Source: Sphaerolaimus hirsutus (lineage: Eukaryota; Nematoda; Chromadorea; Monhysterida; Sphaerolaimidae). Taken from it: DNA of 64,000 nt. This document shows positions 1 through 64,000 of the stretch, one piece after another. The notes beneath the pieces are model-generated. The model was not told the origin of the DNA, did not search any database, and saw only the letters and a program-made list of their open reading frames with translations. The first letter of the stretch is position 1. Each line of letters starts with the position of its first letter. The position numbers and the translations under genes are program-made. The stretch lies in NCBI GenBank assembly GCA_964036195.1, contig OZ038458.1, forward strand, positions 15,141,832 through 15,205,831. Reading direction: 5' to 3'.

Positions 1-297
1 GGAGCTAGGTTTCTTGGGCTATTTACTGCAGTCGTTTCTCTCGAGCTTTTGCCGCTGCACTGCACTGCTTCCACATACTTTTTGTTGTCATTTATTAACC
101 GAAGTCGTATTATCCGCGTATTTATGTAATTCATCAGAAACTCATTCTCTTTGAAAAATTCATAATCTAAGGCGCCCATAAACTCAATTGAAATGAACAT
201 TAAGCAATTGAAAACGATGTAAATCTAAATACGTGCCGCCCCGCCCACAGGTTGCTAAAATACCCTTGAAAACGCATAACACTAACACACTGATTTT
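1..297. other. Sequence upstream of the frizzled-like gene
   Basis: No coding exon is recognised here. The stretch is AT-rich and ends about 50 bases into a more GC-rich patch just before the proposed start codon at 298. It probably holds 5' untranslated or promoter sequence of the frizzled-like gene, which is an inference from position only. Confidence 0.35.
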
Positions 298-3200
298 ATG
301 GGCCATTCCGCGCCGGTTATGGGGCCACCGCAGTCGCACCGACACTGGCCCGCAGTCGTTCTGGCCACGCTGCTTTTGCTGCCGCCGCCGCGCCTCTGCG
401 CCGGCGACATCTCGCGGTCGAACTCGCACGGCATCAGGTGAGTGAGGTGTTTTTTTTGTCGCCGCGGCGCGATGATTAAATGTGAGTGCGAGATGAAGCG
501 CGCCGTTGCAACTGCGAGTGGGGCTCATTCGGTGCCCGCCGCGCAGACCGCTGCAGCACGATTTCTCGTCCGGCGGCGGCAAGCTGCTGCCGGTGACCAG
601 CCAGTGCGAGCCGATCACCATCGACGCGTGCGCCGACCTGCCCTACAAGGAGACGCGCTTCCCGAACTTGGTCGACAACGAGGAGCAGCGCGAGGCGGAG
701 ACCCAGCTGAACACGTTCGCGGCGCTCATTCAGGCGCACGAGCTGTACGACAAACTCAAGTTCTTCCTGTGCTCTGTGCACGTGCCCATGTGCACGGACA
801 AGGTGCCGCAGGCGATCGGTATGTTGTCATGTGTTTTTTTGCAAATTGTTTTTTTTTGCGATGCTCAACCACGTGGCTGCAGCGAGGGGCGCTCCGCAGG
901 TCCGTGCCGCCCGCTGTGCGAGGACGTCCGCCGCACGACCGAGCCCACGCTGCGGCACTTTGGTTTCACTTGGCCCGACAGTCTCAACTGCACCAAATTC
1001 CCCGCCGAGAACAACGCCGAGACCATGTGCATGGTGGGGCCCGAGCGGCCGCACTCGGACAACACGCAGATGGCCGCCCCGAACAATATTGGTGGCGTTA
1101 TTGTCGACAACGAGTTCAAATCTATGTGAGTCGTTTTGTGTTGTGCATGCAGAGAACTGTGCTGTTGATGATGCAATTTAAAGTAAAAAAACCTTTGTGT
1201 AGTGTTAACTGTAATTAAAGTATAATATCAGGAAAATGAACGATTTTCAGAGAATAAAAAGGTATGAGAATACTTCACAAAACACATTATTATTTTATCT
1301 CCCTGTGAATTTAAAATACGTTACATTTATGTGTATATAGTACTCAAAAAAAGTTAATTACTTTTGACAACTTTGACGAGAAAGTTACCACTTAACATAA
1401 CAAATTGCAATCGCGCAGCATAAATTTACACCCAACTGGCACCGGTGTCAATCCTGTGAGACTAGCGGGCAAGAACGCCCCATGCGAACACAAAACATTG
1501 CCTGGACGGTGAGCATTTCTAAAAATCTTCACACAACATCCGAATGCTGAACTCCATGTGCCAGTCCCAGACCCTGTAAAATGCCCTGTAAAATGTCAAA
1601 TGTCATGTAAAATGTCCGGTAAAATGGCAAACGTACGTCTGCCATTTTACCGGGCATTTTACATGACTTTTGACACTTTGCATGACATTTGACAATTTAC
1701 AGGACATTTTACAGGGTCTGGAACTGCCCCCATGACAACACCACATCAACTTTTGCCTTTGCAGCTACGTGTACATCAACCGGTCCGGGGAGTGCCTGCT
1801 CGACTGCGACTTGAACGCGCCGCAGCCGTATAGCGTGCGCGAGCGCGACGTGGCCGCCACCATCGGCCTGGCCTTCGCCGTCATCTCGTGCCTCATGGCC
1901 ATCGCGTGCTGCTGCGTCATCGTGTGCAGGTTCGTCTTGTGGTGTGGTGAGGTGGAGATTAAAATACCTATTTATGATTTTGCCCCTGTTTTATGGTATT
2001 CATCCAGATGATAACCTTGTAAAGTGTAATGCAATGTGTAATGTATGTAATGTGTTATGTAATGTGTAAAATGCAGAGTTGCGAAAGCGTATTTACGCTT
2101 ACCCAAAATACCCGGGTAAATGGGTATTTATATTTACGCTTACGCTTACGCTTTCATAAAATACCCATACGCTTTATTACGCTTTCCTGGCCGAAATACC
2201 CGGGTACTAAAAGCGTAAAAAACGTTTCACACGGTCCAGTTTTACGCTTTTGAAAAAGCGTAAAACCACAAAAAAGAAAGTGAACGAGGAGGCGTACTAA
2301 AAAAATGACTGCGTGCGTGCAATAACGCATTGGACATAGCGGCACATGTAAAAAATGTCTTGAAACACAAATGTCTGGTGAAATTTGTGCTGTCAAGCGT
2401 AGCTTTATATTAGGAATATTGGGGCCAATTTAGGATTACGACGACGATTTTTTCACCGTCGACAGGACTTAGTCTGAGTTAGAAGGTGAAGCATTTTCTA
2501 GGGGGGGGGGGGTGGCTGAGTGCCTGTGGTTTCTGGGAATCAATAGGTAGCTGAGCCTCAGGAGGATCGATAGCTGAGCAACCTCTGGGATAAAAAGTTG
2601 GGTTTGGGCATTTTATTTGGGCAACCCACAATCCCCCTACTAGACTGCTCAACAGCAAGACCACTTCATAAATTTTATTTTACGCTTACGCTTTTTTTAC
2701 GCTTTCCTAGGTATTTTAAAAATACCTTACGCTTACAGTATCCACACTCAAAATTTGGAAAGTGTATTTACGCTTACGCTTACGCTTTCCAAAAATACCG
2801 GTATTTTAACAACTCTGGTAAAATGTCATGCAATGTGTCAATTGTCATGACAAATGTAAAGTACAGTGTAGAATTTCATGCTAAGTGTCAATAAAAAAGA
2901 ATATTTGATTACTGAGCGCCCGAAATTTTGTGTGACATTTAACACTTTACAGGCTCTTGCTGGGTTTCAACACACAAAAAGGAAATATCCACATCCACTT
3001 AAACAACGTCCTCAGGCATCAATACCTAGTGCTGCGATGTCCGGACGCTTGCCTGGTGCCCATCACTCTGTGCGTCGCCGTGCACGCCGCCACCGCGTTG
3101 CTGTCCATCCTCTACAGAAGCACCCTCAGCTGCATCACTTATGGACCAGCCAGGTTCGGAGTTTAATGATTTATTTCAATTACCGTGATTACTAGAATAA

Positions 3201-6200
3201 CTCCCCCCCCCCTCTTGAACAATTGCCTCCTGTTCAACGAGTGTGGAAAAAATTCCCCCTTGAATAATTCCCCCTTTAGGCATATGATAAATTCATTGTG
3301 TATAATCTGAACAAAAATGGCATGTTATGTTGTTAATAAAGCATATTTCATGAACTCAGTTGATAGAAACTTGCTTGACGATTTTGACGAAATGCTAAAT
3401 CCCCCTTGAATAATTCCCCCCTCGAATAGCCCCCTCAAAAAAGTCTGACGATAAAATGATTTCCCGGGGGGATTATCCGAGTCAATACGGTATTGTGGAA
3501 GGGTTTTTCTTAAAACTTATGCAATGGCAAAAAATATACCGTATTTCCTCGAAATACCCCCCCCCCCTCGAAATACCCCCCCCTCGAAATACCCCCCCTC
3601 GTTTGACCCCCCCCCCCCCTCTGGAGACCACTATGAAACAATCACCCCCCCCCTCGAAATACCCCCCCCAGGATTGAGTGTAAAGAGAACGTACATGCCA
3701 AATACTGCAGTTTGTGTTCTGCGTAGTGCAGAACACACGTTAAAACAATGTCGGAATCACGTTAGAACAGTGTTTATACCATCTACGTACTAATATTGGT
3801 CTACATAACTTTATAAATGGCGGTTTTTGTTGTATTTTTCGACGTCTGCGTACGTTTCAGACGACAATTTCGTACTGGGATTCAAAAAATTTTCTTGTGA
3901 AATAATAACCCCCCCCCCTCGAAATACCCCCCCCTCGTTTGACCCCCCGCCCTACTCTCGAGACCACTATGAAACCGGGGGGTATTTCTAGGAAATACGG
4001 TATACTTGTTCGCAGACTGGTCGTGGCGGCCGGACTGCAGCACGTGCCGTGCACGGTGATCGCGGTCATCCTGTACTACTTCGGCACGGCGGCGCGCGTG
4101 TGGTGGCTGAACATGTGCGCCGCGTGGTTCGCCACGCGCGCACTTGGCTGGCCGGCGCAGGGCGTCTACGCCAAGCGGGCGCCCATGCACGCGGCGGCCT
4201 GGGGCGTGCCGCTGGTGCTCGTGGTCACCGTGCTCATGGCGCAGGCGGTCGACGCCGACCCCCTCACCGGCGTGTGTTTCGTCGGCAACCAGAACTCGCG
4301 CAACCTGATGCTGTTCGTCGCCGGCCGCGAGATCGTCATCGGCGTGGCCGGCCTGCTGGCTATCTTCCTGGGCGTGTCGATGCGGCGCAACGGCTGCGTC
4401 ACGGGCACGCTGTGCTGCTTCGGCACCGGCCCCGGCGGGCGGCACAGCAAGGCGCCGCAGCTGGCGGCGGCGGCCGGGCCCGCGCCGCTGCACAATCCAT
4501 ACTACATGCAGAATAGATGTGAGTTGTAGGGTTGGGAATTTCGAGGTCTTCCGGGTTCGGGTATCGGGTCAAAAAAAATTCTGTCGGTTCCATTTGTTTT
4601 GCTTGTGTTCGTGTTCGGGTTTGGATATTGATGTTCGGTTTTCAGGTCCAAATGTCAGGACCGGGTAATCGAATTGTCGAGTATCGGGTAACAAAATTTT
4701 CGGGTATTAGATGGTAACAAAAGCAGCACGGTGAAGTGTAGCTATCAAACCAATTGCAAATACAAATATAGAAATGCTGCAGTTTTTCAACATAAAAATC
4801 ATTTCGCTGAAGAAAATGCATGATCATTGAATTGAGACTGAAATAGCATTGGTAAAATGGCTGACTGGAGAAACTATAGTTAAATATAATCCCAGAAAAC
4901 TTCTCAAGAAAAAATATATAATAAAATCTCAGATCAATAGGGTCATTTTCAAAATTTTTATTAAATCTCAGAGAAAATCACTCACAGTTGAAAAAATCTA
5001 CAAAAAAATTCTCAAATAAAATTATTTTTTGATCTCAAGATAACAAATTATTTTATTTGAGATAAATGAAATTAATCTTTGTATTCAGCTCTTGAGAAAT
5101 GTTCGAATGAACAGTGGAAATTTTTTGTGGGTATTTTGTGATATTGATATGTGCTCGGGTATTTGTGTTGGGTAACGGGTTTGGGTTGAGGTTCGTCTGT
5201 CGTGTATCGGTTCCAAAAATGTGCGGGTATCGGGTTCAGGTCGGGTACCAAACCCTAGTGAGTTGTGCTGTCAACTGCATTGTGTATGGCGTCAGCTCGG
5301 TAAACCCGAACTTAATTTACGTTAATCAACGTCTCAGACTGTTCGTCGGCGTCTGCGAGCAACGGCGGCTCTCTGTTGACCAGCAACAACAGCACGGCGG
5401 TGTCGAGCAGCGTGGTGCCGGCGGCGGGCGACGCGCAGGCAGGGTCGCGGTCGTTCATCGGGCTGCTGTGCGCCCTGTACCTGCCGATCGCGCTCGTGCT
5501 CACGTCGACCTACCTGTACGAGCAGGCGGCCGACGAGCGCCCCTACGCCCTGCTGCTGCTGCGCCTGATCGCCGACGGCCTCTACGGGGTCATCGTGCAG
5601 GCGTGGTGCGTCATCGCCATCGTGCTCGCCTCGTGCAAGACCGCCGCCAGCGCGCAGACGCTCGCTCATGTTCAGGTGCGATATTTACTTGTATTTTCTT
5701 TGTGATTTAGACACGGTAGTTGCCGTGGCAGCTGTGGCACCACACACGCTGCATGACAACTGAATTCGTGTCAACTGAACTTGAGTGAATTATGATAGAG
5801 CATAGTTAATTTTACATCATGCCACTTAATTTTCATTGTTTCTGTTAAGTGTGATGATTAACAAAAATGGTGTCATTTAGTTGACTTTGAGTTGACGCGA
5901 ATTTGTGATGTCAACTAGCGTGTGTGTGCCCTTTCGCGAATAGGTAAATACCCTTCAATTGCCTCTCAGACCAGCGTCAACGGTGCCGCACAAGCGCCCG
6001 CGAGGGCGGCCGGAGCACACGGCACCGCGGCGCACAACGACCGCCAGCAGCCCGTCGGCCCTTCCGCGGCGGCGCAGCACCAGCCGCTGGATGTGAGCCA
6101 GCAACGGGCGCCCGCCGCCTGCACACTCAAGTCGTGCACCGACTGCAACCCGCTGCTGCCGCGCGCGCCCGCTCCTAGCGCGGTGGCGGCGCACTCGCCG

Positions 6201-6471
6201 TCGCAGCGGCTATACTTGCCTAACACGCCGGCTAGCAGCGCCAGGTATGGAGCCCTTAAATGGCACCCCAATTCTATGAGTGGGGGGTTCCTTAGATGTT
6301 TACGTGTATTGTATTTATAGTCGCTTGATTGCACACTTTTTTCAAGTACTCCGTGTTCACCACCTTTTATCATTTAGGTATTCATCTGGAAGCCGCGTTC
6401 CGTACTACTTAGCCGACACGTGCGGCCACCAACAACAGCCGCTTCATCAACCGTATTTTAACCAGCTTTGA
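298..6471 (+). CDS. fz4-like: Frizzled-family seven-transmembrane Wnt receptor (Frizzled-4-like), 9 exons
   Basis: Exons: 298-437, 547-818, 900-1125, 1765-1929, 3016-3153, 4016-4518, 5338-5675, 5970-6244, 6378-6471. They join in frame to 716 aa. The ATG at 298 opens a hydrophobic signal peptide (VVLATLLLLPPP). A Frizzled cysteine-rich domain follows from about residue 67 (QCEPITIDAC, FLCSVHVPMC, GPCRPLCEDV, GFTWPDSLNCTKFP, MCMVGP); the MCMxGP ending resembles Frizzled-4. Then comes a seven-helix domain with family landmarks (VDADPLTGVCFVGNQN before TM5). The receptor should bind Wnt at the surface and signal through Dishevelled. Oddities: two of the ten CRD cysteines (III and VIII) are absent; the loop between TM5 and TM6 is about 85 residues of low-complexity Gly/Ala/Ser sequence; after TM7 the KTxxxW motif reads KTAASA. 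The tail is 130 residues. The family is certain; the Frizzled-4 subtype is inferred. Smoothened is less likely given the CRD ending. Confidence 0.9.
1558..1730 (+). mobile_element. F1 palindromic element inside frizzled-like intron 3
   Basis: The element is a fold-back of about 173 bp starting GTGCCAGTCCC and ending GAACTGCCCC, with the F1 core (CAGACCCTGTAAAATG) at both ends in inverted orientation. It is flanked by CAT on both sides (1555-1557 and 1731-1733), a probable 3-bp target-site duplication. It lies within the larger intron 1126-1764, in the same sense as the gene. Confidence 0.8.
2074..2815. repeat. ACGCTT-array inverted-repeat element (F9) in frizzled intron 4
   Basis: It begins near GAGTTGCGAAAGCGTATTTA and ends near CGGTATTTTAACAACTCT. 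Both sides carry arrays of TTACGC/GCGTAA units with CCCGGGTA palindromes. Related copies lie near 23.92-24.47, 34.19-35.03, 53.80-53.96 and 56.68-56.81 kb, where the unit drifts to ACGTTT. The element was recognised by repeat architecture only, and its ends are approximate. Confidence 0.6.
3535..4000. repeat. Poly-C 'TACCGTATTTCCTCGAAATA' elements (F10) in frizzled intron 5
   Basis: Two blocks (about 3535-3670 and 3900-4000) are built from ACCGTATTTCCTCGAAATAC followed by runs of C and CTCGAAATACC units. A weaker version sits at 3200-3480. The same family recurs at about 8.48, 23.35, 27.46, 36.21, 46.34, 47.59, 51.66, 52.0, 52.99, 53.30, 58.14, 59.83 and 60.53 kb. It lies directly before exon 6 of the frizzled gene. 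Confidence 0.7.
4530..5265. repeat. YAGGGT-type element with CGGGTAT-like units (F5), frizzled intron 6
   Basis: It runs from TAGGGTTGGGAATTTCGAGG to about GGTACCAAACCCTAG, giving inverted TAGGGTT..AACCCTA ends. Subterminal units of the CGGGTATCGGGT type sit near both ends, with an AT-rich middle. It fills most of the intron 4519-5337. A short related piece lies at about 30183-30285. Confidence 0.6.
5700..5935. repeat. TAGTTGACAT inverted-repeat element (F2) in frizzled intron 7
   Basis: Inverted ends of the type CACACACGCTGCATGACAAC and GATGTCAACTAGCGTGTGTG bound GTGTCAACT repeats and an AT-rich centre. Other F2 copies lie at about 6490-6770, 16020-16440, 17695-17930, 18780-19000, 29690-29875 and 48215-50120. 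This is the most frequent small element near these genes. Confidence 0.65.
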
Positions 6472-9400
6472 ATTTATGTCAACTGATATTGTCAACTGTA
6501 AAATATTACAATTGCGCAAACTTACGCAGATGGGGCTCCCACTCACTAGTTGACATGGCAAATAAATGTCAACTGAATGTCAACGAAATTACATAAAATT
6601 TTTTTTAAAGCGTCACACTTATTATTTTTAAACAGAAACAATGAAAATTAAGTGTCACGATATTTAAGTAACTACCTGTACTCTATCAGATAGGAAAGTT
6701 GAAATCACACTATAAACCACAATTTAGTTTACATCAATTTGGATGTCAAATAGTGTATGGGAGCCCATAGCAAACATATTCAAGTTTTTGCACTTTTAAA
6801 ATGGTTGTGCGGTGCGCTCACTCTGTTACGTTGATTTATTTTTTTTTGTCGTCTGTAAATTATTTGCCTTGAAGCCTGCTCTAGTCGCGCCCGCTTTTTG
6901 ACGCTTTTCCATTTTCCAACAGTTGTTATCGGGTGAACGATTTTGATCGATTAATAATATTGTTTGTGACTATTGAGATTTGTTATAATAATATGCCAAA
7001 CTTTGCCAGGAAGAAGCCTACTCGTGTTTTTTCTGGAACACTTTTAATCGAACGCGTGTTTGATATGTGGAATTAAAAAAATAGCCCAGTTACTTGCCTC
7101 AATAGTTAGTACATGACATTTTTTACTTGTAAATGTGTATAAAGTATGTGACACAAAACATTTGACTGCGGTAGATTATCGCTGCACGCGCTAGTTTACT
7201 CACAGGAGGAAAATCTAAATTGAGTACTCATAAATCACATTTGAACGTATTTGGGATGGATTTGAAGTTTTCTTTTTAATATTCGGTTGACGGAGATTCA
7301 AAAGCGAACTGAAAATTAAACCTAAATATGTACAAAGCTTTATTATAATTACTCAATTTTGAGTTTACTAGTGATATTAAACTAGCTCGCGCATGGTCAT
7401 TGCGTACGGTGACGGGATGGCGCTGTCGCTAAATACCTAGTGGGGCCAGGCAACGCCGCCACATGGCGCCATCGGCGCTTTTCCGTCACCAATCGTGTGT
7501 AAAATATCGCTTCAAATGTTTGATAAGATAGCCCATCCATGATATGATTGTGACGCATCACAGAATTTGTGTATATTTTACATCGCCATTTCACCTATAT
7601 TTTACCATTTATGTGTGACTTCCTGAACCAATATTTTTATTGAAAGCATTTATACCTAATAAAAAACAGTACCTAATGACACAAAATGAATTCTATCATC
7701 TGTAAATACATATGTATTTACTCGTAGAATGCAAATTGTAGGGCTAGGTATATGTGATTTCAAAATATGTAAAGACATTTATACGTACCTATTTACATAG
7801 TGACTCCAAATTATCACATACGTATTTATGTATGCATGATTACAAGTAAATCACCCCAGCGCGATGGCGGGCATGTGGATGATACTATTGGAGCAGTCTC
7901 TATCCGGGTCCCTTAAATGACATCACATTAAAAAACTGACAGAAAGCCTCCTTGCAATTTAAGTAGACCGATTGAATCAGACCCCGGATCCCATTGTGTA
8001 GGAGTAAATCCATCATGTGACCTTCCTGTCAAGTGACGATCTTCGAAAAATTCCAAATCTGTTAGCAGGTCATCTAAAAATGTACTTTTTGGGGTTTTCT
8101 AAATTAGAATTGGAGCTATATGTTATGTAGTATACCATGCAGTCGTGTTTGGAGTCAAATTTAGTGAAGATTTCGATGAACAATGAAATTCTTCCCTTGA
8201 ATGAATCCCACTCGAGCAAAGCTCTGACAAAAAAGTTCGATGGAAGGTAATTGAAGGGGTTCAACGAGGGGGAATTTCACGGGGGGGGGGTATGTAGTCA
8301 GACATTTTCGCTTTTGCTAAATAATGCTAAAGAAAAGAGTATGCTTTTAAGTACCCAAAACCGGTAATAAATTTGTCCAAATATCATATATTTCGACATA
8401 TCAACGTACATCGCTACACAAATTAGTATGCGTAGCTGTGCAAACTGTCAGCAATAAATACATAATGTATTTACCTACATCTCTCTCGACTGGGGGTATT
8501 TCGAAGGGGGGTTATTAACTCATAGTGGCCATTTTGAGGAGGTATTTCGAGGGGGCGAGTAAATACGGTAAGTTTTACTTGTCACCTCAAGATGCACATT
8601 GCAGTGCGCTGCATTGACACAGGTGTTTTGACCTCGTGAATCGTGATCACATTTCCTGCGACACTCGACGAATACAGCTCATTTTCACCTCAGACACATT
8701 GTTCTAGACACCCGGCCGTACATGGGTCTAGTTCGTGGAAGCCGAGACGTGTTGTTGTTGAAATGGTTGGCTGCGGCGGCAAAGTCTAGCGGCGCGGCGG
8801 CGGCGGCCGGCCGGGTCTTTTGAGTAATGTCCCGTCATTAGTCATCGGGCGCGTTTCTGCCCCGGCCCTGCCCAAATGAACGACATCAGTCAAAGCGGGC
8901 CCGCCGCCGCGCCGCGCGTGATAGTACTCGGTCGATTCGCGCCGCAGCTCCCTTCGCGCGCCGAGCCGGGGACTGCCGCATTAGTTAATACAACGGCGGG
9001 GTCGAATGTTTATTTGGACATTTTTTTTGTTGGGTTTTTTTGGTCGAGAATTATCGAATGGCGGCGAGTAAACCGATGGCAAATACCTAGATCGAACGAC
9101 TTTTATTGGATTGAACGATTGATTAAAATTATTGGAGGCGATGAGACGCCGCACAGGATTTTACAATGTTTTTATTTATATGAATGGCGTGCTTATGTTT
9201 TTACAAGCTCAAAAATTATAATTAGAATGATTAAAATTATTATTAGAATATTTTATAAAAATCCGTGGGATGGGAAGGAGTCGCGCCATTCTTCCATGAT
9301 GGTTGTATGGTGCCATTGGAGTCTTTTACGTATTATTATTATTATTATTATTATTGGAGTAAATACGTAGTATTTTACGGCGCCCTTTTCACTAATGTGC

Positions 9401-10433
9401 AGTGGTAAAACACTTTCTTCAGTAAAAAGGAAGCGCCAAAAACGATGATACACAAACGTACACGGTACCATGCACAATGACGCCAAGGGGAAAAATAATG
9501 GCGATCAGACGGATATCATCACTGGCGCCATGGCGGCTACACTGGTTGGCTCCATCATCGAAATTCGCGCGCAACAGTGCATATTATGTTTTGGTAAGAA
9601 TAAATAGTTATGTTTTGAATCAACTGCATCACGCTCACGGCGTGCCCTTTTGAACGGTCACTCGAAGTTGATTACCAATTTGACTTTTTTATAAATTGAG
9701 GGTTGCGTCATTTATTTCGGTGCATGGCTATATTAGCGTGAAGAATTTTTAAAGCTACCTTTCTTATAATTGTGTCTGTAGTGACATTTTCGTACGAGTG
9801 CGACCCACCTACCGGTTGGATAATATTAGGATACCGAAACCAAAAGTAACGAGCGAAGCACTCAGATACATCGTTTTCTCGAACTAGAACATTTTAACTC
9901 GTTTTAAACACCTACCTTGTTATGTATCCTTTTTAATATGGCGCACTGCAAAATGTAATTTTGATTTATGCGTTCGAACGTTTTTTCTTTTGTTGATAGA
10001 TGACTAAATACAAATGGAGGGTTTCATTCCAAAACTGCATATATACGCATATTCTGGTTTTTCAAAAAAACCCTCACACTTTTAAGATACCTTGCACATT
10101 TGTCTACATTCTTGTCACCACAACTTGCCACCTATTTGAATACTTAAAGGTGCACCCGCTTCTGTGCACCCACTTAAAGGTGCACCCACAAGTATTCAAA
10201 TGCTGCTTTCCCACTTTCACTCAGATTTTATGATACTGCATACCTGATCACATTCCACCCTTCAGTCAAAATGTGATATCCCTCTGACATTGGGATTGTC
10301 AGTTGACAGTGTCAGAGGGCTGCACTTTAAACTTTACTTTACACTTCAGTTATTGAAATTTGGATCTTTAAATAAAAAACCCTACGTATCCTAATGTTGC
10401 CCGAGTAGACGAGATCACTTTACAAATTGTAGA
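6472..10433. other. Spacer between the frizzled-like gene and NCBP1
   Basis: No complete gene is recognised. An AATAAA at 6561-6566, inside an F2-like copy (about 6490-6770), could serve as poly(A) signal for the frizzled gene. Two pieces of the poly-C family lie near 8270-8300 and 8480-8570, and a short ATT microsatellite at 9332-9355. A CpG-rich block at 8750-9000 is listed separately. The remainder is AT-rich sequence in which I see nothing definite. Confidence 0.5.
8750..9000. promoter_or_regulatory. CpG-rich block of unknown role
   Basis: This strongly GC- and CpG-rich stretch (GCGGCGCGGCGGCGGCGGCC near 8790) stands out in an AT-rich spacer, and its base composition matches that of the exons here. 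An open frame starts at an ATG at 8876 but loses exon-like composition after about 9000 and matches no family I know. It could be a promoter or non-coding first exon of NCBP1 1.4 kb downstream, or an exon of an unrecognised gene. Confidence 0.3.
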
Positions 10434-13400
10434 ATGTCGGCGATTCTGCTCGGCAGTGGCGGCGATGGGCCGCTTCCGCAGCGAATGGAAGTCGGCAGCG
10501 ATGATGGTACGTTTTCACGTGCCACACGCAGCCGATTTTCTATTCAAACTCGATTCCGTAACGTCAATGGCACATTTTGGCACTGTGCCAAATGTACGCA
10601 ACCGTGTCCCCGAGCAGATGCGCCTGGGTCAAAACGCACGCGCGGCACGGATGGCGACGCGATTGGCCGCCGCAGACGCGACATGTCTGAGCTGGAGCGA
10701 CGGCTAGAGAGCCTCATAGTGCGCGTGGGTGAAAAGGTGTGTGATTAATTAAAGCTGCGTTTACACTGCGACTTGTGCCGACAATTCGAAAAGTGAAAAA
10801 GTTCCATAATTTTGGAATAAAGTTCCATATCTGCAAGAAAATGCAGTGAAGTATACTCACTAGTTAACTGCACTCACATGCCAATTTGCAGATAAATCGT
10901 CCATGTCGTTCCAGAGTTATAAGCATTTTAAAAATATTTAGATTTTCGATCCAAAAAAGCGAACCGACAAACGAAATATTTTTGAAATGCTTATAACTCT
11001 GGAACGACATGGACGATTTATCTGCAAATTGGCGTGTGAGTGCACTTAACTAGTGAGTATGCTTTACTGCATTTTCTTGCATATATGGCACTTTATTCCA
11101 AAATTATGGAACTTTTTCACTTTTTCAAATTGTCGGCACAAGTCGCAGTGTAAACGCAGCTTAAAGAAAGCAAGCAAGATATTGGTCGTCTAGATGTTGA
11201 CCCTCCGTGGGGTTGCATTGATAGATAGCTGTGCGTTTTGTGGGGGGTTACCCCCTTCTTACCGCTGTGGTGGCCGGTATACGATTTGTTTGATAAACAT
11301 TATTTGTGCCGCAGGCAACCACGTCGCTGGAGAAAAACATCGAAGGGCTAGCCAGCGTGCTGGAGGAAGACTTGGACACCTGCAAAGCGCATGTACAAAG
11401 AATTGTCGCCACTTGGTCTGTTTCTAGATAACCGCAGTATTCCTGTATTTTTTTACTGTGATGAAGCTTGTAGTTACAAACTATCCAATTTTTCAGTGTC
11501 GTGGACATTCCGCATAAAATGACGTTGTATTCTACGCTCGTGGGCCTTCTCAATGCCAAAAATCATGCGTTTGGCATGGAGGTAAATTTTTTGGAAATAC
11601 TGTTTGGCAAATGTCCAACCTATTTTCCTGCGCGCAGTTTATCGAGCTGATGATTCAACGTCTGCGTGAGCTGATGCGAAATAATCAGTATGATAAGGCT
11701 ATCGTTCTGGTCAGTTTTGTCAGTACGGTGACACGGCGACAATTTTGTCAGTTATGAAGTATGACTGGTGCTCGAGGGACACCATATATCCTTGTCCAAT
11801 CGTTGACACCTCGCACGCAGACCACCATGTTGTCGGACCTGTGCAACTGCCGCGTCGTGTCGCCGGCCAGTCTGATGCAGTTCCTCGAATCCTTCCTCGA
11901 CGTGGCCTCATCGGCGGCGACGAGCAGCGACGACAGCGCGCTGCCGCAGGTGCGCACTGACTGGTTCGCCTACGTGTTCCTGCACGCGCTGCCGTGGTGC
12001 GGCCGCACGCTTTCTAACTGGGCGGTCGGCGTGGCTGCCAAGGGCGAACCCGATCCTCTGCTCAGGTGCCACTCCCAGACCCTGTAAAGTGCCCTGTTAA
12101 ATGTCAAGGGTCATGCAAAGTGTCGAAAGTCACGTAAAATACCCTGCAAAATGGCAAACACGTTTGCCATTTGCAGGGCATTTTACATGACTTTTGACAC
12201 TTTGCATGACACTTGACATTTTACAGGGCATTTTGCAGGGTCCGGGACTGCCCCCAGGGCAATGGATGCACTGGGCGTTTATTTGGCGGAGAGGCGAAAG
12301 CTTCACGTGCCCATGCTCAGCGTGTGGACAAGTGAGTGCCCGGCGCCGCAGCACGACTACTTGGATTGCCTGTATAAGCAGGTGCGTACTTTTCTGCTGC
12401 CGTTAAAAAAACGATAGTTTCGATACTTGCATTAAAAAACACAAGCCATCCCTAGGGTTCAGACGGGACTGACTTTTCGGGATCGGGATTGGCTTTTTGT
12501 GATTTCGGGATAGGGTTCAAACGGGATTGACTTTTCGGGATCGGGATCGGGATTCACTTTTTGAGATTTCGGGATCGGGATCGGGATTGGGGTTTCGGGA
12601 TCGGGGTCGGGATTGTTTTTTTGGGATTTCGGGATCGGGATCGGGATTGGGGTCACGGGATCGGGATTGGGATTGGCATTTTTCCGGGATCGGGATTGGG
12701 TTCTAGGGATAGAGATTTTGGCCATTTTTCTGGCATTCACAGTGGTTCATAAAGGTCTCAAAACACTGTTGGATGCCAGAAAAGTGGCATAAAATTGACA
12801 CTGGGGGGTTTGCATCCACTTTTTTTGCATGCAAAAACGTCATTATTTCACTTTTAATAATTTCCACTAATTTTTCCAGGATCGGGATCCCGGACTTGGG
12901 AGTTTCTCGGGATCGGGATTTGAAAATTTTCGGGATCGGGATCGGGATTGGTATTTTTTGATTTCGGGATCGGGATCGGGATTGGGGTTTCGGGATCGGG
13001 ATCGGGACTGGTAAATCCCGGAATTTCACGGGATCGGGATCGGGATCCCGTTTGAACCCTATTTCGGGATAGGGATTTGTTTTTTTGAGATTTCGGGATC
13101 GGGATTGGTGTCTCGGGGTCGGGGTCGGGATTGGCATTTTTTCGGGATCGGGATTGGGATCTTTGGAAATGTTCTCATATTGAAGTATTTTCTCGCGACA
13201 ACGCGATTAACCGCGAAAATCGGTTTAAAAACATGCATGAATGCCAGAAAAGTGGCATAAATTGGTTATTAGAGGTTGCTGATTACATCGTCGATTAAAC
13301 ATTGCTGGAATACACTGTTCCAAAACAGCTGTTGCTGGCTTTCTGGCACTCCCATGGACTGCTGCATGACCATGTGGAGCCAAAATTTGAAAGGGCCGGT

Positions 13401-16400
13401 CTTGCTCTTCTGGTCGCCATCGAATTTTATCTGCTTGCTCGCCGCTGACGCTACGTGTCCCACACTCATGCGGTCGTTGGGTATGACTTGCTCGCTTAAT
13501 CGTGGTAACCCATCCCCTGGCGATAGCGCGTATTGTTCCATGTATGCAATCATTCGTTCTAATATTGACCCTTGCGGCAATGTTGCCAATCGGTCATCTG
13601 TTCCCCATCTCCATGGATCACCGGTTTGTGGGGTCATTGTGCTTTGGTTGCTCGCTAATGGAATGTTTGCTGTGGGGCTTGGGGATGGTTTGGGTATCGC
13701 CGCTGATTGTCCCTGCTGCATAGTCAAATTGGCCAGGTGCGTCAGTATTTGCTGCTGTTGTTGCGCTTGTTGCTGCATTACCGCTACCAGCGCCAAAATA
13801 TCTGACGATTTGGCATTGGCTTTTAGTTCATGTCGTGGGGTGGGGACATAAGCCGCGCGGTGTAGCGCCCCTGAGACTGGGCGGATTACTGGCGATGTGT
13901 CTTTGTCCGTGTCATCATCTGAATCCCCTTCGGGGTCTTCCATGGTGATGCTGGTATCTTTTGTTGTGCTGAAGTATTTTTCCGCCAATTTTAGCACTTT
14001 TTTTGCCAATACTTCGGTGCCGTCTTTCCACGGCGAGTTGAATTTTGGCCACTTGTCTTGGCGGTATTGGTTTAGCTCATTTCCGGTGTTCAAGAGGGAC
14101 CATCTGTCTGCCGCTTAAGTCCACTCGTTGATTTTTTGTGTGAGCTCAAGCTCTGTGTACGTGACCTGGCGGGCCTTTTTCCGCGGGTCAGTTTTCCCTG
14201 AGCTACCAGGGGCGTTCTCATCGGTGTCAGGCATCTTGTGCCTACCGGGCGCTCTTGTGGCGCGCTGCACACGTATTGGGTTTACGCTGCAGTGGATGTT
14301 TGTGCTGCTGCCAGCCGCACGGGTTCAGTTTACTTTTTTTATGCTGTACGATCACCATGTAACACACTGGGCAGCGCTAAGAGGCAGGCTCACCCAATGT
14401 GTTATCCAGCTGCGAGCCTCCAAAGAGCTCGCCAACACTGGCAAGATGAGAAGTGAGAAAAATAGAACGTTCGGGGTGCGATGTGACATTTATTTATATT
14501 AACTCACCGTCGCCTTGCGACACGTCCACTTGTTTTCATATCACTTCATTTTCTTGGTTTAACATGGCCCGAGGCCAACAAATAAACAGGCCAGAAATCT
14601 GGGCAAAAGAACTGAACTGATTCCACACAATAAATGGCCACTTATAAAGATTTGGTTGAAACATGAAGTTTAGAGGTTCAGAACATCACCCCAAAACCTA
14701 CTTAGAACAGAATACAAAATATGTAGAATAGAATAGGGTGTAAAATAGAAGTGTATAATAGAGTACAATCTAGTTATACAACACTACCTATCCCTAGCTG
14801 TGACTAATTTCTTTTTCCTGCTCGCAGGTGTGCAACATGCGGTCGTCCGGCTGGATCGAGACGCTGATCGCGCGGCATTATCTCGCCTTCGCCGACGTGA
14901 CTGCGGACGCGGTGGCGCACGCCATTCCCGCATTCGTGCCGCCGGCGCACACTGCAGACGCCGTGTACCCGCTGCCCGCTGTCGTGTTTCATTTGTTTTT
15001 GGAGACCCCTGAAACTGTGAGTAGGGAGGGGAAGACTTGTTTCTTGAGTTTGTTTTGTGTCATTCGATTTTTTGGGGGTTTTATCTCCTAATATTTTCAA
15101 AATAGAATAATGTATTGCAATATTGTAATTTGGATCGATTTCTAGTACACTTCCGGATGGGGTAAAATTACGCTGATCCTTCAAAAGCATCGAACGTATT
15201 CTACTGATTTAATCCTGCATGCCTGATGCATCGTGATGTTGTATTGCAGGAGGAACAGCCGTTGCCGCCTTACGATTCGGTCGATCGTTTCGTGGTTCAG
15301 CGTGAACTCGGTTGGATTATCGATGGCTATTACACTGAACGCAAGGAGTGGTAAGTGTTTTTCTGTTTGTCCGTTCACCTCTCCACTGGCACCTAGGGTG
15401 GCAAATGGTACAGCTTTGCGGTGCACGGTACGGCAAATTTTCGATTTTGCTGTAAGCGGTACGGTACAGTAAATCTTCAATTTTGCGGTAAACGGTACGG
15501 TACGGTAAATTGGGTACGGTACGGTACTTAAAATTCCGTACGTTACTGTGAATTCTGCCAGCCTACTATCACCTGCGGTGGTCCATTTCGACTTCTTCAT
15601 TTCCAACACAGCGCGAGCATCTTGCTAGCGTGGGGTCTGCTGCGGCCGCGCGTGCCCCTCAACTACGTGATTCTCGAAGTCGTATTCGGCCAGCTGTTCC
15701 ACCTGCCGCAGCCGGTGCACCTGCCCTTGTTCTACGGGTGCCTGCTGATCGAGCTGTGCAAGCTGCAGCCCAACACCATGCCGCAAGTGATGGCCATGGC
15801 CACCGAGTTGCTCTATGACCGGTTGGATTATATGCAGCCGGCAGCGTTTGATAGGTCAGTTTGTTTGGATTGTGTACATACTTTGGCAAATTGAAAATAG
15901 AGCAGTTGGAAGTTTTCTTTTTTGTCTATCTGTTATCATAGAGCCAATATTACAACGACTTCGCACCAAGCCAGTTGTACCAAACAGATCAAGCTTTCAG
16001 TAACCTGTTTTTTTTGTGTCAGTGGACACACTAGTTGACATAAAAAAATCGGGTTCAACTAGGGTTCAAACGGGACCAGTTTTTCGGACCGGGACCAGAA
16101 ATTTTCTAATGTCGGGACCGCGCCCGGAACTGGGTGGTCGGGACCGGAACTGGGACTGTTTTTTTTTTTCAATTGTCGGAACCGGGACTGGGGTGTCGGG
16201 ACCGGGACCGCCCCAGTCCCGACTTTTTGCCGAACCCGCAGTCCTGTTTAAACCCTAGTGTCAACTAAATTTTGATCAATTGTTTGATTTCAACTTTCCT
16301 ATGTGATAGAGCATATTAAATATTATATCGTGACACTTCATTTCCATTGTTTCTGTAAAGTGTGATGCTTTAAATTTTTTTGTGTTATTTAGTTGACATT

Positions 16401-19400
16401 CAGTTGACACTAATTTGCGATGTCAACTAGTGCGCGTGGATCCAATCAGTCAAACCCGCCATTCTCCGCAGGTTCGTCGACTGGCTGTCGTACCACCTGT
16501 CCAACTTCCAGTACCGCTGGACGTGGGACGAGTGGGCCGACTGCGCCCAGCTGCCCGCGCTCGCGCCCCGCCGCATGTTCGTCCAGGAGGTGCTGCAGAA
16601 GGTGATGCGACTCAGCTTCCACCATCGCGTGTGCGAGATCGTGCCCGAAGAGTATAAGGAGTTGCTGCCGTCCAAGCCGCAGCCTAACTTCAAGTATGCG
16701 CTAGAGGGCGCCGGTGAGTCGCGGGGGGGGGGGGGGGTGTTTTTTGCGGGACTTCGTTGGGTTGTATTCGTCTTTTATAGGAGTTTTTTTATAATACATT
16801 TGGAAATTTTATCTTCTACTAGAATTCCACCTCCGTGAATCGTTTGATTGAATATCATCATCGATAGGGTGGCAGAATTTACCGTACCGTACCGTACCGC
16901 ATTTTCGGAAAAATTACCGTACCGTACCGTACCGTTTACCGCACTTTTAGAAATTTACCGTACCGTACCGCGTCCCGCATTTTCCAAAATTTACCGTACC
17001 GTACCGTACCGCGAACCGCATTTTTCAGATTTACCGTACCGTACCGTTTACCGCAAAATTGAGGATTTACCGTACCGTACGGTTTACCGCAAAAGAGAAA
17101 ATTTACCGTACCGTACGGTTTACCGCAAGCCCGTACCGTCTGCCACCCTAATCATCGATACACTAAAATTTCGTCTACCGTGTCGGAGTGGTGTTAAGCG
17201 TCAAAAGATCAGATCTGAAAATACTACAAAGTAGGTTGTCAACTTTCCGTTTCCGTCTTTCCGCATGAAAATATATTCCCTTTTCACTTTCCGTTTTCCA
17301 GCAGCTGAAAGAAATTTTTACCTTTCCGTATTCCGTAAAAATTCTTTTTGACACCCTACTACAAAAATCAAAAAGTAGATTCTTTCCAACCCTATTCAAA
17401 TTAAGCAACCACAATCCACAGACACTCTTCCGGGCACGGCGCCAGCCAAAGAGTTCGTGGCGGCCGTGCGGCAGAAGTGCACCGCCGACGAGGCGCTCGA
17501 CGTGCTCCGTTCCGCCTGTCCGCGGGGCGAGACCGATGACGCCACTGCGGAGTACAGTCTGCTGGCTGTGGACGTGTGCACGCTGAGCTTGCTGCACTTG
17601 GGCAGCAAGACGTTCAGCCACTCGTTCGCCGCGCTCACCAAGTTGGTCGTGATGTCTTTTTGTGAATGTTTTCACACGCCTATGGTGTAACGGGCCCACA
17701 CATAGTTGACATCGCAAATTCGTGTCAACTCAATGTCAACTTAATAACATGAGAAATTTTTTTGAGAGCATTCCACTTGACAGAAACAAGGAGAATAAAG
17801 TGTTACCATATAAAAGTAACTATGCTCTATCACACAGGAAAGTTTAAATCATATAATTAACCATAATTTAGTTAGATTCAGTTGACACGAATTTTGATGT
17901 CAACTAGTGTGGGTGTGGGCCTAACGTGCAGGTCTTACTTGACACGTAGTCTCTTATTCTACCCGACCCTCCTGTTCACTCACAATTTCAATAATCTGAG
18001 TCACTGTCAAACGGTTTGATCACGTTGGCATTATTCCAACTCAGGTATCACTCGACTCTGCGGGCGCTCACATCTGGCAACGACGAGGCACAGCTGGTAG
18101 TGCTGCGATGTGTCTACGATTTGTGGTCGACGCACACGCAGATGGTCTGCGTGCTAGTCGATAAACTGCTCAAAATGCAGATAGTGGAGTGCGGTGCCGT
18201 TGTTAGGTTGGGTTCTGAGGACAATACCGCACCTTGTAAAGTGTCAAGTCATGTGATGCAATGCAATGTGATGTGATGCAAAATGTCATACAAATGTGTC
18301 AAACGTTATGCAAAATGTCAAAACTTATTTTTTCAATTATTTTTATTGTCATTTTACATGACATTAACATTACACTTTACAGGGTTCGGCATTTACACTT
18401 TACACCAGTAAGTTGCCGGAAAACGAAAAGCGAAAAGGAAAAAATTTGTCCTGCGGAAAACGCAAAGGTGACACCCTAGTCCTAAAGTGCAGTCGATTGA
18501 ATCGCGCCGCGCAGGTGGCTGTTCGACTCGTCGTCGGCGTCGATGCGCGACCAGCTGCTGCGCTCGTGGGTCTGGGAGATCGTCGAAGGCACGCTGGTCA
18601 AACTCGGCCGGCACATGGCCCGGCTAAGGCGCGAGCTGGCCGATGCCAAGGACAGATTGGTTGATGCGGAGGTAGGGATAGTCGATAATCTTGTTGTTTT
18701 TTGGAGCCATCGCTGGGAGAACCAGTTTGTTCAGCTGTTATTTTGCGAATAATAAAGTCCGTGTTTGATGAACAATTTGCGACACACTGGTTGAAATCCC
18801 AAATTTGTGTCAACTGAATGTCAACTAAATAACACAAAAAAATTTTTAAAGTATAACACTTCGAAGTATAAAAAAACAAGTGTCACTGTACAAAATTAAC
18901 CATGCTCTATCACATAGGAAAATTCAAATCACAAAATTAACCTAAATTTTATTGAATATAGTTGACACGAATTTTGATGTCAACTAGAGTATGTGGGCAA
19001 TTTCATAATCTATCAGTTCATTCCATTCCATCACTTATAATGAAAAACTCTTGAAAAACAGCCGTCACAAATATTCAAGCCTCACATTCCACCTGCTATT
19101 CGCGCACTCAGGCGTCCAACACTGACGCGTCCGATTTGCTGGGCGACGCGGGAGCCGCCGGCGACCAGGTGGCAGTACCGCACTTTGTAAAATGCTGTGT
19201 AAAATGTCAAATGTCATGCAAAGTGTCAAAACTCATGTAAAATGCCCAGTAAAAGTCATGTAAAACGCGTTTGTCATTTACCAAGACATTTTACATTACT
19301 TTTGACACTTTTCATGACATTTGGCATTTTACACGGCATTTTACACGGTGCGGGAGTGCCCCAGGCTGCAGCCGCGCCCATGGACGCCGAGGAGGGCGAG

Positions 19401-20136
19401 CGCGCCGAGGACGATGATGATGATGGCGCCGAGCAACAGAATGGCGTCGATGAGAAGCCCAAGCGGGATGGCGCTAAGGTTGTCAAGGAGAGTCGAGCCG
19501 CAGTTGATGATTGGGTGGATAAGTTGGCCGCGGCGGAGAATGTGCAGAGGAATTTGCTGTTGACATTGTTTCAGGTCGGTTAACTTGGACTTGTCTCGAT
19601 TGTTTACTGCTTGAGTAACTGCACACCTTTCCATGCTCAGAACTTGACTATTCTACTCACTGAGCACTTGCTGGACAGCGAGAAGGCGGGCACCGACTTC
19701 AACACGCACTGGTACAGATGGGTCATCGGCAGGATGCAGCACATGTTCATGGTGGTCTGTTGCACTTACTTATATTGGTGGCCCGCACACAAGTGTACCG
19801 TCGGAAGCTGGGAAACTCATAAATCTGTATTGAACTCATTTGAATTTACCACAATTTTTGATCGCCATCAACAGTAGTTGACAGATTCTTCATTGTGGTG
19901 AACTCAAATGTGAGCAAAACAGATTTATGAGTTTCTCAAATTTCGGTGGTGCGTTAGTGTGCGCAGGCACATTGTTTCATAGCATGAGAAAGACATTGAA
20001 AGAAAGTTTCACCTCTCTTCAGCAACCAGAGGAGGCTGCACGCGAAGTGTCCTCCCTCGAACAGTACCTGTTTACCAGCGATGTGGACCCTCATATTCTT
20101 GCAGTCTTTCGTCAATTCTGCGCGCTATACAGCTGA
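10434..20136 (+). CDS. NCBP1: Nuclear cap-binding protein subunit 1 (CBP80), 17 exons
   Basis: Exons: 10434-10736, 11315-11415, 11497-11581, 11638-11709, 11821-12065, 12258-12381, 14828-15016, 15250-15350, 15612-15854, 16472-16713, 17422-17641, 18045-18206, 18515-18671, 19112-19168, 19365-19574, 19641-19751, 20023-20136. All join in frame to about 911 aa (animal homologues are about 800). CBP80 is the large MIF4G-repeat subunit of the nuclear cap-binding complex; with CBP20 it binds capped RNA polymerase II transcripts and acts in splicing, export and decay. Diagnostic stretches: [103 protein letters not shown], and the C-terminal [19 protein letters not shown]. Introns 5 and 14 are F1 elements. 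The N-terminus is uncertain: a possible in-frame 111-base intron at 10507-10617 would give 874 aa. An acidic stretch (about residues 795-805) is lineage-specific. AATAAA lies at 20326. Confidence 0.95.
10753..11160. mobile_element. 408-bp MITE with long inverted repeats in NCBP1 intron 1
   Basis: The left arm starts AGCTGCGTTTACACTGCGAC and the right arm ends with its near-exact reverse complement; complementarity continues for over 150 bases per arm. TTAA stands at both borders (10749-10752 and 11161-11164). The junction can be read as a TTAA duplication (piggyBac type) or as TAA with the terminal A/T inside the element (Harbinger type). No coding capacity is present. Confidence 0.85.
12066..12257 (+). 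mobile_element. F1 introner forming the whole of NCBP1 intron 5
   Basis: The intron is one palindromic F1 element: it starts GTGCCACTCCCAGACCCTGT and ends GGGTCCGGGACTGCCCCCAG. Removing it joins exon 5 (..LL, codon AG|G) to exon 6 ([19 protein letters not shown]) exactly as in the CBP80 family. CAG flanks both sides (12063-12065 and 12255-12257), so the acceptor AG can be read as the duplicated target site. Confidence 0.9.
12450..13160. repeat. YAGGGT element(s) with CGGGAT arrays (F4a) in NCBP1 intron 6
   Basis: TAGGGTTCAGACGGGACTGA at the left and GATCCCGTTTGAACCCTATT near 13045-13065 form inverted ends. Dozens of CGGGATCGGGATTGGG units fill both flanks around an AT-rich centre (12720-12880). 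The array continues beyond the right end to about 13160, so two elements may be nested. A related copy lies at 35503-35915. Pro/Ser/Arg-rich reading frames across it are artefacts of the array. Confidence 0.7.
13269..14234 (-). pseudogene. Gag-like mobile-element ORF with one internal stop, antisense in NCBP1 intron 6
   Basis: On the minus strand an ATG at 14234 opens a frame ([20 protein letters not shown]) that meets a TAA at 14115-14117. It then continues in the same frame for 282 codons ([20 protein letters not shown] onward) to a stop at 13269. Visible features are an acidic stretch ([13 protein letters not shown]), a Gln-rich run ([10 protein letters not shown]) and a C-terminal part reading [20 protein letters not shown]. 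There is no zinc knuckle, protease or reverse transcriptase beside it. Length and composition suggest a retroelement gag or a TE-encoded accessory protein, but I do not recognise the family. It is antisense to NCBP1 inside a 2.4-kb intron and is clearly not host-conserved sequence. Confidence 0.5.
15393..15562. repeat. YAGGGT element with CGGTA arrays (F7), NCBP1 intron 8
   Basis: CTAGGGTGGCAAATGGTACA at the left is followed by GGTACGGTACGG-type units through to about 15560, inside the 261-base intron 15351-15611. The right end is degraded (TTCTGCCAGCCTA). A fuller copy lies at 16866-17150. Confidence 0.65.
16020..16440. repeat. F2 element with a nested F4b (CGGGACC) element, NCBP1 intron 9
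   Basis: The outer ends read GTGGACACACTAGTTGACAT and GATGTCAACTAGTGCGCGTG. Inside, 16060-16257 is bounded by TAGGGTTCAAACGGGACCAG and a degenerate GTTTAAACCCTA with CGGGACCGGGACC units between. This is direct evidence that F4b inserted into F2. The outer element ends about 30 bases before exon 10. Confidence 0.7.
16866..17150. repeat. YAGGGT element with ACCGT arrays (F7), NCBP1 intron 10
   Basis: It begins TAGGGTGGCAGAATTTACCG and ends CGTCTGCCACCCTAA. The interior consists of TACCGTACCGTACCG runs separated by short A/T stretches. A run of poor CGGAAA-like sequence (17225-17360, reverse orientation) follows and resembles family F6. Confidence 0.75.
17690..17930. repeat. F2 element in NCBP1 intron 11
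   Basis: Inverted ends GGGCCCACACATAGTTGACA and ATGTCAACTAGTGTGGGTGT bound GTGTCAACT repeats and an AT-rich centre. It lies inside the intron 17642-18044. A further F2 copy at about 18780-19000 lies in intron 13. Confidence 0.75.
18230..18480. repeat. Degenerate F1-like and F6-like pieces in NCBP1 intron 12
   Basis: From 18232 to about 18385 the sequence has the F1 style (CTTGTAAAGTGTCAAGTCATG ... CACTTTACAGGGTTCGG) but without clean termini. From about 18413 a short piece of CGGAAAACG units ends in GGTGACACCCTAG, the F6 terminus. Both appear to be old or partial insertions. Confidence 0.5.
19169..19364 (+). mobile_element. F1 introner forming the whole of NCBP1 intron 14
   Basis: The palindromic F1 element runs from donor (GACCAG|GTGGCAGTACCGCA) to acceptor (GGGAGTGCCCCAG|GCTGCA). 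The frame is phase 0 on both sides (..GAAGDQ | [10 protein letters not shown]..). CAG is present at 19166-19168 and 19362-19364. The insertion point is in the variable acidic region of the protein, and this copy is more diverged than the others. Confidence 0.85.
19789..19972. repeat. F3 palindromic element in NCBP1 intron 16
   Basis: GGGAAACTCATAAATCTGTA on the left mirrors ACAGATTTATGAGTTTCTCA on the right, with outer GTGTACCG and GTGTGCGCAGGCAC ends. The same family (ends ACTAGTTTTCACACGAAATT) recurs at about 39973-40172, 50540-50735 and 57600-58070. Confidence 0.65.
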
Positions 20137-22262
20137 TCCGTGAATAAGCGTTGTTGCACTTGTCGTTCTGAAAGTAGCATCCTTTGTGGGCGGTATTTAA
20201 TTGCGATGGTGTAATTTCTTCGGGGCTGTATTGCCAAGAAAATTATCGACGTTCAGGTTTTTATATTCGGAGAAAATTTTTATAATAATCTTAAAAATAA
20301 TCTTATGTGTTAGAGGACTGGGGACAATAAAAATTCATCAGCTTCGTAATTAAACGGGAGGCAGATTCTGTTCTAAATTCAGAACTAGAAAGAAACACGC
20401 CTGCGATACGTCTCAATACCATGTAACGTGCAATCAATCCATGCAGGCATATGCTACTTTGGGAATGACGGTTTATAGTATTGATTGTGTGATACCATTT
20501 ATTGTGCTGATATTCGGGCTTGGTGCCAATTTCACAAGTCGACAAGTGGCGAGAAATTTGTAAGTGAAAAGCCAGGTTTGACTAAATTGGTAACTGATGT
20601 AAGGTACACAATTTCATTTGTAAGTTTATTTGTCACGTTGAGTTTAGGGATGGCCAAAAACGTTTTTTAACGACTCTGTTTTTTAAATAAAAAACGTTTT
20701 TTTTTTTAAATTTAAAACGTGTTTTTTAAAGCTCCCAGATATGTTATGGGTCAACATATACAGGTATATCAAACAATTGCCAGTACTTTGTGATGTTATA
20801 TATAGCCACAGAATGGCTGTGGAGCCATGGGATAGCATTATAAGTGGTGATTTTTTGCCAAAAATATTTACTTTTTGTCGACTTGTTATGTGTATCGCCT
20901 TTTGTCGAATGTTCGTGACTTTAAGTCATGTTTTGCATGGAATAGCACTTATACAAGGTTATAATATAAGGCTAATCCATTGACAGTGAAGGATCACACT
21001 GTAGAAGTATGTGGGAGCACATTGGCTGGATATTATATGCTACACTAACATATCACGGCTTATTATGACACAATAGCATGAACAAATGGAAGCTTTCACA
21101 CGAAAAATGCCTCAAAACCATTGAAAACAACCACAAATTGTAAAGTGTATGTGAAATTGCGCACAAAAAAATTGCAAAATACCTAGTACATAGTAAAAAA
21201 TTTTTTTGGCTGATGTTTAAAAAAACGGTTTCGATGGCTGTTTATAAAAAACGGTTAAAAAACGCCGGCCATCCCTAGTTGAGTTTCCACTTGAATAACA
21301 CCTTCGTCGATAGTCTTTGACTTGCGAAATTGGCACCTGAGGCACATGGGGGCAGTCCCAGACCCTGTAAAGTAAAGTGTCAAATGTAAAGTAAAGTGTC
21401 AAATGTCATGACAAATGTAAAGCAGAGTGTCAATTGTCATGCAAAGAGCCAATTGTGTGCCGTGTTCTATGTTTTTGTATCACCATCTTATTATCAAACC
21501 TAAGATTTGGATAGAAAAAACATAAGATCTGGGTACAAAAATAAGATCTGAATACACCATTGACACTAATTTAGATTTGGCATAATAATTGACGCTTTGC
21601 ATAACATTTGACACTTTACTTTTACACTTTGCAGGGTCTGGGATTGGCACCTGATCTGCACTTCACTGCGGATCGGTCGGTGTGTGGTGAATTCTTTAAG
21701 CCACGTGAAAAATTGTCTTTATATACTGGTTGTTCAGTTGGCATGTTGGATTTACCGTGAAGGTTGTTATGACATTCGTGCGTGATATCTCGCACAGGTT
21801 TTTGAGCTACTCAAATTCGAAGAGATACGAAACTCCAAATCTCACGCTTGTATACGTTCTGGAAATCAACGCGTAGCAAGTATTTACATGTAATCGCATC
21901 AAGTGCGGCTGAACCGCTTATATATTTACGAAAAGCACTACTGACACTTACATGATGACAAAGTGACTGAAAAAGTTTTAAAATTTTTGTTGTTTTTGAA
22001 AGTTTTTTTGTTGCTAAGATGACTTCGAATATTGGAATTTTTCAAGAAACGGTTTCCGAATTTTCTAGTTTAGTTATGGGACATTTTTCAAATTTTAAAA
22101 TTAATTAATGGAAGAGTATTATTAAATTTCACTCGAGAACTCAGTTGCGCTGAAGACGAATTACAATAGATACCACATTATTTGTCTTCACTTATGATGT
22201 AAAAGCGCCATTGCGGTATTTTAACGTATTTAGGTATTGACACCTATCCGAACCTAACTCAG
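20137..22262. other. Spacer between NCBP1 and the zinc-finger gene
   Basis: It holds the likely NCBP1 poly(A) signal (AATAAA, 20326-20331), a fold-back of AAAACGTTTTTTAA-type sequence at 20650-21275, and an F1-family element at 21349-21650 in minus orientation. The remainder to 22262 is AT-rich and I see no gene in it. The bases just before the zinc-finger ATG (CTAACTCAG|ATG) form a possible splice acceptor, so a non-coding first exon may lie in this spacer. Confidence 0.5.
21349..21650 (-). mobile_element. F1-family element in intergenic DNA
   Basis: On the plus strand it starts GGGGCAGTCCCAGACCCTGT and ends GGGTCTGGGATTGGCAC, so the sense strand is minus. It is longer (302 bp) than the intron-forming copies because of an inserted CATAAGATCTGG-type centre. 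Flanking trinucleotides are ATG and CTG, an imperfect 3-bp duplication. It lies outside any recognised gene. Confidence 0.7.
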
Positions 22263-25200
22263 ATGTCCAGCAACGATCGCAAACTGCGGCGTCTAGCGCC
22301 GCGGCCCACTGCAGCGACAGTGGTGGTTCCAAGCAGCCCCGCGCGCACGCCGGTGCGATTGCCCGACGGCCGCGTCGTGTTCAAGATGCCGATCAGCTCC
22401 AATAGGAGGCCGGTGCCGCGCGTGTCCGACCCGGTGCTCGCGCCCGCCCCGGCGGATGTGCTCATGCTCAACTGCGAAGTGTCCTCGTCGCAGATGCAGC
22501 CTTGCGAGACTGCGGCGAGCAGTTCTGACACAAGCTGGTTGAACAGCTGCGTGTTGCAGGACGTGAACGCGAGCAGTTCGGACACGCTCAGGTTGGTTTT
22601 GCGGCTCGGCGATGTAGCATATAGCCCTGGTTGTGTTTTCTGGTATTTCTGGAGTCCAGTTTCGATAAGATTGGTTCGTTTACATATTAGACTACATGTT
22701 TATTTTAGTGTTGCCGACATGCGCAGCGAAGTGGTTAATGCATGTTGATGCATACTGTAGTCTGTCCGTGTTTCATGCGCAAAACCGACTACTTTTTTGC
22801 CAGGACCCGCGACAGCTTGGAATCTGGCGGGTCGCACCATCTGCGCACCACATTCTCTCCCGGGCTGAACACTCTCATGCCCGCCGTGCCGCTGGTCGAC
22901 TGCGAGAGCGGCAACAGCACCCAGAAAGTGTACAAGTGCGGCGTGTGCGCGCGCGGCTTCTCGAGGCGTTTCATCTACCAGGTGCACTTGCGGACGCACA
23001 CGGGCGCCCGGCCTTACCAGTGCATGCTGTGCGGCCACGCGTTCAAACAGAACACCAACGTGCGGCGCCATATAAAGACTCATTTGGTTTGGGTTTTTTC
23101 TTTTTTTCTGTTTTTTCCCCCCGCTATTCTGAAATCGTTTTTTGAATTCTTAATTTTTTTCGTCTTTGTGATTTTGAGTTCAAGAACACCTTATCCAGTC
23201 AACTCAAATACCGTTCAAAGCTGATTTATGAGCTACTAAAATAGTCTGCTGGCTGTAAACTTGTTGTTGTATTGCAATGATCCACAGGCAGGCGGAATAT
23301 TAAATTCGCGGAAACTAAGCGCGAACCAGTAGTAAATTAATTTAGATTGCAGCAGAAGTACCCACCATATTTTCCTAGGAATAGCCCCAGGGCGTTTATT
23401 ATTTCGCCAGCAAATTTTGAGGCTAGGGACGTTTATTTGGGTGGGGGCTTATTCGCGGGGGTAATTTTTTCATCAGCTCGTTCAGACCTGGGGGAGGGGT
23501 ATATCGAGAGGGGCCGTCAATTCAAGGGGGGATAATTCAAGGAAATACGGTAGATTGTAGGTCTAAAAATGATTTCGTCATACGGCATACTTTCCAAATT
23601 GTAGGTGTTCCCATGTCTGGTTTCTGGAGAGCTGATGTCGGCGCAACAGCTGCAAACGAAAACAGTTGGTTATTTGGAGAAAAAACTTTTTGACTTTTTT
23701 GACAAATAGTTACCCCTTCGTAGGAAAATGGAAATACTGTCGTGCGGATTCCATGCCTATACTGTCGACTGGTGAGTTCCATCACCGTCACTTTTCACTT
23801 TTAAAAGAACCCTGGCGCAATAATGGCGTTATCTAGATCAGGGGATTGTTGGGTACAATAATTTTCTCATCCGACACCATTTCTTAACAAACGGTTTTAC
23901 TCAGAGCCAGAGTGGTTAGAATACCGGTGTTTTTGGAAAGCGTAAGCGTAAATACACTTTCCAAATTTTGAGTATGGGTACTAAAAGCGTAAGATATTTT
24001 TAAAATACCTAGCAAAGTGTAAAATCGTAAGCGTAAATTTTTTAAAAAGAGACTGCTCTTGCTGTTCAGAATAGGACAACACCATTGCTAAGACTTTTTA
24101 ATGAATGTATTGATCATTTCCATTGAATTTTTTTCACTAGGTGACACAATTTTTTTACCACACACTCATATTTTGAAATAATTTGTTCTTCTGTCGCGAT
24201 TTTCAGTCGGTTATTGCACATGCACAGTTGTTTTTTACACACGCTCTCATTCAATTTCGTTTTTTATAGTTTTACGCTTTTTCAAAAGCGTAAAACTGGG
24301 TTGTGTGAAATTCTTTTTACGCTTTTAGTACCCGGGTAATTTGGTCGTGTTTGCGCAAAAAAAGTGTACGGGTATTTTATGAAAGCGTAAGCATAAGCGT
24401 AAGAGTAAATATAAATACCCATTTACCCGGGTATTTCGGGTAAGCGTAAATACACTTTCACAAATCTGCTCAGAACTTCAACACGCAACCCCACCTAACG
24501 AGGCACCTGCGGCGAATGCACCAGCAAATGCGCCAGTTTCAATGCACCGCCGTCGGTTGTCCGCATTTTAGTCCGAATTTGGAACTGGCGCTGCGACATT
24601 CGCGCGAACACGCCGACAAAGGCGACAAGGTGTACTCGTGCGGGTGGAAACATTGCGAGCAGAGGTTCGACCGACTGGACAAAGTGGGTGATTATTGTTC
24701 GTTTTATGCTCGGGCTTTATGTCTGGTCTGGTGGGCGCGTTACGTGTAAAGTTGTCAAGTGACCAGGGGTCTCGAATGGGGGGGGTTGGGGGGGGGTTAC
24801 CCCCCCCCCCAAACCGCCCAGCTATCTATCTATCCCGGAGGCCGCTCAGCTATCTATCTATCCCGGAGGCAAAATTTATCTATCAAAAAAAAAAGCTATC
24901 TACCTATCTGGAGCGATTTTTCAGAAACTATACCCTAATTTTCGCTCAAAATCGCTATTTTTCATACCTATATTCCTATATTCATACCTAACCAGCGATT
25001 TTCACCTCCAAAATCACTGGTTCATGCGTCTAACTGCCTATTTTCAGCTATTTTAAGTACTATATGCTCTTGTATACCCATTTTGAGCTATTTTACACCT
25101 ACTTTTAGCGATTTTTCTCCCTTTTCTTCCTTCTATGCCCCGAAAAAGCCTTTATATTGAACCACCACAACCCCCCCCCCCAAACCCCCCCCCAGAAAAT

Positions 25201-28200
25201 TTTTCAGCTATCTATCCCTCCGGAGGAGCGATTTGCTATCTATCCAACCACTCGGAGGGTCAAAATTCAAGATACCCCTGCAAGTGACAGAAAATGATGA
25301 AAACACGATTAGTGAATAGTAAGTTGTATGCAGGGTTGGCAAAATCTCAGCAAAAAATAAAAATAAAATAAAAATAAAATGGAATATTCAAGAATAAAAT
25401 AAAATAAAATAAAATGGAAAATTTAAGAATAAAAATAAAAATTGTATAAAAATTCAAATTTTTGTAAAAATTTTGTAAAATTGTATAAAAATTCATATTT
25501 TTGTAAAATTGTATAAAAATTAATATTTTTTGTAAAATTTTGTCTCATTGCTCGAGTCTCTACCTATTTATTCATGGATCTGGGGGGTGTCCCAAGCATT
25601 GTAAAGTGTCAAATGTCATGTAAAATGTCATGCAAAGTGTCAATTGTTATGACAAATGTAAAGTACAGTGTAAATTGTCATGACATGTAAAAATTAAAGT
25701 ATCAATTGTCAAGCAAATTGTGTTCAAATCTCATGTTTTATTTCGAAATCTTATGTTTTGTATCCAAATTATGTTGTTGTTAACTCCAAAACTTTATGTG
25801 AACATTTGGATACAAAAACATAAGATTTGGATATAAAACATACTATGGATACAAAAACACAAGATTTGGATACACAATTTACACTTTGCATGACATTTGT
25901 CATGACAATTGCCACTTTGCTTGAAATTTTACATGACACTTGACATTTTGCATGACAATTGATACTTTACTTTACATTTGTCATGACAATTGACACTTTG
26001 CATGACATTTTACAAATGTGCCCAGCACACTCCAGTAGTCCTTCCTCTGAAAATGCAAACCATTCTTATCAATAATTGTAACTTTACACTTGCAGCTAGC
26101 TAACAATACATATTGCATGCAACTTTTGAAAAGTAAGGGAAAAATTTGTCACAGGTTTTTCATGTAAGGTCTAATTATAACATTTTTCTGGCCTTGCATG
26201 CATGTTTCTGATTTTTTGTAAAATTTTTGTACAATTTTTGTAAAATTTTTGTAAAATGAGTCATTTTATTTTATTAATGACTTTTGGGAATAAAATAAAA
26301 TAAAATAAAATGAAACAAGAATAAAATTAAAATAAAATAAAATTTTTATACAATTTTTATACAATTTTACTAAAATGAATTTTTATAAAACCAACCCTGG
26401 TTGTATGTGAAGCAACACGAATTTATGGCTGATCATTTACACGATTTTCAACTCATTCGCGTTCCAAAAATGGTTGATTTTCCGAAAATATAATAATTAT
26501 TATTTGGTCTCAGAAAATATCTCAAAACTTTTCGTGTAATTAAATCTCGCTGGAAAAACCTGGATACATAACTAAATATATGCCAAAATTTTCATTATAT
26601 AAAAAAATCTGGTTTTCTTTATTATTGAAAAATAGCTGTATTCTCACAGGCAAGTCAGCATCAGCATTCCCATGGAAACAACGGGGAGCCTGTCGTAGAT
26701 GTGAACCAGTCCAGTCCGGGATCTAAGCCACCGTTTGTGATGGCTTTTTTCATTTTGCTGAACGGCAATTTTTTTAAAAATTTTATTGGCGACCAGGTCA
26801 TTTCGCTGCTTCGATTGCAACAAAAGTTTCAAGTCGGTCGCCCAAATGCGGAAACACCGCTCTACTGTGGTTCACGAACACAAGTGAGTTCAAATTAACT
26901 GATGGAACATTTTTATTTTCCAATCCATTTCGGGATTTGGGGTTTTTCAATCATGATAAATCAGGGGTCTCCTAGGGGGGGCTGCCCCCCCCCCAAATCG
27001 GCCAGCTATCTATCTATCCCGGAGGCCGCTCAGCTATCTATCTATCCCAAGGCAAAATTTTTGGCTACTACCCCAAAGACCCCCCTCAGATCGCTCAGCT
27101 ATCTATCTATCTGGAGTGGTGTTTGAGAAATTTTGCCCCAATTTTCGCTCAAAATCACTAATTTTTGCACCTTTTTATAGTTTTTTTTTACCTTCAAAAT
27201 CATGCTTTCCGGCTATATACATGGTTGTATACCTATTTTTAGCCATTTTAAAGCTACTTTTAACTGGTTATTAGCGATTTTTTCTCCTTTCTGCCTTTTT
27301 AACCTTGAAAAAGCTTATATATTGTACCCCCCCAGCCCCCCAGCCCCTCAGCCCCCCCAGAAAAATTTTTAGCTATCTATCCATCCGGAGGAGCGATTTG
27401 CTATCTATCCAGCCCACGCGAGGGCCAAAATCTTGGAGACCCCTGTGATAAATACCGTATTACCTCGAAATACGCCCATGGGGTACTTTTTTCACCAGCA
27501 AATTTGGGGGGGGGGATTCGTGGCTGGCTTATTCGAGTGGTTCTTATTTCGTCAGAAAATTTCGTGAAGTATCGTAGTAAAGAATAGGCCAAAACATACC
27601 CAAAAGTGGTAAATTCAAGAGGGGGGGGGGGGGTTAATCCACATACAAGGTACTGCGGTATGTTAGATTTGATTGTAAACTGCACAGTCAATAAACTTTT
27701 CGATATACGTCGATGCCTTTTGCCAGATGTTCTCAATGCGATCGTTCGTTCGTGAAACTCAAACATCTGCGAAGTCACGTTGCGAGACACGGTGGCACCG
27801 GACTGGCTCACACTTGTTCCCAATGCGGACGACAATATTCCGATCAGAGGGCGCTGCATGTATGTTGTCAGCTCAATATTGTTGCCTATATATTTTTGAG
27901 ATAGCAGTGCGAGGATAAAAAGGATGAGTAGGTATACTCCGCGGGCCGCATGCTGTGCATTTTTGTGAAGGAAACACTCCCTTGTGACGTCATCGATAAT
28001 GAAATCAGATTCGTTGCAAAAAAAAACACGAGAAAACGCTTCAGAGTATAAAACTCGCTTGTTGCTTGTACGCGATCCCGCCCTTTTCTTTGTTAAATAT
28101 TGTTTTGTGAAGGTGCGTACATAAGTATCCGCGTTATTGACTAACATAAGTTATTTTGGACGCATACTCTGCGGTCGTCCGAGTATAACCACTTTTGCAG

Positions 28201-29184
28201 AGGCACGCGACCATACACCATGGAACGGCGGCGCTTTCGTGTCGTTTCTGCGGACGGTCGATGCGGCGGCACGATATCTTACAGAGGCACTTGCGCACTG
28301 CTCATGCGACCAGCCGACGCTTCAGGTAGTATTTTTGGATTTTGTCAAGTGGTTTTGAGTCGGCTTTTACACAGTTTTTTGTGACGACAAAAATGTTTGA
28401 CGATCTAGTGTGCATAATTGCGTCATCTATAAAATTTGATGTTTGTCCAACAAAGAGGTTGATCGTCATTGAGGCAGAAACCTCAATTATCGTAGCAGAA
28501 AGATGGGTAAAAACTCAAACATTTTTGTCGTCACAAAAAGACAGTGTGGAAGTCACCTTTACGAAATTTGTGAGTGATGATTAGTGATGGAAAGGTACCG
28601 GGGCACCGGTGCCTCGATGCTGGGCACCGAAGGGCACCAGCACCGGTGCTGGTGCGGTGCGGTGACATTTTTCAAGAGTGCCCTGCTGGTGCCGGTGCCG
28701 TTTTTCAGAATAGCAGCAGTGCCGGTGCGGTGCGGGGCCATTTTTTGGCCGGTGCTAAAGGTGCCAGCTGCCAGGTGCCCTTTCTGAGGATAGGCAGAGG
28801 TGCCGGTGCGGTGCGGTACCATATTTCCCGGTGCCTTTTCCATCACTAGTGATGTTACGTCAAGGTTTCGCGTCATTACACTTATAATATTTCTCTTCTA
28901 CAGTAAAATCCAAAGCCGTGTTCAGATGCACGCTGCCGCGCTGCGGCGCGTCTTTCATGCGGCGCGACCACCTGGTCAGACACATCGGAGCTCACGGCCG
29001 ACGCGAACAAGGAGTGACCGAGTCTGCCGCTGCTCCAGTTGAATCTACAGCCGCCGCAAGTGCGAGCGCGGCTGTTCCCGCGACGCGTCACTTGCCTTGT
29101 CCGAAGTGTGATCGGGCATTTGCGTGGCCCAGCGATCTGCGGCGCCACGTTCCGAAGTGCTCAAAGAAGTCACGCGTCAGTTGA
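22263..29184 (+). CDS. C2H2 zinc-finger protein, about 11 fingers, 9 exons including a 48-base micro-exon
   Basis: Exons: 22263-22591, 22804-23086, 23724-23771, 24474-24683, 26650-26708, 26797-26883, 27727-27859, 28201-28325, 28926-29184; joined length 510 aa. The N-terminal 130 residues are Ser/Pro-rich without a recognised domain. Fingers begin about residue 150: YKCGVC, YQCMLC, IPCLYC, FQCTAVGC, YSCGWKHC, FRCFDC, KCSQC, HTCSQC, LSCRFC, FRCTLPRC and a terminal LPCPKC of C2HC type. Several use CX4C spacing, as in TFIIIA-like or GLI/ZIC-like fingers. Five fingers are split by introns; finger 3 needs the micro-exon (..IPCLYCRL) joined to NFNTQPHLTRHLRRMH, which restores exact CX2C-X12-HX4H spacing. 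The junction 26708/26797 uses a weak donor and is the least certain. It is presumably a nuclear DNA- or RNA-binding protein; the subfamily and target are unknown. Confidence 0.85.
23355..23560. repeat. Poly-G/poly-C family (F10) piece in zinc-finger intron 2
   Basis: Sequence of the TATTTCCTAGGAATAGCCCC ... GGGGGGATAATTCAAGGAAA type ends in AATACGGTA, the inverted terminus of the family described at 3535. The micro-exon 23724-23771 lies 160 bases downstream. Confidence 0.55.
23905..24475. repeat. F9 (AAGCGTAAGCGTAA) element in zinc-finger intron 3
   Basis: AGAGTGGTTAGAATACCGGT at the left and ACACTTTCACAAATCTGCTC at the right enclose GCGTAAGCGTAA arrays, CCCGGGTA motifs and an AT-rich centre. 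The right end reaches the splice acceptor of exon 4. Confidence 0.55.
24760..25290. repeat. CTATCTATC / poly-C element (F11) in zinc-finger intron 4
   Basis: AGGGGTCTCGAATGGGGGGG at the left and CAAGATACCCCTG at the right enclose poly-C tracts, CAGCTATCTATCTATCCCGG repeats and a T-rich centre. Further copies are at 26965-27450 (zinc-finger intron 6) and at the window end (63770-63985). Confidence 0.65.
25335..26400. mobile_element. 1.07-kb AATAAAATAAAA element with an F1-like core (F12), zinc-finger intron 4
   Basis: Outer inverted ends CAGGGTTGGCAAAATCTCAG and TATAAAACCAACCCTGG bound arrays of AAAATAAAAT and TTTTTGTAAAATT. The inner part (about 25590-26035) has F1-like TGTAAAGTGTCAAATGTCAT repeats. 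A second copy with the same outer and inner layout lies at 31680-32655 inside the ZP gene, so this is one composite element that moved as a unit. Confidence 0.7.
27932..28188. repeat. TATACTCGGCGGACCGC-type MITE (F20) filling most of zinc-finger intron 7
   Basis: GTATACTCCGCGGGCCGCAT at the left mirrors TGCGGTCGTCCGAGTATAAC at the right. Other copies with cleaner ends are at about 33738-33995 (TACTCGGCGGACCGCAAAGT ... GCGGACCGCCGAGTATAC) and 39888-40278. It lies 12 bases before exon 8. Confidence 0.65.
28370..28550. repeat. Inverted repeat in zinc-finger intron 8
   Basis: TTTTTTGTGACGACAAAAAT at 28373 is mirrored by AACATTTTTGTCGTCACAAA at 28518, separated by about 120 bases. It is a small fold-back element with no coding capacity. 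Confidence 0.7.
28580..28856. repeat. TAGTGATGGAAA element with CGGTGC arrays (F8)
   Basis: TTAGTGATGGAAAGGTACCG at the left and CGGTGCCTTTTCCATCACTA at the right form inverted ends; the interior consists of GGTGCCGGTGCGGTGCGG units. It ends about 70 bases before the last zinc-finger exon. The array-plus-TIR layout is the same as the YAGGGT families. Confidence 0.8.
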
Positions 29185-29899
29185 GTTGTGGGTTCATTTT
29201 CGCTCGTGTACGTTGCATATTTTAACGTGATTTAGCTCGATAAGTTACTATGATAAAGAGGACATTGAAATGAGTTTTTTAAAAGGACCCAGTACGATGG
29301 TTCAAACGGGACCACGGTCCCGGTACATGGGTCGGCAAAATTTCGGGACTGAGACACCCCAGTCCCGATCCGGATAAAAAAATGCCAGTACCGGTTCCGG
29401 CACCGATTCCCCAGTCCCGGACCCGAGAAAAACTTCCTGGTCCCGGTTCGAAAAACTGGTCCCGTTTGAACCCTACCCAGTATTACTGGAAACTGGCGCC
29501 ATTTCAACCCGAAATCCGCAACCGTGGGGTTAATCGAGTGTAAACACCTTGAGTATTCTTAAATTATACAAAACGATAAACGAAGCGTGAATAACAAATA
29601 GATAAATTTCACACCAACTTATGAAAACTGTCGCTTTGTCGCGGACTAGAACTTTGGCGGAACAACCCTCACATTGCACATTGGGGACCGCACACACTAG
29701 TTGACATCATAATTCGTGTCAACTAAATTCATCTAGAGCAAAGTTAATTTTATGTCGTGACCCTTACCTAATTTTCATTCTTTCTGTTAAGCGTGATGTT
29801 TTAAATTTTTTTGTGTTATTTAGTTGACATTCAGTTGACACGAATTTGCTATGTCAACTAGTGTGCGTGAGCCCAATGCGCGCGCCACCACAATCGCAT
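29185..29899. other. Spacer between the convergent zinc-finger and ZP genes
   Basis: It holds an F4b element at 29298-29475 (GGTTCAAACGGGACCACGGT ... CTGGTCCCGTTTGAACCCTA with CGGTCCCGG units) and an F2 element at about 29690-29875 (CACACTAGTTGACATCATAA ... GCTATGTCAACTAGTGTGCG). No clear poly(A) signal was found for either gene. Nothing else is recognised. Confidence 0.55.
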
Positions 29900-32800
29900 T
29901 CATAACTTGTTGACGATCGAACTGGACAACTTCTTTCTGCCGCGTTTGCGGGTCGGCTTGCGCGCGTAGCAGGCGTAGTAGATGACGGCCACCAGGGCGG
30001 CGGCCAGCAGCGACGACAGCACGCCCAGCGCCAGCACCAGCGCCAGCGTGGCACCGCAGTTGCACGGCATGGTGAACGATGAGTTCCTGTGTCGCCCGCC
30101 TTTGTTGCCGCTGGCCCGTCGCGCTGCGAAAGTTTGCTGTGGTGTTATTTTGGGCACTGTGATGTGGAATACAAGCGCAGACTAGGGTTGGGAATCCGAC
30201 CCGAACCCGATACCCGCACACCTTTTGGAACCGAAACCCGATACCCGAACCCGAAACTACTACCCGAAACTAGGAAAATTATATGATTTATTCATGCTTT
30301 CTTTCTTGCAACAAAAAAATGCGATTTTAAATTTCTGAAATACTGTTTCTGTACTTTTCAAAAGTACGCGTACATTTGAGTACAGGTACTTTTTAGAAGT
30401 ATACCTATGTAAGTATATTTACCGAGTACATATATATATGTACGTAAAGTGTGTATAAATGTAAATACATTTTAACAACAGTGTAGAAGTGTCGCGATGG
30501 CGATGTCTTCAACTTACACTCCTCATCGAACATGTCGTTTTGCGATAGCGTTCGCACCAAATCGCCGTCCGCGCCGTCGAGTTGATCTTCCACCGGCCCC
30601 TCCAAACTGGCGGTGCTCGCCTGCGGGTCGAATATGACCACCAGGTCGTTCTCACTGACCACGTCCACCGTGGGAGCGTTCGCCAGCACCGCGTCTGTCC
30701 TGGCGCGGCGCTCCCTAGCCGCCGACAGCACTGCGTGGTCCTGCGCGGCCACTTCTGCAGCTGCGGCTTCGTAGCTGCGCGCCAGCTCGTCCATCAGCGC
30801 CGTGTTCGACGACAGCGCGCTCGCCAGGTCGTCAGCGTCCGTGTCGTTCAGCTCGGGCACGGCCAGCTGAAACACCTAAACGTTGTGAGGCCTCTATGCG
30901 ACCGGGAGTTGGATGGGCGATTTTGAGCTCGTTTTCGGGATTCATTTTTTTTGCGGCGATAATGTGAAAGGCTTCTTGTAACGTTTATCAGTGCATCTTT
31001 TTCTCTCAATGTATCGTCCGGTTTGCCCCCCCTCCCCCGCGAAAAAAAAACCTGGTGCCAATTCCGCAAAAAGACAAGTGAGACGTGAAATTGGAAGTAG
31101 GAAGTGAAAAGTGCCGTGAATTCGTCCTTTCAGTTGTTTATTGTTTGTTCTTTAATATATTTTTGACTTCTCATTTCACTGCACTCTTCACCATTTCACT
31201 TCTCCTGTTGCGGAATCGGCCCCAGCGCACGCTTACGCACCCTGCCATAGAAATCATTCCAATTTTCGATGTCGTTTCTGTCCTTCGACTCCATGTCCAA
31301 GGTGCTGTCGCGCATCGCGTCCCGTATCAAGTACTCTAGCAAGGGCTCGTCGTATTGCGGCGGGTTGTGGTCGATGAAAAAGTTCGCCCGCGGTGGCCGC
31401 AGTGTGAGCAACGTGTTCTGAGAGTGAAGGGCATCGTTTAATGTTTTTAATTGATTTTTATGTATTGAGTCACTACTTCTAGTTGCCTTCAAAAAAAAAT
31501 TAAAATCGGCATGAATGAAACTTAAAATTCTGCCGGTGCTGACGATGAGTGCAGAAATGTGTTTCCTTTGTGCCACTATTTTCGTGGACCATGAAATTTG
31601 CAGTTTTGAAGTGGCGGTCCCATGAAAGAGCTACACAATTAACGGCACAATGCCTGACGCTGAACTGCGGCGGCATCGTGGCCAGGATTGGTTTTATAAA
31701 AAAAATTTGTATAAAAATTGTATTTTATTTTTATTTTATTCTTGTTTCATTTTATTTTATTCCTAAAAGTCGCTAATCAAATAAAATGACACCATTTTAC
31801 AAAAAGATTACAGAAATTTTACAAAATTTTTACAAAATTTTTACAAAAAATCAGAATCTGGCATGCAAGGCCAGAAAACAGTTATCTTAAGACCTAAACA
31901 TGAAAAACAGATGAAGTGACAAATTTTTCTGTCACTTAAAAAGTTAGTATTGTAAGCTAGTTGCAGGTGTAAAGTTACAATTATTGATAACAATGGTTTA
32001 CATTTTCAGTAGGACTACTGGAGTGTGCTCAGTGCATTTGTAAAATGCCATGCAAAATGTCAATTGTCATCACAATTGCAAAGTCAAGTGTCAATTGTCA
32101 TGCAAAATGTCAAGTGTTGTGTAAAATGTAAAGCAAAGTGTCAATTGTCATGACAAATGTCATGCAAAGTGTAAATAAATGGTGTATCCAAATCTTCTGT
32201 GGTTTTTCTATCCAAAGCTTGTGTTTTCTATCCAGATCTTATGTTTTTGTATCCAAATGTTCAAGATTTGGATAAAAAAACATAAGATTTGGTACAATTT
32301 GCTGGACAATTGATGCTTTATATTTGTCACGACAATTGACAGTTTACTTTACGTTTGTCATGACAATTGACACTGCATGACATTTTACATGACATTTGAC
32401 GCTACATGACTTAGGACTACCCCCAGTTCCGTGAATAAACATGTAGAAACTCAAGCAACAAGATAATTTTTTACAAAAAATATTAATTTTTATACATTTT
32501 TACAAAAATACGAATTTTTATACAATTTTACAAAAATTCGAATTTCTATACAAGTTTTATTTTTATTTTGAAATAGTCCATTTTATTTTATTTTATTCTT
32601 CAATTTTCCATTTTATTTTAATTTTATTTTTTTCTCTGAGATTTTGCGAACCCTGACCGTGGCATTATCACGCATTTCCACCCTTTCCCCTCACCGCTGT
32701 TAAGGCAAGTACACGTGAATTCGCACGCTTCCCGTGCCCACGCATTCAGCTCTAGGCTGGGGTGCATACTTGCAGAGTGAACGCATTTGCCGAGCAGTCA

Positions 32801-35800
32801 TAATTACTTGCAGACCGCTACCAATTGCATAGATTTTACTTGCAGAGTGAGTCTTTCGGTACCTGTGCTTGGCACCCGACGTATAAATTTTTGAAGTTCA
32901 ATATTTTTAGTATTCCAGAAGCTCAGAATTCCAGAAATAAATATAAATGTTGTTATACTTCAGTGACTTTACACCTTGCACGCGTGGTTCACTTTGGAAC
33001 AGTGCTAAAGGTATTTAACTGGCGCAATATTCATAAGAAGTTTAAAAATTCATAGTAGTTTTAATCTTATGGGTTTATGTATTAACAACAACGAAATTTG
33101 TCATCGTTTTACAAAGATCGCATGCTTTAATTATGGTTGGCACATTTCCAACGTGCGACATAAATCAGTGCGAGTGCAGAGTATGAAGTCCGCCAAGTAT
33201 AAGTTCCATTCAAACTACTATCTTTAAACTGATGATATTCACAAAAATAAATTCTAAATATGCTACTGGAATTTACTGATTTACTGAGTTTGCATATTTT
33301 CACTAGTGTGTTTAAGAAAATCACAAATGGCTGCACCCCAAAAATGTTCAACTGGAATTTTGTGCATGAAGTGTACCGAAACTGTACAGAATACAATCGG
33401 TAAAGTTGTACACGAAGTTGTAAGAGGAAGATCTGCTCTTTGAGAAAATATTCTGTAAGTCAGTGGGTTGTTGACAGGAGTGTTTCTTACATTGCGGCCA
33501 CCAAATCATCTTAGCCTTTGGATTGGATTCGCATTTTGGCCGTGTGTTTTTAATACTGGTATATATTTTAGGATTTGTCTATCGTTTGCATTACTTCGCC
33601 TATTTTTTCTACATAAAATAGAAACCTAGTTTATTAATCGTTTATTTTTTTTCTAGCTTATTAATCGTAATTATTTACCGAGTAGTTTTTCACCCTGATT
33701 TTGGATAGTATAGCTCTTGTAACCCTGAATTTTTTTCTATACTCGGCGGACCGCAAAGTATGCGCCCAAAATTTTTTATGTCTTAGTCGATAACGCCCGA
33801 ACAGGATACTTACGTATTCACGTTCACAAAGAAAAGAAAAACATTTTAAAAAGAAAAAGGCGGAGTCACGTGCAAGTGACGAATGTTTTTCCTGAAACGT
33901 TTTTCTTTTTTTTGTTGGAACAATTTTTATTTACGATGACGTCATGATGGAGTGTGTCCTTCATAAAATTGCATAGCGCGCGGACCGCCGAGTATACCTA
34001 TTTGCGCTTCTACATTCCATGAAGAACTTTTTTGGCGCGCCTCGCTAGCGCTACGCACTTTAAATCTTTATTTTTCTGAAACGTCCACTAGATCTGAAAG
34101 GTAGAAACTTTGCTCAGCCGGTTTAAACAGTTTTTGCGGCGCGTTTCTCATAACCAAACATAGTATTTTTTACAAACACGCTGCATGTGACCAGAGTTGT
34201 TCAAATACCGGTATTTTTGGAAAACGTAAACGTAAACGTAAATACCTTTTCCAAATTTAAAGTATAAATACAAAAACGTAAGGTATTTTTAAAATACCAA
34301 GGAATACGTAAAAGAAAACGTAAACGTAAAAATTGCAAGAAGTACCCCATATGAGCAGAGCTTCTGAAAAGACCATTGTTGTGACATTTTCAACAATGTA
34401 TTCATGATTTCCATCCACATTTTTCACTTGCATTTCATAGCAAACAAAATATCTTTTTTGAAATTTTTGTCTTTGTAAATGAATGTTGGTGCTGATGGCC
34501 TCACAGTTTAGCAAGCTCTTGGATTAGAACACTTCTTCATCAAACATTTCATTTCTGCTAAACATCAGCATGATATGAATGAAACAAAACAGTGAAAGGT
34601 TGTCTAATGCACAATACACACACATAAATACACACATTCCATTTTCTGCTTGTAAATATTTATAGGTATTAATATTTATATTCATTCACCACACTGTTCA
34701 CATTCAACAATTGACACATTCATTACATTTAAAATTGCTTGATTACATTTATTTAGAATATTTGCACTGTCAAAACGACAATTACACAACACAATTGGCA
34801 TTATGTCCAATTGGTATAACTATTTACACAAAATCAATATGTGACTTAGTAATAGAGCACATTTGGCAGACGCGTGGTTGGATTTTTACGTTTTCTCTGG
34901 TACCCAGGTAATTGTGCCAGGAAAACGTAACAAAACGTAATGGTATTTTTGGAAAACGTAAACGTAAACGTAAGTATAAATACCCGAATAACCGGGTATT
35001 TCGGGTAAACGTAAATACGTTTTTCCAACTCTGCATGTGACCACGTTGCCGTCGACTGACCCTGTAATATGGCAGTTTCTCGCTGGTGCTCGACTCTGTC
35101 CTGGCTTGTCTAATGGTGTCGCTCTGCGGCGGCGGGTACCGAAAGTTGGGCACCTCGCCCGCCGGTTTGGGCCCGTATTCCTGCGCCCCGCCGTTGGTCC
35201 CTGGCGACCCGTTGCCGTTACCGTTCGGGTATTCATTATTGGTCTGAGCGTTGTTGTTGTTGTTGTTCGGCTCGGCCGTGTAGCCGCCGGGGCGGCCGCC
35301 GCCAGGTCGCCCGCCGCCTGGCTGCCCGACACCCGGCCGCCCGCCGCCCGGCGGCATGTAATTGCCCGACAAAGGGGGCACGTAGTTGCCGGGCAGTGTG
35401 CCGCCGTTGTTCCCCGCGCCGCCGTTGAAATCGCGGCAGGTGGGCGGCTGCGCGCGCATTTAATCGTTGCGTTTTTTTACAAGTCAGAAAATATTGATCA
35501 TGCGTAGGGTTCAAACGGGATTGACTATTTGGGATCGGTATTGGTGTTTTGAATTTCCGGGATCAGGATTGTTTTTGCGTTTTTGTGATTGGCATCGGGA
35601 TTTTGGCCTAAGTTCTGGTATAGAAAGTTTTTCTCAAAATTTTTTTACAAAAAAAGTCTAAAAACACTTGAATTTGAGAGAAGTAGCATTAAAAGACACA
35701 CTGTATATTTCGGTTCACATTTCTCAGTGTAAAAAGTCATCTCTTTCACTGTTTCACCTTTTTCTAAATTTTCCGGGATCGGGATTGGGAGATTGGGAAA

Positions 35801-38800
35801 GTTTTTCATGATCTGTAAATTTTCCGGATCGGGATTTTAATATCTCGGAATCGGGATCGGAACAGCTGAATCCCGGAAATCATCGGTATTCAGGATCAAG
35901 TTCCGCTTTGAACCCCAACCACAGCTCTATGTGGTCAATTACCGTGACTCCATCACACGCGTCTGCCGAGGCCCTCGAGGTGCGGCCGGCCGCCCGGTCG
36001 CAGATGGTGATCTCGCACTGGAAGGCGAGCGACGGCCGGTCGGCGAACTTGAACGCGTGCGTCTCCACGTAGGCGCGTCGCCCGTCCGGCTCGTATGTCA
36101 GGCCCGGCATCACGTACGGGTCCGTGGGGCACCTGTGGTGGGGTTTCATTGTATTATTATTTGCTACTTCCGACGTTATAAACTGAGAAGAAGGCTTGTG
36201 TGGTAGAATACCGTATTTCCTCGAAATATCCCCAGAGTTATTTTATAGTGCCAACTTTTAGGGAAGTTAACTGAGGGGGTATTTTTTCGGAGTGCACATT
36301 TTGAGGGAGGTCATTGTCACTTCAATGTTTTCTTATCGTTTATTTAATTTAAAAGGCGAGTGATACCGGATAAGAGCAGGGGGCAGTCCCAGTAGGGTGT
36401 CAAAAAATTTTTTTTACGGAAAACGGAAAACGGAAAGGTAAAATTTTTTCACTTTACGGAAAACGGAAAACGGAAAGGTAAAAAAAAAATTTCTGCCGGA
36501 AAACGGAAAACGGAAAGGTAAAAAAATTTCACTCAGCGGAAAACGGAAGACGGAAAGGTAAAAAAAAATGGTCAGCCGGAAAACGGAAAATGGAAAAATG
36601 AAATGCCGGAAAACGGAAAACGGAAAGCAAAATTTTCACGGAAACGGAAAAAATAAAGTGAAATTAGCACGGTAATAGACAAATTTGCAGGAGGAAAACC
36701 TGCATGCAGGTTTGCCTGTTTGGCTTTGATTGTGGTAGCTGTACATTCTGCAACTAGGATCATGCCTGTAACTTCACTTGTAGTTCAAGCTTAACTGAAC
36801 CAACAAAAAATCATCAAAAAGTAGCCATAGTGGCCATAGGAAAGGAAACACTATGACAATTTCACAGTCTAGAAGCAGTGGGAATCACTGATGACCCCTA
36901 TGCAATTGATGACAACATTGCAGAGGAGATGATAATAAATAGCATAAAATTCAACGACAACAACAAACGATACTATATTGACTGGCCGTATAAAGAGAGT
37001 ATCAGTGACCTGCAGAAAAGCAGAAACCTTGGTGCGGTTTAATTCACTGATAAGAAGATTCAACAAAGATCCAAACCTATTCTAACAATACCGGAAAGTT
37101 TCGGACGACCAACTAGAAAAGGGGATAATTGAGATATGTGATGACAAAACAGACAACAAGGGGATTCATTACCTGCCACACCAGCCAGTAATCACTCCGG
37201 GCAAATCGACATCATGCAGAATTGTGTACGATGGGTCGGCAGGTAAGCCCAGTTTCAACGAGTGCCTTTTTAGAGGACCAATTACAACACCATTAGCACT
37301 GGGCCTACTCCTGAGGTTCAGGGCAGGCAATCTAGCATTAATTGCCGATATTGAAAAAGAATTGTTGCAAATAGGATTGCATGACCAAGCTAGAGACTAC
37401 ACACAATTTTTCTGGCTGAAAGATGCCTCAAAACCAGTAACTGAAAATAACTTAATAGTACTTTGTTTTAAACGCGTACTGTTTGGACTTGTCTGCAGCC
37501 CAGCAATTTTGGGAGCAGTCATAAAACACCATTTAAATGTGACAATAAACAACATGAATGAATCTGAAGAAAATGAAGGGGAACGAAACTAGTTGGCGAT
37601 GATAATAAACAACATTTATGTTGATAACTTCATCATGAGTGTCACGAATGAAGTTGAAGCTTTAGAACTATATTACAAAGTCAAAGCTTTATTTAACCAA
37701 TGTTCTATGAACATGAGGGAATGGCTGTCAAACTCCAGATCAGTCATGAATGAAATAGCAGAAAACAACAGGAGTCCAAAGGTGAATAAAATTGTCGCAG
37801 TAATGGGCATGAAATAAAATCACCTGAACGAACATGCTGGCAATATCAACACCAAAATTGCAAATTGACAGCATCACAACACCAACCAGATGAAACTTGA
37901 ATAAATTATTGGTGTCAGCATATGACCCAATTGGGTTCACAGCACCTGTTTCACTGACCCTGAAATCCCAGTTGTCAATGCTGCTCCAAGAGACAAAAAC
38001 AACACAATGGGATGAGCCAATTGAAGATAAATACAGATTGGAAAAATGTCAGAAAACAGAAAATTGAGCCAGAAAATGGAAAAATGGCCTGGTAAAACGG
38101 AAACGGAAAGGTAAAAATTATTCAACCGGAAAACGGAAAAATGGGCCGGAAAAACGGAAACGGAAAGGTAAAAAATTTTCAGCTGCCGGAAAACGGAAAG
38201 GTAAAAATTTTTTGGCTGCCGGAAAATGGAAAACGGAAAGGTAAAATTTTTTCGGATGCCGGAAAACGGAAAACGGAAAGGTAAAAAATTTTCCTGCGGA
38301 AAGGCGGAAACGGAAAACGGAAACGGAAATTTGACACCCTAGTCCCAAGCCCTGTAAAGTGAATTGTCAAATATAAAGTCAAATGCAGAGTAAAGTGTCA
38401 ATTGTTGTGCAAAGTGTCAAATGTAAAGTAAAGAGTCAAATATAAAGTAAAGTGTCAGTTGTGTATCCAAATCTTATTGTTTTTGTATCCTAATATCATT
38501 TTGTCTCATAAAATTTGGATACAAAAACATAAGATTTGTATGCACAATTGACCCTTTACTTTACATTTGACACTTTGCATGACAATTGACATTTACTTTA
38601 CATTTGACACTTTGCATGACAATTGACACTTTACTTTACAGGAATTGGGGCTGCCACCAGTTGAAGTTGCAAAACAAATGACATTACCATTTTGTAATTG
38701 AAAAGTAAACATCCTGGAGATTTTTCCACGATTGTGGTAAGAATGTTATGATGAATGATAAATTCAGTGGTATTTTACGGACTGTGACAAGCTGAATGAT

Positions 38801-40788
38801 ACGGAGAAAAATCTCCTATCACAACTACATGTCACGGTTCAACCAAATAAAAATTTCCTTGCCACTTATCACTTTGTCACTTGACAAAGTGCGCATCGAC
38901 GCCACTTAATGGACGGAAATATCACGCATTTATAACAAGTATCCAACCCATAACTGTCCACAGCCAGAAAGGGTCTAGTAGCGCCGCCGTTGATGACGCA
39001 GTTCCTCACGAGCATCGCCTGGGCGGCGGGGTCGATGTCGCACTCCCACACGTGGTAGAGCGGCTGGCCGACGCGCGCGTAACGCACCTCGGGCCCGTCG
39101 GCCGACTGCTGCCGCAGCGCGTACACGCAGCCTACTGAGCTGGTTTGTTCTGCTAGAGTGTCCGTGGTCATCATGCTGCGGAGGGGGGGGGGTATTTTGA
39201 AGACAATATCTGGCCACTGACTGCTCTTTCAGTTTGCAGTCTTCATGTTTTATCCGTTTTGAGCGTTCTTTTTCATATTGTTGCATAGTCATACTTATGG
39301 TGAATTACTGTGGTGGGAATTGTCATTAAAACAGTTATTTTTGCTTCGTGTTTAAGAAGGTGTACACATTGTGAGAGCTCGTTTCCACCATGATCCAGAT
39401 CTGGTGACAAATATTTACAACCGCAAGTGCATTTTCATGCATCGACTTTAAGACGCCGTGAAATACTGCCTCATGTCATAAGCATCAAAATATTTATATA
39501 ACTTTTGGTGCATGAACGTCTATCTCAGAGGAGTGATTCAATGTTATGGCGATTTTTTTATCGTTTGTAAATAGTTATACACCTCGAATATTGTTAATGT
39601 GGTTTTATTCGAGGTAAAACGGTAGCCGAAAATTACTTTCCTATTCATAACGAATACCTACTATCTTTTTTGAATTTCTGAAATCACAAACCTGACGTCT
39701 AAATTCTGCGTCAGTACATTGTTCTCGTTGGTGTAGAAACAGCGCACGTTGTATGCAACGTCTGCTTTTGTCAGGAATAACGGGTGAAAGCTGATGATGA
39801 CCACAAAGCTCTGTTGCATCCCATTCGGCTGTAGCTGCGTTGCGAGGCGCCCTTATATTTACACTACCAAACTCGATCATAAATACACTTGGTGGACCGC
39901 AAAGTATGTGCAGAATCCTACCATAATCTTATGAATAAAATTTTGTGATAAATTTCCTAAATAATTGTGCCTACGCACACTAGTTTTCACACGAAATTTC
40001 GAAAACTCACGAATCAGCTTAGAACGCATTTGAGTTTTCTACAATGAGGTGGCTGTCAACTACAGTTGACGGAGATTTAAAATGACTCATTGTGGAAAAA
40101 AACTCAAACACGTTCAAAGTTAATTTATGAGTTTTCGAAATTTCGTGTGAAAACTAGTGTGCGCAGGGCCATTATTCCATAGTAAAAACGAAATGTTGTG
40201 ATGAGAAGAATGATTTTTGGTTCATTATTCAGATGAGTTATGGTAGGTTTCCATACTGAGTGTGATGTCCGCCGAGTATACAAACTCGACGGCCTCCACC
40301 TACCTGTCTAACCCTCCTCATGTCGCAGGTGCCCAACTGCACGGTGAATTCAACCTGGAGCTTGTCGTCGGCGGCGGGCGGGCCGCCGCCCTGCGCCGCC
40401 TGCGCGAACGCGTTCACGCCCACCTGTCGCAGGCTGTAGGGCGTGCCGGGCGAGGTCGCCTGCAGCTCGCAGCCGGGCACGCCGCTGCGGCCCTTGACGT
40501 AGGCGCGGCCGGCGAACGGCGTCTCGGTGCGGAAGCGCAGCGTGACCGACCGGCTGCCGCACTCCACCGTGGGCGCGCCTTTGGGGTTGTGAGGTTTGGC
40601 GTAGGTTTAGGTAATGCTGCTTAGTCTTGCGTGATGGAGGTTTTGGGTCTGGATGATTGCGGCACAGTTTCACGTGTTTTGTGTGAGCTTGAGTTGAACC
40701 TACCGGTTACCCCATTGGGTATCTCGATGGCGTCTGCCTTGTAAAGCCATAGAAGCCACGGCACCGCTGTCAAAGTAAGCTGGCGCAT
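29900..40788 (-). CDS. Zona-pellucida (ZP) domain type I membrane protein, 9 exons
   Basis: Exons in coding order: 40704-40788, 40304-40578, 39692-39810, 38948-39175, 35943-36132, 35061-35447, 31241-31417, 30518-30875, 29900-30156; joined length 691 aa. The signal peptide is MRQLTLTAVPWLLWLYKADA. The ZP-N part carries four cysteines (VECGSRS, PGCEL, GTCDMRR, VRCFYTN). The ZP-C part continues through GQPLYHVWECDI, LVRNCVINGG, YGCPTDPYVMPG and FQCEITICDRA. Next is a Pro/Gly/Asn-rich linker (about residues 299-427), an acidic region, a furin-type RERR (about 541), one membrane helix (about 642-666) and a basic tail (KPTRKRGRKK). Such proteins polymerise in apical matrix or cuticle after proteolytic release. 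The arthropod subfamily is not identified. The last acceptor could instead be 33 bases further in. ATG at 40788 was chosen over 40818 because it opens the signal peptide. Confidence 0.85.
31045..31222. repeat. GGGGCCAATTCCGCA fold-back element in ZP intron 7
   Basis: GGTGCCAATTCCGCAAAAAG at the left mirrors TGTTGCGGAATCGGCCCCAG at the right, with AAGTGAAATTGG / TTTCACTTCTCC inside. A second copy with ends GGGGCCAGTTCCGCAAATTG is at about 63594-63760. Confidence 0.65.
31680..32655. mobile_element. F12 composite element in ZP intron 6
   Basis: It is related to 25335-26400 in opposite orientation: outer AGGATTGGTTTTATAAAA and GATTTTGCGAACCCTG, arrays of TTTTATTTTATT, and an inner F1-like part (about 32028-32425) of GTCAATTGTCATGACAAATG repeats. 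Together with the rest of 31418-35060 it makes up ZP intron 6, in which no gene is seen. Confidence 0.65.
33738..33995. repeat. F20 MITE copy in ZP intron 6
   Basis: CTATACTCGGCGGACCGCAA at the left and GCGCGGACCGCCGAGTATAC at the right are inverted copies. The interior contains two AAACGTTTTTC/GAAAAACATTTT-like arms and a TGACGTCAT palindrome. No reading frame of note. Confidence 0.75.
34195..35035. repeat. F9-type element (AAACGTAAACGTAA) in ZP intron 6
   Basis: AGAGTTGTTCAAATACCGGT at the left and AAATACGTTTTTCCAACTCT at the right enclose AACGTAAACGTAAACG arrays, two CCCGAATAACCGGG-like palindromes and an AT-rich 500-base centre. It ends about 25 bases from ZP exon 6. Confidence 0.65.
35503..35915. 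repeat. F4a (CGGGATCGGGAT) element in ZP intron 5
   Basis: TAGGGTTCAAACGGGATTGA at the left and CCGCTTTGAACCCCAACC at the right are inverted termini, with CGGGATCGG units subterminally and an AT-rich centre. It fills most of the 495-base intron 35448-35942 and ends 27 bases from exon 5. Confidence 0.75.
36393..38341. mobile_element. F6 element (TAGGGTGTCA termini, CGGAAAACGGAAA arrays)
   Basis: TAGGGTGTCA at 36393 and TGACACCCTA ending at 38341 are inverted termini. The near-copies GTCCCAG (36386-36392) and GTCCCAA (38342-38348) suggest a 6-7 base target duplication. CGGAAAACGGAAAGG units fill 36415-36640 and 38095-38330 in the same orientation on one strand. The middle carries a BEL/Pao-like reverse-transcriptase remnant. 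A short copy without cargo is at 51513-51652. Confidence 0.8.
37150..37820 (+). pseudogene. BEL/Pao-type retrotransposon reverse-transcriptase fragment, broken
   Basis: The translated fragment has the BEL/Pao order of motifs: LPHQPVITPGKST, RIVYDGSAGKPSFNECLFRG, LIADIEKELLQIG, CSPAILGA, then NIYVDNFIMSVTN and MREWLSNS. An in-frame TAG interrupts it at 37590-37592, the frame ends at 37815-37817, and further stops lie upstream of 37160. The catalytic YxDD box reads YVDN, so it would be inactive even without the stops. No integrase, protease or LTR is seen. It lies inside F6, either as captured cargo or as a later insertion. Purely a relic. Confidence 0.8.
39888..40278. repeat. F20 MITE with a nested F3 element in ZP intron 2
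   Basis: Outer ends TTGGTGGACCGCAAAGTATG and GATGTCCGCCGAGTATAC; inner F3 from about CACACTAGTTTTCACACGAA (39976) to TTTCGTGTGAAAACTAGTGT (40162). F3 arms GAAAACTCACGAATCAGCTT and AAGTTAATTTATGAGTTTTC are complementary. It sits within intron 39811-40303. Confidence 0.7.
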
Positions 40789-42736
40789 TTTTATTCCACG
40801 ATTCAGCGTCACACCCAAAGTTCGATTTATCTGCCAAATTTGCGTCGCACGGCCAGCACGCGTTTTGGGTAGGAGTTGTAACTCATCGCTGGAGTGCCGG
40901 TGTACGGGCAGCGGACCACTTGAAAATTATTTATACATAAATATTTATCTCGTCGCGTTACCGTGCCCGCCCGCTTTTGCGCCTTATCTCATTTGGTTAT
41001 TGGTGTCAAAAACGCGCCGCGGCGGCTCCAATCGACGCAAGAACAATACTTGCCGCGCGGCGGCGCGCCGCCGCGTCGGCATGCACATGCGCAGTGCGTT
41101 TGACCGCCAGCCCGGCGCGTGTTTGGTTTAGCGGCGGCGAGCCACTCGAAGCGGCGCAAATGGGCCACGGGTATTCGCCGGTTATCATGTCCAACTTGCA
41201 GTTTGTCTGGTTGTATTGTATTTGTCGCTATCATATTTACTTGTTGGCGCATTTGAATTGCGTTTTGGATATCCGATTGTTTGCACTGTCAGTCATTGTT
41301 TGCCCGCGGCACTCCTTCGGGCGATTTCATGAGTTTTAACAATCGCTGAGCTGGAAATAATGAATGTTTAGAAGGATCGCATCATTGTGATGCTCGGGAA
41401 TAGCGCGCCTACGACCGCTACAAATAACATACGCAAAGGTGCAACGTGCATGAATAAATACATGCAAAAGTTTATGGCTGTCTGGCATCACTTTATTTTT
41501 GTAAGAAAATGATCATAAATTTCCAAAGATACGGTGAAATGTCTCCATGTAAAATGTCAAAGGACCGGTAATTTTTTGACATTTTACTGAGCATTATAAA
41601 TACATGGCTTTTGACACTTTGTATAACATTTTACATTTTACAGGGGATTTCAGGGGCTGGAAGTGACACCGGTCTATAATATTTCATACGTCAAAACAAT
41701 GTGCAATTTTGTAGTTGAAGGATGGTTTTAGGTGCATCAAAACTGGCAGGAGATCTGTGACACATTGCCAAGTACCCGATTTTTTTTAAATACTGACAGG
41801 TCGTAATGGTGCAGTTCCAAAACTTTCCGATAAAAACTGTATAATACCAATATTTATTAATATATTTATTTATGTGAAACGTACGCAATCACATCAATTT
41901 CAGTATCACAGGAACATCGAGATACTGGCATAATACTGGGTAAAATAAATACGCACGTATTATTTATTTAGGTAGGTAATATCTGCTGCAATACTGTCAA
42001 AAATCCAAATTTCTAAAAGTGTAATTTTCAGAATCAATTTGAAATAACATTTGCCAGGATTTATAAGCTGTAAATACAGTATTTTGTTCAGAGTTGTAAA
42101 AGTAGTGAACTTTTTCAAAAGTAAACGTAAACGTGAAGTATTTATTTTTTACTCACAGGTGAGTACAGAAAACGTAAAGTATTTATTTTTTACTTTTACT
42201 CATGAGTAAACGTGAGTAAATTACTTTTGTCTCCGGAAAACGTAAAAGTGGATATTTTTGAAGAATATGGCCCCAATTTTCGCTCAAAATCACGAATTTT
42301 CGAACGTTTTCACCATCAAATTTACTAGTTTATGTGTTTTTGTCTATTCTTATGCTATTTTGGATATTTTGACTCTATTTAAAAACTTTTCTCTCCTTTT
42401 GTTTCCTGTATGCCTTGAAAAAGTCTATAAAAGCCTGTTTGAAATACGTTTCCTGTACTCGCGTACCTTAAAAAAGTACGCGAGTAAATGAGTATCGGTA
42501 TTTTTTTGGGAGGAAACGTGAACGTATTTTTGCAGTACTCGAGTATCCGTATTTATCGAGTAAACGTAAATACGTTTTAACAACTACGATTTTGTTCTAT
42601 ATCTCACGTGGAACATCAATCTTAGAGGTTTTTTTGAGCGAGAAAATAATAAAAACGTATATAAAAAATATTCGAACGCAATCTCATCAAAAAATATTAC
42701 TAATGATTTTTACCGGCTCCCAATGTCACCCCAACG
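40789..42736. other. Spacer between ZP and ammonium transporter genes, with CpG-rich block
   Basis: A GC/CpG-rich patch at about 41030-41180 (GCCGCGCGGCGGCGCGCCGC) lies 250-400 bases upstream of the ZP start codon and is a candidate promoter region, by composition and position only. A degenerate F1-like piece is at 41540-41660. An F9-like element with CGTAAACG and GAGTAAA units covers about 42090-42590. I see no gene in the spacer. Confidence 0.45.
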
Positions 42737-45700
42737 TCACCTCGCTCTGTCCCTCTGCAATCTCATGTCCGCGTTGGCCGCGGCCACCGCCAGCGAGTCC
42801 TCCAAATCGACCACGTCCAACGGGACGACGGTGGGGCCGGACCTGGGGGCAGTCCCAGACCCTGTAACATGCCCTGTAAAATGTCAAATGTCATGCAAAG
42901 TGTGAAAGTCGTGTAAAATGCCAAGTTAAATGGCAAACCTACGCTTGCCATTTTATCGGGCATTTTACATGACTTTTGACACTTTGCGTGACATTTGACA
43001 TTTTACAGGGCATTTTACAGGGTCTGGGACTGGCACCTGTACTCTGTCACGAGCGCGGCGCCGCCGTGCCGCTCTGGCGGCTGCGCGTGGTGAGCCCCGA
43101 ATGGGAACAGGCGCGGCGGCGCTATTTCTTCCACGACGGTTTGTCGTCGGCGCATCGACCGCCAGCGCGGCCGCGCTGAGCTCTGTGTGGGTGATGATGT
43201 GGGATTTTGGGGTCTCAATGCGTGCGTGCTGATTTTTTTGTGCGGGTTTGGCATTAGGATGTGCAGGCAGATGCTTTACTCACATGGGGTAAATGATGTA
43301 GCACACCGATCTTGTGTGTGATGATTTGAAGGACGGTGATTGGTAAAATTTTGCCAAAATAGATACACTTCGAATAACTCTCCCCCGAACAACTCCCTTG
43401 GTAAATTCACGAAATTATTCAGCTGAAATCCCCATCAATAAATAAAATCATTTGAAAACCGACCCGTTTTTGGCGTCCAGTCTGTACTTCCTGCACGCTG
43501 AGCGGCACGGCTGCCGGTGCGTGCCCATTGTGCCCCTGGGAGCAGTCCCAAACACTGTAAAATGCCCTGTAGAGTGTCAAATGACAGGCAAAATGGCAAA
43601 CTCGGTTGCCATTTGCAGGGCATTTTACATGACTTTTGACACTTTGCATGACATTTTACATTTTACGGGGCATTTCACAGGTCTGGGACTGGCACCTGGT
43701 GGATCGTGCCCGGCGGCGTGTTGTTAGCCATGTGGTACTCATTGTGCACCAGACTTTGCCCGGCGCTCGTGCTCGCCGTGTCCAAGTGCTTGTCGATTTT
43801 CGCTTGCGCTTTTTGCGAGTTTTTGGGCAGCAAGTGCACGCCGACTTTATCGCCGTGGTTTGCGTTGGTGAACTCTTCGATCATCTGCTCATTGGAGGGT
43901 GGTTTCAATTTCGGCGGTGGCAAGGTACAGAAACACTGCTCTAACGATGGCAAACGAAAATTCTAAAACACGAGAACATTCTCGAATTTTGTTTCGCCCC
44001 GATAAAAACATTTTTAGAAAAGCTTAAAGAACAAGTCGAAAATTCGGAAGTTCGAAAAGTGTCTTCACTGGAATTTTTTTTAGGTATTTCTTGGGTATTT
44101 TTAGTTGAAAATGCACATTTCTGGCGACGATGACACCAATTTCTAATGGATCTATGCATAGCGGCAGAACAAAACAGGTATAATATGCAGATGTAAGTAA
44201 CTGCGGTAACAGCTTGGAACAACATAAAAAGTGAATTAAAAATTCGCCAGAAAAAATCAAAAATGCAAAAATTTGGTGCAAAAAAGATCGAAACGTCATA
44301 AAAAGATCCGAAAACTCGAAAAGTATTTTCGGAAAAAATTCGCAATCCGAAGTCGTTTTAGAAAAAAAACCCTTAAAATCTAAACACATCCACAGTGTTT
44401 CCCATCGTTACACCGCACCCAATTCAACTCACCAAGCGCATCATTTTGTCGATCTGGTCGTCCTGCATGCCGAGGCCGCGAATGGTCTGCTCCAGGCGGA
44501 CGGCGAACGTCTCGGAGCGCACCCTGTGCTCTGTCCAATCGGCGCCCAGCATCTCCTCGTCCTTGTCCATGCTGTGCGGTATGGTGGATAGTCCGCGCAC
44601 TAGACAGTTTGCACTTAAAGCTACCATAACCCATCTGATTAGTAGACATAAACGTGTCATACATTTTTTGTCGCAATACATTTGAGGCGTCTAATTCTAA
44701 AAGTCGACAAGTCCACAAAATGCAATTTTGAGTAAATCCCATTTTAAGTTTCAAACCCAATTCCAGGCACCAGGTGCGTGTCCAATTTGGCTCTCTCATG
44801 CTTTCCATTAAGTTCCATATGTTGACAATAAAGTGTCAAATTTTCAGCCCCTAATCTCAACGTATATGTGAAAAATATGGTTGTCCATAAAATTCCATTC
44901 GGTCGGAGCAAAACTGTTTTTGGGAGGGAAATGGACTTGTCGCCTTCTTGCACGCGAGAACATTTTTGTTCCCGCCCGCGTTGGGCCTGCCTTATGGGAA
45001 ATTTATGTACTTGTCGACTTTTAGAAATCGGTACCCATAGTGGACTTGCGTTTTTTCCCATAAAAAAGGATGCGTAGGATGGACTTGTCGACTTTTAGCC
45101 CAAAACTAAGTGGACTTGTCGACTTCTTGCCCAATTTTTTTTGCATTTTTCCCAAAAGATGTCAAATTTGGCACTATGCCATATAGGCATGTGATGTCAA
45201 AAAATTTTATGGAAAATGATGAAAAATGTGCGGAAGTAGCCCCAGATGACGTTTCCGGGCCTAACTCGAAATTTTCATATTTTGGACTTGTCGACTTTTA
45301 GAATTGGACGCCTCATTTATTTCAGTATGAAATGATTTAACTCAAAAAAATATCATGACACTTTATTCAACAAAATATGGTAACATTCGGTACAAAGCAT
45401 GCGGTCTGTTCATTATATGAAGAAACGACTGAGGGGGGGGATGGGTAGAACGCCACGGTTACGGCTTTTTGGTGCCCGACGCCCAGGCCCAGAGTGATGT
45501 CCCAGGCGAAATTAAAAAATTTCAGTTTTCCATTTTCAGGCCCACTGTCACAGCCTGGTGTCAGTCCCAGACCCTGTAAAATGCGAAATGTCATGCAGTA
45601 TCAAAAATTCATGTAACCCTGGAAAATGGTTTTGAAAATTTTTCTAAAGCATTTTACATGGCTTTTGATACTTTTAATGACATTTTACATCTTTCACGTA

Positions 45701-48700
45701 CGGCATTTTGCTGGGCCTGGGGCTTCCCCCAGATATTGTGAACGAAACAACAGAGCCACAGAGCCAGACTGGTCGCGGCGCCGGAAACGCTGGCTTTTCT
45801 CCGTCACTATGAATAGGAAAGAATGGTGAAAACAAAACACACCGCATGAGATTTGTGAACCGCAGAAAAACAAAGATGAACATGGTGATGATGGTGGACC
45901 ACGTGCCGACGGCGACCAGCCCGATCGCCTGTATTCCCAGCAGTTTCGGGCCGCCCCCGTGCACAAGGCCCGCCATTCCGGATAGACTGAAATAATTTTA
46001 TGCCTCATTTTACGAAGCTTTTTTGGAGCGCGGACGTATAAATCGACCTGTTAAAGTCATTTTTGCCAAATATGCCTATTGCCAGCACGCCCCAGGCTGC
46101 GGCGGCCAGATGTACGGGGACGGCGCCGACGGGATCGTCGATGTGCAGCACGGCCTCCAGCAGGTGCGTGCAGCCGATGGCTATAGCCGCGCCTGGGTGG
46201 AGCACACTTTATTGCCACACTATAGTTTTCCTACGCGTGGCGCTTTCCTCAAAAATTAGCCAAATTTCATACTAAAATAGGTACCGCATATGCCTGAATT
46301 AGTATTGGGAGTTCAAAAATTTTCTGGCGATACAATAAACCCCCGCTCGAATTACCCCCCCTCCCTGGAAATACCCCTCTCAAAATTCTTACTCTGAAAA
46401 ATAACCCCCCAAGGGGGGGGGGGTATTTCGATGAAAGACAATTTGTTATGTCCAATTTGAACAAAAATGTCATGTTATTGTCAATAAAGCATATTTTTGC
46501 ATGAGTTGATAAATTAAATGCTGGAAAATTTTGACGAAATATAATTCCTCCCCTCGAACAATTCCCCCTGGAATAGCCCACCACCTCAAAAAAATCTGTG
46601 GGGAGAAAATAATTCCCCAAGGGAATTATTCGAGCAAATACGGTATATCTAGAACGAACCCACTGCACCAATGAACAGAGACTCGGCGGGACTGAACACC
46701 GGGCAACCGGCGGTGACGCCCACCAGGCCGCCCAGCACCGACGTGACGATGTAAGCAACGTCGTAAGCTCTATAGAAAATGTAGGACAGAAACAGGCCGA
46801 CCAGACCGCCGCCGATGCTGCCGTTCAGCGTGATCACGCCCACCTGCGCGGAGATTGTCCATTTTTTTTGACGGGTCTTGGCTACTGATTAAAAAGCGCC
46901 ATGGCGCTGGTCCTGGCGCTAGCGCCAAAGGAAAAACCGCCATGGCACGCCCTTTCACGCACCTTGGCGGCCATTTTCCACAGGTCGCCGGACACGCCGA
47001 ACGTGGAGCCGCAGTTGAACGCCAGCCACGCCCACCAGAGCATGAAGGTGCCCGTCAGCGCGGTCACCGGGCTGCTCTGGTCGCAGTCCCAGACCCTGTA
47101 AAACGTCCTGTAAAATGTAAAATGTCAAGTGTCAAAAGTAATGTAAAATGTCCGGTAAAATGGATAACGTACGTTTGCCATTTTACCGGGCATTTTCCAT
47201 GACTTTTCACACTTTGCATGACATTTGACATTTTACAGAGCATTTCACAGGGTCTGGGACTGGCACCAGACCAAATTCGTCGCGGTGACTGGGCACGAAG
47301 CGGCCCACCCTGGGGCCGAGCATTTTGGCCGCCACCAGCGCCGAAAAACCGCCCGTGCAGTGCACCACGCAGCCGCCGGCGAAATCGTAGAAGCCTATTC
47401 TTCGTAACCAGCCCGTCTGGTTCCACGCCCACGATGCGGGAAAGCAGTAGACAAATATGTTGAGCGCGCTGAAAATTGATGGGCTAAAATATTGGCAAGG
47501 ATCGTGGACCTAGCAGTCAGCACCAAAAAGGTCTCAAGGGCTGCCTCACTGGCTTAGATACGGTGTGTTTACTGCTCTAATACTTACATACCGTATTACC
47601 TCGAAATTACCCCCCCCCCTTGAATTAACCCCTCCTCGAATTGACCCCCCTGAAAATTTGCTGGCTTAATGATAAACCCCCTGGGGGGTATTGGGGATTA
47701 CTTCGAGGTATTACGCTAGTCAATCACTAAATACAAAAGAAACTACTGCCTAAAAATAAATACCTTCATTCAGGAAACTAAAATGCCGATCCCCACAACT
47801 TTCACACAGGCGTACTTTCTTCAGCTTTATGCATACCAGAGAGTGCCCAGTGATCTTTTATATCGACTGAAAAATCCACAATGTACCGGCAAAGCAAGAC
47901 CCACCTGAAGAGCATGTAGCCGTTGAGTTTCATCCGCTCGGCGACCGCGCCACTGACGATCGTCGTGGCGGCGGTGGCGAAGCTGAACTGAAACACGTAG
48001 TGCACGTAGGCGCTGCCCATGTCGCCGTCCTGCAGAGTGCGCGTGAAAAAGAAGTCGCCCATGCCGCAGAACCAGTTGGACGGCTTGCCGAACGACACGC
48101 CGTAGCCCAGACACCAGTAAACCATGCCGCCTGCGTGTGGTTGGGGATGCGGGTTGTGTGCGTTTCCTGTGCTGCTTTTGGTGTCATATTTAGTACACTA
48201 CGACAATGGCGACCCGCGCACTAGTTGACATATGTGTGTCAACTGATCTGTGTCAACTCAGATTACGGCCTCACGTGTCGCAGCGCGATCTCCATGTGCA
48301 CACGCGGCAATTTTTGAAAATAAATGTTACGGCAAGTGCACGGGAAGATCCCTCTGCGACAAGTCCAAATTTAAGTTGACACAGACCAGTTGACACACAT
48401 GTCAACTGATGTGTGGGCCACCAGTATGGCGCTCCACACGGTGGTTGACACTACTTTTTTGAAGTCGATTGAGTCAACTCAGAGTCAACTCTTTTCTTTT
48501 GAGTTGACTCCGGAACCTATTTAGTTGAAAACGTGTGCACTTTTTTTGTGTCAACTGAAAAATTTGGACAGTTGACAATTTTGAGAAAGTGACAAATCAG
48601 CTAAAAAGTGTATGTTTTTCATTCAGTTGACTTTTCTTGATGATTACTTTTGTCAATTGGGTGATTTTATTAGGCAAAAATCAACTTTAGTTGACCTTTT

Positions 48701-50472
48701 TACCGCACACAAATAACTGATTCTTATAGTGAAAATGTCAACTAGTGAAAAAAGTGTATGTAGTGCATGCAAGTGTACCTTTTTAGTTGACATTTTCATT
48801 TTACAGAAATTCAATTGACACAAGTAGTCACTCTTAATTGTCAACTGCCCAAAATAGTGCAAAAACATATGAAAAAGTATGTTTTTTGGCTAGTTGACAC
48901 AGCACTCGCCAACTTTCTCAAAGTACCTTTATTCATTCATTTTAAATTGAAAATGTATGAAATTTGAGACCCTGATAGAGAAAAATTTACTCCATCTTTC
49001 ATAGAAGAACTTTTTGCATGAAAAATAATAATAAAGTTTTGAAAAACATTTTTGGCCAAATTTTTTGCTTGAGTTGACATCAGGTTTTTGTACTGATCGT
49101 ATGCGCATGCTCACTTGACAAACATTAATTTTTAACGTTGTCAACTTAAAAAAAAAAATTATCACAAAACTTCCTAAAAATGTAATTTGATGCTAGAGTA
49201 GTGAGGGAAAAGGTGAAAAAGTGGATAAAGACTGGTGAATGCAGACGATCATGGATAAAATGGCCAAATTGCTCAATTGACAAATCATTGTGATTGTATT
49301 TGTCCAATTCATGAATTCATGCTCAACTCAGCAATTTTTCACTCATTTTCAAAAATCATTTTTGAAAGTCAAATATGTTTCCATTCATAACAATTGAAAA
49401 TATATATATTTTAATATTTTTCTTCTATCAAATGACATGTAATAGACAATTTAAATTGCAGTAAAAACATAACTTTGAAATATTTGAACATAGAATTTTC
49501 TAAAAATCATATATTTTGCTTCCTGTATGCATTTTGTTTCTGTTCAGTGATCACCATGTTCCAATTTTCTTATCTTTCTGCTGGTACTGTTTGCAATATG
49601 TCATACATTGGTGTGTTCAATGAAAAATAAATTTTGGTTTGATGCAAAATAATTTTTTCCTCTATCATTAAGGCATCATTTAAACATTTTGTTATATCAA
49701 AAAATTGACCTATATTAATTCTACATGGATCACCAAAACAATATTTACACAATTACACATGTCACAAATTAAAAATTTCTCAATGTGTAACAAGAACATA
49801 AATTTTAAAATTATCATACTTTACTCTAACATAAATAATTGAGTGTCACAATATCAAATGAATTTTGCTTAACAACATAGGAACATTTAAATCACACAAA
49901 TAGCATCTAAGAAGGCTGGGTCAACTCATTTATGAAAGTGTATTTTTCACAGTTGACAATATCATTTTACAATCAGACCTAACTACCCAAAAAATAACAA
50001 AAAGCAGGTTACCACGTACGCAGTTGCATAAATGTCTACTAAAAAATAGGTTGTGTCAACTAAAATGGAGTTGACTCTGAGTTGACACTGGAATCGATGT
50101 CAACTAGCGTGTGCAGTGCCTATGGAGAGCAGCATTTTACCGACTGTAAACGTTTCACGGTGCAACGAAATATTAAAACCGATACAAAAAGTGCACAGAG
50201 ACTTTTCCGACTTTGCGATCAGATTCAGGCAGCCGAGCACAAGCCCATGCCAACAAACCTATGGTCACGTCGACCACGTTTTTCACCATGATATTGGCCA
50301 CATTCTTGAACGACACGCACCCCGCTTCCAAAAGTCCAAAGCCGCTCTGCATAGTCAAAATTAGAAAAGCGTTCGCCAGAATCCAGCCAGCATCATCTTT
50401 GGTCATATACTCGGCATCGATAACGGTGCCGTTGGAAGTGGTTAAATCGTGTGCAATTGGAGTTGTCGGCAT
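42737..50472 (-). CDS. amt: AMT-type ammonium transporter, 12 exons
   Basis: Exons in coding order: 50259-50472, 47905-48130, 47267-47468, 46963-47076, 46660-46843, 46048-46192, 45861-45986, 44433-44613, 43696-43935, 43464-43535, 43037-43182, 42737-42842; 651 aa. It is a membrane channel of the Amt/Mep family that moves ammonium across the membrane. Landmarks: DDAGWILANAFLILTMQSG, NIMVKNVVDV, YDFAGGCVVHCTGG (conserved Asp about 175 and first pore His about 183), LWWAWLAFNCGSTFGVSG, and HIDDPVGAVPVHL (second pore His about 341), then EEMLGADWTEHR at the start of the cytoplasmic tail. The tail, about 215 residues in exons 8-12, is long for the family and I recognise nothing in it. Introns 3, 9 and 11 are F1 introners. 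The donor of exon 7 (45861 or 45843) and the exon 8 acceptor are the least certain. The intact DFAGG and HIDDP motifs place it with AMT rather than Rh proteins. Confidence 0.9.
42843..43036 (-). mobile_element. F1 introner forming the whole of transporter intron 11
   Basis: In gene sense it reads TACAG|GTGCCAGTCCCAGACCC ... GGGTCTGGGACTGCCCCCAG|GTCC. Splicing joins ..AALVTEY (AG|G) to SGPTVVPLDVVDLEDSLAVA in frame up to the stop. CAG (sense) is present at both borders. Confidence 0.9.
43536..43695 (-). mobile_element. F1 introner forming the whole of transporter intron 9
   Basis: In gene sense: ATCCACCAG|GTGCCAGTCCCAGACC ... GTTTGGGACTGCTCCCAG|GGGCAC, 160 bases, palindromic. Phase 0 on both sides (..PPGTIHQ | GHNGHAPAAV..). 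Sense CAG stands at both borders (plus-strand CTG at 43536-43538 and 43696-43698). Confidence 0.9.
44690..45312. repeat. GAGGCGTCTAATTCTAAAAG inverted-repeat element in transporter intron 7
   Basis: GAGGCGTCTAATTCTAAAAG followed by TCGACAAGTCCA at the left mirrors GGACTTGTCGACTTTTAGAA and TTGGACGCCTC at the right. The unit GGACTTGTCGACTTTTAG recurs several times inside (44930, 45010, 45080, 45110). This is the only copy seen in the window. Confidence 0.75.
45558..45729 (+). mobile_element. F1 element antisense to the transporter, inside intron 7
   Basis: On the plus strand it reads GCCTG|GTGTCAGTCCCAGACC ... GGGCCTGGGGCTTCCCCCAG|ATA. It is opposite to the host gene and lies in the middle of intron 44614-45860, so it is not itself spliced as an intron. 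Flanking trinucleotides are CTG and CAG. Confidence 0.75.
46340..46650. repeat. Poly-C CTCGAAATACCC element (F10), transporter intron 5
   Basis: CCCCGCTCGAATTACCCCCC near the left and AATTATTCGAGCAAATACGG at the right bound C/G runs. It fills most of intron 46193-46659. A related small copy lies at 47590-47720 in intron 2. Confidence 0.6.
47077..47266 (-). mobile_element. F1 introner forming the whole of transporter intron 3
   Basis: In gene sense: GGTCTG|GTGCCAGTCCCAGACC ... GGGTCTGGGACTGCGACCAG|AGCAGC, 190 bases. Splicing joins RDEFGL to SSPVTALTGTFMLWWAWL in phase 0, in the most conserved part of the transporter. Left flank CTG and right flank CAG differ by one base. Confidence 0.9.
48215..50120. 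mobile_element. 1.9-kb F2 element filling transporter intron 1
   Basis: GCGCACTAGTTGACATATGT at the left and GATGTCAACTAGCGTGTGCA at the right are the F2 termini. The first 700 and last 200 bases carry scattered TTGACA/TGTCAA units and at least one nested short F2 fold-back (48230-48420). The centre is AT-rich and has no recognisable protein. It occupies nearly all of intron 48131-50258 and is the largest F2 copy in the window. Confidence 0.65.
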
Positions 50473-53400
50473 CTTGAAGTCTGTGTGTGGGCTTTTATGA
50501 CTATTTTTGTTGAAAAGTTTACAACTGGAATGGCCCTGCGCACGCTAGTTTTTACAAGAAATTTCGAGAACTAATAAATGGGCTTTGAACGTGTTTGAGT
50601 TTTTCACAGTGAGTCATTATTCATCTCTGTCAACTGTAGTTGACGGCCACCTCAGTGTGGAAAACTCAAATGCGTTCTAGGCTTTTTTGTGAGTTTGCAA
50701 AATTTCGTGCGAAAACTAGTATGCGCAGGGCGCAGGCACATTGTAAACTGAAGGTTTATAGAAAACTGAAACTGATTGAAGCTCTTTGTCGGCGCCCACC
50801 TCGCAAAATGATTCTTGAAAACCGCAGGAACAACTTTTGAGCAATTATTATCTTTTATATGACCTTTAATATTCCTTGATATGGATAATATAATCCTGTC
50901 TGTATCCCACCCAACTTCAGTCAAATTGCACCACTATTTCATTCACAATAAAGCATTGTCACTGTGTCCGAAAACTTCAGTGTAGCCGAGGAAATAATTT
51001 TGTGTTAACGATTTAGCCTAGAGTTAGAGACATTTTGTGTATTTTCTGATAATCAGGTAATTATTACGTAGGTATATGCACCATTTCGACACTATCAATT
51101 CTCACGAATGAATGAATAAATGAATAGCAAACAGTGGAAATAAGGGCCAGTGAATAGTGAGGAATGTCTCAAAAGTGCTGACCATATTACAAAAAAAATC
51201 ATACCATATTGTAACTTATGTGATAAAATAAGAGGGGAAATACACCCACTTGAACATACACATAGGAGTACAGACTTGCTAAATTGCTTAAATTGCGTAA
51301 ATTGCTTGTACGTTGATCCGCTCTACCCTGAGATTATATTAGATTACCTTATCACAAGATAAATTGACAGAAAAAAAGTTTTTGTTCAAGCATGAACATG
51401 AATACTTTTTTCCAGAAAAAAAACAACAACTAATACATTTATGCAAAATTTATCAAGAGAAAACTCCGTAAATATTATACTGAATGTTAACACTGACACT
51501 CATATGACACTGATAGGGTGTCAAAAACAACTTCTTTTTATGGAAAACGGAAACAGAAACTGAAATTTTTTTGCACTTGCTGGAAAACGGAAACAGAAAA
51601 AAATTTGGCAGCAGAAAGTGGAAATGGAAAATGGAAAGTTGACACCCTAGATACTGATATACCATATTTCCTGGAAATACCCCCCGGGGGGTGATTGTTT
51701 CAGAGTGAGAATTCTGAGGGGGGTTAAACGAGGGGGGTATTTCGAAGGGGGGGGGGGCTTATTATTTCACAAGAATTTTTTTTGAACTCACGGTACTAAT
51801 AATATGTTGTTTGTAATGTATGTCGACGTAGAAAAATTCAACAATAAGCACCATGTATAAGGGTCTATAGATTCTATAAGTATGTAGATGGTATAAAACA
51901 TGTTCTAACATAACACAGTCATTGTTTCTAACTGTGTTAAGCATTGACCAGGTCACAAACCACAGCTTTTTTCATCTACGTCCTCTTTACACTCAATTAG
52001 GGGGGGGGGGTATTTCGAGAGGGTGGGTAATTATTTCATAGTGTCCATTTTGAGGGGGGATTTTGAGATGGGGGTATTTCGAGGGGGGGGGGGTATTCTG
52101 AGGAAATACATTAATAGCATACACATAAACAATTTATATACATAAAAAGCAGCTGGATTCTCTTCCAGACCTTTGGTCCAGTTCCATAGTATTCCATAAT
52201 TTCACACCCACTAATGGGTATCTTTTCTGGACATCAAGTATCATTTAGTCACTTGCATCAGTCTCTTTATGCAAGTTATAAAATTCTGTCTTTGTAGCAT
52301 TGTATTTTGTGTGTGAATAATACAACTTGCTGACAGAAAAATGACCTTTGCATACACATGAACATTCGGGTTAAACTTGCAAGAAAAAAATCTTCTGACA
52401 CACTGCTTTAAATGCAGCAGGATAATTCCACTTGGTATCATTGTCTGCAATTATTCTGCACCCCAAACTGCCCCTTAGATGCATCGTAAACCCATTTCAT
52501 TGGCTTGCAGCTACTGTGAAACCAGTCACTTTAAAAAACCAGACTTTTACTTCCTATAGAGCATTTGACTTCCTATAGAGCATCAATGCGAGGAGAGGAC
52601 TGTACTTTTAGAACGCACTTTGTTTACAATAAGCGCCCATAGCTGCGATCATAAAACAGTTGCTGCGTGATGGACGGCATTACAGATGCGCGCAGGCGCT
52701 GTGACGAATGTAGCAGGTTCGTTCCAATAGCGGCACTAATTGGCCCCAAAAGGCTTCAATTCTTCGGCAATTCCATCAAAATGGGTATCAGTTCTCATCA
52801 AGTTTCTGACATAATGAATTTTCATTCTAACAATGTGACGCTTGATTAAATAGCATCTGTTATTGTGTTATTTGAGCCATTTTAATTTATATGTATTCTT
52901 ATCAGATAATCATCTGGATGCAGGCGCAAGCCCATAATTATATAATAATAACAACAATAAATTTTACATCATAATCTCAATATACCTACCGTATTACCTC
53001 GAATTATCCCCCCCTTGAATTGACCCCCCCTCAAAATGGGCTGGGGAAATAATAAACCCCCCCTCGAAATACCCTCCCCCTTCAGAATGATGTACGTCAT
53101 GTACATAATAAATACGTCATGTACGCAATGTACATGATGTATATTACTGTTAATTTGCATTGCAGCTACACATAGAGTAGTTTGTGTAGCTATCTACGTT
53201 TTTATGTCCAAATACATCCTGTTTGGACACATTTATTTTACCTATTTTGGGTACGCAAATGCCTACTATTTACTACGATCCTTACGAAAATTTCGGACGA
53301 AATAATAAACCCCCCCTCGAATAAACCCCCCCTCGAATTAACCCCCCTCAAATTTTGCTGGCGAAATAATGAACCCCCATGGGGGTATTTCGAGGTAATA

Positions 53401-54860
53401 CGGTATGTAAGTAAATAAGAGTACAAATACGTATTTTATAAGTACCAGAGTTGCTGAAAGTACTGACCGTTTTTCAAAGTAAACGGAAACCTACAATATT
53501 TTATTTTTAGTCACCACTGAGTATAGAAAACGTGGTCAATTTTCTTACTTTTACGCTTTGTAAAATTTGGGTAAACGTACATATCAGTATTTTTACTCGA
53601 AGAAAACATAAAAGTAATTTTTTCTCGATTTTATACCTGGCACGATGTAAAAGTGAGTATAAAAGGGAGCTGGAGTCGTCGCTTTCCTTACCCATCGCAA
53701 CTTCTATCATTTCCGCTGCCATTTTTGCAACCGTTTTAATTCGTCTGAGTAGTTTTTGCTTTTTATGCACCGCAAATTTTTTCTTCAATTGCGTTTTCTG
53801 TACTCGCGTACAGTGTTGCAAATACGTATTTACGTTTACCCGAAATACCCGGGTATTTTGGTATTTTTCCTTACGTTTACGTTTACGTTTTTGTGAAATA
53901 CCATTACGTATTGTTACGTATTCCTAACCAAAATACCCGGGTACCAGGAAAACGTAAAAAATTCCTGTCGATCACACGTTCAAGGTGGCCGTACCAGCCA
54001 CAGCAAACAAAATTCTATACAAGGGCTGGCGAATGGGGGCGGCGGCACCCCCACCCCCCTGCCATGGGACCAGTGCAATTCGTAGTGACACGCCATCGCG
54101 TTGTTAGCCTCACAGTCTGCCATATTATGTATGTTTTACATATATAAACATTTGAGGCTGTCGCGCATGGTGAGACGAAAAAAAACCCTGTCACGTGGGG
54201 AAAAATGCGCGCCAGCGCGCAAAATGTTTACGCGGTACCCTTAAAAATTGTCGTGAAAGTTGCTACTCCCAGGTTTTCCTATGTATTTTTTACCCAGGAA
54301 GGGGGGCTGCCAGAAATTTATATTACAATATTCAAATGAGATAAGCAACTGGGTATGCCATAGAGTACATTTGCAGCGTTATGTTATACTCCTAAAACAT
54401 AGACATGAATATTTATGATTGGGGGTGGTGCAGTTTGTGCAAACTGCCTTCAAAAAATCGCTAGAAAAGTACCTTTCCTGGCATCTTTTGGGTCTGGCCC
54501 GGAAGGGGGGGTGGCCATTAGGGTTCAAACGGGACCGCGGTCCCGGTACATGGTTTGGCAAAAAGTAGGGACTGGGGTGGTCCCGGTCCCGGTCCCGACA
54601 CCCCAGTCCCGGTCCTGGTCCCGGTCCCGACAATTCAAAAAAGCCAGTCCCGGTCCCGGTCCGGACCACCCAGTCCCAGTCCCGGTCCCGGAATTTGATA
54701 GTGGTCCCGACAAGGGATGAAGAAAAACGTATTTTTAGTGACCTTTTCAAAAAATTTGCCAGAAATGGCACTTTTCTAAAGATTATGTGGGCACATCTAA
54801 AAAAAATTTGTGCGCGAGCGCGCAAATACCCACCCAATGATTACATGTATTTTTCTGTAA
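50473..54860. other. Gene-poor DNA upstream of the transporter
   Basis: It contains an F3 element (about 50540-50735), a short F6 element (51513-51652, AGGGTGTCAAAAACAACTTC ... GTTGACACCCTAG), poly-C family pieces (51660-51780, 51995-52110, 52985-53090, 53295-53405), F9-like ACGTTT elements (53440-53960) and an F4b element (54520-54720). Between these I see AT-rich sequence only. The transporter's promoter should lie just above 50472, but no specific signal is recognised. Confidence 0.45.
54520..54720. repeat. F4b (CGGTCCCGG) element
   Basis: TTAGGGTTCAAACGGGACCG opens an array of CCGGTCCCGGTCCCGAC units that stops without a clear right terminus near GGTCCCGACAAGGGATG. A complete relative is at 56383-56592. 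Confidence 0.7.
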
Positions 54861-54863
54861 TAC

Positions 54864-56127
54864 ACTACTGTGCAGAATAGTCGAGACTTTTTGTGCTGCA
54901 TGATTAATGTTGCCAGAATTTTGAAATGGTTATTATGCAAAACATTTGGATACGATACATGGGTACCCTGGGGGGTTGACTACACATGCCCGGGATGACC
55001 GCCCCCCAAGTTCACATCTGCGTATATTCCTAGTGCACAACCGTATTAACTCAGTTTGTTCATGTTTCAGAATAGTTGAGACTTTTCTTGTTTTGGGCAG
55101 TAGCCACCCAGTATCTCACTTTAAAGTCTATATCCAATTCCTACATTCATTTTTGAACAAATCTTTTACCATGGCAACTGCTTGCCTGCATCGCTGAGTT
55201 GTGTGCAGCAAGAAACATTCTAAGCATGAACAGCATATGGCAATGCATATATGGAAATGTGACATTTATTTATTTTTTGCTGCAGTTTTGCATCCATAGC
55301 CAACAACTCAGAAATGGGGGTAGGCATACTACTGAGTGGGGCTATTTGGTGTGTGAATTTGAGGTTTTGGCATTGCTCTATTAGGGAGAAAAGTTGGCCC
55401 AACTGTGAATGAGTAATGTGCAATTATTTTGGATGGAATGAAGATGGAAGTTTTAAGTGATAAAACTTTTGATTGGAAAGAGATATTGAAAAAACGTTGT
55501 TGTCATATAAATTATCTCTGTCTTAAGTATGTTATAGACTGTTTAATAACAAAATTTTCATGCAGCAAACCCCAGTAAAATAAGTGTAAAATATTTAGAC
55601 ACCATTGAAAACTTTGAAGTGCCATAACTTTTGATTGGAAAAAGATATTGAACTCATTTTTGTTTTAAATGAATCCTCATTGTCTAAAGTATATGATAGC
55701 ATGTTCAGAAAAAATATTTTTTCATGTTCAAAGACTGGGTCAAATCGACATACGGAACTTAGACATCACTCAAATGACCACAAAAATAGAATCTGCAGGT
55801 TGTCCCGATCATTTTAAGTGTTGAATGATTCAAATCAGCCCAGAAATGGTTGAGTTATTAAGCTTCAAAGACACTCATCCAGATTGCCCATTTTTTGTAT
55901 ATTTATTAACCATCTTTTTATAGACCCCCCTTATCTCGGGCCTGGGGGATTATTTGACCAAACAAAATTTTTTCATAGTAGCCGCAGCATCAAACCCCAA
56001 CATACTCAAACGGCATCAAAGTTGGGCAAGGGACAAGAAATTGGGAAGCAAAAAAATACGGTGGACCCCCAGCCTACTGTTTCTCTATGTGTGAAAAGTC
56101 TCAACTATCCTGCACGGTAGTGTATAA
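54864..56127. mobile_element. 1.26-kb element with 31-bp terminal inverted repeats
   Basis: TACACTACTGTGCAGAATAG at the left mirrors the complement of CTATCCTGCACGGTAGTGTA at the right, with inverted similarity through GTCGAGACTTTT / AAAAGTCTCAAC (about 31 bp, few mismatches). The interior has pieces resembling the palindrome at 61067 (ATAACTTTTGATTGGAAAAA, TATAGACCCCCCTTATCTCG). No intact transposase frame is seen, so it is probably a non-autonomous or decayed element. Confidence 0.7.
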
Positions 56128-59100
56128 CAGACATGATTCTAGTACGAAATATTTATAGGTGTATAAAGATACCTAGATAGTAGACATTGGCGCCAATGCC
56201 AGCGCCAATACTGCCATGGCATTGGCGCCTACAAATGGCTCTATTTCTTAACTATAGGGCCAAAATTTAGAGGGGGGCATTACTTGAATAATGTTGTAAG
56301 AAAAGGCTAATACATTGAGCATGGTCCTTCACACAGTGGAGGTGTGTGGAACAACATTGGCTGGATATTAGGTACCAACAAGGTTCAAACAAGACCGCGG
56401 TGCTGGTACATGGTTCGGCAAATCCTAGTCCCGGTCCCGACCCCTCAGTCCCGGTCCCGGTCCCAACAATTGAAAAAAGCCAGTCCCGGTCCCGGACCCG
56501 GTCCCGACCCCCCAGTTCCGGTCCCGACATTCGAAAATTTCTGGTCCCGGTCCCGGTCCCGGTCCGAAAAACTGGTCCCGTTTGAACCCTAGTGGCCATC
56601 CCCTGGGGGTATTTTGTAAAAATCAGTATGCATTAATGTGTTCATCATATGCCAAATGCTACGGGTATAATTTTTTTACGTCTACGTTTTTTTACACGTA
56701 TTCCTTGGTATTTTAAAAATACCTTACATATTAGTATTTATACTTTTAATCAGGAAAAGGTATTCACGTTTACGTTTATGTTTTCCAAAAATACCAGTAT
56801 TTTAACAACACTGCTCGCGTACTTTCAAAAGTACGCTTGTGAGTGAGTAGTGGTCTTTTTTCGACGGGAAACAAACGTATTTACGCAGTACTCGAGTGTA
56901 CGTATTTATCGAGCAGGTAAACGTAAATACGTTTTAACTATGTATCCATCCTCCAATTGACATGTTGAAGGCACTAACCTATTTCGACACTGGGTCCAAA
57001 AATTATACAAAAAGCTCCAGTAATTCTCGATTAGTAATGGAATAGCGCATGGTGGGGACACTCTTTAATGCAGACAGACAGTACTTGATACAGACAGTAG
57101 TTTTATACTTTGCACTTGAATAAAATGCAGTGATGGTAGTGCCACGTAACGCTGCCACTATGGCAGCACCAAACAGCAATAGGACAAAGCCCAGTTGGCA
57201 GATTGGTGTTCACTTATAATTATGATCCGTACAAAAAGTCCGGGAAATCGCTTTCTTGTGGGTCATAGAAAAATGCAATATTATTACCGTGTTTGACACC
57301 TTTATTAGAGATGGGATGCGATTTTGCTGTAGCGATGGTCGTTTGAAGTTTTGTGTCCACAGAGTTCCATTATGATTGACATCTTGAGCATATACCTAGA
57401 CAGCATCATTGTGCTACTGATACCATGCGATCTGGTACTGATACCGTACTGATACGCGCAGCACTAAAACCTATTTCAAGCTTAACATTGACGTTCAGAC
57501 CGATTGTTCGACAATGCCTCCGCAAACAATATTTTTATCCATTTTACTACAGACAATGCACCCAGACAATCACATGACAATGAAAATTGGAAACTATGGG
57601 CGCACGCTAGGGTTCACACGAAATTTCGAAAACTCATAAATCAGCTTTGAACGTGTTTGCGTTTTCCACAATGGCCCTACACACACTAGTTTTCACCGTG
57701 ACTGATGTGAAAACTGAAATGGCGACATGGCGACATCCAGCCTACTCTTGTTGTATGCTTTATGTGTTTTAGTTTTCAAATTTTCAAATTTTAACTTTCA
57801 TTAATTTAAATCCAAATTTAAATTAAATAAAATCGTTCAACCATGTTCATTGATTTGCATTTGAAAAAAATTCAGTTTTCACACGAAGTCACGGTGAAAA
57901 CTGGTGTGAGTCAGGCAGTATTGTGTAGGCACAATGAGTCATTTTTAATCTCCGTCGACTGTATCTGTAGTTGACGGCCACCTCATTGTAGAAAACTCAA
58001 ATGCGTTCTAAGCTGATTTGTGAGTATTCGTATTTAATTTAGTGTGAAAACTCGTGTGCGCAGGCACATTGAGGTAGCTTATAACATAAATAAATACATA
58101 AAAACACAATTAGGACTTCGATACATAGACAAAACAACATACCCTAAATCCTCGAATAAGACCCCAGGGGAGTTATTTTTTCGTCAGACGTTTTGGAGGG
58201 GGGAGTTATTCAAGGGGGGGAGTTATTCGAGGGGGGGAGTTATTATTTCCTCAGGAAACATGGACTTAATTCATTGTATGGGTGCAGTATGTAAACTCGT
58301 TTAATTAAGGTATTTCACCGTCCAATAACAACATAACAATGTGTATACACTGCATACACATTATGTATCTGCTGTCGCTGTCATAGGCTACTATTCTTTT
58401 ATAGTTTTGCATTGTATTTTTTTCATCATAGGGAGGAGTTTTTGAGAGGGGGGAGTTATTCAAGGGGGGGAGTTATTTTTTCCTCACCCCGCCAGCAGGG
58501 GGACTTATTCAAGGGGGGGGGGGAGTTATTCGAGGGGGGGTCTTATTCGAGGATTTGCGGTATTGTAATAGTTGATTGACTTACTGGACAGTTTTGTAGT
58601 AAAATTTGAATAAAGTTGTCGTAAAAATGAGGGACACACAAGTTGGCAACTTTTAAGGGGAGCCTAGCGGAGCGAAGCGGCTGTCAGTTAACCAAAAAAT
58701 TTTTATAGTTGGTACAGTTTTGCTACAAAATTTACACTAACAATCTCCAAAAATCAACAATGTGGCATGAACGACTGAACGGGAATCATGCGTATAAGGA
58801 CTTGGCAGCTTTGCCAAAATTTCGAAATCTGTTATAAATATGAATAAAATAGGCTAACACTACCTATATAAACGGAAATAGCGATTATGAAGGTGGAAAT
58901 CGGCAAGGTGGAGCACATTTTAGCGATTTTGTGCTATCTTTGAGCTTTTATGCTCATTCGTATAATACGCAAGTGGTAACTGGGATGAGTGCCAAGTACT
59001 TATACGTGGCCCGATCCGACTGAACTGGCAACCCCGGTTGACCAAACTAATATTAACAGTTAATATTTACTGTTGCATGATAGGATCACAAGTTCAGTTC

Positions 59101-61065
59101 GAATAAATTTGCATGCCAACGCGACCGTAAGACGCTCATCGTCGGCTTGAACGCTGACTGTGCATTAAAGTTATTGAAGCGGTGCAACGCGTAGACGGGA
59201 ACGCGTAAAGCAAACGTTTTTCATATCTGCTCGGTGCCCAGATCCGGAAATACACGCACCGTATTTCAGAGTATTTAACTTGGAAAATCATGTGTAGGTA
59301 ATGCGCATGTGTGTAGGTGAACTAAACATACCTTTTTGAAAGGCATCAAAATCTGCCAATGAACAACAAAATGGGTTGACACCCCCCTGAAATGTCACCC
59401 GCGGCATTTTCGGTATGGGTGGGGGATAGAATAGTGCCAAGACACATTTGGTATTTTTTCAATCAATACATGTGACTGTTGTAAATAAAGTATTTTTCAT
59501 AACATTGTTGCACCACAAAAAACAGGCTCACAGCAGAGTTGTTAAAAGTACCTACCTAACTTTTTTCAAAGTATGCATATGCACAAGCTATTTTGTTTTT
59601 ACTCACCCCGAGTACAGGAAGCGTGAAGTAAAAATTGTTTGCTTTTACTCGCGAGTAAATGAGAGTAAAATATTTTTCTTCCCAGAAAGAATAAAATGTG
59701 AGTATTTTATCTCTCCGGAAAGCATAAAAGTGGGTAAAACCACCTTTTCTTTCTGGAAAAAGCATTATGAATGTTTACTCTGGACACCAAAAATGTGTTT
59801 TCTTTCTATAATTAAGTTCCGTTAATCCTCAAAATAAGTCCACGGGGGAGTTATTTTTTCCTCAGAATATTTTGAGGGGGACTAATTCGACGGCGGGGGG
59901 GGGGGGGCGGGTTATCCGAGGCGCGAGTTATTTTTCATCAGAATATTTAGTAACATGCATGATCAATACCCCCTCCCTCCTGCCTCAGTACTACACAGAA
60001 AATGGTGCATGTGTCCAGAAAGCTATAACTGATGATGGGCGCCTGGTAACCAAAACAACTAGACAGTCGGGAAACAATTGCTGTAGAAGGGGGTGGCACT
60101 CACGAACGATGTGGACAACGATCTAAATCTAACTTCACGCCCCTCCAACTAAACACAACATCTCGAAAGTGTGTCATCATCCGTTCAAGGTTGACTTGGT
60201 AAAAATTATTCATTTTTGGACATCAGCAGTGGCTGCATTTACGGTCTATTGACCGCACAAGCTGCACTGCAGAGTCGTTAAAAGTACCTCACTTTTTTCA
60301 AAGTATACATAAGCATAAAGTACTTATTTTTTAATCACCCCCTGAGTACAGAAAACGTCAAGTCAAATTGTTTTACTTGTACTCATGAGTAAACGTGAGT
60401 GAACGTACTTCTGATCACAGAAAATGTAAAGGTGATTTTGAGAAATGTCACCCCAATTTTCACTCAAAATCACAAATTTTCATAGTTTTTTGACTGTTTT
60501 AAGCAATTTTCAGATATGTGTGCGTTAATATACCGTATTTCCTCGAAATACCCCCAGGCGGTTTTTTTTTCATAGTGGAAATTTTGAGGGGGGTTAAACG
60601 AGAGGGGTATTTCCAGGGGGGTTTATTATTTCGCCAGAAATTTTTTGAACTCCCAGTACTAATTCGTCGCACGAATGTGTAGTTGCATTTTATGACATCG
60701 GTATTTTTAAAAGCACATTAAAACAACACATTTTTAGTGCAGATCGGTACTTTTTGAAATACAAAATGTATATAGGTACTTTTAAATGTGCTTTTAAAAG
60801 TACCTATTTACACTTTGTACTTCAAAAAGTACCGATCTGCATTGAAATGTGTTTTTAATGTGCTTTTAAAAGTACTGATGTCCATGAAATACAACTATTT
60901 GTACTTTGATAAAGTACCGATCTACAGTTCGTGCTTTTAAAAGTACTGATCTCCATGTTATTTCCCAATTTGTGCCACTAAAAGTACCGATCTACAGAAA
61001 ACTTATCAGTACCACCATCTCTAAATTTTATATAGCTAGTTTCATTTGTACTGTCAAACTCGAGA
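56128..61065. other. Gene-poor DNA with several MITE-like elements
   Basis: Contents: F4b element 56383-56592, F9-like elements 56680-56940, 59540-59780 and 60270-60450, F3 element(s) 57600-58070, a poly-C/poly-G cluster 58140-58560, 59825-59940 and 60535-60650, and a palindromic AAAAGTACCGATCT repeat at about 60690-61000. The stretches 57000-57590 and 58570-59530 show nothing I recognise. No coding exon with family resemblance was found. Confidence 0.45.
56383..56592. repeat. F4b (CGGTCCCGGTCCC) element
   Basis: A degraded left end (AGGTTCAAACAAGACCGCGG) and a clean right end (AAACTGGTCCCGTTTGAACC then CTAG) bound CGGTCCCGGTCCCGACCCC units. It is of the same family as 16060-16257, 29298-29475 and 54520-54720. 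Confidence 0.75.
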
Positions 61066-61066
61066 G

Positions 61067-62456
61067 GTGCGACCATAGAAGTTTTTGGGGTTAGCATTTT
61101 GAGGGGGGGTCCTACCCCTGGCACGTGTTAATAACTCGGGAACCGCTTGGCGAAAAATGTTGAAATTTGGATATATTATGGTTTCAGGTCGGGGCTCTCT
61201 CAGATTTCGACGAAATTTTTCTACGACTCCCCAGACCGGAGATAGGGGGGGTCTATAAAAACACTGTCATTTGCGTTTTTTTTGGGTGTCGCCCAGAACA
61301 TGCAAACTTTGAACATCAATATCTCGGTCATTTGTGAACCGATTTTAGTCATTAAAATGTTAGAATGATCACAAATGTTCGGAGAGTTCATTTTTGATGT
61401 CAAATCGGAGATACACATCTGTTCATATATCGATTTAGCCCGATTTCGAAATGCAAAATTTCCGCAAAAGTTTGCTTTTTGAACACGCTATCCTATTCTC
61501 CTGATCGAGAGAAACTCAATGAAACAAACTTGAGATCGATATCTCCTTCCGATCAAAAGTTATGGCGCTTCAAACTTTTCCCTCCCATCCACATAAATAA
61601 CCACATGCATGCAACTTCAAAACTCCATATCTCGGCCATTTCTGTGCCTATTTGCACCAATGAACACTTAAAATAATCAGAATGACATGGAGATATCGTT
61701 TTTATTCACAGTCTATTTGTATGCATTCTCATAATGACAATTTTATTCAAGAGTTCACATTAATTTCTTGTATGGGAAATCTGATGAAATATACGGATAA
61801 TCTGGTACTAAAAACTATATCTCCATGTCATTCTGATCATTTTAAGTGTTCATTGGTGCAAATAGGCACGGAAATGGCCGAGATATGGAGTTTTGAAGTT
61901 GCATGCATGTGGTTATTTTTTGTGGATGGGAGGGAAAAGTTTGAAGCGCCATAACTTTTGATCGGAAAGAGATATCGATCTCATTTTTGTTTCATTGAGT
62001 TTCTCTCGATCAGGAGAAGAGGATAGCATGTTCAAAAAACTTTTGCGGAACTTTTGCATTTCTAAATCGGACTAAATCGATATATAAACAAATGTGTATC
62101 TCCGATTTGACCTCAGAAATGAACTCTCCGAACATTTGTGATCATTCTAACATTTTAATGACTAAAATCGGTTCACAAATGACCGAGATATTGATGTTCA
62201 AAGTTTGCATGTTCTCGGCGACACCCAAAAAAACGCAAATGACAGTGTTTTTATAGACCCCCCCCCCCCTATCTCCGGTCTGGGCGGTCGTAGAAAAATT
62301 TCGTCGAAATCTGAGAGCCCCGACCTGAAACCATAATATATCCAAATTTCAACATTTTTCGCCAAGCGGTTCCCGAGTTATTAACACGTGCCAGGGGTAG
62401 GACCCCCCCCCCCCCCTTCAAAATGCTAACCCCAAAAACTTCTATGGGTGCGACTC
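61067..62456. repeat. 1.39-kb fold-back palindrome
   Basis: The left arm (about 61067-61705) and right arm (about 61803-62456) are near-perfect reverse complements: for example GCCTATTTGCACCAATGAAC at 61644 against GTTCATTGGTGCAAATAGGC at 61848, and TAGAAGTTTTTGGGGTTAGC against GCTAACCCCAAAAACTTCTA at the ends. The loop is about 100 bases. Frames crossing the arms show no family resemblance. A transcript would form a hairpin of over 600 base pairs. Confidence 0.85.
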
Positions 62457-64000
62457 GTTAAAGCACCGTGTAATCATATTACATGGGTGTGGAGTGGCGT
62501 TGATACCAATAAAAACACAACACCTAAGATTGTACACATGCATGAGGATACCCAAACTGTACCCAAAATACCCATACCCCAAATTCCAATTCCCGATACC
62601 CATGTATGGGTATTGAATACTCCATATTGACGCGTCACCCCTGTGGAGCGTCAGGAGGAGCGTCAATATATTCAATCGCGATTATCTCAAAATCGATTTT
62701 TTGTTTATCGGTACTTTTAGAAGCACACCCTTCATATTCTCCCCCTTTTCCCTTCTATTCCTTCAAAAAGTCTATTAAAATACTATCTGAAATATGTATT
62801 CTGTACTAGAGTACTTTCAAAAGTATACGTATTTTAACAGGTAGTACAGGAACTAAGGTAGAACAGGAACAAAAAGTATACGTAGTACAGGAACTTTTTT
62901 GGAGTAAACGTAAACGTATTTACTCTGTACTCGAGTATACGTATTTATCGAGTAAAAGTAAATACGTTTTAACAACTATGCTGCACTGGAATTTACCGTT
63001 TTCCACCAGAATAATCGACCAAAAGCATAATACATTTGTTTCATCATAAATAAATTTTCAAAACCAATTTACGCATAACATTTATCATCAAACGATTGTA
63101 GCTTTCTGTGCAAAGCATGCGGCCAGATCAATATATGTCAATCTCATCGACATCCCGAGTCTAAATACCTATAAATACATTTTATTATAAAACATGCATC
63201 GTGTACGCATGCTGAGACAGGTCATAAAAACTGAGCTCAGCGGACCATGCCCACAGAATCCAATGGCAACCGCGTCGCTATCATAAAACACAAAACATCA
63301 TTCTTAATATATACTATTCAATTTAACAGAATTAAATCTTCAGTGCAACTGCAATGTTTTCCGCTCAACAAGTCACATTTGATGGAAATGAACCAGAAAT
63401 TAGCACATTGCCCGCGCGTCCAGAGGCAAGAGCCTCCCGGACCCTGTAAAATGTCAAATGTCAACAAACGTGTCAAGTCATGTAATTTTAAATGTCAAAT
63501 GACGTACAAAGATAATTTTTTTGACATTTCAAAGGGTATTTTACACTTGTTTTGACACAATGCAAATTGTATATTTTACAGGGTCTGGGATCAGGGGCCA
63601 GTTCCGCAAATTGAGAAGTGAAATGGCAAATGCGAAGTGAATTGAGAAGGAAATTGGCAAAAGCGAAGGGAAATAACTTTTTATTTTTATTTTTAACTTC
63701 GCTTTTGCCAATATTCTTCTCAATTCACTGCGCATTTGCCACTTCACTTCTCGCAAATCTATAAAAAGGTATGAAAAATAGCGATTTTGAGCGAAAATTG
63801 GCGTAAAGTTTCTCAAAAATCGCTCCAGATAGATAGATAGCTAGCCAATTTTGGGGGGGGGGGGGTTTAGAGGATAGTAGCCCAAAAATTTGCCTCTGGG
63901 ATAGATAGATAGCTGAGCGGCCTCCGGGATAGATAGATAGCTGGGCGGTTTGGGGGGGGTACCCCCCCCCCCCTGTCCTACCCCTGGGTGCAGTTTTGGT
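62457..64000. other. Gene-poor DNA at the right edge
   Basis: It holds an F9-like element (about 62700-62985), a degenerate F1-like palindrome (63436-63590, CGGACCCTGTAAAATGTCAA ... TATTTTACAGGGTCTGGGAT), a GGGGCCAGTTCCGCA fold-back (63594-63760) and a CTATCTATC/poly-C element (63770-63985) reaching the window end. No gene is recognised. Confidence 0.5.

Follow-up and report, generated by a model that had tools for sequence, protein, structure and literature searches.

Does the short palindromic element F1, found in many copies in the genome of the nematode Sphaerolaimus hirsutus, become an intron when it inserts into a coding exon? The question is raised by a window of 64,000 nucleotides (the whole stretch of DNA analysed, in which all coordinates below are given), where an earlier note, made from the sequence alone, had described a palindromic element as an exact intron of the NCBP1 gene at 12066..12257. 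Gozashti et al. (2022) describe introners derived from DNA transposons as families of near-identical introns with terminal inverted repeats (TIRs) and/or target-site duplications (TSDs) in coding sequence, and the portion of that paper drawn on here reports introners in just two animal groups, with copepods named (PMC9860276). Judged by titles and abstract openings among the matches listed, the literature describes no nematode introners. The analysis below leads us to the view that F1 is very probably a short non-coding derivative of a DNA transposon (MITE) which acts as an introner. Splicing itself, the use of GT-TG boundaries, the role of the hairpin, the transposase family and the recent gain of these introns are things that we infer from one assembly.

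An F1 copy as an exact predicted intron of NCBP1

The NCBP1 (CBP80) gene was assembled manually on the forward strand at 10434..20135, with splice signals and homology as guides. The model comprises 18 exons and 17 introns, and its exons join into a single frame of 874 codons with no internal stops. The open frame containing exon 11 matched CBP80 chains with an E value of about 1e-25, and the joined protein displayed 40-47% identity to animal NCBP1 proteins in the best 120 of 299 matches, among which no nematode names were seen. Gene model, palindrome, frame test and homologue junction all identify intron 6 (12066..12257, forward strand, 192 nt, phase 2, GT...AG) as a copy of F1, with the boundaries CAG|GTGCCA...CCCCCAG|GG. 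The left copy of the target triplet (CAG, 12063..12065) provides the final three bases of exon 6, and the right copy (CAG, 12255..12257) acts as the predicted 3' splice site. The arms of this near-perfect palindrome, 12053-12150 and 12170-12267, are 85% complementary, and RNA of 12056-12267 was predicted to fold with -142.3 kcal/mol, as compared to -59.2 (sd 4.5) in 200 shuffles (z -18.7). Local alignments of this intron with other F1 copies stop within a few bases of its splice sites. Inverted repeat, fold and the 18-exon model thus agree with the claim of an exact intron, and the alignments with the further claim that the F1 termini are its boundaries.

The same note had stated that removal of the element restores the reading of CBP80, and this was borne out by the stop-free frame and by the homologues. 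The 120 homologues show neither insertions at the junction nor gaps in the two columns that form it, though not one of them aligns without gaps over six residues on each side, because the query carries extra residues just upstream. If the intron is retained, the frame stops at the eighth codon, and with the terminal donor no other AG in the last 70 nt restores it. A second F1 copy corresponds to intron 15 (19169..19364, forward strand, 196 nt, phase 0, CAG/CAG) by gene model and frame test. The stretch around it has no counterpart in any of the 120 homologues, so that homology gives no test of this junction. F1 therefore accounts for 2 of the 17 NCBP1 introns.

Other repeats were seen in introns of the same gene. 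Intron 2 holds a second palindrome (10789-11124) unrelated to F1, with arms of 160 nt that are 94% complementary and spaced by 16 nt, which falls short of the intron ends. Introns 10 and 12 contain inverted copies (16263-16374 and 17762-17873, 80% complementary) of another repeat.

Five predicted F1 introns in two genes of the window

The earlier note had one F1 intron, and model and frame test now extend the observation to five of the same kind in the window, two in NCBP1 and three in an ammonium-transporter gene on the reverse strand (42737..50472). The model of the latter covers exons 1-7 and, solely from open frame and splice signals, the four final exons of the tail; it leaves out the stretch from 45843 to about 44690. 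In a tree, the transporter grouped with the nematode Plectus sambesii and three other sequences with 100% SH-aLRT. Its intron 3 (47077..47266, reverse strand, 190 nt, phase 0, CTG/CAG) interrupts the conserved core, at a junction that is free of insertions in all 119 homologues. The other two F1 copies, both on the reverse strand and flanked by CAG/CAG, are a tail intron (43536..43695, 160 nt, phase 0), which has an inner deletion in one arm, and the last intron (42843..43036, 194 nt, phase 2), so that F1 makes up 3 of about 11 transporter introns.

All five copies lie in the orientation of the gene, all introduce a stop if kept, and in all the frame is restored upon removal, with lengths that leave 0, 1, 1, 1 and 2 when divided by three. 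With the terminal donor, the terminal AG alone restores the frame. Donors at +6 or +18 paired with the terminal AG are also in frame in most CAG copies; these were rejected, as they would insert residues where none of the 120 NCBP1 and none of the 119 transporter homologues have any.

Further F1 copies lie outside exons or in the middle of introns, as the earlier note had observed. The copy at 1558..1733 (forward strand, CAT/CAT flanks) is outside coding exons near a Frizzled-like gene, whose two best matches are from Ascaris and Auanema, followed by a hemichordate and a centipede, with further nematodes lower. A diverged copy with CTG/CAG triplets lies at 45558..45732 (forward strand), antisense within the transporter gene, and an F1-like relic at 18215..18409 (reverse strand) within NCBP1 intron 13 stops short of the intron ends. 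The remaining ones, all on the reverse strand, are a longer relative that shares its ends with F1 and lies downstream of NCBP1 (21346..21652), and a partial (41501..41672) and a diverged copy (63430..63593) outside the modelled genes. Two inverted composites of the longer relative, about 90% alike and about 6 kb apart, were noted at 25577-26050 and 32000-32410. The window also contains tandem-like arrays of the short degenerate motifs GGGATCGGGATT, TACCGTACCGT and ACGGAAAACGGAAA in introns and intergenic sequence (12450-13170, 16880-17150, 36384-36605, 38114-38328), and two open frames with, by eye, a retroelement-derived look (37086-37592, forward strand, 168 codons; 13269-14114, reverse strand, 281 codons).

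Copies such as those at 18215-18409, 45558-45732 and 1558-1733, which sit in larger introns or outside exons, would be in keeping with F1 having inserted into pre-existing introns, or having replaced them via gene conversion. Against this, each of the five coding introns comprises F1 and a single target triplet and has no remnant of an older intron. Replacement would not yield matching CWG triplets, and about half of 80 copies sampled genome-wide are directly flanked on both sides by coding sequence in the same frame. We consider an origin from older introns to be very improbable.

Target-site duplication and copy number in the assembly

The searched assembly comprises 348,482,957 bases in 762 contigs. 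A whole-genome search returned 677 occurrences of the exact 26-base F1 left end, and none of its reversed control. The ends of F1 are GTGCCAGTCCC on the left and GGGACTGCCCC on the right. A pattern of exact 11-base ends with 155-185 bases between them recovered 171 CAG/CAG, 105 CTG/CTG, 55 CTG/CAG and 29 CAG/CTG copies, and no controls. Left and right triplets are identical in 276 of these 360 copies, as compared to 185 expected (p 6e-24), and mixed in 84. Of the 39 closest matches to the copy at 12066-12257, 27 have agreeing triplets as registered; the other 12 are mixed, some of them being out of register or read off the opposite strand. F1 thus generates a 3-bp target-site duplication of CWG, which specifies the target preference mentioned in the earlier note. 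Since matching CWG triplets flank it, F1 is a derivative of a DNA transposon, and in structure and copy number it corresponds to a MITE: about 190 bp, non-coding, with mutually inverted halves, inverted-repeat ends and many copies.

CTG/CAG copies outnumber CAG/CTG copies (p 0.006), an excess that fits a slow change of TG to AG, though clouded by duplicates and by changes in the left copy. To the eye, some 11 of the 29 CAG/CTG copies seem to stem from one duplicated locus (8 lie on contig C9) and 4 from another. Such duplicated loci bearing one F1 copy (L036/L038, and the CAG/CTG places on contig C9 at 24.96-25.76 Mb) would be either contigs of two haplotypes or segmental copies. Immediately following the right triplet, G is found in 36 of 40 CTG/CTG, 22 of 40 CAG/CAG and 13 of 20 CTG/CAG copies, and the difference between CTG/CTG and CAG/CAG copies is also seen outside coding sequence.

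The heavy presence of F1 in exons, biased to the sense strand (see below), could also be expected if F1 spread as RNA by reverse splicing and not as DNA. A target-site duplication is not, however, an expected product of reverse splicing, and the inverted-repeat structure of F1 and its many copies that are antisense, intergenic or without coding flanks also speak against it; we regard spread as RNA as extremely improbable.

F1 splits coding sequence across the genome

Insertion into coding sequence was assessed in hand-picked spreads of 40 CAG/CAG and 40 CTG/CTG copies, the flanks being scored by codon log-odds derived from NCBP1 and the transporter gene, with a two-sided same-frame score of at least 7 as the call. 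A spanning open frame had been tried as the coding test and was rejected, with the sense frame longer in just 24 of 40 copies and mismatched flank pairs giving nearly equal results; this test is weak in GC-rich sequence, and codon log-odds and Pfam were therefore used. Coding flanks on the sense strand were called in 23 of 40 CAG/CAG and 21 of 40 CTG/CTG copies, and about half of 20 CTG/CAG copies also had coding flanks. On the antisense strand, scores of at least 7 were obtained in 12 of 40 and 13 of 40 copies, respectively, and these are mostly shadows. The sense calls fall in phase 0 (13 CAG, 19 CTG) and phase 2 (10 CAG, 2 CTG), with none in phase 1. Coding copies displayed no difference from other F1 copies in divergence, self-complementarity or internal GT..AG pairs.

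Conserved domains were found to continue across the junctions once the element was removed. Pfam domains above the curated cut-off span the junction in 5 of 20 peptides from CAG copies (protein kinase, laminin EGF, EF-hand pair, I-set and AlaDh/PNT), with two further junction-crossing matches below the cut-off. The same was true for 8 of 13 CTG/CTG peptides (sugar transporter, EF-Tu domain 2, tyrosine/serine kinase, peptidase M18, mitochondrial carrier, laminin N, Sec23 helical and Oscp1), with one further match below the cut-off, and for 1 of 5 CTG/CAG peptides, where the Mon2 C-terminal region spans the junction. No Pfam matches were obtained in the 7 antisense peptides scanned. The assembly thus contains what characterises an introner, namely near-identical predicted introns that are alike up to both splice sites, and insertion into exons with the frame kept upon removal. 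Together with the five introns of the window and the CWG duplication, these coding copies uphold the earlier view of F1 as a mobile element that has turned into an intron.

Sense scores were the higher in 20 of 23 CAG and 20 of 22 CTG copies that reached at least 7 on either strand, that is in 40 of 45 scorable copies (p 8e-8). This bias bears on whether F1 might be excised precisely from somatic DNA, in the manner of IES-like elimination, instead of being spliced from RNA. Excision at CWG would be exact regardless of the last two bases, and would explain the copies at CTG sites; yet excision of a palindrome should ignore the direction of the gene, and the left end of F1 provides a GT donor. 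In our estimation somatic elimination is very improbable.

CTG-site copies as putative GT-TG introns

If a 3' AG were required, CTG-site copies were predicted to avoid exons. This prediction failed: they are as frequent in exons as CAG copies and show a similar sense bias, and the median divergence from the consensus is 0.078 for CTG and 0.079 for CAG copies. A terminal GT..AG is present in 20 of 20 coding CAG copies and in 0 of 20 coding CTG copies. The proteins interrupted by CTG copies are conserved at the junction, with gap-free alignments of 100 residues across it in a U5-116K-like protein and of 92 residues in an aspartyl aminopeptidase; in a cGMP-dependent-kinase-like protein, the alignment runs unbroken through the junction, with a small gap upstream. 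The U5-116K-like gene, a spliceosomal gene, is split by the CTG-site copy L098 on contig C1. As CTG copies proved common in exons against the prediction, the simplest reading of the coding ones, which we infer from sequence, is that they are GT-TG introns.

Alternatively, CTG copies may be spliced at internal GT and AG sites, leaving transposon residues in the protein, or be retained, with CAG copies alone being true introns. An internal, in-frame and stop-free GT..AG pair that would leave 63 nt is present in 16 of 20 coding CTG copies, and the predominance of CTG/CAG over CAG/CTG copies looks as though TG were disfavoured. In human U2 introns, TG 3' splice sites (often CTG) are alternatives beside AG, and none is constitutive in the part of the survey drawn on here (PMC2374985). 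On the other side, 2 of the 20 coding copies are without any such in-frame, stop-free internal pair, and pairs of the 63-nt type are not commoner in coding than in other CTG copies (17 of 20 vs 14 of 20, p 0.45). The gap-free junctions, and the divergence and sense bias that equal those of CAG copies, also argue against internal splicing, which we regard as possible and on balance unlikely.

To return to GT-TG introns, human TG acceptors occur only as alternatives next to an AG (PMC2374985), whereas in F1 the TG would be the sole end that gives a seamless exon join. F1 CTG copies share the nearby AG of TG-acceptor U2 introns, as 19 of 20 coding CTG copies carry an AG at about -19 or -31 from the end. 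We lean, with modest confidence, towards a reading in which one element gives two kinds of intron according to the middle base of its target, GT-AG at CAG and constitutive GT-TG at CTG. One animal would then have tens to hundreds of TG introns, in conserved genes including the U5-116K-like one, some of them later gaining an AG, and the hairpin would position the ends so that the second splicing step needs no AG.

A proposed route from insertion to intron

F1 inserts at CWG in the coding exons of many genes, nearly always in sense orientation, and these three bases are duplicated; taking out the element with one CWG copy restores the frame. At a CAG site, the transcript would read ..CAG|GTGCC...CCCC-CAG|.., so that the 5' splice site would come from the element and the 3' splice site from the duplicated target. 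Splicing out the element and one copy of CWG would give back the coding sequence as it was prior to insertion, in any phase. At CTG sites, the copies would be spliced out with the same boundaries, as introns of the GT-TG type; the internal AGs some 19 or 31 nt upstream perhaps serve the first splicing step in these, and some CTG copies may acquire an AG later. An antisense F1 offers no GT donor, and antisense copies are mostly missing from exons.

The hairpin may hide most decoy AGs in its stem while its base keeps the true ends mostly free of pairing, and thus may guide the joining of exons. Fold predictions gave full pairing for 57 of 74 upstream AGs; of the two termini, GT was fully paired in 7 of 40 copies and WG in 5 of 40. 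Coding copies gave no sign of retaining their hairpin or internal sites better than other F1 copies do.

Relation to known transposons and introners

In its CWG duplication F1 resembles the NuwaI group of PHIS (PIF/Harbinger-like) transposons, which duplicate CWG and whose TIRs usually begin with GGG (PMC4482050). The right end of F1 also begins with GGG, whereas its left end begins with GTGCC and hence provides the GT donor; our guess is that the left end derives from a GGG end. NuwaI was reported from 16 animal genomes, with nematodes not among them in the part of the paper cited (PMC4482050). PIF/Harbinger-type transposase is present in the assembly (163 DDE_Tnp_4 matches), and F1 ends were absent at the two of these copies inspected. 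The matches form a large uniform family, most members of which have four TGA codons in the matched stretch that may be introns or decay. The 22-base inner end of F1 was not found in viral contigs.

The introner of Chrysochromulina likewise carries a 5' splice site and recruits the 3' site, but has 4-bp TSDs and, in the account drawn on here, lacks TIRs (PMC9860276), unlike F1, which is palindromic over its full length and has TSDs of CWG. Two introner classes of Micromonas, IE-B and IE-D (25 and 6 members), are repeat introns with GT-TG sites, as is putative for the CTG copies of F1; however, they prefer phase 2 and vary in length (PMC3879977), whereas F1 is one element with AG or TG ends according to target, and lies mostly in phase 0 at CTG. 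The internally symmetrical (stw)introns of Hypoxylaceae resemble F1 in proliferating and in having long inverted repeats and the potential for double-stranded RNA, but DNA transposition was excluded there, as the cited part of that work describes them as without short flanking duplications (PMC8469720), which F1 has. For 168 novel introns of Caenorhabditis, no source sequence is reported in the part of the paper used here (PMC9169325).

Significance

The sources of new introns are seldom visible in animals, and with F1 one can see the source itself, where it ends and the rule by which it chooses its target. That target, CWG, accounts in one step for a new intron that follows CAG and for the restored frame. 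Provided that the copies ending in TG are spliced, the many matched insertions of this one element at CAG and CTG, being of the same age, would constitute a natural experiment on the need of the spliceosome for a 3' AG, and the splicing machinery of this nematode may itself depend on the removal of F1 from the U5-116K-like gene.
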